A stretch of 56,158 bases of DNA from Silicimonas sp. (GTDB taxonomy: Bacteria > Pseudomonadota > Alphaproteobacteria > Rhodobacterales > Rhodobacteraceae), in contig JAJEFO010000069.1 of the NCBI GenBank assembly GCA_022820365.1, positions 1 to 56,158 of the forward strand. The letters are read 5' to 3'. This document shows positions 1 to 56,158 of the stretch, in pieces. A program made the translations under genes and the position numbers. The notes below the pieces were generated by a model. It had not been told where the DNA came from. It ran no database searches and was given only the letters and a program-made list of their open reading frames with translations. The first letter of the stretch is position 1, and each line of letters opens with the position of its first letter.

Positions 1-28
1 CATTTAAGGAAGAGCCTCGACGAGTACA

Positions 29-40
29 CGACATAATCCG
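29..40 (+). repeat. RIT left terminal inverted repeat
   Basis: CGACATAATCCG here is the exact reverse complement of 3265-3276. Similarity extends outward with 2 more matches in the next 4 bases. It lies 39 bp before the ritA start, as expected for the element end. Confidence 0.8.
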
Positions 41-79
41 AACTCCAATCGTCCCCCTTTTTGAAGAGAGGAGTTCAGA

Positions 80-1321
80 ATGATACATTCCACCGGCAAC
101 CAATTTGTTCGTCCGCAATGGCGCGGAGGTCCCCTGGCGGCCTGGCTCGATGCGTTCGCGGATCGGGTGAACGCGCAAGGCTATGCCCCATCCACGGCCT
201 GTCGCAAGATCCTGCTGGCTTCCTGCTTCAGCCAATGGCTGAAGCAGGAAGCGATCGAACTCGCCGACATCACGCCGGACCACCCGGCTCGATACCTGTG
301 CTGTCGTTGGCAGGAATTGCGTCCATGCGCAGGCGACAGGCATGCACTCCGGCAATTCACGGATTTCCTGCACCAGGAAGGCGTGCTCTCGTTCGAGGCG
401 GTGCCTGCAGACCCGCTGACCGATGCCGAGCGCTGCGTGCAGGCCTATGAGCGCCACTTGCATCAGACGCAGGGCCTGGCGCCGGCAACGAGAGCGGCCT
501 ACGTCCCGTTCGTCCGGAGCTTTCTGCGCCACCGGTTCGACTCGGGGCCCGTGACGCTCTCGTCCGTGGACGCCGATGATGTCGTGCGGTTCGTCCGGCA
601 CATGGCGCCGGGGTTGAGGCCCAAGCGTGCGAAGGTCATGGCTGCGGCGCTGCGGTCGTTCCTCCGGCATGCCTGCCATCTCGGCGAGGCCGGGCCGGAA
701 CTGGTTGCCGCCGTGCCCGTGGTCGCCAACTGGTCGATGACGCAGCTACCGCGAGGGATTTCGCCCGATCAGGTCCGGAAGCTGCTGGCCGGCATCGACC
801 GCAACTCCGCCACGGGCCGTCGCGACCGTGCCATTCTGCTGCTGCTGCTGGCCCGGTTGGGGCTGCGGGCGGGCGAGATCCAGCTTCTTGAACTCGACGA
901 CATCGACTGGGTCAACGGGACGCTGCGATTGCGGACGAAGGGCGGAAGGTGCAACACCTTTCCCCTGTCCGAGGAGGTCGGCGAGGCGATCGCCGACTAC
1001 CTGCGCGACGGACGGCCGACGTGTCCGGACCGTCGCGTGTTCCTGCGGGCCAGGGCGCCGATCGAGGGGTTTCGGGGTTCCAGCGGCATATCCTGCATCG
1101 TCCGTCGCGCGATCAAGCGTGCCGGCGTGGATGCACCGACATGCGGCGCGCACCAGTTCCGTCACGGCCTGGCCACCGGGATGCTGAACGGCGGGGCCTC
1201 GCTCGGGGAGATCGGCGACGTCCTGGGGCACGCCCATCCCGACACCACCAGGATCTACGCCAAGGTCGACCTGGAGGCTCTCCGCCCGCTGGCCCCTCCC
1301 TGGCCGGGAGGTGTCCGATGA
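80..1321 (+). CDS. ritA: RIT tyrosine recombinase, first of trio (RitA-like)
   Basis: Tyrosine-family site-specific recombinase of 413 residues. An N-terminal SAM-like core-binding region (about 25-215) is followed by the catalytic domain (about 230-405). The catalytic pattern is visible: R in RLGLRAGEI, H-x2-R in HQFRHGLAT, the later H in LGHAHPDTT and the nucleophile Y in RIYAKVD. The ATG at 80 has a purine-rich SD (gagagg) upstream. The stop overlaps the next start as ATGA. It presumably acts with RitB and RitC at the element ends. Family assignment is confident; the division of labour in the trio is not known from sequence. Confidence 0.88.
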   Translation: MIHSTGNQFVRPQWRGGPLAAWLDAFADRVNAQGYAPSTACRKILLASCFSQWLKQEAIELADITPDHPARYLCCRWQELRPCAGDRHALRQFTDFLHQEGVLSFEAVPADPLTDAERCVQAYERHLHQTQGLAPATRAAYVPFVRSFLRHRFDSGPVTLSSVDADDVVRFVRHMAPGLRPKRAKVMAAALRSFLRHACHLGEAGPELVAAVPVVANWSMTQLPRGISPDQVRKLLAGIDRNSATGRRDRAILLLLLARLGLRAGEIQLLELDDIDWVNGTLRLRTKGGRCNTFPLSEEVGEAIADYLRDGRPTCPDRRVFLRARAPIEGFRGSSGISCIVRRAIKRAGVDAPTCGAHQFRHGLATGMLNGGASLGEIGDVLGHAHPDTTRIYAKVDLEALRPLAPPWPGGVR

Positions 1322-2262
1322 ACACGCTTCGCGAAGCCGTCCACGACTACATCGACATGCGGCGCAACCTGGGGTTCAAGATGAACGACACGCGCCGGGG
1401 GCTGCTCGCCTTCGCCACGTTCATGGAACAGCGGCAGGCGCCGTTCATCACCGTGGAACTGGCCCTTGAATGGGCGCAGCAGCCCGTGCATGCCCAGCCG
1501 TCGCACCGGGCGCGCCGATTGAGCTACGTGCGGATCTTCGCGCGCCATCGCAGGGCCGCCGATCCAAGGACGGAGATCCCGTCTCCCGCACTGCTGCCCT
1601 TCCGGCCGAAGCGGGCAAGGCCCTATCTCTATTCGGACGAGGAGATCCGGAAGCTGCTGCAGGCTGCGCTGGACATGTCGTACTTCTCCGAGCGGTGCGC
1701 CCTGCAGCCCTGGCTCTACCACTGCCTGTTCGGCCTGCTGGCCGTCTCCGGCATCCGGGTGGGGGAAGCGTGCGGCCTCGATCTCCGGGACGTCGATCTC
1801 GACGCCGCGGTGCTGACCGTGCGCGGCGCGAAGTTCGGCCGCGACCGGCTTGTCCCGCTGCACGTCACGACCTGCGAGGTCCTGTCGGACTACGTCGCCC
1901 GGCGCGAGCGCCACTGGCGGGACCGTCCGGTGTCGGACTTCCTGTTCGTGTCGGGCCGGGGCAACCGGATCGACCGGGCGGACGTCACCCGAACGTTCCA
2001 CAAGCTGTCGCGCCGGATCGGGCTGCGCGGCGAGACCGACAGCCGCGGCCCGCGCCTTCATGACATGAGGCACCGCTTCGCAACGACCGCCCTGGTGAAC
2101 TGCTACCGGCGCGACCAGGATCCGGACCGTCTCCTGCCGATCCTCTCGACCTGGCTTGGTCACGTGAAGGTCCAGGACACGCAATACTACCTGGAAGCCT
2201 CGCCCGAACTGATGCGCGAGGCCGTGCGCCGTCTCGAAAGCCGCTGGGAGGACCGGCCATGA
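1318..2262 (+). CDS. ritB: RIT tyrosine recombinase, second of trio (RitB-like)
   Basis: A 314-residue tyrosine recombinase starting at the ATG at 1318 that overlaps the ritA stop by 4 bp. The reading frame continues open upstream, but the coupled ATG and alignment with the second copy at 3548 (both begin M-x-T-L) fix this start. Catalytic signatures are SGIRVGEACGL (Arg I), LHDMRHRFATTAL (H-x2-R) and TWLGHVKVQDTQYYL (H, then the nucleophile Tyr). Its last codons overlap the start of ritC (ATGA). It is intact here, unlike the copy at 3548-4471. Confidence 0.87.
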   Translation: MNTLREAVHDYIDMRRNLGFKMNDTRRGLLAFATFMEQRQAPFITVELALEWAQQPVHAQPSHRARRLSYVRIFARHRRAADPRTEIPSPALLPFRPKRARPYLYSDEEIRKLLQAALDMSYFSERCALQPWLYHCLFGLLAVSGIRVGEACGLDLRDVDLDAAVLTVRGAKFGRDRLVPLHVTTCEVLSDYVARRERHWRDRPVSDFLFVSGRGNRIDRADVTRTFHKLSRRIGLRGETDSRGPRLHDMRHRFATTALVNCYRRDQDPDRLLPILSTWLGHVKVQDTQYYLEASPELMREAVRRLESRWEDRP

Positions 2263-3257
2263 CCCGGACGACCGGCCTTGCGCCCCTGCTCGAGCGGTTC
2301 TTCGTCCAGCGCCTGATGAACCAGCGCCAGGCAAGCCCGCACACCGTCAGGTCCTACCGGGACGCCTTCCGCCAGCTCCTGCAGTTCGCGCAGAAGCGTC
2401 TCGGGCGGCGGCCGTCGGACCTGCAGTTCGAGCAGGTCGACGCGCCGCTGGTCGTGGATTTCCTCGACGATCTGGAAGCGACGCGCGGCGTGAGCGCCCG
2501 CAGCCGCAACCTGCGGCTTGCCGCCGTCCATTCCTTCTTCAAGTACGCGGCCTTCGAGCTGCCGAGCCACGCGGACCAGATCCAGAGGGTGCTCGCCATC
2601 CCGTCAAAGCGGTACACGCGCCAGCAGGTCGGGTTCCTCGCGCGTGACGAGGTCGACGCCCTGCTCGCGGCGCCGGACAGGAGCACCTGGTCGGGACGGC
2701 GCGACCACGCGTTCATGCTCACCGCCGTGCAGACCGGGTTCCGGCTTTCCGAGATGACGGGACTGACGCGCGACGACTTCGCCGACGGCGACGGCCGTCA
2801 CCTTCGCGTCGTCGGCAAGGGCCGCAAGGAACGCTGCACGCCCTTGGCGCGGCCGACCAGGGACGTGCTGACGAGGTGGCTGCAGGAGCCGCCGCGGGGA
2901 TCGGACGGCGTGCTCTTTCCCAGCGCCAGGGGCAACCGGCTCGGCGTGGACGGCGTCCAGTACCTGTTGAACAAGCACCGGGAGTCGGCCGCGAAGCGGT
3001 GCCCGTCGCTGGCCGGCAAGAGGGTCACCGTGCATGTGCTTCGACACACCGCGGCAATGGACCTCCTGCAGGTCGGCGTCGAACGGTCGGTGATCGCTCT
3101 CTGGCTCGGGCATGAACGGGCCGAAACCACCCAGATCTATGTCGAGGCGACGCTCGCCATGAAGGAGCAGGCGCTTGCGAAGACGTCGCCGCGAACCGGC
3201 GATCCGGAAAGGTACCAGCCGCCCGACAGTCTCCTCGCCTTCCTGAGCAGTCTCTGA
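2259..3257 (+). CDS. ritC: RIT tyrosine recombinase, third of trio (RitC-like)
   Basis: A 332-residue tyrosine recombinase, start fixed by the 4-bp overlap with ritB. N-terminal SAM-like domain about 1-120, catalytic domain about 140-310. Motifs: TGFRLSEMTGL (Arg I), HVLRHTAAM (H-x2-R), LWLGHERAETTQIY (H and nucleophile Tyr). A C-terminal tail of about 35 residues ends in a run (RYQPPDSLLAFLSSL) almost matched by the ritC of the second copy. The right terminal repeat begins 7 bp after the stop. Confidence 0.88.
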   Translation: MTRTTGLAPLLERFFVQRLMNQRQASPHTVRSYRDAFRQLLQFAQKRLGRRPSDLQFEQVDAPLVVDFLDDLEATRGVSARSRNLRLAAVHSFFKYAAFELPSHADQIQRVLAIPSKRYTRQQVGFLARDEVDALLAAPDRSTWSGRRDHAFMLTAVQTGFRLSEMTGLTRDDFADGDGRHLRVVGKGRKERCTPLARPTRDVLTRWLQEPPRGSDGVLFPSARGNRLGVDGVQYLLNKHRESAAKRCPSLAGKRVTVHVLRHTAAMDLLQVGVERSVIALWLGHERAETTQIYVEATLAMKEQALAKTSPRTGDPERYQPPDSLLAFLSSL

Positions 3258-3264
3258 AGGACAC

Positions 3265-3276
3265 CGGATTATGTCG
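3265..3276 (+). repeat. RIT right terminal inverted repeat
   Basis: CGGATTATGTCG, exact reverse complement of positions 29-40. It starts 7 bp after the ritC stop codon. Confidence 0.8.
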
Positions 3277-3290
3277 GGCAAAGTGAACGC

Positions 3291-3324
3291 AAGCCGTCTG
3301 AATCCCAAGTGGATTCAGCGGCTT
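3291..3324. repeat. Large hairpin just outside the RIT right repeat
   Basis: Positions 3291-3305 and 3311-3324 are reverse complements apart from one bulged base, around a 5-nt loop. The stem is about 14 bp with no T-run, so a simple intrinsic terminator is unlikely. It may be part of the recombinase binding end or an mRNA 3' structure. Confidence 0.6.
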
Positions 3325-3343
3325 GCCGTGACCGCAGGCTGCA

Positions 3344-3384
3344 ACCCGAGATAAGAATCTACCCGAGATAATGTCGTGCACGAG
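3344..3384. repeat. Short direct repeat and degenerate RIT-end sequence
   Basis: ACCCGAGATAA occurs at 3344-3354 and again at 3361-3371. Directly after it, about 3368-3384 resembles the reverse complement of the left-end region 21-40 (14 of 20 positions, with the core ATGTCGTG shared). This may be a second, degenerate RIT end left when the two copies were joined. Confidence 0.4.
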
Positions 3385-3389
3385 ATAGC

Positions 3390-3551
3390 CGGCATTCGCT
3401 GGCGACCGCGATGCTTCGCAATGGTGCCTCGCTTGAGGAGATCGGTCGGATCTTGCGACACGCCCATCCCGACAGCACCAGGATCTATGCAAAGGTTGAT
3501 GTCGAAGCCTTGCGCAGCTTGGCTCCGGCGTGGCCGGGAGGTGCGTCATGA
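3390..3551 (+). pseudogene. 3' fragment of a second ritA
   Basis: Read in the frame ending at the TGA at 3549-3551, this gives RHSLATAMLRNGASLEEIG, then the HAHPD and RIYAKVD segment and a PGGAS end. It is clearly homologous to the last 53 or so residues of the intact ritA at 80-1321. All residues before the H-x2-R motif are missing. Its stop overlaps the following ritB start by ATGA, so the original coupling is preserved. It is a 5'-truncated remnant. Confidence 0.75.
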
Positions 3552-4471
3552 AGACCCTTCCGGCACTGCTCGACGACTACCTCACAATGCGCCGCATGAT
3601 GGGAGCCAAGCTGGTGGAGAGCGAACGTCTCCTTCGTCAGTTCGTCAGCTTTCTCGCGCAACGCGGGACACGCCACATCACTGCCAGGCAGGCCCTTGAA
3701 TGGGCCGCAATGCCGCAGGAATCTCGACCTCCATACCGAGCCCGTCGCCTTGCGGAAGTTCGGCACTTTGCCCGTTACGCTCACGCCATAGATCCCGTTC
3801 ACCAAGTTCCGCCAGAGGGTCTCCTGCCCTACGGCAGCAGCCGACGCAGTCCCCACATATACAGTGACGGAGACATCGTCGGACTTGTCGATGCGGCCCG
3901 TGGCCTGTCCGGACAGCTAAGGCCCCTGACGTATGCAACGATCGTGGCCCTGATATCGGTGACCGGCATGCGCAGCGGCGAGGCTGTCGGTCTCGATCGT
4001 GACGATGTCGGGCGACGTCTCATCACGGTTCGCAACGGCAAATTCGGCAAATCGCGCCTTGTCCCCTGCCATGACACGACCTGCCAGGCACTTGAAGATT
4101 ATGCCGCACGTCGCGACGGGCTTTGGCCGCAGCCACGGTCCGACGCCTTCTTCCTGAGCGAGCAGGGCAAACGCGTAAGCGCCTATACCTTGAGGGAGAC
4201 GTTCGCGAAGCTGTGCCGTGTCACCGGACTGCGCGAACCCGGTGCGGTCCGCGGCCCCCGTCTCCATGATCTGCGACACACATTCGCCGTCAGGGCTCTG
4301 ATGCGGTGGTATCGTGAAGGCCATGACGTCACGCAACGACTTCCCTGCCTCTCGACCTGGCTTGGGCATGTCAGCATCAGCAGCACTCCATAGTACCTGA
4401 CCGCGGTTCCCGAGCTCATGACAGCGGCGGCCCGGCACGTCGATCGGGTGGCGGCGGGAGAGACGTCATGA
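3548..4471 (+). pseudogene. Second ritB, interrupted by an in-frame amber codon
   Basis: It starts at the ATG overlapping the ritA fragment and matches the intact RitB throughout (LLDDYLTMRRMMG, SVTGMRSGEAVGL, LHDLRHTFAVRAL, STWLGHVS). At 4391-4393 a TAG falls beside the nucleophile-tyrosine position (intact copy QDTQYYLEA, here SSTP-stop-YLTA). The same frame then stays open to a TGA at 4469-4471, which overlaps the next ritC start. A product ending at 4393 would lack its C-terminal tail and probably the catalytic tyrosine. A TGG-to-TAG change is the simplest explanation. Confidence 0.75.
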
Positions 4472-5463
4472 ACGGGACAGCAGATCTTCCCCGGCTTCTC
4501 AGCATGTTCTTTGCCCAGCACCTCATGCAGCGTGACGCCAGCTCGCATACCGTGGCAAGCTACCGCGACACCTTCCGACTCCTGGTCAGATACGCCCATG
4601 ACGTGCTCGGCAAACCTCCGCAGGACCTCCGCTTCGACGACTTCGACACGGACTTCCTCGCGGCGTTTCTCGAACATCTCGAAAGCCAGCGCGGGAATGG
4701 GGCTCGTACCCGCAACGCGCGTCTGGCCGCAATCCGGTCGCTTTCCCGGTTCGTTGCGTTGCACGAGCCACGCCACGCAGCGCGCGCCCAACAGATCCTC
4801 GCCATGCCATGCAAGCGCACCGTACGGCAGCCGGTTGACTATCTCGACAACGATGAAGCCAAGGCATTGCTGCAAGCCCCTGATCGGAGCACTTGGGTCG
4901 GGCGACGTGACCACACGCTTTTGCTCGTCGCCGTGCAAACAGGATTGCGGGCCTCGGAACTGATCACTCTGTCGTGCGAAAACGTTCACACCGATGCCGG
5001 AGCCCATCTCCGGTGCCATGGCAAAGGCCGCAAGGATCGCGTTGTCCCCTTGCGACGGGATTCCATGGCCGCGTTGCGCATGTGGCTCGAAGAGCGACGC
5101 GACAGGTCGGACGGACCCGTCTTCGTGAACCAGAGGTCGAGGCCACTGTCTCATGACAGCCTCAACTACCTTCTGGCAAAGAACCTGGCCGTCGCGCGAA
5201 TGAAATGTCTCTCGCTCCAAAAAAAGCGGGTGACCCCACATTCGCTTCGCCACACTTGTGCCATGACGTTGCTGCACAGCGGGGTCGACCAGGCAACGAT
5301 TGCCTTGTGGCTCGGGCATGAGTCCGTCACGACAACTTACGTTTACCTGCATGCCGATCTAAGGCTCAAGGAGCAGGCAATGGCCAAGACCACTCCGATG
5401 GAAACGCCGTTCCAGCGGTACCAGCCCGAAGACACGCTCATCGAGTTCCTGAACAGCCTGTGA
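4468..5463 (+). CDS. RIT tyrosine recombinase RitC of the second, decayed copy
   Basis: An intact 331-residue tyrosine recombinase homologous along its full length to the RitC at 2259-3257. Arg in TGLRASELITL, H-x2-R in HSLRHTCAM, H in LWLGHESVTTT, Tyr in YVYLHADL. The C-terminal end (RYQPEDTLIEFLNSL) also matches. With ritA truncated and ritB interrupted, this copy is probably not autonomous, but the protein could still act with the RitA/RitB of the upstream element. Confidence 0.82.
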   Translation: MNGTADLPRLLSMFFAQHLMQRDASSHTVASYRDTFRLLVRYAHDVLGKPPQDLRFDDFDTDFLAAFLEHLESQRGNGARTRNARLAAIRSLSRFVALHEPRHAARAQQILAMPCKRTVRQPVDYLDNDEAKALLQAPDRSTWVGRRDHTLLLVAVQTGLRASELITLSCENVHTDAGAHLRCHGKGRKDRVVPLRRDSMAALRMWLEERRDRSDGPVFVNQRSRPLSHDSLNYLLAKNLAVARMKCLSLQKKRVTPHSLRHTCAMTLLHSGVDQATIALWLGHESVTTTYVYLHADLRLKEQAMAKTTPMETPFQRYQPEDTLIEFLNSL

Positions 5464-5840
5464 TTATTCCGGAAACACCACGAGGAAAGCACTGTCGGCG
5501 CACGCTCGAGGACCGGTTTGCGAAATAATCCAGAATCCAGAATAACGGATCTGTGCGAGGGGTGCACAGCAAAGCGCATTCCTACTGCAACCTCCAAGCG
5601 TTTGGGTTCAGCACTCTGGCCACCTGTATTCGCATGTGAGGAGGATGTGTTCCCAACCGACGAGAGTACCGCATGAACGAGGCTGCGGCGGGCTGTTCGC
5701 GACGTCGATGTCTATGGAGAAAGTATGACCGCGCGGATGCACGGAGTTGGGGGAACGGGTCGGTCGCGCGGACAACGGTGGGCCGGGGTCGCGGTGGCAT
5801 GAGTTCGTTCCGGGCAAACATGTGGCCGTCTCCTCGACCG
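5464..5840. other. No gene recognised downstream of the RIT pair
   Basis: About 375 bp with no convincing reading frame. A short tandem CCAGAAT pair lies near 5530. A clear terminal repeat for the second RIT copy was sought here and not found. The stretch probably also holds the divergent tail of the truncated IS1595 remnant. Confidence 0.5.
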
Positions 5841-6215
5841 GGCCAGCGCGACCGGCAGCCGATGGGCGATGAACAAAGCCGACCGCTGGTTGATGTTCAG
5901 GGCGCGGTGAAGCCTCATGCTCGATACCGACTTCAGGCTGGTCGACAGGAGGTAGATCGCCATCGTCCATACATGAAAGCCCAGCTTGGAACCTTCCAAG
6001 ACAGTTCCTGTCTTCGCGCTGAACCTCTTAGCACATTCCTTCTCGCGGCCGCGATTCTGCACGTTGAGCGATCCACAGTGCGGACATGCAATCCTGTCCT
6101 TCTAGCTCCGCTCCACGAACCATGCTTCGGACGTGGCGTCGTCCATGGACATGCGGCACAGCTCGACTATGCTGGTGCTTTCGCGGTCGGAGTTTCTGGG
6201 TGCCTTGTGGCTCAT
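5841..6215 (-). pseudogene. IS1595-family transposase remnant (N-terminal part)
   Basis: Reading down from the ATG at 6215 (strong AGGAGG just upstream on this strand) gives about 125 residues typical of IS1595-type transposases: a zinc-ribbon CPHCGS, then KRFSAKTGTVLEGSKLG and AIYLLSTSLKSVSSM, ending near IAHRLPVALA. An in-frame TAG at 6104-6102 replaces a probable Trp (VERS-stop-KDRIACPHC). The DDE-type catalytic C-terminus is absent. No terminal repeats were identified. It is a dead fragment. Confidence 0.72.
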
Positions 6216-6347
6216 GTCTTCCTCCTGATTTGCGATCAAAATTCCAGAGAGTGCCAAAAGAATCAGCCCCTAATTGCACAATTCCGTTACCGCTTTTTTT
6301 CTTGACCACCAAGAAATTATGACCATACGGTCGAATCGGGAGACAAA

Positions 6348-6893
6348 GTGAGCAGCATGCCATCTAAGAAATTCAAGGATTTGGTGCACTACATAATCGA
6401 GAAGTGCCCAGACCCGACGCAGCTTGGATCTATTCGACTCAACAAGACTTTGTGGTTTGTTGACGTGCTGTCCTATCAGCGTTCCGGGTCGTCCATCACG
6501 GGCGATGATGTCTACATCAAGCGTCAGCACGGTCCTGTGCCAAAAAAAATCTTGAACGCGCTGCGGCAACTAGAAAAGGAAGGCCGGATCAAAATCCAAC
6601 AGCCCGAGTTCGAGTTTGACACGACCAAGTATGTATCTCTTGTTAGCACCGACGAAAGTGCGTTGGCCGATGATGAGAAACTTCTAACAGACAACGTGTT
6701 GGCCGCGATGTTGGGACACAGTGCCAGCGCAATCAGTGAAGAAACACACGATTTGGTCTGGCGGGCAGTCAAGGTAGGTGATGAAATACCCCTGTTTGCA
6801 ACGCTGGTCAGCGTCAGCGGAAGGATAACGGAAGAAGTATCAGGGTGGGCAGACAGGATTATCAGCAATGCGAACAGTGAGGTTGGCACCTAG
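6348..6893 (+). CDS. Panacea-domain (DUF4065, SocA-like) antitoxin
   Basis: A 181-residue protein with the Panacea pattern: IRLNKTLWFVDVLSYQRSGSSITGDD, then IKRQHGPVPKKI. Panacea proteins act as antitoxins to many unrelated toxins and usually sit beside the toxin gene. The start is taken as GTG 6348 with a ggag SD 6 nt upstream; an ATG at 6357 is the alternative. The last 26 bp overlap a small downstream gene with RelE/ParE-like features, so the two look like a panAT-type module. Base composition is lower in GC than the neighbours, in keeping with transfer. Confidence 0.8.
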   Translation: MSSMPSKKFKDLVHYIIEKCPDPTQLGSIRLNKTLWFVDVLSYQRSGSSITGDDVYIKRQHGPVPKKILNALRQLEKEGRIKIQQPEFEFDTTKYVSLVSTDESALADDEKLLTDNVLAAMLGHSASAISEETHDLVWRAVKVGDEIPLFATLVSVSGRITEEVSGWADRIISNANSEVGT

Positions 6894-7143
6894 TGCAGAA
6901 GAAGCTCTAGAGGCTTGCGAGCAACGGTTTCCCAGATTTGACGAAGTGTATTGGGCATTGGAGTGGCTACTCTCCAATGATCCGGGGAGCCAAGGCGTCG
7001 CTCGTGGCAAGTTCCGCATTTGTCGCCAATTCTCGCAATGGGCCAGCTTGCCTGGCATAGTCGCTGTATACAGCTTTGACGACGACATAGTGGAAATTCA
7101 CGGCATCATGGCCGATGAAACGGTGTCGGAAAATTCCATCTGA
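6868..7143 (+). CDS. Small RelE/ParE-like toxin candidate
   Basis: A 91-residue protein overlapping the Panacea gene by 26 bp. The pattern fits the ParE/RelE fold: an N-terminal strand and helix (VRLAPSAEEALEACEQRFP), a middle ALEWLLSNDPGSQG segment, then alternating strands RGKFRICRQF, GIVAVYSFDDDIVEIHGIMAD. Family resemblance is by pattern only. The inference that it is the toxin partner of the upstream antitoxin rests on coupling and size. Toxin-after-antitoxin order is common in such pairs. Confidence 0.6.
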   Translation: MRTVRLAPSAEEALEACEQRFPRFDEVYWALEWLLSNDPGSQGVARGKFRICRQFSQWASLPGIVAVYSFDDDIVEIHGIMADETVSENSI

Positions 7144-7248
7144 TTCCCGACTGATCCCCGACACACCGTGTCCGCGCCCAGACGCTTCGGCATTATCCTA
7201 CGTAATCCTCCAAAGTTGAGAATTTTTCTATTGGCTACAATTGAAACA

Positions 7249-7587
7249 ATGGCGAACCACAAAAACAAAAAATGTGTCAGTGAATCGCTTTGCAGCGCAG
7301 GCGGCGGCGCAGCCACTGGAGTGGCTGGTGTGGTAGCAACGCCGACCGTCATTGCTGCTGCTGCGGCCCCCGGAACGGCAGGCGCAGCGGTAGTTACTTC
7401 AGGACTCGCCGGAATCGGCGGCCTCGTAGGCGGAGGGATGATAGCAGGAACAATGGTCCTTACCGGTGGTCTAGCGGTAGTCGCACTCGGAGGCGCGGCT
7501 ACAGGCTACTATGTCGCTAAGAGGGTCAATGACAAAAAAGGGCCGCCCCAGACCGATAGCCGTTCCGCACGACCAAAATCTCATTAG
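7249..7587 (+). CDS. Glycine/alanine-rich small membrane protein, unknown function
   Basis: Conceptual 112-residue product from the ATG at 7249. A short basic N-terminus (MANHKNKKC) is followed by about 75 residues almost entirely of G, A, V, T and I, with repeated GxxxG/AxxxG spacing (GLAGIGGLVGGGMIAG), and a charged tail KRVNDKKG. This is a glycine-zipper-like hydrophobic segment that could insert in a membrane. The frame is open upstream to 7168 (GTG), but that stretch looks non-coding. No clear SD. Function not recognised; a role with the adjacent modules is speculative. Confidence 0.5.
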   Translation: MANHKNKKCVSESLCSAGGGAATGVAGVVATPTVIAAAAAPGTAGAAVVTSGLAGIGGLVGGGMIAGTMVLTGGLAVVALGGAATGYYVAKRVNDKKGPPQTDSRSARPKSH

Positions 7588-7717
7588 TGATTTGATCGAG
7601 GACGAAGGATGGTGCCTGAACATGAAAGGCGCTCTGCTCGACAAGAACATCGTTAAGGCTGTGCGTATTGGTCTCGGCACCTTGCCCAAAATGGCCAACT
7701 GCGCCGAGCTACAGTGA
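7529..7717 (+). CDS. Small hypothetical ORF
   Basis: 62 codons from an ATG with a GAGGG just upstream, overlapping the end of the glycine-rich gene in another frame. The product (start MTKKGRPRPIAVPHDQNL) has a plausible residue mix but no recognised domain. It could be a real small gene or chance. Confidence 0.3.
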   Translation: MTKKGRPRPIAVPHDQNLISDLIEDEGWCLNMKGALLDKNIVKAVRIGLGTLPKMANCAELQ

Positions 7718-7887
7718 TGAGAAAGCGCTGCCAATCCGGGGCCAGTGCCGGGACGGCTTGGGGGCCAGCCTGCGCCTCGATGAAGACAACGCTTCGCCAA
7801 CGCCGTAACGCTGGAGTTCGAAAGCGACGCGGAATTCGACGTTCACGCCAAAGTAAGGGAGCGTTTGCGGGTGCGGGTGTCCGGTGA

Positions 7888-8283
7888 TCAACAGCTCGGG
7901 CTAGATCGGTCATCTGCTTCCGCAGAGCGCCCACAACCGCTGTCCCGACACCAGGTGACCTGCCCTCTCTTTACCCAATAGTGAGCCTTGCAAGCGTTGC
8001 GCTGATGAATTGATGGCGACACCGTAGGGCGACCGAGCCAATCCTGAATGACATGCCACCTCGGCCGTCGGTTTGTTGACAATGGAAGCCGCATGATGTG
8101 ATCGCATGTCCCGGGACATGCCAATACCGCCCATTTCGGGTCCCGTTGGGGACCGACGATGAAGATATCACCGGGAGTGATCTCTTCAAGATAGGGCTGG
8201 ACATCGACATGCCGCAACCGCAGGGTGGGCACTTTGACGAGCCCCAACGCAACGAGGCCGCTTAGAAGAAGTGTCCGGATCAC
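7888..8283 (-). CDS. DUF6527-family protein of the ubiquitin-like operon
   Basis: A 131-residue protein translated directly behind the JAB-E1 gene (2-nt gap; GTG start). A hydrophobic N-terminal helix (LLLSGLVALGLV) precedes the conserved DUF6527 pattern: CPGTCDHIMRLPL, a RRPRW block, TVSPSIHQR, then ACKAHYWVKRG and VTWC. The paired Cys/His residues suggest metal binding. DUF6527 genes recur in bacterial Ubl/E1/E2 operons, where a processing or deconjugating role has been proposed; that is recalled knowledge, not checked. Its place as last gene supports membership of the conjugation operon. Confidence 0.75.
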   Translation of the reverse strand: MIRTLLLSGLVALGLVKVPTLRLRHVDVQPYLEEITPGDIFIVGPQRDPKWAVLACPGTCDHIMRLPLSTNRRPRWHVIQDWLGRPTVSPSIHQRNACKAHYWVKRGQVTWCRDSGCGRSAEADDRSSPSC

Positions 8284-8284
8284 G

Positions 8285-9676
8285 TTAGCTCACCCTGTCC
8301 AGGAAGGGCGTGACGTCGCCGGCACCCCAACTGTTGAATTCGCCGCAGATTGGGCACTCGGGATCAATTCTCGCACCAGTGCGCCGATCTTCAGGGACTT
8401 GAAAACGACGTAGTCGCTGGGTCAACGGACGGTCCTGGTGTCGAAATTCAACCAGCATTTGGATCATCTCTTCGATAGCCATTGTTGCCACCGACGTCGT
8501 CATGGAGATGAAGGCTGGTTCGGGATCGCCGCCACCGACGATGTAGCCTTCCTCTTGTTGCTTGGCGTAGGCCTCCGGGTCTCGTTGCGAGAGGTCCTCT
8601 TCTCGCGCGCGAACAGGATCCACGATATTTCGGCACAGAAGGCACGCCGCACCTGGGTATAGAAGGCTCACCCGACCGGTCATATCTCTGATGCGGGTGT
8701 CGCTCTTTTCGATTGCCAAACCGATATCGATAACTGGGATCTCATAGAAATAGGCAAACCGGTTCAGCAAGAGCCTCCCGGCGTGATCATCTGTACAGCA
8801 GAATATTAGATCGACTGAGCTCATCAGATCGCGATGGGCAGGATCAAGAATGTTGCCCTGAATGCCAATGACATCCGTGCCTAGGCCCAACGAATTGATA
8901 TGATTGGCAAGCACATCAGCCTTCGGACATCCGATGTCACCTGCGATGGAGCCATGCAAACGATGAAGGTTCGTTTCTTCGACGACGTCGGGGTCAATGA
9001 TGAGTGGCTGCCGCAAACCGGCTCTGGCGAGCATGATGGCCAAAGGAGACCCGGTACCGCCTGCTCCGACAATGAGCACGCGCAGACCACTAAGAGCTTC
9101 ATTGAATTCCTCGCCGAAAACCCGTGTTTGGCGGTCAAGGTCGTGACCTGTTTTTTTGCGATCTCTCGGTCTGCCCATCAGTCGCAGCAAAGGACCGGTG
9201 ATCGTGACCGGAGCTGGATGCACGGTGTTCGCTTCATTCCAGACTCTGGCCATGAGCTGTTCGCCGGGCAGCGCAAGTAAACTCACAAATTCCCCTTCCA
9301 CCCCATTTCGGTTTTTTGCTGCCAGGGAAAGAGCACTCTCGTTCTCGTCGTCGCGCGTAGAAAACGCCGCGTATCCGCTGGGGTGACCGTGAAGGAAGCC
9401 TGGCATCAGATCGCTGTCTCCCGAACGCTTCAAAATCGAAATGAAAGACGCAGTCTTCACGGTCAGATGTTTCGGCGATGAAGAGACGATGTCTCGCGCG
9501 CCAAATGGCACGATCTCTACTAATATGAAACGCCGTCGCGCCCTGCTGGTGACCGGATCACGCTTGATGGAGGCGGTACTGAACAATGCCCAGGCACCTG
9601 CCTCGTTCTCACGATCGAAGGCCGCGCCGGTCACTGCGTCCAAAAGGCGATGGGGAATGATTATGTCGTAATCCAT
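8285..9676 (-). CDS. JAB (JAMM) peptidase - ThiF/E1 fusion
   Basis: 463 residues. The N-terminal JAB domain (about 1-160) has the textbook JAMM set: E25, H96-x-H98-P, S106, D109 (HGHP-x6-S-x2-D). The C-terminal ThiF/MoeB/E1 adenylation domain (about 185-450) has GAGGTG at 204-209, D228, N236, R239, K252 and a CTDD at 294-297. Two CxxC pairs (C345/C348, C441/C444) can hold a structural zinc. It should activate the C-terminus of a ubiquitin-like protein and also cleave Ubl conjugates or precursors. The ATG at 9676 overlaps the upstream stop (TAATG) with a strong AGGAGG, so the longer open frame to 9850 is not used. Confidence 0.88.
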   Translation of the reverse strand: MDYDIIIPHRLLDAVTGAAFDRENEAGAWALFSTASIKRDPVTSRARRRFILVEIVPFGARDIVSSSPKHLTVKTASFISILKRSGDSDLMPGFLHGHPSGYAAFSTRDDENESALSLAAKNRNGVEGEFVSLLALPGEQLMARVWNEANTVHPAPVTITGPLLRLMGRPRDRKKTGHDLDRQTRVFGEEFNEALSGLRVLIVGAGGTGSPLAIMLARAGLRQPLIIDPDVVEETNLHRLHGSIAGDIGCPKADVLANHINSLGLGTDVIGIQGNILDPAHRDLMSSVDLIFCCTDDHAGRLLLNRFAYFYEIPVIDIGLAIEKSDTRIRDMTGRVSLLYPGAACLLCRNIVDPVRAREEDLSQRDPEAYAKQQEEGYIVGGGDPEPAFISMTTSVATMAIEEMIQMLVEFRHQDRPLTQRLRRFQVPEDRRTGARIDPECPICGEFNSWGAGDVTPFLDRVS

Positions 9677-10578
9677 TACACCACCTCCTGTAAGGCACGT
9701 TCGACACGCTTGATCATTGTCCAGATGCCGTCTTTGCCCGGACGCCATTGCGTGTTGTGGCGAGACCAGCGCTGCCACGTGAGATTGGAGAAGTTCTGGG
9801 GGACATCCGCGCATTTCGGTAAGGCGCCGCTGGACTTCAAACGAAGCCAAGGGTGGCAGTAAAACATGTCGGGAGGGGCGTCAGGATATCCGGCTGGCAT
9901 CAGGATCAGTATGTCAGTCGCCTCGGTGTCAAAGCCTCCATCGGGCAGCGCGAAGTCTTTGAGAACAAGTCCCACCTGGTCCCCATCGCGGACCTCGAGA
10001 AACTCGACGGTTCCCGACTTGAGGTAATGCTGGTCGCGACGGGGCAATGCCCCGCCGCTGATAACATCTCCGGCCGTGGTCTGCTCGATCACGGTAAAGA
10101 AGCGCTCGAGGCCTTCCTCGCTGAGATCGATCAATTGATCGTTGGACACGGGCAGGTCATCGCCCCCGCGTACTTCGCGCCAGAGCGCATAGGTTGCGGG
10201 GTCCACGCCTGCGATCTGCTTGAGCTTCAATCCTGTGATCAGTTTGGCCCCCCATTCGATCCGCTGACCATCAATCTCGAAACGATAGGATGCAGAACTT
10301 TCAAAGGTCAGAAACCGCTCCGCACCAGGTCGCGTAAGATCGACAATTTCATCGAGACGAATTTCCTCAAACCCTCCGCCGCGGAGAACGAGGAAGATCA
10401 GATAGGCATCAACCGGCTTTTGGTCGGTCAGCGCGATAAGTTGCCGCCCGGTTGGCTTGGGATCGTCGATGCGGTAGCGCTCATCGTCAATACGGACGCG
10501 GAAGCGCGTTGCGGAAGGCTGATGTCCGCCTTCAAGAGCGCACTGCTCGAGGTCGATGTATGTGTTGCCGTCAGTCAT
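9676..10578 (-). CDS. Tandem ubiquitin-like domains fused to an E2-like domain
   Basis: 300 residues. Two multiubiquitin-type beta-grasp repeats are visible, about 24-92 (FRVRIDDERYRIDDPKPTGR ... DEIVDLTRPGAERF) and about 96-164 (YRFEIDGQRIEWGAKLITGL ... IDLSEEGLERF). The rest (about 178-300) matches prokaryotic E2 family E: GYPDAPPDMFY, then W-Q-R-W-S-R-H and WRPGKDGIWTMIKRVERAL. Candidate reactive cysteines are C241 and C256. The Ubl repeats are internal, so there is no free diglycine tail. First gene of the minus-strand operon, divergent from the sigma-like gene; SD aaggat. Confidence 0.85.
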   Translation of the reverse strand: MTDGNTYIDLEQCALEGGHQPSATRFRVRIDDERYRIDDPKPTGRQLIALTDQKPVDAYLIFLVLRGGGFEEIRLDEIVDLTRPGAERFLTFESSASYRFEIDGQRIEWGAKLITGLKLKQIAGVDPATYALWREVRGGDDLPVSNDQLIDLSEEGLERFFTVIEQTTAGDVISGGALPRRDQHYLKSGTVEFLEVRDGDQVGLVLKDFALPDGGFDTEATDILILMPAGYPDAPPDMFYCHPWLRLKSSGALPKCADVPQNFSNLTWQRWSRHNTQWRPGKDGIWTMIKRVERALQEVV

Positions 10579-10738
10579 TGGTGTATCCTTTTCAGATGTC
10601 GTGGCGATTTCCGCTCACGCCACAAAAGGCTCTTTTTCGTCTTCGATTCCGACGCGGAGAAAATATTTTTTCGACGTGTCCGAATTGGCGCCTCGCAAGC
10701 GCCTTATGGAAAGTCCCACTAACAAGGAGGGCTGTGCA
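10579..10738. promoter_or_regulatory. Divergent control region between conjugation operon and sigma/ImmA triad
   Basis: 160 bp between the two first genes. It holds a dyad GTGGCG-N11-CGCCAC (10601-10623) close to the Ubl-E2 start, a second dyad GGCGC-N7-GCGCC (10687-10703) close to the triad, and an A/T tract near 10658-10672. An AAGGAGG at 10724-10730 serves the triad. No clear sigma-70 -35/-10 pair was assigned, which would fit use of the adjacent sigma-like factor. Confidence 0.5.
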
Positions 10739-11338
10739 TTGGGCGTGATTGAGCCTGTTGACAGCAAGGAGACGGCAGGACTCCGTGACGAGCTTGGCGC
10801 GTTGAGCGACATCGACAAGCACCGCTTGTTGAAGATCGCGCGAACCTATGCGGCCGTCGCCAGAGATCTTGAACCTGAGGATTTGCTTCAGGAAGCAATG
10901 ATGAAGTCGCTTGAAGAGAATCCTCACGAACGACGAAGGTGCCCAAAGGATCTCAATTTGATCACTTTCCTTGCCGGCGTTATGCGGTCACTCGCCAGTA
11001 ACCGGGTGGAATGGCGCAAGCGACGGAAAGAGGCCGAAGCCGCGGAAGTCCTACACGCGAACTACTCCCTTCTCGCTGCGATCACCGCTGACGAGGCATC
11101 CCGGACGCCGGAAGAGAGCATTTTGCATGCGGAGCATGAGGCTGCCTTTCACGCCTTCCTCGAGGAGCAATGCAAGGGTTGCGAAAAAACCCACCTCGTG
11201 TTGCTCGGTGGGTTTGACGGCCTGCGCGGTCAAGACCTGTGTGACTTCGCTGGCGTGACAAAAATGGAGCTAGCGACGATTCATCGACGGATCGCCAGGA
11301 TGATGAATCGTTTCAAGAAAGAACGGAGCCTATCATGA
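10739..11338 (+). CDS. Sigma-70/ECF-like RNA polymerase sigma factor
   Basis: 199 residues from the TTG at 10739, chosen because AAGGAGG ends 8 nt upstream; an in-frame ATG at 10706 lies before that SD. The region-2-like part reads LLKIARTYAAVARDLEPEDLLQEAMMKSLEE. A charged middle contains RKRRKEAEAAE. The region-4-like helix-turn-helix at the end is LRGQDLCDFAGVTKMELATIHRRIARMMNRFKK. It is divergent from the Ubl operon and coupled by ATGA to a small protein and then an ImmA/IrrE peptidase. Inference: it controls one or both divergent operons. Confidence 0.7.
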   Translation: MGVIEPVDSKETAGLRDELGALSDIDKHRLLKIARTYAAVARDLEPEDLLQEAMMKSLEENPHERRRCPKDLNLITFLAGVMRSLASNRVEWRKRRKEAEAAEVLHANYSLLAAITADEASRTPEESILHAEHEAAFHAFLEEQCKGCEKTHLVLLGGFDGLRGQDLCDFAGVTKMELATIHRRIARMMNRFKKERSLS

Positions 11339-11754
11339 CGACCAGATCCAAACACGAAGAACTGTTCGATTTAGCGGATAACGTCGTCGATGCAATCCGC
11401 GCCAAGACCGACGAGGACATCCTCGCCGAACTCGATGAGGATGGAATTACTGCTGAAGATGCGGGACGTGCATTCGACAGTCTTCTTGACAGCGCTGAAT
11501 TGAAAGCCGGACGAAAAGCCTTCGCCCTCGCGCGAGAAGAAATGGTAGCGGATCGCCGCTCGACGTCTCGCGGCCGGTATGTGAGTGCAGAGGAAGCACG
11601 TGCTCATGTCGCACGGATTGCGCGGCAACAACCGAACCTAACGCAGGCGGCTCGCAACGCATGTTCTGTCCCAATGTCTGACCAGGAAGTACTCGACCTT
11701 CTAGGCGATTTTCGCGAGCTCGGCGTCGAGCTGCCCGGAGGCGGCGATCCATGA
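11335..11754 (+). CDS. Small acidic hypothetical protein between sigma-like and ImmA/IrrE genes
   Basis: 139 residues, starting in a 4-bp overlap with the sigma-like gene and ending in a 4-bp overlap with the peptidase gene. The N-terminal half is strongly acidic and helical (DNVVDAIRAKTDEDILAELD). The middle has basic residues (VADRRSTSRGRYVSAEEAR), followed by a helical region. No family recognised. The position between a sigma factor and a protease suggests an anti-sigma or adaptor that the peptidase cleaves; nothing in the sequence proves it. Confidence 0.65.
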   Translation: MTTRSKHEELFDLADNVVDAIRAKTDEDILAELDEDGITAEDAGRAFDSLLDSAELKAGRKAFALAREEMVADRRSTSRGRYVSAEEARAHVARIARQQPNLTQAARNACSVPMSDQEVLDLLGDFRELGVELPGGGDP

Positions 11755-12554
11755 AAGCGCTATCCCTCGCGGAACAACACCTTCTTCGATACGGCATCAC
11801 AGAACCGGGGCAAATCGACCTCGACACCATCGCGTGGACGATGGGGGCGAAGGTGCGATTCCGGCGTCTCGAGAGTTGCGAGGCGAAGATCACTGGTGTC
11901 CAGAACAAAGCGATCATCACAGTCGATGACCGCTTTGGGGTAAGGCGCGCCCGGTTCTCGCTCGCGCACGAGATCGGGCACTGGGAGAAGCACCGGAACC
12001 AGATATTAGCTTGCGCAAAACAAGACATCGGCTCAGTCAATGGGAAAGCGAAAGCCAAGGAACGGGAAGCAGACCGCTACGCTGCTGAGTTGATTTTGCC
12101 GCGCTTCATGTTCGTTCCTCGGCTAAAGGCATTCCGAAAGCCGTCCTTCGCGGCAATCGACGAGTTGGCTGCTGCCTTCGATGTCAGCCGCAAAGCCACC
12201 GCGCTTCGCTTTGCCGATCTAAGCCAGATGGAGGTCATGTTGATCTGTTTTGGCCCGCATGGGCGGAAATGGTTCCGCGGCTCGTCGTCCTGGCCGGACA
12301 ATTGGATGCCCAAGAGAGGCCATGACCCTGACAACGGTGTCATGGAGCTGTTGTTCGGCAAGAAGAATGAAGCGAAGCGACCGCATCTGCACCCTGCAAG
12401 TGCCTTCTTTGGCCACTACAAAGCTAAAAGATACAACGTCTATGCGCACTCAGTGGTTTCCCGGTCCGATCACGAGAACCGGGAAGTCATGACTCTCGTC
12501 TTTCCTGAAACCGCCGACATGTTCCTGTCATCAGATGCGCACAGTCGCTGGTAA
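11751..12554 (+). CDS. ImmA/IrrE-family metallopeptidase
   Basis: 267 residues. The zinc-peptidase motif HEIGH lies in RFSLAHEIGHWEKH, followed by EREADRYAAELILP, which supplies the third ligand as in ImmA/IrrE (DUF955). The C-terminal about 120 residues form an additional domain with many aromatic and His residues. Family members cleave repressors or regulators upon damage or phage signals (ImmA, IrrE, CapP). Here it is the last gene of the sigma-like / small protein / peptidase triad. Likely role: signal-dependent proteolysis that switches the adjacent operons. Confidence 0.85.
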   Translation: MKALSLAEQHLLRYGITEPGQIDLDTIAWTMGAKVRFRRLESCEAKITGVQNKAIITVDDRFGVRRARFSLAHEIGHWEKHRNQILACAKQDIGSVNGKAKAKEREADRYAAELILPRFMFVPRLKAFRKPSFAAIDELAAAFDVSRKATALRFADLSQMEVMLICFGPHGRKWFRGSSSWPDNWMPKRGHDPDNGVMELLFGKKNEAKRPHLHPASAFFGHYKAKRYNVYAHSVVSRSDHENREVMTLVFPETADMFLSSDAHSRW

Positions 12555-12697
12555 GTCACATCGTCGTAATGGCCATGATGCTACCGGAATCGACCCCAAT
12601 TCAGATGAGGCTGCGAGGTTGACTTGTCTGGACTTCACCTGAGGACCGTTTCTCTGTACGAACACCGCACGTCCACAGTGCTGAATATTGATCTGCA

Positions 12698-12705
12698 CCA
12701 ATAGG
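12698..12705 (+). repeat. Flanking direct repeat, left copy
   Basis: CCAATAGG here and at 16482-16489. The last two bases overlap the inverted repeat as defined above. Probable target-site duplication, possibly enlarged by chance matches. Confidence 0.5.
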
Positions 12706-12741
12706 CCCCATCGGAAGGTTTCTTCGTAGAACCACGCTAAG
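12704..12741 (+). repeat. Tn3 left inverted repeat (38 bp)
   Basis: Begins GGCCCCATCGG and ends CGCTAAG, the inner end expected for Tn3-family repeats. It matches the reverse complement of 16446-16483 at 37 of 38 positions. The tnpA stop codon (12739-12737) lies inside it. Confidence 0.88.
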
Positions 12742-15715
12742 GGAGAACAATTGGCGAACTATACTGCGCACTCCCATCTCTGGTGGACCTGATGTGCAAT
12801 GGCCGTGCAATTTTGCGCTCTGCGGCCCCGGAATGCCAGTCGAAGTCGCCGGACAGGATGATGTGCTCCCATCCGAGCGGCGATGTGTGCGGCAGGAGAG
12901 CCTGGTCGTGCAGCGGACTGGTCCGGGCGAGATGGCTGGCCGCTTTGTCCATGTAGATCGTGTTCCAGAACGTGATGGCGGCGATGACGAGGTTGAGCGC
13001 CATGGCGCGTTTCTGTTGGCCCGCGTCGGAGCGATCGTGGATGCGCCCTTGTGAGTGTGCAAATACGGCCCTGGCCAGTGAGTGGCGCGCTTCGCCCTTG
13101 TTGAGACCTGCGTGGCATTCCATGCGCAGATCGGCGTTCTCGATCCAGTCGAGCATGAAGAGCGTGCGTTCGATCCGGCCGATTTCACCGAGGGCAAGAT
13201 ACAGCCGGTTCTGTTGCCGGTACGCCCCAAGCTTGCGCAGGATTTCGGACGGTTTCAGGGACTTGTCCCGAATGCTGGCCGCGAGCCGCATGATGTCGCC
13301 CCAATGCTGCCGGATCACCTCTTCGTTGATCGGCTTGCCGATTATGGGCGACAAAGTCGCCCACGTCTTCGCGGTTCCGAAGCAGGTCAATCGCCGATCG
13401 GGGAAGTCGCGCAATCGCGGCGCGAAGCTCATCCCCAACAGGTGGAACAGGGCAAAGACGTGGTCCGACACGCCGCCGGTATCTGTGTAATGGACGAGGG
13501 GGTCAAAGCTGGCTGGATTTCCCAGGAGACCATCGAGCACAAAGGGTGCCTCGCCTGCCGTCGCTCCGATCACACTGGAATGGAACGATCCGTATTGGCC
13601 GGACAGGAAGGAGTAGATCTTCAGCCCGGGGTCTGGCCCGTATTTGGCGTTGATGTCCCCGCTGCCCCGGTTGGCGGAGAAGAACTGGCCGTCCGACGAG
13701 CTGTGTTCGGCCACGCCCCAGTGCTGCGCAAAGGAAAGGCCATGATGAGCGTCTACAATGCGGCCCAACGCATCGGCGAACGTCTCTGGCCGCAGGTACC
13801 ATATCTGCGCCCAGGTCAGTTGCGCATGACTGACACGCGATGAGGCATAGGCCATCCGCTCAAGCCCGAGATTGGTCGCCCCGGCCAGGATCGTGGCCAA
13901 GACGGCAGCAGGCTCATCGTGATGCTTGCCAGACCGCAGGTCGGTGAAGGCGTCGAGGAACCCCGTCTGCGCATTCACCTCCCAAAGCAACTCCGTGATG
14001 CGGATACGTGGCATCACGGCGTCAATCGCCCGCTCCAGGCGCACCGCGGCGGGGGGCGTCACCGCGTCATGTGGCGTGATCTTCAGTCGCCCGCGCTCAA
14101 TCCGGACACCGGCGAGGGCGTTGCGTTTCAAGGCGTGGTCCACTTGGTCAAGGCGTTTCGCCAGCGTGGCCCGGCGATCAGCCAGCCAGAACTCCGGACT
14201 GGTCTCGAAGCCAGCGTCCCGCATGACGGCTTCGGCATTGCCTCGGGGCATGAGATAGCTGTCGAAACGGCGATACTCACGGCTGCCATCGACCCAGACA
14301 TCCCCGGCGCGCAAACGGTCTCGCAAGGTGGAGACAACGGCGGTTTCGTAAACGCGCCGCTTCGGCTGACCGTCCTGAACGATCAGCGACCGCCAGTGCC
14401 TGGCGGCGAACGGCATGGGCGGATCATCCGGCAACTTGCGCTTGCCGGTCTGGTTCTGGTCGCGCAACAAGGCAATCGCGTCCTTGAGCTCATCCCCCGC
14501 ATCGGTGGCATTGAACTGGAAGGCTTCAAGAAAGGCAGGAGCGAACTTGCGCATGTAGGCATAGCGCTCAGCTGCCAGGGAAAGCGGGTCACTGGTGGCC
14601 AGTTCCCCGAAGCCGGCGATTTCATCTCGGGTGCCCAAGAGCTTGTCCCAACCGATTTCCGCATCAAGCGCAGCAAAGGGATCCTGCCCCAATTCCTGGG
14701 CACGGGCCATGGCATCAATGGTGGAGCCGAAGAGCTGCATCAGCTTGCCGACCCGTGCCTTGCCCATACGCCAAACCTCCTCCTGGCGGTTGCGGGATCT
14801 TGAGTACAGCTGGCCGGTCAGCCGCTCGAACATGGCGATGGCCGCGTCGGTGATCGTGATGGACAAACCCGTCATCTGTGCTGCCAGCGTTGCTATCCGC
14901 CGCCGCTCACCAAAGTCGTTCAGCAAACTCACGGGTGCCACGGCGCCTTCGCGCGCGAACTTGAGCAGCCGGTCCGGGTGAAGGCCCTGCCCAAGGTCTG
15001 GCGGCAAGTCTAATGATCGCAGATACTTCAGACGGTCCAGAAGCGCGGTCATGCTGGTGGGGCTCGTCGAATGCGGAAAGCCGCGCAACCAGGTGAGCCG
15101 CGTTTGCCCAACGGATGGGTCGTTCACCAGAAGCCTCTGCAGCCTGCCGCGCCGTTCCGGTGACAGGGCGTCGAACAGCGCGGCGGCGGCCTCCCGCCGC
15201 GCGCGTGCGCGGCCCTTCAAGGCGAGGCGCTCGATTGTGTTGGCGCTCGGCAACACCAGACGGTGCCTTCGCAGTTCCGCAATGAGCATCTCGACAATCC
15301 TGACGCCGTGATCCGTCGCGAATGCAGCCCTCGTGGCAGTGTCTTCTGCCTGCTGCACATGCTCCGGCCCGAAGGAAGACAGCCCCAAATGATGCATCGC
15401 GAGGGCATGGTGTTCGTGCCGGGTGTTTCGCCTGGCGGCATAGTCGTCGAGAGAACACGCATCGACCTGAAGTTGCCCTGCAAGCCAGGTGATCAATTCA
15501 GCGGGCGGCATGAGGTCTTCGCTCCACCCCAGGCCAGGGTGGCGCAGCAGGGCAATATGCACCGCAAGCCCAATGTGGTTTTCGGCGCGACGCCGGGTGC
15601 GGATCAAGTCAATGTCATCTCCGCTCAGCAGATAGTGACGGATCAAGGCTTCAGAATCCGTCGGCACCCCGAACAGTTCCGCATGCGCGCGGGAGGAAAG
15701 AAGTCTGCGAGCCAT
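12737..15715 (-). CDS. tnpA: Tn3-family transposase
   Basis: 992 residues, normal for TnpA of this family (about 950-1000). The N-terminus (RLLSSRAHAELFGVPTD) and the conserved C-terminal blocks (LNLVIAAITFWNTIYMDKAA, then SPLGWEHIILSGDFDW) are diagnostic. The central and C-terminal parts carry the RNase-H-like DDE core. It starts at the ATG at 15715 and reads away from tnpR. The stop codon lies in the left inverted repeat. The frame is intact, so transposition may still be possible. Confidence 0.93.
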   Translation of the reverse strand: MARRLLSSRAHAELFGVPTDSEALIRHYLLSGDDIDLIRTRRRAENHIGLAVHIALLRHPGLGWSEDLMPPAELITWLAGQLQVDACSLDDYAARRNTRHEHHALAMHHLGLSSFGPEHVQQAEDTATRAAFATDHGVRIVEMLIAELRRHRLVLPSANTIERLALKGRARARREAAAALFDALSPERRGRLQRLLVNDPSVGQTRLTWLRGFPHSTSPTSMTALLDRLKYLRSLDLPPDLGQGLHPDRLLKFAREGAVAPVSLLNDFGERRRIATLAAQMTGLSITITDAAIAMFERLTGQLYSRSRNRQEEVWRMGKARVGKLMQLFGSTIDAMARAQELGQDPFAALDAEIGWDKLLGTRDEIAGFGELATSDPLSLAAERYAYMRKFAPAFLEAFQFNATDAGDELKDAIALLRDQNQTGKRKLPDDPPMPFAARHWRSLIVQDGQPKRRVYETAVVSTLRDRLRAGDVWVDGSREYRRFDSYLMPRGNAEAVMRDAGFETSPEFWLADRRATLAKRLDQVDHALKRNALAGVRIERGRLKITPHDAVTPPAAVRLERAIDAVMPRIRITELLWEVNAQTGFLDAFTDLRSGKHHDEPAAVLATILAGATNLGLERMAYASSRVSHAQLTWAQIWYLRPETFADALGRIVDAHHGLSFAQHWGVAEHSSSDGQFFSANRGSGDINAKYGPDPGLKIYSFLSGQYGSFHSSVIGATAGEAPFVLDGLLGNPASFDPLVHYTDTGGVSDHVFALFHLLGMSFAPRLRDFPDRRLTCFGTAKTWATLSPIIGKPINEEVIRQHWGDIMRLAASIRDKSLKPSEILRKLGAYRQQNRLYLALGEIGRIERTLFMLDWIENADLRMECHAGLNKGEARHSLARAVFAHSQGRIHDRSDAGQQKRAMALNLVIAAITFWNTIYMDKAASHLARTSPLHDQALLPHTSPLGWEHIILSGDFDWHSGAAERKIARPLHIRSTRDGSAQYSSPIVLP

Positions 15716-15855
15716 AAGGTGTCCTCAAAACGTTGTTGCAAGTTTGAAGACGCCCAATATTATAGAGACCAATAAAAAGACAGATTTGCCGCTCTAATCC
15801 AAGCTTAGAGAGGCGACAGGCAATCAGGCCATAAAACGGTCGTTTTGGAGACGCC
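15716..15855. promoter_or_regulatory. Probable res site and divergent tnpA/tnpR promoters
   Basis: 140 bp between the two divergent genes of the Tn3 element, A/T-richer than its flanks, with a short dyad AAAACG-GT-CGTTTT near 15833-15846. Tn3-type res sites normally occupy this place. The three resolvase subsites were not individually resolved. Confidence 0.55.
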
Positions 15856-16422
15856 ATGACCCGAACGGGAGACATTCTCGGATACGCAAGGGTCTCAACC
15901 GTCGATCAGGATCTGTCCGGCCAGAAGGACCGATTGCTGCAGCACGGCGCGGTACGCGTGTTCGAGGACGTCATCTCAGGCAAGACGTTCAACCGACCCG
16001 GCCTGGCTGCCCTGCTCGAACAGGCCCGCCCCAACGATTCGCTCGCCGTCATCCGGCTCGATCGCCTGGGCCGGTCGCTCAGAGAATTGCTGGAAACGGT
16101 CGATGACCTCAACGCGAGAAAGATCAACCTGATCAGCCTGGAGGAGCGGATCGACACGACGTCCGCCGCAGGTGAGCTGGTGTTCCATGTCTTCGGCGCC
16201 ATTGCGCATTTCGAGCGTCGCCTGATCTCCGAGCGCACAAAAGACGGACTGATCAACGCACGAAGGCATGGTCGCGCCCCTGGGCGACCGCCATTGCCGC
16301 CCGAGACAGTCTCAGCTCTCCAAGACCTCGTCGGTGCTGGAAAATCCGTCTCACAAGCCGCCAAGCATCTCGGCATAGGCAGATCAACAGCTTACAAGGC
16401 GATCAGGAACGCGACGCACTAA
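15856..16422 (+). CDS. tnpR: Serine resolvase of the Tn3 element
   Basis: 188 residues, the usual resolvase length. Catalytic serine in GYARVSTVDQD (about residue 14), RLDRLGRS and the ERRLISERTKDGL helix of the recombinase core. The C-terminal HTH is SVSQAAKHLGIGRSTAYKAI. It resolves cointegrates at res and probably represses tnpA and itself. Divergent from tnpA, and it ends about 24 bp inside the right inverted repeat. Confidence 0.92.
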   Translation: MTRTGDILGYARVSTVDQDLSGQKDRLLQHGAVRVFEDVISGKTFNRPGLAALLEQARPNDSLAVIRLDRLGRSLRELLETVDDLNARKINLISLEERIDTTSAAGELVFHVFGAIAHFERRLISERTKDGLINARRHGRAPGRPPLPPETVSALQDLVGAGKSVSQAAKHLGIGRSTAYKAIRNATH

Positions 16423-16445
16423 CCCGCTGCCCCTATTCGTTCTCC

Positions 16446-16483
16446 CTTAGCGTGGTTTTACGAAGAAACCTTCCGATGGGGCC
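16446..16483 (-). repeat. Tn3 right inverted repeat (38 bp)
   Basis: Reverse complement of the left repeat with one mismatch. It starts CTTAGCG on the plus strand and ends GATGGGGCC. Confidence 0.88.
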
Positions 16484-16489
16484 AATAGG
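16482..16489 (+). repeat. Flanking direct repeat, right copy
   Basis: CCAATAGG, same as 12698-12705, at the right border of the Tn3 element. Confidence 0.5.
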
Positions 16490-16503
16490 GGTGCTACCGA
16501 CCG

Positions 16504-17367
16504 CTATCCGTTCGCGACCAACTTCTTGCCCGTCGTCGCGTCCTTCGTGAACCACCACTTCGACTGTTCGCCGTTGCCCTGCGCGCCGAGGTCAGCGGCC
16601 TCTAACGCTTCCACGGCTTCGTCTGCACCGCCAAGTCGCATCAGCACGTCGTGCAAAAGCACCAATGCCACGTGATGTCGACCTAGTCGCACCAACACCT
16701 GGAATACTTGCAGCTTCCGGCTTTCGTCTTCCGACTGTCGCCGCGCGACCAATTGTCGCCACTTGTGCGCGTTGTCGGTCAGCGACTTGGTCGGATCATC
16801 CAATGAATGCGTGACGGAATACAAGCAATCAATTACTTGACGGTCAACGTTGGCTAGCGCACACCCTTCGGCGATCCGTTTGTACGCCAGTGTTTGCTGC
16901 GATGCGTCGAAGTAGATGCGTGCCGCCTGAAACTTGGCCGTCACGTCCTCTTTGACTTCCAGCGCCTGCAGGAACTCGGGGTCGATCAAGAACTCATCGT
17001 ACAACGTACCGGGTGCCGATACTTCGGACGCATAGTTCGCCAGCGACGTCGCCATGCCTTCGGGCAATGACTGATCGCCGTTACCTCTAAGGTGCTGCAG
17101 CAATTCGTGAAAGCTGTCGAGCACCTTCTCCGCCGGATTCAATGCGTCGATTAGCCGCCGGCAGTAGGTACACTCGTCCACGTGCGATTCGTACAGAGCA
17201 CATGTGTCGGGATCGTCGCGATAGATCCGTGCCGCAGCATACGGGATGTGCCCCCGCCAATCTCCGGCCTCCTCGGCGATGGTTTCCATAGCCGCGAGTG
17301 CCGCAACTTCGTCGAATGCGGGTTCCAAGTCTTCCCGCAAAAGCACATGCTTGGTTTGCTCGGGCAA
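16504..17367 (-). CDS. Zinc-binding (HxxxCxxC) anti-sigma-like protein with soluble C-terminus
   Basis: 287 residues from a TTG start. H62-x3-C66-x2-C69 (in SHVDECTYC) is the zinc-associated anti-sigma (ZAS) signature, and the gene lies directly downstream of an ECF sigma gene. No transmembrane segment is visible. The rest is mostly helical (about 125-245), perhaps TPR-like, so any signal is probably cytoplasmic. No better start was found; the SD is weak. The function as anti-sigma is inferred from motif plus neighbour. Confidence 0.65.
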   Translation of the reverse strand: MPEQTKHVLLREDLEPAFDEVAALAAMETIAEEAGDWRGHIPYAAARIYRDDPDTCALYESHVDECTYCRRLIDALNPAEKVLDSFHELLQHLRGNGDQSLPEGMATSLANYASEVSAPGTLYDEFLIDPEFLQALEVKEDVTAKFQAARIYFDASQQTLAYKRIAEGCALANVDRQVIDCLYSVTHSLDDPTKSLTDNAHKWRQLVARRQSEDESRKLQVFQVLVRLGRHHVALVLLHDVLMRLGGADEAVEALEAADLGAQGNGEQSKWWFTKDATTGKKLVANG

Positions 17368-17425
17368 GGCCGGTCAATCCGATATCTTTATGTCTATATA
17401 CTAAACCAATTGAACCCGGATTCCT

Positions 17426-17947
17426 TCACATCTCTCCCACCCTTTCCTTCAATCGAGCCTTGGCACGATGAATGCGCATTCCTACGGCCGAATATCCGAT
17501 TTTCAGCGCTTCGGAGATTTCCCGCACCGAATGGCCCCGCAGCAACAGTTCCAGCACCTTCCGTTCATCTTCCGAGACGTAACTGAGTAACGACCTGAGA
17601 TCGTGCGCATTTTCATCCGTGGTCACATACGGGCCTCGGTCCACCAGAACCTCACTGGAAACTGGCGACTCCCGACCAGCGCGCCTTCGTTCGTCCATCA
17701 TCAACCTAGCTGCGGTTCGGGCGAGATAGGCGATTGCCGATCTATCTGTGTTCACTCGCTCGTATGCGCGGTAGCGCAAGAACCTTTCGAACGCACCCTG
17801 CGTAGCCTCTTGCGCCAGTTCAATGTCACCAGAAGCCGACCGTGCAACCCTGTAAAGAACCTGCGGATAGATCTCCCGGAACCAGGCGTCCCAAACAGCC
17901 ATATCGTCCGGCGATTGATGAATCGCAGCTGTGAGGTCAGCGACCAC
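17426..17947 (-). CDS. ECF-family RNA polymerase sigma factor
   Basis: 173 residues, a typical ECF size. Region 2: WFREIYPQVLYRVARSASGD, then AQEATQGAFERFLRY. Region 4: LLSYVSEDERKVLELLLRGHSVREISEALKIGYSAVGMRIHRAKARLKE. The GTG start overlaps the end of the upstream hydrolase gene by 11 bp, and the anti-sigma-like gene follows after 58 bp. It likely directs transcription of its own operon and perhaps other genes under control of that partner. Confidence 0.88.
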   Translation of the reverse strand: MVADLTAAIHQSPDDMAVWDAWFREIYPQVLYRVARSASGDIELAQEATQGAFERFLRYRAYERVNTDRSAIAYLARTAARLMMDERRRAGRESPVSSEVLVDRGPYVTTDENAHDLRSLLSYVSEDERKVLELLLRGHSVREISEALKIGYSAVGMRIHRAKARLKERVGEM

Positions 17948-19025
17948 GAGGCATCAACCGCTTGCGGATCACATGCTCGAGTGCAAGGTTGGCCGCGAAG
18001 TATGGCGGACGGCGGTTCCTTCTGCAATCGCGGATAATGACATTGAGGTAACTTCGGTAGAACCCAGGCTCTGATTCGACGTTCACGCCTGCGTTCTCCA
18101 GCCGCCTAAGAAAGAGATGCTCGTAGCGCCGCTCGAACTCCTTCAAGGCGGCCTCTTTCTCGTCCTCCGAGGCGCTTTCGAGTGCCACGCAGATCTTATA
18201 GAAGCGTTCTCGTAAACCGTCCTGAACGTCCTCCGCGAGTGACTTGTATCTTTTGTCGTTGTGATCGGTCGGCTCTTTGATCGTCCAATGGTCGCAGTCG
18301 AAGGCGAGTGGCATCTTCTTTTGAAATCGGGCGGCGACACGTTGGCGATCTGTCTCGTCCACGACTCCATCACGGTTCGCCATTACCATCCGGATTGGGA
18401 TCGCCCGGCGGGAGTCGTCTGGTTTCGCAGGAGCATATATCCGGTTGATCACCTCATTAAGCAGCTGGTCCACCTCTGATCCTCTTGCCACCTGGCGAAT
18501 CTGTTGGCTAATGCCGCGCCCAATGGCAGGAAGTCGGCCGAGAGTTTGGCTCATGATAAAGGCTACGCTGCTTCCACTGACAGGTGCGGCAAACAAAGAT
18601 ACGAAAGAGACGCATGATGTCGGATGACCCTGCGCCCTCAGGGCAATCATTTCCGAGACAACACCGTGCAGGATGACTAGGCCTCCTAGGCTGTGCCCCA
18701 CTAGGTGCAAGGCGTTTTCCTTTTGAAATCGCACGTGAAGTTCGGACATCAACTGGCCGCCAACCGTATCGATGCCGTCGATGCTTGATTTGAACACCCC
18801 CGAATCATAGCCCCAAAGGAAGATATCCAGTTTTGGCAGGTCTGGGTCAGAGGCGAGCAACTCCGGAAATTTTTTCCATGTCTCAATATAGTGTCCATCG
18901 AGCCCGTGGACGAATACCACTGCGTCCAAATTTTTTTGCTTGCCGAAGAACGCAGCTCGTTCGTCTACGACGAGAGGTTTTCCGTAATTTGGTGTTGCAG
19001 GGGCTTTGCCGGGAGATTCGACCAT
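17937..19025 (-). CDS. Alpha/beta-hydrolase (lipase/esterase-like)
   Basis: 362 residues from the ATG at 19025 (AGGTG upstream). The frame is open to 19379, but that part looks non-coding. Oxyanion region VVFVHGLDGH (about 36-45), nucleophile elbow GHSLGG with S112, and a late DHWTI segment typical of the catalytic His in cytosolic lipase-like proteins. A helical C-terminal region of about 100 residues follows. No signal peptide. First gene of the hydrolase / ECF sigma / anti-sigma operon. It could act on membrane lipids or a small ester; as a regulated effector it would fit a conflict system, which is inference. Confidence 0.78.
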   Translation of the reverse strand: MVESPGKAPATPNYGKPLVVDERAAFFGKQKNLDAVVFVHGLDGHYIETWKKFPELLASDPDLPKLDIFLWGYDSGVFKSSIDGIDTVGGQLMSELHVRFQKENALHLVGHSLGGLVILHGVVSEMIALRAQGHPTSCVSFVSLFAAPVSGSSVAFIMSQTLGRLPAIGRGISQQIRQVARGSEVDQLLNEVINRIYAPAKPDDSRRAIPIRMVMANRDGVVDETDRQRVAARFQKKMPLAFDCDHWTIKEPTDHNDKRYKSLAEDVQDGLRERFYKICVALESASEDEKEAALKEFERRYEHLFLRRLENAGVNVESEPGFYRSYLNVIIRDCRRNRRPPYFAANLALEHVIRKRLMPRGR

Positions 19026-19493
19026 TCGTTTGACACCTGCCGCTGCGTTTCGAGACCTGATGTCACTAAAGGGCACAATTTCTCCGCGCCGTCCAGCACA
19101 GTCCCTATGCTCTCTGTTTTCCACTTGTCCGCCTTCGCTGGACGCGCGGCGTTGCCGGTTGTGACCGCTGCTAGCCCCTTCTCTGCTGTGATTTGAGGGG
19201 CGAAACTGAGCGTCTCCCTTATCTATGAAGTTGGTGGCACGTAGGCGATGGTGCTGTAGAGGACCTTGTGTTTGGCGGGTCGATGGTCGGTCTGTCGGCT
19301 GTGGTGGGCAAACTAGTCGCGATAGGAATGCACATTGCTGCGCACCCAAGCACAGATCCGGATTTGGGCGGTAGTCCATCCGGCTCCCATCTCGGGTGCT
19401 CTCCCGGACGGACGATTTCTGGAAGTGGCAGGCGGTCGAGATTCACGAGACGTGAACGCGGTCGATTGTCAGGAGACTAGCAAGACTCGAACG
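19026..19493. other. Intergenic region upstream of the hydrolase operon
   Basis: About 470 bp between the hydrolase start and the end of the phosphoribosyltransferase-like gene. Reading frames exist on both strands but none looks like a protein. It should contain the promoter of the hydrolase operon and the 3' end of the other unit. No certain promoter or terminator was seen. Confidence 0.5.
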
Positions 19494-20135
19494 CTAGGAA
19501 TCTAAAATACCAATGTTCTCGTAAGGGTTTGGATGAATTGTCCGTGCGATGAAAATTCCGGTGATTGGAACGTCGGGATACCGTTGCGACAAAATAGTAT
19601 GCATCGCGCGATAGTGTCGGCCCACAGTTAGAATGTCATCAATTATCCCAATGTTCGTCGGGGGCGGCTCTGCCAATGCCTCGTTGATCTGATAGACCGC
19701 CAGCAGCTCGTCCACTGATGGCCGCTGGCCTTCGCCTGCCTCGTGTGACGCGTTGGTCGAAGTGGTTTGTGTAACGATGCTGCGTACATCCAGGTCGGGA
19801 CGGATCCCATTGCATATTTGAACCATGCGATCATCATAGTCAGGGTGGTCAGTAGCTTTTGACCCGGGAACAGGGATCAACGTCGCCACGTCCAGCCATT
19901 CAGAGCGCAGGTGATGTGCAAACTCGGTTGAAACCTGTTGAATGCATCGCGCCTTGTAGTGGTAGCCCGGCTTGTGGCTTTCGCTTGGCTTCTTCTTGAG
20001 GTTCCAGACAAGACTGTTCGTTTCACCCCGATAGCCCGCGTTGGCCTTGTATTCGCGAAGAAAAATACAGGTATCACTCTCGTTCAGCGCGCTGTGATCG
20101 CCCCGGATCAACTCGTCAATCTCAGTGAAACTCAT
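19494..20135 (-). CDS. Phosphoribosyltransferase-like protein paired with DprA
   Basis: 213 residues. The start is fixed by a 4-bp ATGA overlap with the dprA-like gene. The PRPP-binding pattern of type I PRTases is GIIDDILTVGRHY (D166, D167, T170, G172). The LIPVPGS at 87-92 and later DYDDR recall ComF-type proteins. There is no N-terminal zinc ribbon as in ComFC. Together with the upstream gene it forms a two-gene unit. The substrate is unknown; base exchange or a nucleotide-signalling role is possible. Confidence 0.72.
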   Translation of the reverse strand: MSFTEIDELIRGDHSALNESDTCIFLREYKANAGYRGETNSLVWNLKKKPSESHKPGYHYKARCIQQVSTEFAHHLRSEWLDVATLIPVPGSKATDHPDYDDRMVQICNGIRPDLDVRSIVTQTTSTNASHEAGEGQRPSVDELLAVYQINEALAEPPPTNIGIIDDILTVGRHYRAMHTILSQRYPDVPITGIFIARTIHPNPYENIGILDS

Positions 20136-21031
20136 TTGGTATCCAGAGCATTCCAAATGTCGTCCGGCTCTCGAACTCGGATGGCGCCTTCCTTCTCGAA
20201 TCGCGCAGGCCAAGTGATAGCCGGGTTCTGGAAACAGCTTTCGAGAATGAACAGTTTCCTGCCTTGGTAGAGCGCAGCTCGGGCCTGTGTCAGCGTGCCA
20301 GATGTCTCGCCGGCCTCGACAATTATTGTGCCTTCTGTCAGGGCACTCATTGTAGCGTTACGCTGTGGGAAATAGTATCGCTTGTACTGGAACGGATGTT
20401 CTGCGTAACGCAGAACTGGAACTTGTGAAATCAGAAGATGCTTCTCTGCGATGTGATCTTGCAGTTCGGCGTTTTCCTTCGGGTACTTCTCTCCAAGAGG
20501 TGTGCCGATAACGGCAATTGTCGTTCCTCCAGCATCCAAAGCGGCGCAATGGGCGGCCTTGTCGATTCCGTTAGCCAGACCGGACACTACAGCAAATTTC
20601 CGCTTTACAAGCTCCTTGGCAAGCCGTTCGGCCCGTCTGGCACCTTCCTCGGATGGCTTGCGGCTTCCAACTACCGCGAGCCCGCGCATTTCGCTCAATT
20701 CCCACGTACCCTGATAGTAGAGTAGCTCAACAGGATGTCTGGCGTCTCTCAGTTTCGCTGGATAGTCCCCAGCCTTGTTTATGCGAACGCCGAACTGGTA
20801 TACACTACGCCTATGCAGCTTCTTGATCACGGCTGCAGCGGCTTCGTCGGCTTCGTGCACGGAGACAAAGTCGGATGGCAGGGCAGTTTCATCGGCAGCG
20901 AATTTCTCTGCCAGCGTCTTGAACGTGGCGCCTGGTTGCAGGAAGAGAGTTTCATATGCGCCTAGTTCTCTCCGGGGCGAAATCGTTGACCGAGCTGGTC
21001 CAATTTCGTTTGTAAGTGCCAGCCTACTCAA
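20132..21031 (-). CDS. DprA/Smf-like (SLOG superfamily) protein
   Basis: 299 residues. The Rossmann-like DprA core runs from about 117: AVVGSRKPSEEG, VVSGLANGIDKAAH, GTTIAVIGTPL, YPKEN, then the QRNATMSALTEGTIIVEAGETSGTL block. There is no C-terminal winged-helix DML1 domain. The N-terminal about 110 residues are not typical of competence DprA. It starts at a TTG (21031) with no strong SD, so the true start could be a little downstream. Coupling to a PRTase and location in a mobile island argue for a nucleotide-centred conflict system rather than natural transformation. Confidence 0.75.
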   Translation of the reverse strand: MSRLALTNEIGPARSTISPRRELGAYETLFLQPGATFKTLAEKFAADETALPSDFVSVHEADEAAAAVIKKLHRRSVYQFGVRINKAGDYPAKLRDARHPVELLYYQGTWELSEMRGLAVVGSRKPSEEGARRAERLAKELVKRKFAVVSGLANGIDKAAHCAALDAGGTTIAVIGTPLGEKYPKENAELQDHIAEKHLLISQVPVLRYAEHPFQYKRYYFPQRNATMSALTEGTIIVEAGETSGTLTQARAALYQGRKLFILESCFQNPAITWPARFEKEGAIRVREPDDIWNALDTK

Positions 21032-21183
21032 TGCATGGCAACGCGTTGTTCGTGGTCATCTGCGTCTCCCTTGGTCGTCAGTTTGAAACCAACTGTCGTG
21101 GTCAGATCCACTTACAATGATACTTTAGCCCGTCGCCCAACGCGCGGGGCTCTTTCCACTTTCTAGGATGATCTCGCGCCTGA

Positions 21184-21426
21184 CGGCAAGCCGTTGCCCA
21201 CCTGCAAGGCCCGGTAGGCAAGCGCTTCATCGGAGAGATCGCTGCACTCCAAACCGCCATCGAAGATTTTCGGGCCAACTTCCAGGATGCGGACGCCCAG
21301 GGATCCCGCGCATACGTCACCCAGATGCATAAGAACCATCCCGACCTCGATTCCGAGATGCTGGCTGCCGACACTGTCATCGCCGTCGAGGAGTTTTGCC
21401 AAGGCGTGCGGTTTCCCGCCAATTGA
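21184..21426 (+). pseudogene. Coding-like C-terminal fragment of unknown origin
   Basis: An open stretch of 80 codons ends at the TGA 21424-21426. It reads like a soluble helical protein (GKRFIGEIAALQTAIEDF, then HKNHPDLDSEMLAADTVIAVEEF) but lacks a credible start and is preceded by a stop. Family not recognised. Probably the 3' remnant of a gene broken when the neighbouring elements arrived. Confidence 0.35.
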
Positions 21427-21482
21427 ACGAACCACAAGATTGCTACGCTTCCGCTCGGCTGCCCATTCCCCTGCCCTTGCGC

Positions 21483-22445
21483 TCAACTGCCTGCCACGCT
21501 GCGCGTGCCGACTTGATCGCTGCTGCCGAGAGAGGCTGCCGACTCACCCTGAGGCGCAATCCCCAGTCGCTCCGCCCGTTCGAGGAGAGACCTGACAGAC
21601 GACGGATACCACGTCGCACGTCCACGGGGCGTCGGCTCGCGCATCTCCTCGAGCATGGTGCACATCTCCTGCAGGGTGACGCCCGGACGCGCCGCCCGCA
21701 TCGCGGCGACCAAGACCGGCAAGCGGTCGTCCTTCCGTCGTCCCGACGCCCGTTCCAGGACGGTTTCCGGCAGAAATCCCTCGGCGACATAGGCCTTCGC
21801 GGCCCGCATCAGGCGCTGCAACGTCCAGCGCCGGGATTCCGGAAGTCGCGAATTGACCACTGCCAGAACGTCCTGCCAGGGCATGTCCGGTCGCAGCCTG
21901 CGGACATCCGGAGCCCAATCGCCGGCGCTGCGGGCGAGACGCTCCAGGAATGCGTCGTGGCGCGCCAAGCGAAGCTGATGGAGCATTGACCGGTCGCCCG
22001 ACACCAGTCCCGGATTGCCGCCCCTGCGGCCTTCGGCACGGGCGGCGGCCAGCCCGGCCATCGTTCGCTCGCGGATCAATGCACGCTCAAACTCGGCCAT
22101 CGCGCCCAGGATTTGCAACGTGAAGCGGCCCTGGGGCGACCCAGTGTTGATCGGATCCCCCAGCGAACGGAAGTGCACGCCGCGCTCATTGAGCCCGCTG
22201 ATCGTCTCGAGAAGATGCAGCAGGGACCGGCCCAGACGGTCGAGACGCACAACGACAAGCGTGTCTCCCGCGTCAAGGCGGTCGAGAAGCGCGGTCAGGA
22301 CCGGGCGGGCCGGGTCGCCGCCCGAGGCGGTTTCCTCGGCCACCGTCGCGCAGCCGGCCGCCCTGAGCGCGCGAAGCTGCGATTCCAGCGTCTGTTCGCC
22401 CGTGGAGACGCGAGCGTAACCATGCAGGGCGCCTTTCTTGGCCAT
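21483..22445 (-). CDS. Serine recombinase / DNA-invertase-like with long C-terminal extension
   Basis: 320 residues from the ATG at 22445 (ggag SD). The resolvase domain lies at about 1-145: catalytic serine in HGYARVSTGEQ, VVVRLDRLGRSLLHLL, MAEFERALIRERTMAGL. The remaining about 175 residues contain several predicted helical segments (LVVAVNSR-like, TWYPSSVRSLLERAERLG) and probably bind DNA, replacing the short HTH of Tn3 resolvases. The start overlaps the stop of a 44-codon ORF (TGATG). It lies at the probable right edge of the accessory region. Confidence 0.85.
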   Translation of the reverse strand: MAKKGALHGYARVSTGEQTLESQLRALRAAGCATVAEETASGGDPARPVLTALLDRLDAGDTLVVVRLDRLGRSLLHLLETISGLNERGVHFRSLGDPINTGSPQGRFTLQILGAMAEFERALIRERTMAGLAAARAEGRRGGNPGLVSGDRSMLHQLRLARHDAFLERLARSAGDWAPDVRRLRPDMPWQDVLAVVNSRLPESRRWTLQRLMRAAKAYVAEGFLPETVLERASGRRKDDRLPVLVAAMRAARPGVTLQEMCTMLEEMREPTPRGRATWYPSSVRSLLERAERLGIAPQGESAASLGSSDQVGTRSVAGS

Positions 22446-22579
22446 CACGCCACTCCCGCACTGGACAAGGGTCGACCGCCAGCCTCGGGATGGACGCGGA
22501 AGCGTCCCTGACGGCTTGCGTGTCGATTGAGTTGTAGCATTGACGCCTTGCACCGCTTCATGTCTGCCTCGATTTCCAT
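22445..22579 (-). CDS. Small ORF coupled to the serine recombinase
   Basis: 44 codons, ATG at 22579 with a GAGGAGAG upstream on the same strand, ending in a TGATG overlap with the recombinase start. Basic product (MEIEADMKRCKASMLQLN at the start) without a recognised domain. The good SD and coupling favour translation, perhaps as a leader peptide. Confidence 0.4.
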   Translation of the reverse strand: MEIEADMKRCKASMLQLNRHASRQGRFRVHPEAGGRPLSSAGVA

Positions 22580-22987
22580 CGTGGTCTCTCCTCGCGACTC
22601 TACGTCTTTTGCGCCGGTCACGTCCGGCGGCAGCGAGCGGGAAGCCAGGTAAACTCGACCTTCCTCGAGCATCATAAAGAGCGCCCTGCCCTGCCCTGCC
22701 CCGCCGCTTGAGTTCCAGGCCCGTCCACTCCCTGTAACGCGGAGATTACAATTTGACAAGTTTTATTCAACCGCCCGTTTGGAAACGCATGCAATCGCCT
22801 GGAGACGACAGCCCGCGAGCCAGCGACTACTCGGGAAACCCTTGTTTCTAAAGACGAACGCGCGCAGTAAGCGCAATCCGCGACATTGGACCTGCAATGC
22901 GAATCGGCACTGAAGATCCCCGGTCAGAAAAGCAGCCTAGATCCTTCCCGGCGAGACGGGACCGCACCGAGATCAAAGACGGAAGAC
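22580..22987. other. Gap between accessory region and TRAP operon
   Basis: About 400 bp without a convincing gene. A short CCCTG tandem (three units) lies near 22683-22700. A small dyad TCCCG-N6-CGGGA (22946-22961) follows the dctM stop in its direction of transcription but has no clear T-run. This is the likely right boundary of the island; no att-like repeat was recognised. Confidence 0.45.
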
Positions 22988-24388
22988 CTATGCGAGGCTT
23001 GGAAGCCAAAGGACGATCCATGGAAATGCAACAAGCAGCGCGATCGTGACGGCGTCCGTGGCGAAGAAGGGGATGACGCCCCTGAACACGTCCTGCACCG
23101 TGAGGTCGTCCCTGACGCCTGCCACGACAAAGCAGTTCAGGCCGATCGGAGGCGTGATCAGGCAGAATTCCGCCATCTTCACGACCAGGATGCCGAACCA
23201 GATCGCGCACATCGGCCCCGACATTCCGAAGGAGCTTTCGGCCGCAGTAACGCTTTCTCCGCCGTTCAGTGCCATTACTGCGGGATAGACCACAGGCAGC
23301 GTCAGCAAAAGCATGCCGATCGCATCCATGAACATGCCCAGGACGGCATAGGCCAGCAGGATGCAGACGAGAATCAGCCAGGGCGAATAGGTGAGCGACG
23401 TGATCCAATCCGAGAACGCGCCTGGCAGGTCGGCAAAGCCGAGAAAGCGCACGTAGATCAGCACACCCCAGATGATCGTGAAAATCATCACTGAAAGCTT
23501 CGCCGTTTCCCGAAGGGCGTCACGGAATTCCGGCCAGCGCATGCCCCGGTAGACCGCCATGAGAAACACCACAAAGGCACCGATTGCCCCTCCTTCCGTT
23601 GGCGTACCCCATGCATCCCCGCCAAACGGATTGTAGACGAAGCAGATGATGGTCACGACGACAAAGACGATTGGCAGGGCTGGCGGAAGGGAGACGAGAC
23701 GCTCGCGCCAGGAGAAGCCAGTGACGCGCGGCCCGAAATTCGGGATCACCAGCGCCATCCCGACGATAAGCACCCCGTAGATCAGGGCGGAAAAGGCGCC
23801 GGGCACGAATCCGGCGAGCAAAAGCCTGCCGACGTCCTGCTCCACGATGATGGCATAGATCACAAGGATGGCCGAGGGCGGGATCAGCGATGCCAGCGTA
23901 CCGCCGGCAGCAACCACGCCTGCGGCGAACTGCTTCTTGTATCCGATCTTCAGCATCTCGGGAATCGCGATTCGGGCAAAGACGGCAGCGGTTGCAACCG
24001 AGGCACCCGAGACCGCCGCGAAGCCTGCTGTCGCGAAAATTGTTGCGACGGCCAGCCCTCCTGGTACCCACGCAACCCAGCGCTTGGCCGCCTCGAACAA
24101 CGCGCGCGTCAAGCCTGCGTAGTAGGCCAGGTAGCCGATCAGAATGAACGTCGGGATCAGGGACAGCGCCTGGGAGGTCACTTTCGAGTGGGGTACCTGA
24201 CCCGCAGTCTTCACGGCGACTGTCAGGGCCCAGCCGAAGTCACCGGCCCCGTAGTCCTTCTTCGCCCAGAAAATCCAGATCAACCCCACCAACCCCGCCA
24301 GCCCCGCGGCGAACGCCACGCGCATTCCCAGAAACACGAGAATCAGCATGCCGCCGGTCACCCAGATCCCGATCTCGATCGGTTCCAT
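22988..24388 (-). CDS. dctM: TRAP transporter large permease (DctM-like)
   Basis: 466 residues, strongly hydrophobic with about 12 membrane segments, as usual for DctM. Typical stretches include LIPPSAILVIYAIIVEQDVGRLLLAGFVPG and LLTLPVVYPAVMAL. It forms the Na+-coupled transport channel with DctQ. Its ATG overlaps the dctQ stop by one base (TGATG). The gene order dctP-dctQ-dctM on the minus strand is complete. The substrate is not predictable from sequence; TRAP systems mostly carry carboxylates. Confidence 0.92.
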   Translation of the reverse strand: MEPIEIGIWVTGGMLILVFLGMRVAFAAGLAGLVGLIWIFWAKKDYGAGDFGWALTVAVKTAGQVPHSKVTSQALSLIPTFILIGYLAYYAGLTRALFEAAKRWVAWVPGGLAVATIFATAGFAAVSGASVATAAVFARIAIPEMLKIGYKKQFAAGVVAAGGTLASLIPPSAILVIYAIIVEQDVGRLLLAGFVPGAFSALIYGVLIVGMALVIPNFGPRVTGFSWRERLVSLPPALPIVFVVVTIICFVYNPFGGDAWGTPTEGGAIGAFVVFLMAVYRGMRWPEFRDALRETAKLSVMIFTIIWGVLIYVRFLGFADLPGAFSDWITSLTYSPWLILVCILLAYAVLGMFMDAIGMLLLTLPVVYPAVMALNGGESVTAAESSFGMSGPMCAIWFGILVVKMAEFCLITPPIGLNCFVVAGVRDDLTVQDVFRGVIPFFATDAVTIALLVAFPWIVLWLPSLA

Positions 24389-25011
24389 CAGCGGTCTTCC
24401 CCGAGTTGGCCGGCCTCCATGGCCGCTTGCTGTGCAGCGTCAGGAATGAGAGGCACTGCGATGGCAATACCCGTGACGGCGGCACGCAGGTAGGCCCAAA
24501 GCTGCAGGCACAGGCGCGCGCACAGCACGCCAAACGCGATCGGAGCCAGCAGCTTGGCGGGCCAGATCGGCAGGCCGACATCCATAGAGCTGTCGCGGCT
24601 CCACATCGGCGCGGCAAAGTCGAAACTTCGCGCAAAATGTGCCCAGCTTCCCCAGACCATGAGCACCATGAACGCAAGAAGCGCCAGGACGAACACGAAC
24701 TCGACGGCGTAGAGCGCCCGTCCGCGGAGCATTCCCACTAGGACATCCATCCGGACATGGGCGCCCTCGCGCTGAACATAGGAGATGCCCATAAAGGCTA
24801 TGAGCGGCATCGCCTGCTCGATCCAGTCGACGTAGCCCGGCAGTGGCTGGTTGAAGCCATTCCGCCCGCCGACCGAAACAACGGCAAGCAGCATGAGGGC
24901 AAAAACCGCGATACCGCTGACAAGCGAAAGCGCGATTTCCAGCTTCAGGAACCGCCGGTCAATCCGGCTGAGGATGCTGTCGTCGGACGCGACTTGCGAA
25001 CCGATTGCCAT
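24388..25011 (-). CDS. dctQ: TRAP transporter small permease (DctQ-like)
   Basis: 207 residues from the ATG at 25011 with four hydrophobic segments. The characteristic internal block is VDWIEQAMPLIAFMGISYVQREGAHVRMDVL. It associates with the large permease in the inner membrane. It lies 71 bp after dctP, separated by a strong hairpin, and is coupled to dctM. The frame is open upstream to 25167, but the chosen Met matches family length. Confidence 0.9.
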   Translation of the reverse strand: MAIGSQVASDDSILSRIDRRFLKLEIALSLVSGIAVFALMLLAVVSVGGRNGFNQPLPGYVDWIEQAMPLIAFMGISYVQREGAHVRMDVLVGMLRGRALYAVEFVFVLALLAFMVLMVWGSWAHFARSFDFAAPMWSRDSSMDVGLPIWPAKLLAPIAFGVLCARLCLQLWAYLRAAVTGIAIAVPLIPDAAQQAAMEAGQLGEDR

Positions 25012-25041
25012 GGACCTTACCTTTTGTCGCCGAGGACAACG

Positions 25042-25064
25042 CCCCGCGCCGCGTTGGCGCGGGG
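25042..25064. terminator. Intercistronic hairpin between dctP and dctQ
   Basis: A perfect 9-bp GC stem CCCCGCGCC / GGCGCGGGG with a 5-nt loop. No U-run follows on the minus strand, so it more likely stabilises the dctP transcript or attenuates read-through than terminates completely. This fits the need for excess binding protein. Confidence 0.65.
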
Positions 25065-25082
25065 TTCTAACGGTCAACGGTC

Positions 25083-26096
25083 TCAGTTCGACTGAGCGAT
25101 CATGCCCGTGACCAGGTCGTACAGCTCCTGTGCCGGAAGACCTCGCGCCGCGTTGCTCTCGATCCAATCGGCTGCGGCCGGCGCGGCGGCTGCAGCCCTG
25201 AATGCTGCAATCTCCTCGTCAGAGAAGGTGATCCGCGAGATGCCGTGCTCATCCAGAGCGGGGCCCCAAGCAGTCATTGTGTTGTTGTTGTAGTTGGCAA
25301 CGTAGTGATCGAGCGCTTCGTCGACCGAGCCGAGAAGCGCCTCGCGCTGCTCCTCCGAAAGTGCGTTGAGCGCGTCGGTATTGACCACAACTGGGCAGTT
25401 CACTGTACCGGGGTTGAGATTCGTGGTCCACCATGTGGCATTCTCGATCGTGCCAAACGACATGTGGGCGTGGGGCGCGAAGCTGACCGCCTTGACGACA
25501 CCGGAATCCAAGGCTTGGCGCACTTCGGTTGCCGACATCGATGTTGGCACTGCGCCGATCTTCTCCAGCGCCTTGCCGATGCCGCCCGTCGCGCGCACTG
25601 CCAGACCTTCGAAATCCGCAAGCGAGGCCGGAGCTTCGCCGGTGCCGATTATGTTGTATTGCGGAAGCGGCGAAGGCATCAGCAGCGTAGCGTTCCAGCG
25701 TCCCAGGTCGGCGACGGCTGCCGGGTGCCGGTAGACGGCCAACGAGAGTTCAATCTCCTGTTCCAGCGAGGAAACGCCGAGAAACGGCAGTTCGAGCACG
25801 GTGATGGTCGGATTCTTGTCGGCATGGTACCCGGCACAGAACTGCGCCATCTCGAACGCGCCGATCGAGATGCCGTCAAGGTTTTCGCGGTTCTTCGACA
25901 GCCCTCCATAAGAAAGGTTCAGCGTAAACTCGCTACCCGTCTTTTCGGCGACAAGTTCAGCCAGCTTTTCGACATGCTCCGTGAAGGCGCGGCGCGCACC
26001 CCACAGCGAGACATTCCATTCCAAGGCCAGTGCCTCGCCTGCAAATGCAACCGTCAATGCGGCGACGCTCACTCGACCAATCAGCTTGTTCATCAT
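25083..26096 (-). CDS. dctP: TRAP transporter substrate-binding protein (DctP-like)
   Basis: 337 residues from ATGATG at 26096, behind a strong AGGAGGAGG. Signal peptide about 1-25 (SVAALTVAFAGEALA, then LEW). The family pattern appears in FEGLAVRATGGIGKALEKIGAVPTSMSATEVRQALDSGVV, with the conserved Arg (in VRATG) that normally contacts the substrate carboxylate. Periplasmic receptor of the operon. The long open frame upstream to 26351 is not used. Confidence 0.92.
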   Translation of the reverse strand: MMNKLIGRVSVAALTVAFAGEALALEWNVSLWGARRAFTEHVEKLAELVAEKTGSEFTLNLSYGGLSKNRENLDGISIGAFEMAQFCAGYHADKNPTITVLELPFLGVSSLEQEIELSLAVYRHPAAVADLGRWNATLLMPSPLPQYNIIGTGEAPASLADFEGLAVRATGGIGKALEKIGAVPTSMSATEVRQALDSGVVKAVSFAPHAHMSFGTIENATWWTTNLNPGTVNCPVVVNTDALNALSEEQREALLGSVDEALDHYVANYNNNTMTAWGPALDEHGISRITFSDEEIAAFRAAAAAPAAADWIESNAARGLPAQELYDLVTGMIAQSN

Positions 26097-26453
26097 TGGA
26101 CCTCCTCCTGTCCTGACACGTTGTTGCATGACCTGAACCTGCACGATTTCGCCGGCAGGGCCAATGAAGGAAATTGCATGGGCCGGGCGGAAGTTCTGGG
26201 AACTTCCGCAACTCCGTGGAGTGCCCGCTGCCAACCAAATTTGCCGATCCCTTCGTTCAACGCGCGCCACCCGAGCACGGGTCTTCTGCACCTCGGAGGT
26301 TGCTGGGTTTCCTGCCGAAGATGGCACGAAAGCGGGCTGAAGCAATTGCAAGTCCCTTCAAGCGCGATTGCCGTGGAAGCACCCGCCCGGCGTTGATCGC
26401 CGCTCCGCCACGCACTACATGAACCCACGCCCAACATGGCAAGGATTCAGTCA
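26097..26453. other. Divergent intergenic region dctP / pepN
   Basis: About 355 bp that must hold both promoters. Only the dctP SD (26101-26109) and an AAGGA before pepN are obvious. No operator or RNA element was recognised. Confidence 0.4.
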
Positions 26454-29051
26454 ATGAACGACAACAGCCCGCAGCCCGTGCGCCTCGCCGATTATCGGTC
26501 GCCATCCTGGCTGGTGGACTCCGTTCATCTGACATTCCTGCTTGATCCGGAAGCAACCCGGGTCACTTCGCGCATCGCGTTCGCACCGAACCCCGAGGCA
26601 AGCGACCGGAACTTTCGCCTCGATGGCGAGGGCCTGCATCTCGTCCGCGCAGCGATCGACGGCGTGCCGGTCCAACCTCGCCTCGATGAACGTGGCCTGA
26701 CCGCGGCCGTGCCGGAACGACCCTTCACGTGGGAATGCGAGGTCGAGATTAACCCGGGTGCCAATACCGAACTTGAAGGCCTGTACCACTCGGACGGGCT
26801 CTTCTGCACACAATGCGAAGCGGAAGGATTCAGGAAGATCACCTACTACCCGGATCGCCCCGACGTCATGGCACCCTTCGACGTTCGCATTGAGTGCGAC
26901 CTTCCCGTTCTGCTCTCGAACGGCAACCATGTCGCGGAAGGCAGCGGCTGGGCAGAGTGGCGCGACCCGTGGCCAAAGCCGTCATATCTATTTGCGTTGG
27001 TTGCAGGAAAGCTTGTCGCGCATCGTGGCCAGCATCGGACCCCAGATGGCCGCAATATCAACCTCAACATCTGGGTCCGACCTGGCGACGAACACCGCTG
27101 CGCCCACGCGCTGGACAGCCTCAAGCGCGCGATGAAATGGGATGAACGCGCCTATGGCCGTATCTATGACCTTGACGTCTTCAACCTGGTCGCTGTCGAC
27201 AACTTCAATGCCGGTGCAATGGAGAACAAGGGGCTCAACATATTCAATTCGAAATACGTCCTTGCCTCGCCCGAAACCGCAACCGACCGCGACTACGAAG
27301 CGATCGAGAGCATCGTTGCACACGAGTACTTCCACAACTGGACCGGCAACCGTATCACTTGCCGCGACTGGTTCCAGCTTTGCCTCAAGGAAGGGTTGAC
27401 GGTGTTTCGGGACCAACAGTTCACCGAGGACATGAGAGGCCGGGCCGTCAAGCGCATAGACGATGTCATGGCATTGCGCACACGGCAGTTCAGGGAGGAC
27501 AACGGCCCGCTTGCGCATCCCGTTCGGCCGGAAAGCTACATCGAGATCAACAATTTCTACACCGCAACCGTCTACGAAAAGGGCGCCGAGGTCATTCGCA
27601 TGCTGAAGGCGCTTGTGGGCGACGCGGCCTACGAAGAGGCGCTTCAGACGTATTTCGAGCGCCATGACGGCCAGGCCGCTACGGTCGATGACTTCTTCGC
27701 CTGCTTCACGGAAGTCGCGGGCAATGAACTGGACGGCTTCGAACGCTGGTGGGACCAGTCCGGTACGCCCCGCATTGCCGTCGCCAGTCATTTGGAAGGC
27801 GACCGCCTCAATCTGACGCTCCGCCAACGTACGCCGCCCACCCCCGGCCAATCGACGAAGCGTCCATTCCGGATTCCCCTTGCAGTCGGTGTGCTGGGGC
27901 AGGACGGCAAGCAACTCGCTGACACCGAAATACTGGATCTCAAGTCGGAACTGGGAAGCTGGATCTTCGTTCCTGGAAAGGGCTGGGAGGAAACTGACGC
28001 CCATCTGGACGGCCCGGTGGCCAGTACGGATGATGCGCATGTCCTCTCGATAAACCGCGACTTTTCGGCGCCGGTGATCCTGGAGCGGCAGATGTCCGAA
28101 GCCGAGCGCCTGACAATCCTTGCGCACGACCCGGACCTGTTCAACCGCTGGGAAGCCGGACGGCTGCTGGCCAAGGACGAACTCGCCAGGATGGTGACAA
28201 TCGGCTCGCAGCCGGGACGCGACTACATCGACGCTCTCGGGCAGCTTCTGTCAAACGACTCGCTTGATCCCGCCTTCCGCGCGGCTGCGCTCGACCTTCC
28301 GTCGGAAGAAGACCTCCTCCGCGCGATCCGCGACGACGGCCAGGTTCCGGATCCGATGCGCATCCATGACTGCCGCCAGTCGATGCGGACGGTCATTGCC
28401 GAACATCTCCACGCCACCTTCGTCCGGCTGTTTCAGGAGATGGAAGTGCCGGGTCCGTATCGCCCCGATCCGAAGGATGCCGGCCGGCGGGCGTTGCGCC
28501 TCGCCGCGCTTTCGGCACTGGTGCGCGTGGAAGGACCTGAACTCGCACGTGAAGTCTATGCCGAAGCGAGCAACATGACGGAGACGCTCGGAGCGCTGCG
28601 AACGCTGGTGCGAGCCGGCGACGCAAGCAAGGAACTTGCCGCCTTCTTCGAGCGCTGGAAGGGCGACCCGAATGTCCTGGACAAGTGGTTCTCAATCCAG
28701 ATTCTTGAGGCCGGGCCTGACGCGGCGCTCACCGCCGCCAAGGAGCTTTCCGAGCACTCGCAGTTCAACTGGAAGACGCCCAATCGCTTTCGGGCCGTCA
28801 TCGGCGTCTTCGCCGCGACATTGTCCGCGTTCCACCACCCGTCGGGTGCAGGCTACGAATTGACCGTCGACTGGCTCGCCAGACTTGACCCGGTGAATCC
28901 CCAAATTGCCGCACGCACGGCCACCGCGTTCGAAACCAGGAATCTCTTCGACGAAGAACGTCAGCGCATGATGGCCCAAGCCCTGAAGCGCCTCCTCACG
29001 AACCCCAGCCGGGACCTCGGAGAGATCGTGTCCAGGATTCTCGACGGGTGA
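26454..29051 (+). CDS. pepN: Aminopeptidase N (M1 family)
   Basis: 865 residues, like E. coli PepN (870). The start at 26454 (MNDNSPQPVRLADY) is preferred over the ATG at 26436 because AAGGA stands 7 nt upstream and the N-terminus matches the family. Exopeptidase motif GAMENKG, zinc site HEYFH with the downstream Glu in LKEGLTVF, then the catalytic Tyr region (NNFYTATVYEKGAEVIRML) and a C-terminal helical domain. Cytosolic turnover of peptides. Single gene, divergent from the TRAP operon. Confidence 0.95.
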   Translation: MNDNSPQPVRLADYRSPSWLVDSVHLTFLLDPEATRVTSRIAFAPNPEASDRNFRLDGEGLHLVRAAIDGVPVQPRLDERGLTAAVPERPFTWECEVEINPGANTELEGLYHSDGLFCTQCEAEGFRKITYYPDRPDVMAPFDVRIECDLPVLLSNGNHVAEGSGWAEWRDPWPKPSYLFALVAGKLVAHRGQHRTPDGRNINLNIWVRPGDEHRCAHALDSLKRAMKWDERAYGRIYDLDVFNLVAVDNFNAGAMENKGLNIFNSKYVLASPETATDRDYEAIESIVAHEYFHNWTGNRITCRDWFQLCLKEGLTVFRDQQFTEDMRGRAVKRIDDVMALRTRQFREDNGPLAHPVRPESYIEINNFYTATVYEKGAEVIRMLKALVGDAAYEEALQTYFERHDGQAATVDDFFACFTEVAGNELDGFERWWDQSGTPRIAVASHLEGDRLNLTLRQRTPPTPGQSTKRPFRIPLAVGVLGQDGKQLADTEILDLKSELGSWIFVPGKGWEETDAHLDGPVASTDDAHVLSINRDFSAPVILERQMSEAERLTILAHDPDLFNRWEAGRLLAKDELARMVTIGSQPGRDYIDALGQLLSNDSLDPAFRAAALDLPSEEDLLRAIRDDGQVPDPMRIHDCRQSMRTVIAEHLHATFVRLFQEMEVPGPYRPDPKDAGRRALRLAALSALVRVEGPELAREVYAEASNMTETLGALRTLVRAGDASKELAAFFERWKGDPNVLDKWFSIQILEAGPDAALTAAKELSEHSQFNWKTPNRFRAVIGVFAATLSAFHHPSGAGYELTVDWLARLDPVNPQIAARTATAFETRNLFDEERQRMMAQALKRLLTNPSRDLGEIVSRILDG

Positions 29052-29234
29052 CCCGCTCGCCAACATGTCCGTTTCACATCCTTGTCATGCTCAGCTGATT
29101 GTGGAGTGCGAGGTGAGAATCGTGTATTCGGGCAGAAAATTCGCCAGTCCCGATGCACTCCGACTGGGAGCAGCGCAATGCCTGTGGCAAAACGCGTCAA
29201 GATTCCGTTGCGGAAGTCAGGTTGAAGGCCGGAC

Positions 29235-30095
29235 ATGAAGGAACGCCTTGATCCCCTCATAGCAGAGCGCGCTCCGTGGCTCTTCCGGGATACACGGATT
29301 TCCACTCTGTCCCGACGCATTCTCATGTCGCTTCTGAGCTACCAAAGGACCGTCACGCTCGGTGAACTCTATGACCCCTGGCCGGCGAAGCGAATCATGC
29401 ATCACGTGGCCGGACTTCTTGCCCGCGACCTCGAAGTTGCTGGCCTCGACAACCTTCCGCGGCACGGCCCGGCGCTGATCGTTGCCAACCACCCGACCGG
29501 CATCGCGGACGGGATCATGTTGTATCACTCGATCTCCCCGATTCGGCCTGACCTCTTCATCTACACGAATTCGGACATCCTGCGCCTGCTGCCGCAGTTT
29601 CAGTGCATGATCGCCCCAGTCGAGTGGCGCATCGACAAGAGAACCCGCGCCAAAACCCGAGAAACCCTGGAATACACCCGTACGGCGATCAATGCCGGCC
29701 GCATCGGCGTAATCTTCCCGTCGGGGCGTCTCGCAAAGCGTCGCGGGCTGAGGCTCCACGAGCGTGACTGGATGCCTTCAGCGGCCATGATCGCACGCAA
29801 GTTCAACCTGCCCGTGATACCGCTGCACATCCGTGCTCGGAATTCCGCGCTCTTCTATCTCTTCGACTTCATTCACCCGACGCTCCGCGACATCACCCTG
29901 TTCTACGAGACCCTCAACAAGGACCGTCAGCCCTATCGCTTGAGGATCGGCGAGCCGATCTCGCCCGCCGCCCTGCCGGAAAAGTCGGAAGAGGCAATCG
30001 AAGTCATGAAGAAGGCGACGCTGGCGCTTGGCGGGCGCCATGCTCCGACCGTGTCGCTTGTGCAGAGCACCCGGTTTCCGACTTGGGTTCGATGA
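29235..30095 (+). CDS. PlsC-like lysophospholipid acyltransferase family protein
   Basis: 286 residues. The acyltransferase block I is IVANHPTGIADGIM, where five residues separate His and Asp rather than the usual four. Later blocks include GRIGVIFPSGRLAKRRG (block III-like) and NLPVIPLHIRARNS (block IV-like). Probably transfers acyl chains to a glycerophosphate or related lysolipid at the membrane face. It stands alone between pepN and gatB on the same strand. Whether it is PlsC proper or a paralogue cannot be decided. Confidence 0.75.
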   Translation: MKERLDPLIAERAPWLFRDTRISTLSRRILMSLLSYQRTVTLGELYDPWPAKRIMHHVAGLLARDLEVAGLDNLPRHGPALIVANHPTGIADGIMLYHSISPIRPDLFIYTNSDILRLLPQFQCMIAPVEWRIDKRTRAKTRETLEYTRTAINAGRIGVIFPSGRLAKRRGLRLHERDWMPSAAMIARKFNLPVIPLHIRARNSALFYLFDFIHPTLRDITLFYETLNKDRQPYRLRIGEPISPAALPEKSEEAIEVMKKATLALGGRHAPTVSLVQSTRFPTWVR

Positions 30096-30275
30096 ACCGC
30101 CTGTCCGCTCCTGGTTCCGCCGACACATTTCACGCACCCAAATGCACCAGAATGCGTAGCTGTTGGAATTGACCCGGTTCTTGCCGTTGGGGACATTCAG
30201 CCTTCATTCCAGCTTGAAGGCCTGGTCGACGTTTCCTAGAACGCATTTGGATTCATGTCCGAGGACGCATGAAAG

Positions 30276-31787
30276 ATGCTTGACCTGACCTACGACTCTC
30301 CAAACCCCAAGGTCATAGTCGGAAATACCGGACCCTGGGAAATCGTGATCGGACTTGAGGTCCATGCACAGGTTGCATCGACCTCGAAGCTCTTTTCCGA
30401 CGCCTCGACCGAATTCGGAGCTGAGCCGAACTCGAACGTTTCATTCGTCGACGCCGCAATGCCGGGCATGCTGCCAGTCATAAACGAGTTCTGCGTGGCA
30501 CAGGCTGTGCGTACCGGCCTCGGTCTCAACGCCAAGATCAACCTTGTGAGCGCCTTCGACCGCAAGAACTACTTCTATCCCGACTTGCCTCAAGGGTACC
30601 AGATCAGCCAGCTCTACCATCCGATTATCGGGGAGGGAGAGGTGCTTGTCGATGTCGCACCGGGGATTGCCCGAAAGGTGCGCATCGAGCGCATTCACCT
30701 CGAACAGGATGCCGGGAAGTCCATTCACGACATGGATCCGGAGTCTTCCTTCGTGGATCTAAACCGGACCGGCGTAGCCTTGATGGAAATCGTATCAAGA
30801 CCGGATGTGCGCGGCCCCGAGGAGGCCGCCGCCTATGTCGGAAAGCTGCGCCAGATCCTGCGCTACCTCGGCACCTGTGACGGCAACATGCAGAACGGCA
30901 ATCTCCGCGCCGACGTCAACATCAGCGTGTGCCGCCCCGGCGACCATGAAACCTACCTGGATTCCGGGGATCACGATGTCCTTGGCACACGGTGCGAAAT
31001 CAAGAACATGAATTCGATGCGCTTCATTCAGCAGGCAATCGAGTTCGAAGCCCGTCGCCAGATTCGAATCCTGGAAGACGGCGGCAGCGTCGAGCAGGAA
31101 ACGCGACTCTACGATCCTGACAAGGGCGAAACCAGGTCCATGCGCTCGAAGGAAGAGGCCCATGACTACCGCTACTTCCCCTGCCCCGATCTCCTGCCGC
31201 TTGAGATTGAGCAGTCATGGGTCGACAGCATCAAGGAAACGCTGCCCGAGCTTCCCGACGCAAAGAAAGCTCGATTCATCGCTGAGTACGGCATGACCGA
31301 ATACGATGCTGGCGTCCTGACGGCGGACGTGGATTCGGCCACTTATTTTGAAGAGGTGGCCAAGGGTCGCGACGGAAAGTCGGCGGCAAACTGGGTGATC
31401 AACGAACTCTTCGGCCGCCTCAAGAAGCACGACCTCGACATATCCGATAGCCCGGTCTCGGCGGCACAGCTCGGATCCATTCTCGACCTGATCGGAAAGG
31501 GAGACATCTCGGGGAAGATCGCAAAGAACCTATTCGACATTGTATGGTCAGATGGCGGAGATCCGGCCGAAGTCGTGGCAGCCCGCGGCATGAAGCAGGT
31601 TACCGATATCGGGGCAATCGAAGAGGTCGTGGACAATGTCATTGCAGACAATCCCGACCAGGTTGAAAAGGCCAAGGACAACCCAAAGCTTGCTGGCTGG
31701 TTTGTCGGCCAAGTCATGAAGGCTACGGCCGGCAAGGCGAATCCAAAGGCGGTGAACGAACTGGTCACGAAGAAGCTCGGTCTGTAG
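30276..31787 (+). CDS. gatB: Aspartyl/glutamyl-tRNA(Asn/Gln) amidotransferase subunit B
   Basis: 503 residues, normal for GatB. The N-terminal cradle domain has [21 protein letters not shown] and [28 protein letters not shown] and RCEIKNMNS follow. The C-terminal YqeY-like tail ([24 protein letters not shown]) is complete. With GatA and GatC (not in this window) it amidates Glu-tRNA(Gln) and Asp-tRNA(Asn). Orphan gatB is frequent in alphaproteobacteria. Confidence 0.96.
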
Positions 31788-31844
31788 CAAGCTGGCGGGA
31801 GTCGCATTGCACGGCACCGCACCAACCAGTCCCCAATGCCCTGC

Positions 31845-32111
31845 CTAATCCTCGATCTTGAGCGCGAGCGCATGAATGCGGCCGATCAGGTCAGGTCCCA
31901 AGGCCTCGTGAACAGCTCGATGCCGCGCAATCCGGCTTTGCCCCTTGAACACATCTGACGCGATCCTAACCCTGAAATGGCTCTGCCCGCCCTCCTGGTA
32001 ACCAGCATGGCCGCGATGGCTTTCGCTTTCGTCCACGACCTCAAGTGCGCGCGGCGCGAACGCAGCTGCAAGCTTTTGGCGAATTTCGTCCTCAACACGC
32101 ATTTTTGACAT
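31845..32111 (-). CDS. BolA-family protein
   Basis: 88 residues. The true start is the ATG at 32111 (MSKMRVEDEIRQKL) with GAAGAGG upstream. BolA pattern: VVDESESHRGHAG, SHFRVRIASDVFKGQSRIARHRAVHEAL, with the conserved His ligand. Acts with a monothiol glutaredoxin in iron-sulfur or iron signalling. Convergent with gatB and divergent from the DnaJ-like gene. Confidence 0.9.
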   Translation of the reverse strand: MSKMRVEDEIRQKLAAAFAPRALEVVDESESHRGHAGYQEGGQSHFRVRIASDVFKGQSRIARHRAVHEALGPDLIGRIHALALKIED

Positions 32112-32177
32112 TTGCCTCTTCAATCTGCTGGCCGAGAAGTTAAACTCTCCGGTCCGAGTCGGAAAGGCAGACGGCGC

Positions 32178-32810
32178 ATGGCCAAGGATCCGTTTGGATT
32201 TGATCTCAGCGTGTCTACGGACAAGAAGAAGCGTTCGCGAACGCGACGCGGCATGTCGGGCGCATTTGAGACGTCGACCCGACAGTGCCAGCACGCCGGA
32301 TGCACGAACACGGGGAAGTATCGCGCGCCCAAGTCCCCGGATGATCTCGACGAGTACTACTGGTTCTGCAAGGAGCATGTGCGGGAATACAACCTGAAGT
32401 GGAATTTCTTTCACGGGCACACCGAGGAAGAGCTGGCCCAGCAGATTGACAGGGATCGGGTCTGGGAACGCGAAACCAAGCCGTTCGGCAAGGATGGCGA
32501 GGAGGCCCGCGCGTGGTCGCGGCTCGGGGTTGACGACCCGCATCAGATCCTGGGCGAAAACGCCACGCAGAACCCCGGGAAATCGATCACGGGATCACGA
32601 AGGCTCCTCCCGACAGAGCGGCGCGCACTGGATATCCTCGATGCGAAGGATCATTGGACCAAGGCCGAAATTCGCAAATCTTACAAGGCATTGATAAAGA
32701 TTCTTCATCCTGACATGAACGGCGGCGACCGAGGCCACGAAGAGCAGCTCTCGGAGGTCGTCTGGGCTTGGGACCAGATCAAGGACAGCAGGAACTTCCA
32801 GGGCAAGTAG
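32178..32810 (+). CDS. DnaJ-domain (J-domain) protein
   Basis: 210 residues from the ATG at 32178. The N-terminal half has a Cys/His-containing segment ([15 protein letters not shown], then [11 protein letters not shown]), a possible metal site. The J domain lies at about 145-205 ([23 protein letters not shown]) with the HPD motif in [10 protein letters not shown]. Co-chaperone for an Hsp70. It precedes cobS, an association often seen in alphaproteobacteria. Confidence 0.88.
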
Positions 32811-32988
32811 GCGATCCGGCGGTATCCGGCGCGGTGCCAGCCGCACGCGCTTGGGCCAGGGAACAGCTTGCTGCCACATCACTTCCTGGACGTGCTTCGC
32901 GACAGCAGGGTTTTCCTTGCACCTGTCACCGGAATGGGGCACGTCAGGGTTCGACCAAGTCTCACCCCGCAAGCAAAAGAGAAGCGCC

Positions 32989-33975
32989 ATGGATTATCGC
33001 CTGTTGGACGCGGATGCCAAGCCGACCGAAGAAATCGACGTCCGAGAGGCCTTCGGCATCGACTCTGACATGAAGGTAAGGGGGTTTGCCGAGCCGAGCG
33101 ACCGCGTTCCCGTTCTTGATCCGACCTACAAGTTCGACCCGGACACGACTCTCGCGATCCTGGCCGGCTTCCAGTACAATCGGCGCGTCATCATTCAAGG
33201 CTATCACGGCACCGGAAAATCCACCCATATCGAGCAGGTGGCGACCCGGCTCAACTGGTCCTGCATCCGTGTCAATCTCGACAGCCACATCAGCCGGATC
33301 GATCTCATCGGAAAGGACGCGATCAAGATCCGGGACGGCGTGCAGGTCACCCAGTTTCAGGAGGGAATCCTGCCTTGGGCGCTGCGCAACCCTACGGCCA
33401 TCGTCTTCGACGAATACGACGCGGGCCGCGCGGACGTCATGTTCGTGATTCAGCGGGTCCTGGAATCAGACGGCAAGCTCACGCTTCTCGACCAGAACGA
33501 AATCATTACGCCACACCCGTCTTTCAGGCTGTTCGCGACCGCGAACACCGTGGGGCTCGGCGACACGACCGGGCTCTATCACGGCGTCCAGCAGATCAAC
33601 CAGGCGCAGATGGACCGCTGGTCGCTGGTCGTCACGCTGAACTACCTGAGTCATGACGCCGAAACCGCGATCGTGCTCTCGAAGGCTCCGCACTACAACA
33701 ACGCGAAGGGCCGCAAGACGATTGGCCAGATGGTTACCGTCGCTGACCTGACGAGAACGGCATTCATGAACGGAGATCTGTCGACCGTCATGAGCCCGCG
33801 GACCGTGATCAACTGGGCACTCAACGCCGAGATTTTCCGCCATGTCGGCTATGCATTCCGCCTGACTTTCCTAAACAAGTGCGATGAGCTGGAGCGCCAG
33901 ACCGTCGCGGAATTCTACCAGCGCTGCTTTGACGAAGAACTGCCGGAAAGCGCTGCAAGCGTGGCGGTCCCGTGA
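32989..33975 (+). CDS. cobS: Cobaltochelatase subunit CobS (AAA+ ATPase)
   Basis: 328 residues from the ATG at 32989. MoxR-type AAA+ protein: Walker [10 protein letters not shown], Walker [11 protein letters not shown], sensor region [12 protein letters not shown]. It pairs with CobT, and with CobN encoded elsewhere inserts cobalt into hydrogenobyrinate a,c-diamide in aerobic B12 synthesis. cobT follows on the same strand after 165 bp. Confidence 0.95.
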
Positions 33976-34140
33976 TCCGGCGGTCAAGCGGCAATCCCAT
34001 CGATCGCACCCCGTCACGGGAGCCAGGAGCAATGCCGGTCCCACTACATGCCGGATTGCCGCCGGATCTGCCGCACTCGAACCTGAGCGCTTCGGGACCC
34101 GCAGAATGTCCCGACGCGACGTTTGGCAATTGACGCGCCC

Positions 34141-36042
34141 ATGACTCCCCCGCCTGACAGTCCGGCCGACCCGTTCAAGAAGGCCCTCGCCGAAGCGACC
34201 AAGACCCTGGCCGATGACCCGGAATTGGCCGTCAGCTATTCGGTCGATCCTCCGGGCATGTCGGCGGACGGAGTACGCTTGCCACAGGTCACGCGCCGGA
34301 TGACGCGGGATGAAGTCCTGCTCGCGCGCGGCACCGCTGACAGCTTTGCCATGCGGCGGAAGTACCACGACGAGACATGTTTCGACCGCTATTCCCCGCA
34401 AGGTCAGATGGCACAGGACATCTACGAGGCCATGGAATGGGCCCGCTGCGAAGCGGTGGGAGCGCGCGACATGCCAGGCACGGCCGGAAACATTGACGCG
34501 CGCATAAATGATGACGCGACACGAAAGGGGTACGACGATCTGACCGACTTGTCGGAGGCGCCGCTTGCCGCCGCCGCCGGCTACATGGTGCGCCAGCTTG
34601 CCAGCGGTCGCCCCCTGCCACCCGCAGCCGCAAACGTTCTGGATCTGTGGCGTGACCAGTTGGAAGCGAAGGCGGGCACGACCCTCGAGAACCTTGAAGA
34701 CACGCTGACCGATCAGGTGGCCTTTGCGCGTTTCGCCCGGCAGGTCATCCGGGACCTCGGCTACGGCGACCAGTTGGGCAACGACCCCGATGCCGAGGAC
34801 CCGGACGAGGACAACGAGGCCGCGGAAGACGCGCCGGAGGACGAAGATGCAAATAGCGAGGACCAGAGTCAGCAAGAACAGGACGGCTCCGATGCCGCAC
34901 CCGACGAGAGCCAGGAGCAGCAGGACGACCAGGCAGAGGCACAAGTTTCCCTCGACGAGATGGCAGACGTGGAGCAAGGAGAGGACACCGAGCTTCCGCA
35001 AGGTGATGCCGAGATCGAGCCGCCTGCGCCACAACCGGTCAGCGATGCAGACCCCAACTACACGATCCACAGTTCCGAATTTGACGAAGAGATTGCTGCC
35101 GACGAACTTGCCGAGCCGGAAGAGCTGGAGCGTCTGCGCGCGCATCTCGACAACCAGCTTGAACCCTTGAAGGGGGCCGTTGCCCGGCTTGCCAACCGAT
35201 TGCAGCGCCGCCTGCAGGCACAACAGACCCGCACGTGGACCTTTGATCTCGATGAGGGAATTCTCGATGCCGGACGTCTGGCCCGCGTAGTCGTCAACCC
35301 GACCTTGCCCCTTGCCTACAAGCAGGAGAAGGACATGGAGTTCCGAGATACGGTCGTGACGCTCCTGCTCGACAACTCCGGATCAATGCGCGGCCGCCCA
35401 ATTTCCATCGCCGCGATCTGCGCGGACGTTCTGGCCAGAACCTTGGAACGCTGCGCCGTGAAGGTCGAAATTCTGGGCTTCACGACACGCGCGTGGAAAG
35501 GCGGACAGTCACGGGAAACCTGGCTGCAGCAGGGACGCCCGCAACTGCCCGGGCGGCTGAATGACATACGCCACATCATCTACAAGGCCGCCGACGCGCC
35601 GTGGCGGCATGCTCGAGAGAATCTTGGCCTGATGATGAAGGAAGGCCTGCTCAAGGAAAACATCGACGGCGAAGCGCTGGAATGGGCGCATCGACGGCTG
35701 ATTGTCAGGCAGGAGGCGCGGCGCATCCTCATGGTCATCTCGGATGGTGCGCCGGTCGACGACTCCACCCTTTCGGTGAACCCGGCAAACTACCTGGAAA
35801 GGCATCTCCGCAACGTGATCACGATGATCGAACGGAGGAAGCAGGTGGAGCTTCTCGCCATCGGCATCGGCCACGACGTGACCCGATACTACGAGCGCGC
35901 GGTCACGATCACGGACGTAGAGCAGCTTGCCGGGGCCATCACCGAGCAGCTGGCGGCGCTCTTTGAAGCCGATCCGGTTCAGCGAAAGCGCATGGCCAGG
36001 CGAGGCGACAGCCGAAGAGGCGCAGCAAGGCATCCGGCCTGA
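34141..36042 (+). CDS. cobT: Cobaltochelatase subunit CobT
   Basis: 633 residues from the ATG at 34141. N-terminal helical region (about 1-215), then a long acidic low-complexity stretch (about 215-320, D/E/Q-rich), then a C-terminal von Willebrand A domain with the MIDAS motif [11 protein letters not shown] and later [11 protein letters not shown]. The acidic linker and MIDAS are typical for CobT. It forms the AAA+ chelatase motor with CobS. Confidence 0.95.
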
Positions 36043-36208
36043 ACGAATGCCGGGCACCTGCAAGGGATGCCGCCAAAGGACCAACGCCAAGACCTGCAAT
36101 CATGAAGAGCAATGTCCCGCAGTGCCTGCGCGGTGGCCAGGTTGCGAACCCGTAGCCCTGCAGCCGTTCCGGCTTGCACCCGAGAATGGTTCCTGCTCTT
36201 TGGCGGCC

Positions 36209-37987
36209 ATGTTTCAGTCCTTCGACATCACCGCCAGCCCAGAACAGGGACCACCACGCATTGCAGCGCTGCGCGAAGCCATGGCGAGAGCAGGCGTCGA
36301 CGCGTTTCTCGTGCCTCGGGCCGACCGATTCCAGGGTGAGTTCGTTGCACCCGCCGACGAGCGACTTGCATGGCTGACGGGATTCACCGGATCGGCCGGG
36401 CTCGCCGTCATCAGCCTGGACGCTGCCGCCATATTCGTCGATGGCCGCTATCGGCTGCAGGTGCGCGACCAGGTTGCCGAGGAGATCGAGGCCCTGGACC
36501 CAACTGAGGTCAAGCCGGGCACCTGGCTGACCGAGAATGTCGACCCGCTGGCGAAGGTAGGCTTCGACCCTTGGCTCCACACGGTGGACGGCATCAAGAG
36601 GCTCACGGAGTCGATCGGTGATCATGCCGTTCTGCACCCCACGTTCAATCTCGTTGACCGGATCTGGACGGACAGGCCGTCGCCGCCTGTCCAGACGGTC
36701 CGTGCTCATCCGCTCGAGCTTTCCGGCGAAAAGTCGTCATCGAAGCGCGAACGTCTGGCCCAGGAATTGAAGGATGGCGGACACCGCGCCGCGATTCTCA
36801 CGTTGCCGGAGAGCATCTGCTGGCTTCTTAACATAAGGGGCGACGGCATTCCGCGCAGTCCCGTCGTTCAGGCATTTGCGATACTTCACGACACGGGTCG
36901 CGTGAGCCTGTTCTCCTCGCCGAAGAAATTCGAGCATCTTGGTCCGGATCCGAACATTGACCTTGAGGACGAGGACGCCTTCGGGCGCGCCGTCGGGCAC
37001 CTGGATGGGCCGGTGCGGATCGATGGACAAACCGCACCTTGGAAAATTGCCGAAATCCTCGAAGACCGGGCGACGTTCGGCGTCGACCCGTGCAGCATTC
37101 CCAAGGCGAGCAAGAACGATGCCGAAATCAAGGGCATGCAGAAAGCGCATCTAAGAGATGGTGCGGCGATGGTCGAATTCCTGGCGTGGTTTGACGAGGA
37201 AGCCCCGAAGGGCGAACTGACGGAAATTTCCGCAGCCAGAGCGCTTGAGGAATTCCGCGTGCGAGCCGGCGACCTTCTGGACATTTCCTTCGACACGATT
37301 TCGGGCTCCGGGCCCAATGCGGCGATCGTTCACTACCGTGTTTCAGAGCAGACGGACCGCAAGATCAGGCAAGGCGAGTTGTACCTGGTCGATTCAGGCG
37401 GCCAGTACATTGACGGAACCACCGACGTCACGCGCACGCTTGCCGTCGGGGAACCATCGGACGTTCACCGCGACTGCTATACTCGCGTGCTCCAGGGACT
37501 GATCGCAATCTCCCTTGCCCGGTTCCCGAGCGGGCATGCCGGCCGGGACATCGACGCTCTCGCCCGCGCCGCGCTTTGGCGCAAGGGTCTCGACTACGAT
37601 CATGGCACCGGGCATGGCGTCGGAGCTTGCCTGAACGTGCATGAAGGCCCTCAGCGGATTTCACCCGTAGGGACGACAAGCCTCCGGCCTGGCATGATCC
37701 TGTCGAACGAACCCGGCTGCTACCAGCCTGGTGAATTCGGCATCCGCATCGAGAATCTGGTTGTGGTACGAAAGGACGAGAATTTTCAAAACGAACGGGA
37801 GCGGCTTTGCTTCGAGACACTGACCTTCGTGCCGTTTGACCGCCGCCTGATCGACACCATGCTGCTGGGTCCTTGGGAACGGGACTGGATCGACGAATAC
37901 CACGCCGAAGTGAAAGGAAAGCTCTCCGGCCTGCTTTCTGCATCGGCCGGAAAGTGGCTCGATGTGGCCACAAGACCCCTTGACTGA
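36209..37987 (+). CDS. Aminopeptidase P family (M24) metallopeptidase
   Basis: 592 residues from the ATG at 36209, the size of the three-domain aminopeptidase P form. Creatinase-type N domain (about 18-150), second N-like domain (about 160-310), M24 pita-bread domain (about 320-530) with ligands in LVDSGGQYIDGTTDVTRT, HGTGHGVG, SNEPGCY and IENLVVV, then a C-terminal M24 tail. Cleaves X-Pro N-terminal bonds. The open frame begins earlier (35927), overlapping cobT, but that part is not protein-like. Confidence 0.92.
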   Translation: MFQSFDITASPEQGPPRIAALREAMARAGVDAFLVPRADRFQGEFVAPADERLAWLTGFTGSAGLAVISLDAAAIFVDGRYRLQVRDQVAEEIEALDPTEVKPGTWLTENVDPLAKVGFDPWLHTVDGIKRLTESIGDHAVLHPTFNLVDRIWTDRPSPPVQTVRAHPLELSGEKSSSKRERLAQELKDGGHRAAILTLPESICWLLNIRGDGIPRSPVVQAFAILHDTGRVSLFSSPKKFEHLGPDPNIDLEDEDAFGRAVGHLDGPVRIDGQTAPWKIAEILEDRATFGVDPCSIPKASKNDAEIKGMQKAHLRDGAAMVEFLAWFDEEAPKGELTEISAARALEEFRVRAGDLLDISFDTISGSGPNAAIVHYRVSEQTDRKIRQGELYLVDSGGQYIDGTTDVTRTLAVGEPSDVHRDCYTRVLQGLIAISLARFPSGHAGRDIDALARAALWRKGLDYDHGTGHGVGACLNVHEGPQRISPVGTTSLRPGMILSNEPGCYQPGEFGIRIENLVVVRKDENFQNERERLCFETLTFVPFDRRLIDTMLLGPWERDWIDEYHAEVKGKLSGLLSASAGKWLDVATRPLD

Positions 37988-38039
37988 AGTGAATCTGACA
38001 CGTTTGGCCCATTAGGTCGGGCCTTGGAGGAGAATGGCG

Positions 38040-38383
38040 ATGGCAAAAGACATCGCAGTCCGGCCTGCGACGGGCACGTGGGTCGTGCGCGCCGGTGCGC
38101 AGTCCTTGGCGAGAGCAACTCGGCACTGGAACTGATCGAGAGCGACCGTGCGCCTGTCATCTACTTCCCGCGCATGGAGGTCGCGATGGAATTCCTTGAC
38201 CAATCCTGCAAAGTCACGACCTGCCCCGGGAAGGGCGACGCGACTCACTATTCCATCATCACGACCTTCACGACACTGAGAGACGTGGCTTGGTCATACC
38301 GAGTGCCGCATGACTCGGCATCCGCCATCAAGGATCACATCGCCTTCAATCCGCACGACGAGATCGCGATCGAACGTCTTTGA
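38040..38383 (+). pseudogene. DUF427-family gene with a frameshift
   Basis: From the ATG at 38040 (GGAGG 10 nt upstream) the frame reads MAKDIAVRPATGTWVVRAGAQS, the typical DUF427 start, then leaves the family. From about 38105 the -1 frame continues LGESNSALELIESDRAPVIYFPR, then CPGKGDATHY and VAWSYRVPHDS to the stop at 38383, clearly the rest of DUF427. One missing base near 38100-38106 explains it. It is either a real pseudogene or a sequencing error. Function of the intact family is unknown. Confidence 0.65.
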
Positions 38384-38417
38384 AGGCCTTCACTGCCTTG
38401 CCCGTGACCGAATGATC

Positions 38418-39557
38418 TCAATGGAGAGGGTCGGAACGCGTTAGATCAGAGGAGATGCGCCGCAGGTCTGACAAATTTTGCCATGGTGCATCTGCCTTGG
38501 CGTGTGAAATGCCGATCAAGGCTGCCGGATGGGACGTTGCGGCTTGCAGCGCAGCCTCTAGGGAAACGCCGACCTTTTCGACCATGACCTTGATTGCGGA
38601 AGTCAAGTCGAGATCGGCTCCGGCAAATGTCCCGTCTTGAAGTGTCATGACGCCGGCCCGACGCTGAATCGAGCGTCCGCCCAGTTCGAACTCGGTGAGA
38701 TCGGTCCCGGCGACAGCCATTGCATCGCTGACGAGAAAAATTTGGCCAGGTCCCTCCTTTGCCGCCCACGCCGTGCGAATTGTCTCTGGGTGAACATGCA
38801 CGGCATCGGCGATCAGGCCTGCCGACACGCGGCCGTTCGCTAGCGCTGCACCTACCAATCCCGGCTCACGGTTGCCGAGTTGGCTCATGGCATTGAAGAG
38901 GTGGGTGACGCAGCGTGCTCCGGCGGCGAAGTATTGCATGCAGACTTCAAGGCTCGCATCACTGTGGCCAAGCGAGACCAGCACTCCGGCGCGGGCAAGT
39001 GCTGATACCTGTTCCTCCGTAACGCTCTCTGGTGCAACGGTGACCTTGAGTACCGGCAGCAGCGCCGATGCGGCGATCAGCGTTTCCAGGTCATCTTGCT
39101 CCATGGGACGGATGAATGCCGGATCGTGCGCGCCCTTACGGGCGATCGAGAGGTGCGGACCTTCAAGATGAAGCCCCGCGATTCCCGGCACTCCTTCCTG
39201 TACAGCCTTGATCGTGGCTTCGATCGTCGCGCGAGTCTTTTCGGCCGAGTCAGAAATGAGCGTCGGCAAAAGGAAGGAGACGCCAAGGCTGCGATGCGTC
39301 GTGGCTATCCGGCGGAGTGCGTCGACCGACGGATCATCGTTGAACATGACACCGCCGCCGCCGTTGACCTGGAGGTCCACGTAGCCCGGCGTCAGGAAAT
39401 CGCCGGACAGATCGACCACTTCGCCGTCCTTTGGAACTTCTGCATCCGGTCCAAATTCTCTGGCACGGCCGTCTACGAAACGGATGGCATGTCCAGCCCA
39501 CATTCTTTTTCCGTCGAAAATGTGTCCGTTCCGAAATGTCACAACGTGCTGGGTCAT
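38418..39557 (-). CDS. nagA: N-acetylglucosamine-6-phosphate deacetylase
   Basis: 379 residues. The start at 39557 overlaps the upstream stop (ATGA). Amidohydrolase fold: TPGYVDLQVNGGGG, LHLEGPHLS (metal Glu), LGHSDAS and THLFNAMS (metal His residues), LVSDAMAVAG with the catalytic Asp. Converts GlcNAc-6-P to GlcN-6-P in the cytosol. Last gene of the minus-strand kinase / regulator / SIS / nagA operon. Confidence 0.93.
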   Translation of the reverse strand: MTQHVVTFRNGHIFDGKRMWAGHAIRFVDGRAREFGPDAEVPKDGEVVDLSGDFLTPGYVDLQVNGGGGVMFNDDPSVDALRRIATTHRSLGVSFLLPTLISDSAEKTRATIEATIKAVQEGVPGIAGLHLEGPHLSIARKGAHDPAFIRPMEQDDLETLIAASALLPVLKVTVAPESVTEEQVSALARAGVLVSLGHSDASLEVCMQYFAAGARCVTHLFNAMSQLGNREPGLVGAALANGRVSAGLIADAVHVHPETIRTAWAAKEGPGQIFLVSDAMAVAGTDLTEFELGGRSIQRRAGVMTLQDGTFAGADLDLTSAIKVMVEKVGVSLEAALQAATSHPAALIGISHAKADAPWQNLSDLRRISSDLTRSDPLH

Positions 39558-40582
39558 GTTGTTTCGGTCACCTTGCTGAGATGCCGCGGCGTATCCGGAT
39601 CGATGCCGCGCCGCACGGCGACGGCCTCGACCATGCCATAGAACGACACGATGGCGGCAATCGGATCGGTCAGCCAATGGTCGGTCCGGACATGCTGGAG
39701 GCGCGTGGCCTTTCTGACTTTGTGGCTCAAGGCGAAGACCCGCCCACCCTTGTCAACAAGGGCGTCGGCGGTTTCCGCCAAGCCGTCTTCGGCGGCATCG
39801 TCAGCTGCGAAGGCAATCACCGGAAAGCCTTGGTCGACAACAGACACCGGGCCGTGAAACACTTCCGCGGAAGAATAGCTCTCGGCATGTATCAGGCACG
39901 TTTCCTTGAATTTGAGTGCCGCCTCGCTCGAGATCGCCCAAGACGGTCCACGCCCAAGCGTAAACAGGGACCGGCCATCGATGACGTCTGCCGCCGGCGA
40001 CCAGTCGCAACGTGTCGCGGCATCGAGGTAGTTCGGCAACGCTCGGATTGCCGACAACAATGACGCATGCCCCTTCATTTCGGCAATCAGCCAGAGACCG
40101 GCGACCAGCGAAGTCACAAAAGTCTTCGTTGCGGCAACGCTCAATTCAGGTCCCGCGTGAATTGGAAGAATGCAGTCAACGACGTCCGCGAGGGCGGACG
40201 CGGGATGGTTGGTGATGCCGATCGTCAAAGCACCGCTCGCTCGCAGCGCTTTCGTCATCTGCACGATGTCAGGACTTTGACCTGATTGAGAGATCGATAT
40301 GCACATGGCTCTGTTGGCGTCCAGCTCGATGCCGTATTGGGACGCGACCGATGGACCTACCGAGGCCATCGGACGTTTCAGGAGCAGCTCGCTGGCATAC
40401 TTGAGGTATGTGCAGGCATGGTCGGAAGACCCGCGCGCGACGGAGAGAAGGAACGGTGGATTCACTTCACGCGCCTTTGCCGCAGTCGAGGCAATGGCGT
40501 TTCCGCCACTGCTCAGGAGGCGCTCAACGGCGGCAGGAATTTCGGAGATTTCTCGACGCATTTGTGTGATGTCGGCTTTCAT
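39554..40582 (-). CDS. Double-SIS-domain glucosamine-6-phosphate deaminase-like protein (NagB-II type)
   Basis: 342 residues from the ATG at 40582. Two SIS domains: first with SVARGSSDHACTYLKYASE and SISQSGQSPDIV, second with LGRGPSWAISSEAALKFKETCLIHAES and FHGPVSVVDQG. It resembles the isomerase half of GlmS without the glutaminase part, the form called NagB-II. Expected to turn GlcN-6-P into fructose-6-P and ammonia, the step after NagA, to which it is translationally coupled. Confidence 0.85.
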   Translation of the reverse strand: MKADITQMRREISEIPAAVERLLSSGGNAIASTAAKAREVNPPFLLSVARGSSDHACTYLKYASELLLKRPMASVGPSVASQYGIELDANRAMCISISQSGQSPDIVQMTKALRASGALTIGITNHPASALADVVDCILPIHAGPELSVAATKTFVTSLVAGLWLIAEMKGHASLLSAIRALPNYLDAATRCDWSPAADVIDGRSLFTLGRGPSWAISSEAALKFKETCLIHAESYSSAEVFHGPVSVVDQGFPVIAFAADDAAEDGLAETADALVDKGGRVFALSHKVRKATRLQHVRTDHWLTDPIAAIVSFYGMVEAVAVRRGIDPDTPRHLSKVTETT

Positions 40583-40599
40583 ATTTGAACTCCGCCTGA

Positions 40600-41349
40600 T
40601 CACAGCCGCAATTCTGCGACGAAGTCGTATGCATCGCCACGATAGAGGGACCGAGTGAGTTCGGCGACTCGCCCGCTCTTCAGGAAAGATGTGCGTTCAA
40701 TGCTCAATATGGCGGAACCTTCGGCGACGCCAAGAAGATCCGCCTCACGCGCCTCCAGGTTTATGGCGGAGATCTTCTGAATCGCACTTGTCGGGCGATG
40801 CCCCAGACGCTCAAGGACAAGATAAAGTGAAGTCATCACTTCAAGCGGATTGGGCAATATGTCCAGAGGCAGCGCAGCGCGTTCCAGCGCCATCGGGCGT
40901 CCACCCGCTTCGCGAAGGCGGTAAATTCGGGCAACCTGTTCCCCTTCCCTCAGGCTCAATGCGGCCACTTCGTCAGGCGTCGGCCTAAAAATGCCCCTTT
41001 CGAGCCAACGGGATGTCGTGTCGAGCCCTCGGCTTGCCATGTCTTCCGTGAATGAGGTTAGATGTGACAGGGATTGTTCCATTCGCGCCATCGGCTTGCG
41101 AATGAACGATCCCGAACCTTGCCGTTGCTCGATCAACCCCTCATGCACGAGTTCATGTATTGCCTTGCGAACGGTGACGCGAGACAGTCCGGTGATTTCG
41201 GCAATCTCGCGTTCCGGCGGAAGCGAGGAGTTGGGGGGCAGAACGCCCGTCTCGATGCCCAGCTCCAAACGTCGGCGGAGCTGCACGTATCGCGGGCCGC
41301 CAGTTTCGCCGAGCCAGCCTTCGGGCTGGAGAAAGTCGACGGCGTTCAT
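40600..41349 (-). CDS. GntR-family (HutC subfamily) transcriptional regulator
   Basis: 249 residues. Winged-helix DNA-binding domain about 20-90 (LPPEREIAEITGLSRVTVRKAIHELVHEGLIEQRQGSGSFI) and a UTRA effector domain about 100-245. It overlaps the kinase stop by ATGA. It probably senses an amino-sugar phosphate and represses both divergent operons; a 16-bp motif upstream of each is the candidate operator. Confidence 0.92.
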   Translation of the reverse strand: MNAVDFLQPEGWLGETGGPRYVQLRRRLELGIETGVLPPNSSLPPEREIAEITGLSRVTVRKAIHELVHEGLIEQRQGSGSFIRKPMARMEQSLSHLTSFTEDMASRGLDTTSRWLERGIFRPTPDEVAALSLREGEQVARIYRLREAGGRPMALERAALPLDILPNPLEVMTSLYLVLERLGHRPTSAIQKISAINLEAREADLLGVAEGSAILSIERTSFLKSGRVAELTRSLYRGDAYDFVAELRL

Positions 41350-42224
41350 GCAGGCATCTCCCGGGCAAATTCCGCCGCAAGCGCCAAGGCACCGCCTAGC
41401 GGCTCATCGACTGGCGGGGTCAGGTCGCCCTGCATATGTGCAGGCAAGTACGGAGCATAGTGGGGTCCAATTCCGCCAGTGAGGCAAATCGGCTGGCCAT
41501 TGCTCCATCCAATGAGTGACAGAATTCCAGCTATGTCCTGTGCCCCGCTGCGCATTACTTCTTCGCCGAGCGGGTCTCCTTGTTTCGCGAATTCGGTTAC
41601 AAGCGGTGCCAAGGCACCAAACTCCGAAGGGCTGGCCAAGCCCGCGAAGCGGACAATGCCAGCGGCACCTTTGCAGTCTGCTAAGAGCCGCTCCGCCAAC
41701 GGCGAGGCGGCAACACGCCCGTCAATGCTCTTGAGAGTCATGCCGAGGGCGGCCTTGCCGACAAAATGGGCAGACGCCTCGTCCCCGAGCACCGGGCCCC
41801 AGCCACCGGCAAACCGCATGGTTCCGTCGGCTTGTGCTGCGAAAAACGATCCCGTGCCACAGTGGGCAATTACGCCGTCGGATCGACCAAGCGCGCCCCT
41901 CAAAGCTGCAGCGCGATCATCCTCGATACGGACGTGGGTGAAGGGCAAGGCGGTGCGTAACCTTTCCGAAATCGTCTCGCCCGTGACCCCTGCAAGTCCG
42001 ACAAACGCGGGGATCGCTGAAAGAGCATCCAACGTCAGACCGGCCCGTGCCGCCAATCTTTGCAAGCCTGCGGAAATCTCGTCCAGGGCGCCGTCAAAGT
42101 CGGTGGAAACGTTGGCTGAGCCGGTTTCTGCAACAATGATTGACTTGCCGTCATCCAAAGCGAGTCGACACCGTGTGCCGCCGCCGTCAATGGCAACAAC
42201 CGGAGATTTCCGTGAATCACCCAT
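41346..42224 (-). CDS. BadF/BadG-type sugar kinase (N-acetylglucosamine kinase-like)
   Basis: 292 residues of the ASKHA fold. Phosphate-1 motif VVAIDGGGTRCRLAL, phosphate-2 region VIAHCGTGSFFAA, then GWGPVLGDEASAHFVG and a late LTGGIG adenosine motif. Likely phosphorylates GlcNAc or MurNAc at C6. First gene of the operon. No SD precedes the ATG; a perfect TATAAT lies 8 nt upstream of it, suggesting a leaderless transcript. Confidence 0.82.
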   Translation of the reverse strand: MGDSRKSPVVAIDGGGTRCRLALDDGKSIIVAETGSANVSTDFDGALDEISAGLQRLAARAGLTLDALSAIPAFVGLAGVTGETISERLRTALPFTHVRIEDDRAAALRGALGRSDGVIAHCGTGSFFAAQADGTMRFAGGWGPVLGDEASAHFVGKAALGMTLKSIDGRVAASPLAERLLADCKGAAGIVRFAGLASPSEFGALAPLVTEFAKQGDPLGEEVMRSGAQDIAGILSLIGWSNGQPICLTGGIGPHYAPYLPAHMQGDLTPPVDEPLGGALALAAEFAREMPA

Positions 42225-42228
42225 GCAG

Positions 42229-42244
42229 ATACCATTATAATACC
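42229..42244 (-). promoter_or_regulatory. Candidate GntR operator overlapping kinase promoter
   Basis: On the minus strand GGTATTATAATGGTAT, ending 4 nt before the kinase ATG. It contains a direct repeat GGTAT and a perfect -10 hexamer TATAAT. It matches the motif before murQ at 13 of 16 positions. A regulator bound here would block RNA polymerase. Confidence 0.6.
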
Positions 42245-42888
42245 TATAAAGTAAAGGAAAGCCCCGAACGATGCCAATATTGCAGTTGCCGTCTTAAGGC
42301 CTAACTGGTACGGCAGCTGGACGTGTCAGAATGCTGGACCTCTTTGCGCGCACTTCGACTCCCTGGACTTGGCAGGACTAGGTGACGCACGCATCCGGGC
42401 GGTTCGATTTCTTGATTCATCTCGAAAGCCTGTGAGAGCGGGCGGACCGCTCGAGAATGTGAAGCGGCTTTCCAATGCCGAGGCATCTTGTTCGGTTCAG
42501 GTCGATGCAAGTTGGGATTGCCACCGTCCAAAAGGCGGTTGATCACTATGCTGGCTAGGGCGCCGTGCAGGATTCTGGTTCCGACCTCCATGTTTTTCCT
42601 GTGAACGATTGGCGGATGGAATTGCCAATCCGGGGGTCGACTCGGTTGGCGACCCCTCCGGGTTTCAAGGATTGGCAAACCGGCGAAAGACCATAGCCCG
42701 AGTCAATCCAAAGTCCGGATTTCGCCTGATCAGGCGTGGCCAAGGGCGACCAGAGCGCGCCAAGGAACACGTTCACGAATGCGTGCTGGAACTGCGCCAA
42801 GGCCGTTAGCTCACCTCAAATCCACTCCACTATGCAGGCTGATCAAGGCATCCGGCAGTTTCCGCGAGGAACAAAAGTGTGGACAAAA

Positions 42889-42904
42889 GGTATTAAATAG
42901 GTAT
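42889..42904 (+). promoter_or_regulatory. Candidate GntR operator upstream of murQ
   Basis: GGTATTAAATAGGTAT on the plus strand, 26 bp before the murQ ATG, same design (GGTATTA, then GGTAT) as the motif at 42229-42244. The pair of sites fits control of both divergent operons by the GntR-type regulator encoded at 40600. Confidence 0.6.
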
Positions 42905-42930
42905 CTTATGTCGAATCATGGGGGAATCGC

Positions 42931-43818
42931 ATGTCCGGCTCGCGGACTGAAGCACTGCACGATGCGGCGGAGGGGCTTGATGAGCGCCCTCTGACCGAAA
43001 TTGCCGCTTTGCTGGCTGAAGGTCAGATCGTCGCCGCAAAGTCGCTTCTTGGCGCCCTCGACAGCATTGTGAACGGCGCAAGCGCAATGGCGCGAACAAT
43101 CCGGAATGGCGGCATGCTTCATTACGTGGCTGCCGGTTCGTCTGGCCTGATGGCGGCTGTGGATGCCTTGGAACTGGGCGGCACATTCTCGATTCCAGCC
43201 GGTCAGCTCAGAATTCACATCGCTGGGGGCATTCCTACCGGCGTGGAGATGCCTGGAGCGACCGAAGACGATGTCACAAGCGGCCGCGAGGCCTTGTCGG
43301 GCGTATCGAGTCGAGACACCGTGATCGCCGTTTCGGCCAGCGGGACAACGCCCTACACGATGGCCGCCGCCGGGGTCGCGCAAAGTCGTGGCGCAACACT
43401 GATCGCAATCGCCAACAATCCCGGTGCCGCGCTCTTCGATGGCGCCGATCACGCAGTCTGCCTGGCAACGCCGCCCGAAGTTCTTGCCGGGTCGACGCGA
43501 ATGGGTGCCGGAACAGCGCAGAAGATCGCGCTGAACATGCTTTCGACGCTCATGGCGATCGAACTTGGCCACGTTCACGACGGAATGATGGTGAACCTCC
43601 GGGCGGACAACATCAAGTTGCGGGCCCGAGCGGCGAGCATTGTCGGCCAGATCGCAGGTACGGACATTGCGGTTGCGGACGCCGCGCTCAAACAGGCCAG
43701 AGGCGACATGAAGCCCGCGATTCTCGTCGCGGCAAAGGGCATGTCGCCACACGATGCCCGCACCCTTCTTCAACAAACTGAAGGAAGCGTCCGTGCCGCT
43801 CTGGCGCGGCTGAACTGA
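42931..43818 (+). CDS. murQ: N-acetylmuramic acid 6-phosphate etherase
   Basis: 295 residues from the ATG at 42931 (GGGGGA SD). Single SIS domain: VAAGSSGLMAAVDALEL, VIAVSASGTTPYTMAA, AIANNPGAAL. The family-specific block STRMGAGTAQKIALNMLST is present, followed by the C-terminal helical bundle. Splits MurNAc-6-P into GlcNAc-6-P and D-lactate. GlcNAc-6-P then enters the NagA / deaminase route encoded divergently. First gene of an operon with an ABC importer. Confidence 0.92.
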   Translation: MSGSRTEALHDAAEGLDERPLTEIAALLAEGQIVAAKSLLGALDSIVNGASAMARTIRNGGMLHYVAAGSSGLMAAVDALELGGTFSIPAGQLRIHIAGGIPTGVEMPGATEDDVTSGREALSGVSSRDTVIAVSASGTTPYTMAAAGVAQSRGATLIAIANNPGAALFDGADHAVCLATPPEVLAGSTRMGAGTAQKIALNMLSTLMAIELGHVHDGMMVNLRADNIKLRARAASIVGQIAGTDIAVADAALKQARGDMKPAILVAAKGMSPHDARTLLQQTEGSVRAALARLN

Positions 43819-43844
43819 CTTACATTCAATCAAGGAGGTCAAAC

Positions 43845-45098
43845 ATGACACGCAATACACTGAAACTGGCCCTGGCAGCCATGGGTCTTGTCGCCACCGG
43901 CGCGCAGGCACAGGATGTCACGCTTACCATAGAAAGCTGGCGCAACGACGACCTTGCCCTTTGGCAGCAGGAGATCATCCCGGCATTTGAAGCCGAGCAT
44001 TCCGGGATCAAGGTGATTTTCTCCCCTTCTGCTCCGACCGAATACAACGCGGCCCTGAATTCGAAGCTCGATGCCGGATCGGCGGGCGACATCATCACGT
44101 GCCGCCCCTTTGACGCGTCGCTGGCACTCTTCGAAGCCGGGCATCTCACCGACCTGGACGACATGGAAGCCATGAACAACTTCTCCGAAGTTGCAAAGTC
44201 GGCTTGGCAAACTGACGATGGCTCGGCCACGTTCTGCGTTCCCATGGCGTCAGTGATCCACGGATTCATCTACAATGCGGACGCCTTTGCGGAATTGGGC
44301 ATCGAGGTTCCAGAGACTGAAGCGGAGTTCTTCGCCGCGCTCGACAAGATCAAGGAAGATGGCAGCTACATTCCCATGGCGATGGGCACCAACGACCAAT
44401 GGGAAGCCGCCACGATGGGTTACAACAACATCGGGCCGAACTACTGGAAAGGCGAAGAGGGTCGCCGCGCACTGATTGCGGGCGAACAGAAGCTGACCGA
44501 CGCCGCATGGGTTGCACCCTACGAGGCGCTGGCAAAGTGGGGCGATTACCTTGGCGACGGCTACGAAGCGCAAACCTACCCCGACAGCCAGAATCTCTTT
44601 ACGCTCGGGCGTGCTGCAATCTATCCGGCCGGGTCTTGGGAAATTGCTGGGTTCAACGCTCAGGCAGATTTCGCGATGGGTGCCTTCAAGCCGCCGGTCC
44701 GGAATGCGGGCGACACGTGCTACATCTCTGACCACACTGACATCGGGATTGGCATGAATGCAGCTACGGCCAATTCAGAGGCAGCGAGGACCTTCCTCGC
44801 ATGGGTCGGATCGCCCGAGTTTGCCTCAATCTTTGGCAATGCGCTGCCCGGGTTCTTTCCGCTGTCGAACACTCCTGTCGAGTTGACGGATCCGCTTGCA
44901 AAGGAATTCGTGAGCTGGCGCGGCGAATGTGAATCGACAATCCGCTCGACCTACCAAATCCTCTCTCGCGGCACTCCGAATCTCGAAAACGAGACCTGGG
45001 GTGCATCCGTCGCGGCGATCAAGGGAACCTCTTCGCCAGCCGAGCTTGGCCAGAAGCTTCAAGACGGCCTGGCAAGCTGGTACGCACCGCAACAGTAA
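43845..45098 (+). CDS. ABC transporter sugar-binding protein (family 1)
   Basis: 417 residues, AAGGAGG 7 nt before the ATG. Signal peptide about 1-22 (ALAAMGLVATGAQA, then QDV). The remainder has the MalE/UgpB-like fold: VTLTIESWRNDDLALWQQEIIPAFEAEH, LFTLGRAAIYPAGSWEIAG. Periplasmic receptor of the importer encoded downstream. Genomic context suggests an amino sugar or muropeptide-derived sugar as ligand. Confidence 0.9.
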   Translation: MTRNTLKLALAAMGLVATGAQAQDVTLTIESWRNDDLALWQQEIIPAFEAEHSGIKVIFSPSAPTEYNAALNSKLDAGSAGDIITCRPFDASLALFEAGHLTDLDDMEAMNNFSEVAKSAWQTDDGSATFCVPMASVIHGFIYNADAFAELGIEVPETEAEFFAALDKIKEDGSYIPMAMGTNDQWEAATMGYNNIGPNYWKGEEGRRALIAGEQKLTDAAWVAPYEALAKWGDYLGDGYEAQTYPDSQNLFTLGRAAIYPAGSWEIAGFNAQADFAMGAFKPPVRNAGDTCYISDHTDIGIGMNAATANSEAARTFLAWVGSPEFASIFGNALPGFFPLSNTPVELTDPLAKEFVSWRGECESTIRSTYQILSRGTPNLENETWGASVAAIKGTSSPAELGQKLQDGLASWYAPQQ

Positions 45099-45118
45099 GC
45101 CAAACCTGGCTGCAATCC

Positions 45119-45143
45119 TCCCGGGCGGCCTGTCCGCCCGGGA
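45119..45143. terminator. Intercistronic hairpin after the binding-protein gene
   Basis: A 10-bp stem TCCCGGGCGG / CCGCCCGGGA with loop CCTGT, between the binding-protein gene and the first permease gene, with no U-run behind it. Probably a 3' stabiliser or partial terminator giving excess binding protein. Confidence 0.65.
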
Positions 45144-45164
45144 AACGTTCACCGGGGAATGTCC

Positions 45165-46079
45165 ATGTCGGTCCCTCGCATCCGCTGGCACATCATCGTG
45201 TTCCTCGCTCCGGCCGTCCTCGTCTACACGGCCGTGATGATTTTCCCGCTCTTCAACACGCTGCGGCTTGCGCTCTACAGCGAAGTGGAACAGGCGCGCG
45301 TCTTCGTTGGTCTGGAGAATTTTCGCACGCTTTTCTTCGATCCGATCTGGTCCGAGCAGTTCTGGAACGCGCTCGGCAACAATTTCTGGTTCTTCTTGAT
45401 TCACATGCTGGTCCAGAACCCGATTGGCGTCGCGCTGGCCGCCATCCTCTCACATCCACGTCTTCGCTTTGCCGCGCTCTATCGCTCCGCGATCTTCATC
45501 CCCACGATCCTGTCGTTCGTGATCGTCGGGTTCGCATGGAAACTCATCCTCTCGCCAATTTGGGGCATTGCGCCGTCGATGCTCGATGCCGTGGGCCTCA
45601 AGTTCCTGTTTGCACCTTGGCTTGGGAAGGAGGAGTACGCGTTGACAACCCTGGCGTTGGTCTCTGTCTGGCAGTTCGTCGGCATTCCGATGATGCTGAT
45701 TTACGCAGCGCTTCTTTCCATCCCCGAAGAGATTCTGGAGGCGGGTGAACTCGACGGCATCACCGGCCTGTCGGCATTCTGGAAGGTCAAGCTGCCCCTG
45801 ATCCTGCCGTCCATCGGGATCATCTCGATCCTCACCTTTGTCGGCAATTTCAACGCATTCGATCTGATCTACGTCGCACAAGGGGCGCTTGCCGGACCGA
45901 ATTTTTCCACCGACATACTCGGCACGTTCATGTACCGCACGTTTTTCGGCTTCCAGCTTCAATTGGGCGACCCGCACATGGGCTCTGCCATCGCGGGCGC
46001 GATGTTCGCAATCATCCTCGTTGGCGTCTGCATCTACCTGTTTGGCATCCAGACCCGCATGCGCCGCTATCAGCTCTGA
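45165..46079 (+). CDS. ABC sugar transporter permease 1
   Basis: 304 residues. The ATG at 45165 is preferred over 45159 because the GGGG SD is 7 nt upstream. Six membrane segments (first FLAPAVLVYTAVMIFPLF). The permease EAA loop is visible in EEILEAGELDGITGLSAFWKVKLPLILP. MalF/UgpA class. Partner of the next permease and of the ATPase at 47953. Confidence 0.92.
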   Translation: MSVPRIRWHIIVFLAPAVLVYTAVMIFPLFNTLRLALYSEVEQARVFVGLENFRTLFFDPIWSEQFWNALGNNFWFFLIHMLVQNPIGVALAAILSHPRLRFAALYRSAIFIPTILSFVIVGFAWKLILSPIWGIAPSMLDAVGLKFLFAPWLGKEEYALTTLALVSVWQFVGIPMMLIYAALLSIPEEILEAGELDGITGLSAFWKVKLPLILPSIGIISILTFVGNFNAFDLIYVAQGALAGPNFSTDILGTFMYRTFFGFQLQLGDPHMGSAIAGAMFAIILVGVCIYLFGIQTRMRRYQL

Positions 46080-46088
46080 AATCAGGAC

Positions 46089-46928
46089 ATGCACAGGGCA
46101 CGCAAAAATCCTTTCAACACGATGGGCATGCACGGCGCGTTGATCCTGTACACGTTGATCGCGCTCTTCCCGGTGTTCGTGATCCTCGTAAACAGTTTCA
46201 AGGCGCGCAAGGCGATCTTCCGCGAACCGCTGGCCCTGCCGGATTCCGAGAGCTTTTCGCTGATCGGCTACCAGACCGTCATGCGGCAAGGGGACTTCTT
46301 TCTCTACTTCCAGAACTCGATGATCGTTACCGTCGCATCACTGTTCTTCATCCTGCTTTTCGGTGCGATGGCGGCTTATGCGCTCGCGGAGTACCGCTTC
46401 AAGGGTAACCTTTTGCTGGGCCTGTACCTCGCCCTAGGCATCATGATCCCGATCCGCATCGGTACAGTCGCGATCCTGGAGATGATGGTGGCAACGGGAT
46501 TGGTCAACACGCTATGGGCGCTGATCCTGGTCTATACGGCGCAAGGTCTTCCGCTCGCGGTGTTCATTCTTTCTGAATTCATGCGGCAGGTGTCCGACGA
46601 CCTGAAGAACGCCGGTCGGGTTGACGGCCTTTCCGAATACACGATCTTTTTCCGCCTCGTCCTTCCCCTCGTTCGTCCCGCAATGGCGACAGTCGCGGTG
46701 TTCAACATGATCCCGATCTGGAACGACCTTTGGTTCCCGCTGATCCTTGCGCCCTCGGAGGAAACCAAGACGCTGACCCTGGGCAGCCAAGTCTTCATCG
46801 GACAGTTCGTGACAGACTGGAATGCCGTGCTGTCGGCACTCTCGATGGCGATCCTGCCGGTGCTGATACTTTACGTCATCTTCTCGCGACAACTGATCCG
46901 CGGGATCACCTCGGGAGCCGTGAAATGA
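46089..46928 (+). CDS. ABC sugar transporter permease 2
   Basis: 279 residues, six membrane segments. EAA motif in DLKNAGRVDGLSEYTIFFRLVLPLVRP. MalG/UgpE class. It begins 9 bp after permease 1 and its stop overlaps the dehydrogenase start (ATGA). Confidence 0.92.
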   Translation: MHRARKNPFNTMGMHGALILYTLIALFPVFVILVNSFKARKAIFREPLALPDSESFSLIGYQTVMRQGDFFLYFQNSMIVTVASLFFILLFGAMAAYALAEYRFKGNLLLGLYLALGIMIPIRIGTVAILEMMVATGLVNTLWALILVYTAQGLPLAVFILSEFMRQVSDDLKNAGRVDGLSEYTIFFRLVLPLVRPAMATVAVFNMIPIWNDLWFPLILAPSEETKTLTLGSQVFIGQFVTDWNAVLSALSMAILPVLILYVIFSRQLIRGITSGAVK

Positions 46929-47956
46929 CCCGCGTTCTGATTGCTGGCCTGGGCAACATGGGGCAGAGCCATGCGCTGGCTCACCACAACCATCCGGACG
47001 CCGAGATCGTGGGCCTGGTAAACCGCTCGGCCGTCGACCTTCCGGAAGGGCTCAAGACCTATCCCCTCTTCGCAACCTTCGAGGAGGGAATGGAGACCAG
47101 ACCCGACCTCGTTGCCATTGCGACCTACACCGACACGCATGCCGACTATGCATGCGAAGCCATGGAAGCCGGAGCCCACGTCTTTGTCGAGAAGCCGCTG
47201 GCGATGACGGTTGCGGACGCCGAGCGCGTCGTCGAGACTGCCGTGCGGACAAGCCGAAAGCTTGTCGTTGGCTACATTCTTCGCCACCACCCGTCCTGGA
47301 TGCGCCTGATCAAGGAAGCGCGGGCACTCGGCGGGCCGTATGTCTTCCGGCTGAACCTCAACCAGCAGTCGTCGGGCGCCGAATGGGAGACGCACAAGGC
47401 GCTGATGCAGACGACAAGCCCCATCGTCGATTGCGGCGTCCACTACGTCGACGTCATGTGCCAGATCACCGACGCGACCCCGGTCCGCGTACATGGCATG
47501 GGCCTGCGACTGACCAACGAGATTCCTGCGGGCATGTACAACTACGGCCAGTTTCAGGTCATCTTCGCTGACGGGTCGGTCGGCTGGTACGAGGCCGGCT
47601 GGGGGCCGATGATGTCGGAAACGGCTTTCTTCGTGAAGGACATCGTCAGTCCCAACGGATCGGTTTCGATTACCGAAGGCGACAAGGGCGCGTCGGCTGA
47701 CATCGACGGTCACACCAAGGTGGGTGGCATCGTCGTGCATACGCCTCAAGGAGACCACACTGTCGAAATGCCGGACGAACCCGGTCATCAGGAGCTATGT
47801 GACGCCGAGCAAGCTTACATGCTCCGCGCCATCGCCGAGGACAAGGACCTGACCCGCCACATGAGCGATGCCGTCCAGTCGCTCGCCATTTGCTTGGCTG
47901 CGGACGACAGCATTCGCATCGGCCGACCAGTTTCGCTTGAGGAGACCTCGACATGA
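46925..47956 (+). CDS. Gfo/Idh/MocA-family oxidoreductase
   Basis: 343 residues from the ATG at 46925. Rossmann N-domain (VLIAGLGNMGQSHALAHH), EKP motif in HVFVEKPLAMT, catalytic region DCGVHYVDVMCQI with the conserved His. NAD(P)-dependent sugar dehydrogenase family. Its place inside the ABC operon suggests it oxidises or epimerises the imported sugar; the exact substrate is unknown. Confidence 0.9.
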   Translation: MTRVLIAGLGNMGQSHALAHHNHPDAEIVGLVNRSAVDLPEGLKTYPLFATFEEGMETRPDLVAIATYTDTHADYACEAMEAGAHVFVEKPLAMTVADAERVVETAVRTSRKLVVGYILRHHPSWMRLIKEARALGGPYVFRLNLNQQSSGAEWETHKALMQTTSPIVDCGVHYVDVMCQITDATPVRVHGMGLRLTNEIPAGMYNYGQFQVIFADGSVGWYEAGWGPMMSETAFFVKDIVSPNGSVSITEGDKGASADIDGHTKVGGIVVHTPQGDHTVEMPDEPGHQELCDAEQAYMLRAIAEDKDLTRHMSDAVQSLAICLAADDSIRIGRPVSLEETST

Positions 47957-48972
47957 CCGCCCTGAAGCTGACGAACGTGAACAAGTCTTTCGGAGAAGTG
48001 CAGGTCCTCAAGAACATCAACCTAGAAGTCGAAGAAGGTGAATTCGTCGTGTTTGTCGGGCCTTCAGGGTGCGGGAAATCGACGCTACTGCGAGTCATCG
48101 CGGGTCTCGAGGACGCGACGTCCGGCGAAGTGGCGATTGGTGAACAGGTCGTGAACCTGATGCCGCCCTCGAAACGGGGAATAGCAATGGTGTTCCAGAG
48201 TTATGCGCTCTACCCGCATTTGAACGTGCGCGGGAACATGACCTTGGCGCTCAAGCAGGAGAAACAGCCGAAGTCGCTCATCGAGGAGCGCGTCGTGAAG
48301 GCATCAAGAATGCTCAACCTCGAACCCTACATCGACCGTTATCCATCCGAGCTTTCCGGTGGTCAGCGTCAACGGGTCGCCATCGGTCGCGCCATTGTAC
48401 GCGAACCGAAGCTCTTTCTATTCGACGAGCCGCTCTCGAACCTTGACGCTGCACTTCGAATGAACACGAGGATCGAAATCGCCAACCTGCACCGGCAGCT
48501 CGGTGCATCGATGATCTATGTTACGCACGACCAGACCGAAGCGATGACCTTGGCCGACAGGATCGTCGTTCTTCGCGACGGGCGGGTCGAACAGATCGGC
48601 AGCCCGATGGAGCTGTACAACGATCCTTCAAATCAGTTCGTCGCCGGCTTCCTTGGCTCCCCTTCCATGAATTTTTTCCCGTCTGACTTCGTTCATGAAG
48701 GCGGCGGGCACACGTTCGGTGTGCGACCTGAGGACCTGAACCTGGCCGAAGACGGTGCCTTGGTCGCCAAAGTCAGTCATGTAGAACAGCTCGGGGCAGA
48801 CACGAATGTAATCGCCCAAATTGACGATCTACAGATAACGGCACGTCTATTTGGTCAGCATTCCATCGAGGAAGGCCAGGAACTCCGTTTCGGATTCAAG
48901 CCTGAGAAAGCTTACCATTTCGACCGGGATGGCTTGCGCCTTCGCCAGTCGAACATCCAAGGCTCCAGTTGA
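47953..48972 (+). CDS. ABC sugar transporter ATP-binding protein (UgpC/MalK-like)
   Basis: 339 residues, start overlapping the dehydrogenase stop. Walker A GPSGCGKST, Q-loop VFQSYALYP, signature LSGGQRQR, Walker B LFLFDEPLSNLD, H-switch VTHDQTEA. A C-terminal TOBE/OB regulatory domain follows (about 240-339). Energises the permease pair; last gene of the operon. Confidence 0.94.
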   Translation: MTALKLTNVNKSFGEVQVLKNINLEVEEGEFVVFVGPSGCGKSTLLRVIAGLEDATSGEVAIGEQVVNLMPPSKRGIAMVFQSYALYPHLNVRGNMTLALKQEKQPKSLIEERVVKASRMLNLEPYIDRYPSELSGGQRQRVAIGRAIVREPKLFLFDEPLSNLDAALRMNTRIEIANLHRQLGASMIYVTHDQTEAMTLADRIVVLRDGRVEQIGSPMELYNDPSNQFVAGFLGSPSMNFFPSDFVHEGGGHTFGVRPEDLNLAEDGALVAKVSHVEQLGADTNVIAQIDDLQITARLFGQHSIEEGQELRFGFKPEKAYHFDRDGLRLRQSNIQGSS

Positions 48973-49345
48973 ACTTCTTCCGCTGAACCAATTCGGTGCA
49001 GCGCCACGCCAGATGCAGCCGCACTGTCAAGCACCTTGGGGTCAGTCCGGAAACTGCTACTTTGATCTTGCGGCCCAAGGTTCCGTCGAATTTCGGGAGA
49101 GGGAATCGGATCAGGCCGCATTCGGCCGATTCTCCGCCAGACAGGTCCAGAAGCCGATCCAACAGTTCGAGGGCCCTGCTGCCCCTTCATGTCCTGCGCA
49201 ACTGCGAAGAGCTGGGGCCCTCGTCCGTGCCTTCCGACAGTGCGTCCAATCCCCGCATCAGCGTCGCGAAGGCGTCCTCCCGCCGACCCGCCAAGTTTGG
49301 GCGCGCCGCGACGGCCGACAATAGCCGCGTGTCACGGCGACATTC
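48973..49345. other. Gap with coding-like debris, no intact gene
   Basis: About 370 bp between the convergent ABC operon and the ClC gene. On the minus strand short open pieces look protein-like (LLSAVAARPNLAGRREDAF and, in another segment, RALELLDRLLDLSGGESAE) but are separated by stops and have no start. Possibly remnants of an older gene. No clear terminator seen. Confidence 0.4.
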
Positions 49346-51034
49346 CTAACTGTGCTCCTCCTCCGCCGTGGATGCCAGAGCGCGATTGAAGGCTCGAAGC
49401 GCGTCAACGTGAAAAAGTGCCCCATGGACCTTGGGTGGCTTGCCATCGCCGCCAAAACTCAGCACGGGCAGGAATGGACGCCCAGTTCTTTCGAAGACCG
49501 GCATCGCCAATTCAAGAGTCCCGTTGACGTCGACCCACACGCCTTCCGCAATGGCTGCCCAAACCGACTCTTCCGACGCGGCGCCGGGGTCTCCAGGCTT
49601 GCGCATCAGGTCTTTCACGCTGCATAGCGACAACAGGTAGCCCTGTGGCCCCCTCGCCAAATGCACGTCCCGGCGCTCGAGCTGGGTGAGAAAGAACGAC
49701 CGGTCGACCAGGCGCGAGGCGATTGCAGTGGACATCGAGACCGCGACCATGACGGCAAGCCCGGTCTGCCAGTCCCCGGTGAGTTCGAATACGATCAGCG
49801 TTGTCGAAATCGGTGCGCCCAGAACCGCGGCAGCGACCGCGCCCATCCCCGCCAGTGCATACAATGTATCTGACCCGGACACGTTCGGAAAGGTCGCCGT
49901 CGCCGTCAACCCGAAGGCAAGACCCAGCAGGGCACCAACCATGAGCGATGGCGAAAATATGCCCCCGCCCATCCGTCCGCCCATGGTGATCGCGACCGCA
50001 ACCACCTTCATGGCACAGAACACCACGGCTTCGTGCCACAAGATCTGACCGGTCAAGGCCGCCGACGTGGTCTCGTAGCCGACGCCAATGATGTGCGGAA
50101 AGCCAAGTGCCAGCACTCCAAGCAGAAGTCCGGCGACCGCCGGGCGAATGAAGCGAGGGATGCCGAAACGCTTGCATGTATGGTTGCCAAAGTCATCCGC
50201 AAGGAAGATCGAGCGCATCATCACCACCGCGAGCAACCCGGACAGCATCCCAAGAAGCAGGAATGCCGGAAGTTCCACATAGAATGCCAGAATCCCTTCC
50301 TCGATCAGTACGAACTCGGTCACGTCTCCGAATGTCAGACGCGAAATTACCGTCCCCGCCGCACTGGCGATGACGATCGGCGCGAAGGCATGCACGGCAA
50401 AATGTCGAAGCACCACTTCCAGCGCGAACAAAGCCCCTGCAATCGGCGCGTTGAACGACGCCGACACTGCCGCGGCAACGGCACAGCCCAACAGGTCGCG
50501 CCCCGTAATGCCGTCGGCATTGATTCGGTTCAGCACCCACGATGACAAGACCGCCGCCAGATGCACGACCGGACCCTCTCGACCGGAGGATCCCCCAGAC
50601 CCGAGCGTGATCATCGATGCCGCCGCCGAAGCCAGGCCTTCCTTCGTCTCGACACGACCGTCATGGAGGGCCGCACCCTCGATCACCTCCGCGACCGACT
50701 TGGCCCTGCCGTCAGCCGTGAGCCGATCCAGAATGATGCCGACGACCAGTCCGCCGCACACGGGGATCAGGACAATCATGTACCACGGGAGGGTCTCCGC
50801 AAAAGAATGCATGAGCCGTGGATCATCCGTGCCGTAAAGCGACTTCTGCAGCAAGTTGATGCCAAGACGAAACAGAACGGCGGCGACGCCAGCAGCGATT
50901 CCGACCAGAAGCGCGATGAACCAGAACTGGACCTGCCCCGGTCCGTTGTCCCTGATGACTCGCAATGCATCGCAGGCCTTCGCCGCAAGGCCCGCGTATA
51001 GATCCCTGATCATGGCTGGCCTGGGCGCGTCCAT
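49346..51034 (-). CDS. ClC-family chloride channel/transporter
   Basis: 562 residues with about ten or more membrane segments. Selectivity motifs are GSGGSSGREGPVV (GSGxP-type region with Ser in place of Pro, then GREGP) and GGIFSPSLMVGALLG. The C-terminal about 110 residues are soluble, in the place where some ClC proteins have CBS or similar domains. Inner membrane anion channel or Cl-/H+ exchanger. Stand-alone gene. ATG at 51034 used; 51013 is an alternative. Confidence 0.9.
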   Translation of the reverse strand: MDAPRPAMIRDLYAGLAAKACDALRVIRDNGPGQVQFWFIALLVGIAAGVAAVLFRLGINLLQKSLYGTDDPRLMHSFAETLPWYMIVLIPVCGGLVVGIILDRLTADGRAKSVAEVIEGAALHDGRVETKEGLASAAASMITLGSGGSSGREGPVVHLAAVLSSWVLNRINADGITGRDLLGCAVAAAVSASFNAPIAGALFALEVVLRHFAVHAFAPIVIASAAGTVISRLTFGDVTEFVLIEEGILAFYVELPAFLLLGMLSGLLAVVMMRSIFLADDFGNHTCKRFGIPRFIRPAVAGLLLGVLALGFPHIIGVGYETTSAALTGQILWHEAVVFCAMKVVAVAITMGGRMGGGIFSPSLMVGALLGLAFGLTATATFPNVSGSDTLYALAGMGAVAAAVLGAPISTTLIVFELTGDWQTGLAVMVAVSMSTAIASRLVDRSFFLTQLERRDVHLARGPQGYLLSLCSVKDLMRKPGDPGAASEESVWAAIAEGVWVDVNGTLELAMPVFERTGRPFLPVLSFGGDGKPPKVHGALFHVDALRAFNRALASTAEEEHS

Positions 51035-51247
51035 GAGTCACTTGGCAACGCGGGCAAGAACGCAACGATGCCCTGTACCGCCCGATGGCACCCAGGCAAG
51101 GATTCGCAATTCTGCAGCTTGCGAACGGCAACATTCCTAAGGCAGGGACTTGGCGACGGAAAGGGCGGAAAGACAAAATTCTGAGCCGCGCCAAGTTTTG
51201 CCATGCGAGGTCTTGCGGTCACCTCGCGCAAGAGGTCTTCTGGCTCC

Positions 51248-52024
51248 ATGACTCTCAGCGTTGACCTGAACTCTGACATGGGAGAAGGCTTCGGCCCGTG
51301 GAATATGGGCGACGACGCCAACCTCCTGCAAGTCGTGACTTCTGCCAATGTCGCCTGCGGTTTCCACGCGGGCGATGCAGACACCATGGCCGCGACGATG
51401 CGCACGGCAGTCGACTGCGGCGTCGGCATCGGTGCCCATCCCGGCTTCGCAGACCTTCAGGGATTCGGCCGTCGCCGGATGCAGGTGCCGTTGACTACGC
51501 TTGCCAACATGATCCGATACCAGGTGGGGGCCTCCCAGGCGATGGCGCGCGCCGCCGGCGGCAAGGTTCGGCACATGAAGCTTCACGGCGCCCTCTCGAA
51601 CATGGCAAGCGTCGACGCCGACATGGCCCGCGCCTGCTACGAGGCAGCGCTCGACGTGGCGCCGGACATCATCATCGTCGGACTGGCGGCGACACGGATG
51701 GAAGAGGTCTGCCGCGAACTGGGCTGCAACTGGGCCGGCGAGATTTTTGCCGACCGGGCCTACAATCCCGACGGCACCCTTGTCGATCGTCGTTTGCCAG
51801 GCGCAATGATCAGTGACGGCTGCAACGCTGCGCAACGCGTGGCCGAAATGGTCCGGGAGGGCGCGATCATCACCGGCGACGGCCAGAGGCTGCCGACACG
51901 CATCGACACGATCTGCGTCCACGGCGACAGCGCAGAGGCCGTCGCGATGGCCACCCGCGTGCGCGAGGGTCTTGAGGCCGCAGAAATTGATCTGGAAATG
52001 TTTGCCGGGTCACCGCTCGCCTGA
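51248..52024 (+). CDS. pxpA: 5-oxoprolinase subunit A (LamB/YcsF family)
   Basis: 258 residues from the ATG at 51248. The family start is VDLNSDMGEGFGPW, then NVACGFHAGD, GAHPGFADLQGFGRR, VKLHG-like MKLHGALSN, EIFADRAYNPDG. Works with PxpB and PxpC to open 5-oxoproline. Those partner genes are not in the window, so it may act with subunits encoded elsewhere. Confidence 0.93.
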   Translation: MTLSVDLNSDMGEGFGPWNMGDDANLLQVVTSANVACGFHAGDADTMAATMRTAVDCGVGIGAHPGFADLQGFGRRRMQVPLTTLANMIRYQVGASQAMARAAGGKVRHMKLHGALSNMASVDADMARACYEAALDVAPDIIIVGLAATRMEEVCRELGCNWAGEIFADRAYNPDGTLVDRRLPGAMISDGCNAAQRVAEMVREGAIITGDGQRLPTRIDTICVHGDSAEAVAMATRVREGLEAAEIDLEMFAGSPLA

Positions 52025-52092
52025 CAGTGCCGCTCGGCGTTGCTGACAGGTGAACTTGGGCTCGGCCAAGGGTCCTGGCGAAGGGGGTCGCT

Positions 52093-53427
52093 TCAATCGT
52101 CTTCGTCCAGCGCTTCGAACGCCTTGATCAGCTCGTCCTTGGCAACCGGCTTTTCCTTGATGGTTGCCTTTTCAAGGACAAAATCCACGAGTTTCTCTTC
52201 GAAGATCGACGCATGGATCTGGCTGCGCATGGCCGGAGAATTCTGCACGAGATCAAAGTAATCCCGCTCCCGCCCCGGGAGAGCCCTCGCCTGGTTGATG
52301 ACGGCCTGGTTCATCTCGGCATCCGTGACCGTAACCTGAGACTTTTCGCCAAGATCCGACAGGAGCAGTCCGAGGCGCACGCGACGCTCTGCCAACCTGT
52401 TGTGCTCTTCGTCGGGCTCGATTTCCTCGTCGTCGTCGCCTTCAGCTTCCGGGTGCTCATCGCGCCAGAGCTGATACGCGATCTGCCTGGCCTCCCTCTC
52501 GACGAGCGACGGCGGCAGGTCAAATTCCAGTACTTGGTCGAGTTCATCGAAAAGCGCTCGCTTCAAGATCGATCGCGCGACCGACTCGCTCTCGTTCTTG
52601 ATGGCCTCCTCTGCCCTTTGCTTGAATTCCTCGATATCTTCCGCACCGAATTTCTTGGCCAGTTCATCGTCGATTGCCGCGGGCTTGGGCTCCTGCACCG
52701 ACGTGACCGTCACCTGGAACGTGGCAAGCTTTCCCGCCAACTGCTTGCTTGCATGGTCTTTCGGAAACGTGACTTCGACTTTCCTGGATTCACCCTCCAC
52801 TGCTCCGAAGAGCGGTGCCTCGAAACCGGGAACGAACTGGTCTTGGCCAAGAACCAAGGGAACACCCGAACCGGCGGCATCATGAAGGATTTCGCGATCG
52901 ACCATGCAGGTGAAGTCAACAATCACCTGATCACCTTCCACGGCCTCCGATCCTTTTGGACGATTCTCGTAGTCAGGCGCACGAGACGCGAATTCCTCGA
53001 TCACCTCGTCGATCGCTGCCTCGTCAACATCGACGACGAGCCTCTCCAGTTCCAGCCCGGCCAAGTCGACTTCCGGAATCTCGGGCAAGGTCTCGTAGGT
53101 CAGCGCCAGTTCGACGTCGTCGCCTTCCTTCCAGTCCTGGTTCTGCATCTCGACCTTTGGCTCCATGGCCGGCTTTTCGCCGGAGTCCTTGAAGTGCTCG
53201 GAGACAGCCGCATCGACGCTTTCCTGCATCGCTTCGCCCAAGAGGCGCTGCCCGAACTGCTTCTTGAGCAGAGCAGTCGGGACCTTCCCCTTGCGGAAGC
53301 CCTTCATCTGGATCTCGGGAGCCGCTTCGGCCAGCTTGCCGTTGACCTTTTCGTCCAGTTCGCTCGCGGTCACGGTGATCGTGTAGCCGCGCTTGAAACC
53401 CTCGTTCAGCGTTTCGGTGACCTGCAT
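52093..53427 (-). CDS. tig: Trigger factor
   Basis: 444 residues, start at the ATG 53427 with GAGAGG 6 nt upstream. Ribosome-binding N-domain with the signature GFRKGKVP (about 42-49), FKBP-type PPIase domain (about 150-245), long C-terminal chaperone domain ending in an acidic tail (FEALDEDD). Binds near the ribosome exit tunnel and folds nascent chains. It lies downstream of tRNA-Leu on the same strand. Confidence 0.96.
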   Translation of the reverse strand: MQVTETLNEGFKRGYTITVTASELDEKVNGKLAEAAPEIQMKGFRKGKVPTALLKKQFGQRLLGEAMQESVDAAVSEHFKDSGEKPAMEPKVEMQNQDWKEGDDVELALTYETLPEIPEVDLAGLELERLVVDVDEAAIDEVIEEFASRAPDYENRPKGSEAVEGDQVIVDFTCMVDREILHDAAGSGVPLVLGQDQFVPGFEAPLFGAVEGESRKVEVTFPKDHASKQLAGKLATFQVTVTSVQEPKPAAIDDELAKKFGAEDIEEFKQRAEEAIKNESESVARSILKRALFDELDQVLEFDLPPSLVEREARQIAYQLWRDEHPEAEGDDDEEIEPDEEHNRLAERRVRLGLLLSDLGEKSQVTVTDAEMNQAVINQARALPGRERDYFDLVQNSPAMRSQIHASIFEEKLVDFVLEKATIKEKPVAKDELIKAFEALDEDD

Positions 53428-53631
53428 GGGCATCCTCTCACAATCCCGCGCCAATCGCGTCCCGCGCGGGCCAGAAAAATCCGCGCTCCTTCTATGGAAG
53501 CAGGAATTTGTCCGCAAGGCGAAAGCGAAGGGAAACGCGCAGGATCTCCGTCGCACCGAATCCAGAGCGGCCAGCGGCATCGCATTCGCTGGCGAGTTCC
53601 CGTGACCATGAAGTCCCGAGGTCCCTGCTGC

Positions 53632-53716
53632 TGGTGCGGGTGGAGGGACTTGAACCCCCACGCCTTTCGGCGCCAGATCCTAAATCTGGTGCGTCTACCA
53701 ATTCCGCCACACCCGC
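53632..53716 (-). tRNA. tRNA-Leu (anticodon UAG)
   Basis: 85 nt on the minus strand, including an encoded CCA. The acceptor stem GCGGGTG pairs with CACCCGC. Anticodon stem CCAGA / TCTGG with loop TTTAGGA, so the anticodon is TAG. A long variable arm (GCGCCGAAAGGCG region) and T arm GGGGGTTCAAGTCCCTC give a class II tRNA as expected for Leu. Confidence 0.94.
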
Positions 53717-53830
53717 GTTCCCTGCCTGTTACCAAAGCAGGATGCATCCTGCGAGCGGATTTTGCGTGCGGGCCACTCGCGCTCGCCAAGGAATGTTCCT
53801 ATAAGGCAGTTCTCGAACTTGGAATTCCCG

Positions 53831-54613
53831 ATGAAAATAGCCCTGTCCCCCAATGATGCCGCCAAGCATGCCGTCGCGGAGCGGGCCAGCACTCTCGTCG
53901 CCTCCGGAATGAAGGTAGGGCTGGGCACCGGGTCAACTGCGGCCTTTCTGGTCAAGTGCCTGGGCGAAAGAGTGAGAGCGGAAGGACTGGATATCGTCTG
54001 TGTACCGACATCGGTCGCGACGGCCGAACTGGCTCGTGAAGAAGGCATCAGGCTCGCGACCCTCGACGAGGCGGGCTGGCTTGACCTGGCAGTCGATGGA
54101 GCGGACGAATTCGACCCGGCCTTGAACCTGATCAAGGGTGGCGGCGGCGCACTCTTGCGGGAGAAGATCGTGGCGACCGCATCGGACCGGATGATCGCGA
54201 TCGTCGATTCTTCCAAGCAGGTAAAGACACTTGGCGCGTTCCCGCTTCCGGTCGAAGTGCTGGGCTTCGGAATGGATGCCACCAAGGCGCTGTTGGAAAA
54301 GGTGCTCAAGACCCAAGACGTAGACGGTCGCCGATTCGAGCTTCGCTGCAGGAACGGCAAGATCTTCACGACCGACGAGGGCAATCACATCCTTGATCTT
54401 CACCTGGACCGCATTGGCAATGCCCGCGATCTTGCGCTGGCCATCAACCAGATTCCCGGCGTTGTCGAAAATGGGCTGTTCATTGGCATGTGCGACACGA
54501 TCATTCTCGGCAATGTCGACGGCACGGTCGAGACCATCTTGGCATCCAAGGGCGATTCGGAGATTCACCGAACCGAGCGGACGGGCGGTGATTGCCCAGC
54601 CGCAGCCAAATGA
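53831..54613 (+). CDS. rpiA: Ribose-5-phosphate isomerase A
   Basis: 260 residues from the ATG at 53831. RpiA motifs: VGLGTGSTAAFLV (phosphate loop), VDGADEFDPALNLIKGGGGALLREKIV (catalytic Asp, Glu, Lys region), VDSSKQVKTLG. Interconverts ribose-5-P and ribulose-5-P in the pentose phosphate pathway. Its stop overlaps the gor start (ATGA), a coupling usual in this group of bacteria. Confidence 0.95.
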   Translation: MKIALSPNDAAKHAVAERASTLVASGMKVGLGTGSTAAFLVKCLGERVRAEGLDIVCVPTSVATAELAREEGIRLATLDEAGWLDLAVDGADEFDPALNLIKGGGGALLREKIVATASDRMIAIVDSSKQVKTLGAFPLPVEVLGFGMDATKALLEKVLKTQDVDGRRFELRCRNGKIFTTDEGNHILDLHLDRIGNARDLALAINQIPGVVENGLFIGMCDTIILGNVDGTVETILASKGDSEIHRTERTGGDCPAAAK

Positions 54614-56064
54614 TGTCCCGCGACGTCGACCTGTTTGTCATCGGCGGCGGTTCGGGCGGGGTCCGCGCGGCCCGAACCGCGTCGGCAACCGGCGCTCGTG
54701 TCGCGCTGGCCGAAGATCGGCGCATGGGCGGAACATGCGTGATCCGGGGCTGCGTGCCAAAGAAGCTCATGGTGTTCGCTTCCGAGTTCCGGGAGCAGGC
54801 TGCACTTGCGCGCGGTTACGGATGGACCGCCGAACCGGGCGCTTTCGAGTGGCAGACGTTTCGCGCGAAGCTCGACGCCGAGCTTGATCGGCTCGAAGGC
54901 GTCTATCGCAAACTGCTGACGTCGTCCGGCGTTACAATTCACGACATGCGAGCGCGGTTGTCCGACCCGAGCACGGTGGAACTCGAGGACGGCACACGCG
55001 TCACGGCGAAACATGTCTTGATCGCCACAGGCGGCCACCCCGTGCGCCCCGATGTCCCGAACGCCGCGCTCGGAATGGTTTCGGACGACATCTTCGAGAT
55101 GGAGGCGCTGCCCGAATCGGTGCTGGTCGTCGGCGGCGGGTACATTGCCTGCGAATTCGCCTGCATCTTGAACGGGATGGGCGTCGAGGTGACGCAGTAC
55201 TACCGCGGACCGCAGATACTCCGTGGCTTCGATGACGAAGCTCGGAGCACCGTCGCCAGAAGGATGCAGGAGCAAGGAATAGATCTTCAGGTCAACACGA
55301 ATGTAGTTGACCTGCGTCCGGCGGATGTCTGCGGGGCCGAAGGACTGAATTCGACGTCGAATGGCAGAGTTGGGTCGGCATCCGCGACCGGCCCGGTCGT
55401 TGCCAAGTCCACGAGCGGTGCCAAGCAGCGATTCGACCGTCTCCTGTTCGCCACCGGGCGCGCACCGAACTCCAGGGACATTGGGCTTGAGGAAGCCGGC
55501 GTTGCCGTCAATCAACGCGGCGCAATTGAAGTCGATGCCTACAGCCGGACAGCGATACCTTCGATTTACGCGATCGGCGACGTGACGGACCGCATCAACC
55601 TCACGCCCGTTGCAATCCGCGAAGGACAAGCCTTCACGGAAACCGTGTTCAAGGGCAACCCAACTGCACCGGATCACGACCTTGTGGCCTCGGCCGTTTT
55701 CACGCAACCGGAGCTTGGCACCGTGGGCCTGACCGAGGAGGCGGCACGCGAGCAGGAAGAGATCGAGGTCTACTCGGCGACGTTCAATCCCATGAGGACC
55801 GCCTTCGGCGACCGGCCGAATCAGGCGCTCATGAAACTTGTCGTTTCACGGTCCAGCAGGAAGGTGCTCGGATGCCATATCGTGTCGGACGGTGCGGGCG
55901 AATTGATCCAGATGGTGGGGATTGCCGTAAAGGCAGGCCTCACGAAGGAGGACTTTGACCGAACGGTCGCCGTCCATCCGACGATGTCGGAAGAGCTGGT
56001 TACAATGCAGACTCCGACAGGGTGCGATTTCTGTATGGCGGATGACGATTTTTTAGTGCGCTGA
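54610..56064 (+). CDS. gor: Glutathione-disulfide reductase
   Basis: 484 residues, start in the overlap with rpiA. FAD motif VIGGGSGGVRAAR, redox-active disulfide GGTCVIRGCVPKK, NADPH-domain VVGGGYIACEFA, ATGRAPN, YAIGDV, and the C-terminal active-site HPTMSEELV. About 25-30 residues more than usual are present before FDRLLFATGRAPN (a Ser/Gly/Ala-rich segment starting near NSTSNGRVGSA). NADPH-dependent reduction of GSSG in the cytosol. Confidence 0.93.
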   Translation: MMSRDVDLFVIGGGSGGVRAARTASATGARVALAEDRRMGGTCVIRGCVPKKLMVFASEFREQAALARGYGWTAEPGAFEWQTFRAKLDAELDRLEGVYRKLLTSSGVTIHDMRARLSDPSTVELEDGTRVTAKHVLIATGGHPVRPDVPNAALGMVSDDIFEMEALPESVLVVGGGYIACEFACILNGMGVEVTQYYRGPQILRGFDDEARSTVARRMQEQGIDLQVNTNVVDLRPADVCGAEGLNSTSNGRVGSASATGPVVAKSTSGAKQRFDRLLFATGRAPNSRDIGLEEAGVAVNQRGAIEVDAYSRTAIPSIYAIGDVTDRINLTPVAIREGQAFTETVFKGNPTAPDHDLVASAVFTQPELGTVGLTEEAAREQEEIEVYSATFNPMRTAFGDRPNQALMKLVVSRSSRKVLGCHIVSDGAGELIQMVGIAVKAGLTKEDFDRTVAVHPTMSEELVTMQTPTGCDFCMADDDFLVR

Positions 56065-56158
56065 AATCAAACAACATTTTTGAGGCCGGATCCGGCGATG
56101 CCCCCTGATTCGGCGGATTCCGCGAAAATTCGCCGTGCGTGCCGCGACTTTTCCATTT

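Follow-up and report, generated by a model that had tools for sequence, protein, structure and literature searches.

A Bub operon of Silicimonas and a divergent candidate switch of sigma factor, small protein and CapP-like protease

Bacterial operons for ubiquitin-like conjugation form a class that has already been named Bub, with 544 operons counted in the available sections of PMC13373217. Immune operons that may harm the cell must stay off until they are needed. The same sections describe three controllers, CapW, CapH+CapP and CapK+CapS, all of which work by repression. CapH+CapP controls CBASS and Bub operons, while CapK+CapS and CapW occur at the promoters of immune operons that include Bub and CBASS, and respond to DNA damage. 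In type III CRISPR systems, CalpL-CalpT-CalpS combines a protease, an anti-sigma factor and a sigma factor into a transcriptional-response switch (available part of PMC12751052). Structures of the Citrobacter Bub proteins have been deposited as PDB entries 9ea4, 9ea5, 9ea8, 9eae and 9eav. The Bub pathway of Citrobacter, comprising BubA, BubB and BubCD, is reportedly the subject of work by Ye et al. in 2026.

The window analysed here is a stretch of 56,158 nucleotides from Silicimonas sp. Positions 7888-10578, on the minus strand, are a Bub (bacterial ubiquitination-like) operon encoding BubAB, BubCD and BubE, an identity that is far beyond chance. The original prediction of a three-gene operon was borne out by Pfam, where the multiubiquitin, Prok-E2_E and DUF6527 profiles all match above their cut-offs. 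bubAB (9676-10578, 300 aa) carries two ubiquitin-like (Ubl, multiubiquitin) domains and an E2 family E domain in one protein, and overlaps by TAATG with bubCD (8285-9676, 463 aa), in which a JAMM/JAB peptidase domain is fused to an E1. The last gene (7888-8283, 131 aa; PF20137, E 7e-20) occupies the BubE slot, and we take its DUF6527 product to be BubE. PHROGs and NCBIfam returned nothing beyond ThiF-type relatives and families without function. By itself, this operon is a further example of a class already described.

BubCD is recognized by the ThiF profile (E 7e-39) and by Citrobacter BubCD (PDB 9ea4, E 5e-31). The Prok-JAB profile stays below threshold, at 16.7 bits against a cut-off of 25. 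The JAMM residues are nevertheless as predicted, namely E25, H96, H98, S106 and D109 (counted from the ATG at 9676), and they fit HxHx7SxxD. The nucleotide motif of the E1 is likewise complete, with GAGGTG at 204; among 41 unique relatives, 39 or 40 retain each of G204, T208, G209, D228, D230, R239, K252 and D296. In the DUF6527 protein, C56, W76, P90, S91, C98 and H101 are invariant (40/40 unique rows); the PDB search gave no solved relative, the best chance match being at E 0.51. That the genome holds a second Bub operon was considered and rejected, since the DUF6527 match on contig C118 is an isolated fragment and no E1 was found in the sequence before it.

In BubAB, the Multi_ubiq profile matches two stretches above cut-off (E 1e-36), at 10300-10503 for the first Ubl domain and 10093-10287 for the second, and this part has PDB relatives 8u38 and 9d5b. 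The E2 domain (9685-10047; Prok-E2_E, E 2e-44) matches Citrobacter BubB (PDB 9eae/9eav, E 1e-11). The original prediction held that the Ubl repeats have no free C-terminal tail, which is incomplete. The linker between the second Ubl and the E2 holds TTAG (residues 167-170, 10069-10080, ending in G170), the counterpart of the TTEG that 15 of 22 free-standing Ubl (BubA) rows carry at or near the C-terminus. Because the junction matches the terminus of most BubA proteins that stand alone, the tail is probably present as an internal processing site rather than absent. Among fused Ubl-E2 proteins, TTEG or TTAG lies ahead of the E2 in 16 of 20 rows. These 20 ORF rows represent 18 distinct loci, the window included. 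Thus the fusion is common and the architecture not unusual; the mobile setting given in the original prediction stands.

The E2 cysteines that had been put forward as candidates are unlikely to be nucleophiles, because C241 is a cysteine in only 9 and C256 in only 20 of 36 unique rows and C13 is not part of the E2 domain. By contrast, W-S-R-H at 271-274 (with S272 and H274) is invariant in 36/36. Bub conjugation proceeds through oxyester intermediates. The lack of an invariant E2 cysteine and the invariant WSRH are consistent with E1/E2-dependent conjugation of this kind in the window.

Divergent from the operon lies a trio of genes (10739-12554, plus strand) that was missing from the original account of the locus. 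It would form an apparently undescribed three-gene control switch made of a sigma factor, a small protein and a protease. The first gene (10739-11338) starts, by our reading, at TTG 10739 or GTG 10745. A profile of 24 relatives of its product has sigma factors as its seven best PDB matches (E 3e-5 to 6e-3), and its positions 13-181 align to ECF SigH and 29-183 to SigE. We assign it as an ECF-type sigma factor, with regions 2 and 4 covered by these alignments. In Pfam, Sigma70_r2 is found in 7 of 13 members, with the protein of the window below the cut-off, and region 4 has no match. The structure model has a pTM of 0.41 and finds no Foldseek match at E <= 0.001.

The second gene (11335-11754) encodes protein X, which is helical in its model and a candidate anti-sigma factor. 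An alignment of 22 X proteins has a conserved C-terminal TxAAR-like motif. The structure model is modest (pLDDT 75, pTM 0.36) and has no fold match; no relative was found in Pfam or among solved structures, and the X profile reaches no PDB chain at E < 0.1. PADLOC capH is weakly matched by 11 of the 22 X relatives (best 6e-8). The X of the window is not among them and matches no Pfam or PADLOC model. The idea that X is an HTH protein was dropped, with no Pfam, PDB or Foldseek support. The third gene (11751-12554) encodes a CapP-like (ImmA/IrrE, M78) metallopeptidase with an intact HExxH...E. It matches PADLOC capP (E 1.7e-49) and Pfam Peptidase_M78, and a profile of 25 sequences matches CapP itself (7t5t, E 2e-24).

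The trio adjoins Bub operons, in divergent orientation, in 10 loci, in one of which (L055) the Bub operon is truncated, and in one more that is cut by a contig end. In these counts L061, which shares a contig with L003, and L004/L012, from one species, are each counted once, and L065 and L088, two ends of one contig that is presumably a circular plasmid, are taken separately. Among 11 complete-trio loci chosen for sigma similarity, five have the trio divergently beside other immune operons, namely CBASS in L093, L099, L102 and L103 and a 6A-MBL-like operon in L096. The other six have no recognized immune operon as divergent neighbour, though L090 has an R-M system on the other side, and mobile elements lie near several of the loci. 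The sigma gene occurs without the full trio in L092, L097, L101, L104 and L119. This survey covers 21 of 42 distinct plasmid records that match the sigma factor; the remaining 21 are five further Cereibacter, five further Bradyrhizobium japonicum-group and eleven other records.

In the window, the operon and trio are flanked on the left by four tyrosine recombinase genes (80-5463, plus strand; Phage_integrase matches) and on the right by a Tn3-family transposase (12737-15715, minus strand; DDE_Tnp_Tn3, E 1e-130), with a resolvase beyond it (15856-16422). Relatives of P0001 occur in 175 of 72,556 plasmid records and in none of 50,697 phage records. Carriage by phages was considered and rejected; of two pattern matches in viral contigs, neither was confirmed. 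The original prediction had linked the operon to phage defence. This link is not upheld by the available sections of PMC13373217, which state that protection against phage has yet to be demonstrated for Bub operons and that their role may lie in more global stress responses. The Bub operon could therefore be a modifier system for stress responses in general and not a form of immunity to phage. We regard this as a serious possibility, though below an even chance, since plasmid carriage and a controller common to CBASS and 6A-MBL-like operons argue for immunity.

The gap between the two divergent transcription units contains paired promoter-like elements. Across the loci, TGTCCGA-N16/17-GCATA-like elements face the sigma gene and, in most loci, also the target operon. 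ECF promoters typically have two boxes with a spacer of 16-17 bases and are autoregulated. We scored against TGTCCGA-N17-GCATA, as read in the CBASS locus L093, with a cut-off of at least 9/12. In the window, the sigma-facing element TGTCCGA-N17-GCCTT (10677-10705, plus strand) scores 10/12 (shuffle p 0.005) and is the single exact match to that sequence in the window. The bub-facing element CGTCGGA-N17-GCCTT (10626-10654, minus strand) scores 8/12 (shuffle p 0.33), and its assignment rests on the relatives. The sigma-facing element reaches the cut-off in 17 of 20 sigma loci, the window included, against 1 of 17 Bub loci without a sigma gene, and the target-facing element in 13 of 20 against 1 of 17; some of the sigma loci are closely related to each other (L015/L018/L072, for example), so that Fisher values overstate the difference, and the controls were picked by us from the Bub loci without a sigma gene (L051-L053, L057, L059, L060, L068, L073, L075-L078 and L087 being left unscored) and scored over 200 bases, compared with gaps of 106-321. 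Three of the 20 sigma loci thus fall under the cut-off on the sigma side and seven on the target side. The score peaks sharply at spacer 17.

Six loci were scored afterwards with the better of spacers 16 and 17. On the sigma and target sides respectively, L100 scored 12 and 11 (spacer 16), L119 11 and 9 (spacer 17), L092 10 and 9 (spacer 16), L088 12 and 7 (spacer 17; only 99 bases on the sigma side), L067 10 and 6 (spacer 17) and L097 9 and 7 (spacer 17); two of these, L067 and L088, are closely related to loci already scored. In a consensus-free mirror test, only 7 of 20 loci (L015, L093, L099, L096, L090, L094 and L098) had an observed value that no more than 2 of 60 shuffles attained, and in L099 the pair found differs from the promoter element. 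In the window, 16 of 60 shuffles match the observed value. A wider sigma regulon in the same genome was rejected, as the pattern with at most one mismatch has 48 matches against 55 for the reversed control. The lack of a genome-wide excess is what a purely local regulator would predict.

The same gap could be read in another way, in which the sigma-like protein and X are CapH in two pieces, bound to the mirror-image sites as operator arms so that transcription is blocked, and the CapP-like protease cuts X to relieve the block. The target in the described CapH+CapP is a repressor (available sections of PMC13373217), and the capH matches of half the X proteins and the CapP-like protease would agree with this. 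However, the sigma profile aligns to full-length ECF factors, and the X profile has no match to seven HTH proteins in the CapH slot of other Bub loci. The sites, moreover, are two-box with the spacer of ECF promoters and face outward both ways. We consider such a split repressor unlikely. The trio might also be a passenger, a module of its own that has been shuffled into defence islands and has no control over its neighbour. This would suit the six loci without a recognized immune neighbour and the nearby mobile elements, but is highly improbable given the divergent orientation, the short shared gap and the difference in target-facing elements between sigma and control loci.

We favour control of the Bub operon by the divergent ECF-sigma/X/CapP-like module, and we suggest that the scheme as a whole, conjugation and control together, is likely. 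BubAB would be cut behind the TTAG glycine, with the DUF6527 protein as the most likely protease and the JAMM domain as the second choice. The cut would separate a free E2 from a modifier of two Ubl domains that ends in glycine. The modifier would be adenylated by the E1 and passed to the E2, where the invariant WSRH serine, not a cysteine, would be its likely carrier. Attachment to target proteins would fall to the E2, and removal to the JAMM domain. In resting cells, X would act as an anti-sigma factor and keep the ECF sigma factor inactive. DNA damage, as in phage attack, would produce single-stranded DNA, upon which the CapP-like peptidase would become active and cut X. The freed sigma factor would then use two mirror-image promoters, one for the sigma/X/peptidase genes and one for the Bub operon. 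The sequence itself shows which genes are present and in what order, which residues are conserved, that the trio recurs beside immune operons and that the promoter-like elements are paired; the biochemical steps, X as an anti-sigma factor and single-stranded DNA as the signal are all inferred. There is a somewhat better than even chance that this is a new controller class, in which a DNA-damage-activated CapP-type protease destroys an anti-sigma factor so that an ECF sigma factor can use a mirror-image pair of promoters to activate operons of the Bub, CBASS, 6A-MBL-like and further kinds. Such control would be positive and self-amplifying, not derepression. From the TTAG/TTEG junction and the lack of a conserved cysteine in the E2 follow precise predictions of the cut site in the fusion and of the residue that carries the modifier, and the sigma switch would suggest which signal turns Bub on.

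Like the window, Citrobacter Bub has a Ubl, an E2 family E and a JAB-E1 fusion with HxHx7SxxD and E1 motifs. Its BubA and BubB are separate, whereas here they are one protein with the internal TTAG junction. The E1 of the window has cysteines at 345/348 and 441/444; the pair at 345/348 is absent from the aligned Citrobacter chain, and the alignment excludes 441/444. With regard to control, CapK+CapS and CapW, as given in the available sections of PMC13373217, use repression and contain no sigma factor or peptidase, unlike the trio. CapH+CapP is closer, with a CapP-like peptidase of intact HExxH...E divergent beside immune operons and with half of the X proteins weakly matching capH. Yet it lacks the third protein, the ECF-type sigma factor, and the paired outward-facing promoter-like elements, and CapH is an HTH repressor cut by its protease, whereas X shows no HTH by Pfam. 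The protease/anti-sigma/sigma logic proposed for the trio is that of CalpL-CalpT-CalpS. CalpL, in the available part of PMC12751052, is a Lon-SAVED protease that senses cA4, whereas the protease here is M78/CapP-like, and the X profile reaches no PDB chain at the threshold given above. If true, a sigma switch common to ubiquitin-like and cyclic-nucleotide immunity would follow a different logic from that of the repression-based controllers above, namely activation with feedback.

The operon at 7888-10578 (minus strand) is of the Bub, or bacterial ubiquitination-like, type. Its three minus-strand genes (9676-10578, 8285-9676 and 7888-8283) are as the original prediction described them, and the multiubiquitin, Prok-E2_E and DUF6527 domains that it named are all found by Pfam in their proteins. 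The first protein has Multi_ubiq in two stretches together with Prok-E2_E, the second has ThiF and a sub-threshold Prok-JAB match, and the third, which we take to be BubE, has DUF6527. The JAMM residues read earlier are exact in the JAMM-E1 protein, and the E1 nucleotide residues are kept in 39 or 40 of 41 unique relatives. Among solved chains, the second protein is closest to Citrobacter BubCD (E 5e-31). The solved relatives of the first are four multi-ubiquitin proteins (E 1e-23 to 8e-28); it also matches Citrobacter BubA (E 0.004) and, with its E2 part, Citrobacter BubB (E 1e-11). Since there are solved Bub relatives and 544 Bub operons have been identified (PMC13373217, EMBO J. 2026), the operon belongs to a kind that is already known. 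That paper counts 219 Bub operons adjoining CapW or CapH+CapP and 59 adjoining CapK+CapS, and says that Bub is yet to be shown to protect against phage (PMC13373217). Adjoining our operon is a plus-strand gene for a SocA/Panacea-domain antitoxin-like protein (6348-6893), after which comes a 91-aa ORF without Pfam match (6868-7143), a possible toxin-antitoxin pair. Four tyrosine recombinase genes lie at 80-5463 (plus strand), three as overlapping or adjoining ORFs (80-1321, 949-2262, 2259-3257) and the fourth at 4468-5463.

Ubl and E2 are fused in 20 ORF rows from 18 distinct loci, the window included, and are separate in others of the collection. Relatives of the query protein P0001 occur in 175 of 72,556 plasmid records and in 0 of 50,697 phage records. 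The BubAs that Nostoc and Synechocystis encode as separate proteins have TTEG as their last four residues. Over all free-standing Ubl rows, 15 of 22 carry TTEG at the C-terminus or at most a few residues before it; the others are L051, L053, three Ubls of other type (L076-L078) and two off-frame rows. In 16 of the 20 fused rows TTEG or TTAG precedes the E2 (exceptions L052, L073, L075 and L087), and one cut after the junction glycine, G170 in the window, would both uncover the end of the modifier and release the E2. The E2 domain has no conserved cysteine (C241 in 9 and C256 in 20 of 36 unique rows), and its W271-S272-R273-H274 is invariant (36/36). Work by Ye et al. in 2026 reportedly found oxyester, not thioester, intermediates in the Bub pathway. 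We infer that a serine may be the carrier residue in the E2. DUF6527, which is without mention in the open-access literature searched, has C56, W76, P90-S91, C98 and H101 invariant in 40/40 and is a candidate Ser/His protease. An isolated DUF6527 fragment that resembles the L003 and L011 proteins lies on another contig of the same genome (L054 on C118, 4067-4348), with no E1 gene before it in the available sequence; it is perhaps a relic of a second Bub operon.

Divergent from the Bub operon are three overlapping plus-strand genes. Judged by sequence profile, the first (10739/10745-11338) encodes an ECF-type sigma factor: the seven best PDB matches of a profile of 24 relatives are all sigma factors (E 3e-5 to 6e-3). 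Pfam Sigma70_r2 is found at E <= 0.1 in 7 of 13 members, the window's falling below the cut-off, and Foldseek, given its low-confidence model, ranks mostly sigma factors at the top, with no match reaching E <= 0.001. The third gene (11751-12554) matches PADLOC capP at 1.7e-49. With a profile built from 25 relatives, the solved CapP (7t5t) is hit at 2e-24, and H73, E74, H77 and E104 are invariant in the alignment. The protein between them, X, has no relative in Pfam or PDB; its predicted model is all-helical, and a TxAAR-like motif is conserved at the C-terminus of its relatives. PADLOC capH is matched by 11 of 22 X proteins (best 6e-8), the window's not among them.

This trio is divergent to Bub in ten loci (window, L003, L004/L012, L011, L015, L018, L055, L067, L070 and L065+L088, the last being two ends of one contig); an eleventh, L072, is interrupted by the end of its contig. 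All hosts are Rhodobacterales or of the window's own family. L055 has a truncated Bub operon, and an IS256 transposase interrupts that of L015. Bub loci without the trio have HTH and ImmA genes, or neither. Multiubiquitin genes occur in 20 of 390 genomes of an order-level sample, and the X profile matches 6 of 380, five strongly and one weakly (G336). The five strong genomes all carry multiubiquitin and G336 does not; four of these five had supplied sequences to the profile, which makes the co-occurrence partly circular. In L014, L016 and L017 the divergent genes are a small regulator, one that is acetyltransferase-like or hypothetical, an HTH gene and an ImmA gene, apparently another type of controller. 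In Pseudosulfitobacter (L012), a gene annotated as an anti-phage dCTP deaminase (11172-12872) comes directly downstream of the Bub operon.

The trio is also found beside other operons. With the sigma gene as query, 42 distinct plasmid records were found, and 16 loci beyond the Bub-derived ones were examined. The full trio is present in 11 (L090, L091, L093-L096, L098-L100, L102, L103) and missing in five (L092, L097, L101, L104, L119); the sigma gene of L101 faces a Bub-type Ubl-E2 gene. Four full trios face CBASS operons with a CD-NTase, directly in L099 and L103 and behind one small gene in L093 and L102. Another (L096) faces an operon of 6A-MBL-like type, in which a single protein holds Prok-E2_A, ThiF and JAB; the first L096 gene, without Pfam match, is an MBL by our own reading. 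The remaining neighbours are a similar 92-aa protein (L090, L091, L094), a DUF3892 protein (L095), a Beta_protein (L098) and an IS21 insertion (L100). In four plasmids (L090 5081-5359, L091 5541-5819, L093 4501-4779, L094 4565-4843), once in front of CBASS, the divergent gene nearest the trio encodes a 92-aa protein of this kind, which reads IY[AS]INYDL after its first residue; Pfam finds nothing in the L093 copy. The relatives of the sigma gene in the Bradyrhizobium plasmid loci L104 and L119 have no CapP-like gene with them; what lies divergently there is a small gene and a gene of the rRNA adenine N-6-methyltransferase family.

Promoter-like elements are found in the gap that separates the sigma gene from the target operon. 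In L093 this gap reads TATGC-N17-TCGGACA ... TGTCCGA-N17-GCATA, i.e., two identical two-box elements that both face outward. Such elements were first spotted by eye in several loci and scored afterwards, as matches out of 12 to the L093 element. At spacer 17, the mean over 20 gaps is 9.6 on the target side and 10.2 on the sigma side; other spacers from 10 to 24 give 7.2-7.95 and 7.5-8.4. Scores of at least 9 are reached by 13/20 target-facing and 17/20 sigma-facing elements, and by 1/17 and 1/17 in chosen Bub operons without a sigma gene (Fisher 4e-4 and 1e-6, both inflated by related loci). L099, in this first set, scores 7 and 7 at spacer 17, and 12 and 10 at spacer 16. For the six loci scored later, as the best of spacers 16 and 17, the sigma and target sides give 12 and 11 (L100) and 10 and 9 (L092), both at spacer 16, 11 and 9 (L119), 10 and 6 (L067) and 9 and 7 (L097); L088 gives 12 and 7, with little sequence available on the latter side. 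In the window, the target-facing (10626-10654, minus) and sigma-facing (10677-10705, plus) elements share the second box GCCTT, and both elements of L098 are TGTCCGC...CCTAA. Such paired variation is what a single factor that recognises both sides would lead one to expect. The window's target-facing element is weak alone (8/12, shuffle p 0.33).

The simplest reading is that X is a putative anti-sigma factor. That the sigma factor and X together make up a split repressor seems to us unlikely. Among the open-access matches listed (e.g., the best 20 of 43 and the best 20 of 72), we recognised no ECF sigma factor joined to a CapP-like protease or to Bub or CBASS control. Earlier mention of sigma control in CapH+CapP or Bub papers is possible, and earlier counts of CapH+CapP may include some of the sigma-trio loci. 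CapP is activated by single-stranded DNA and cuts repressors, as does PprI/IrrE (PMC13373217, PMC10904395), and the Calp system is an immune switch of a protease, an anti-sigma factor and a sigma factor (PMC12751052). With X as the anti-sigma factor, the trio would follow a logic like that of Calp, in which the protease here is CapP-like.
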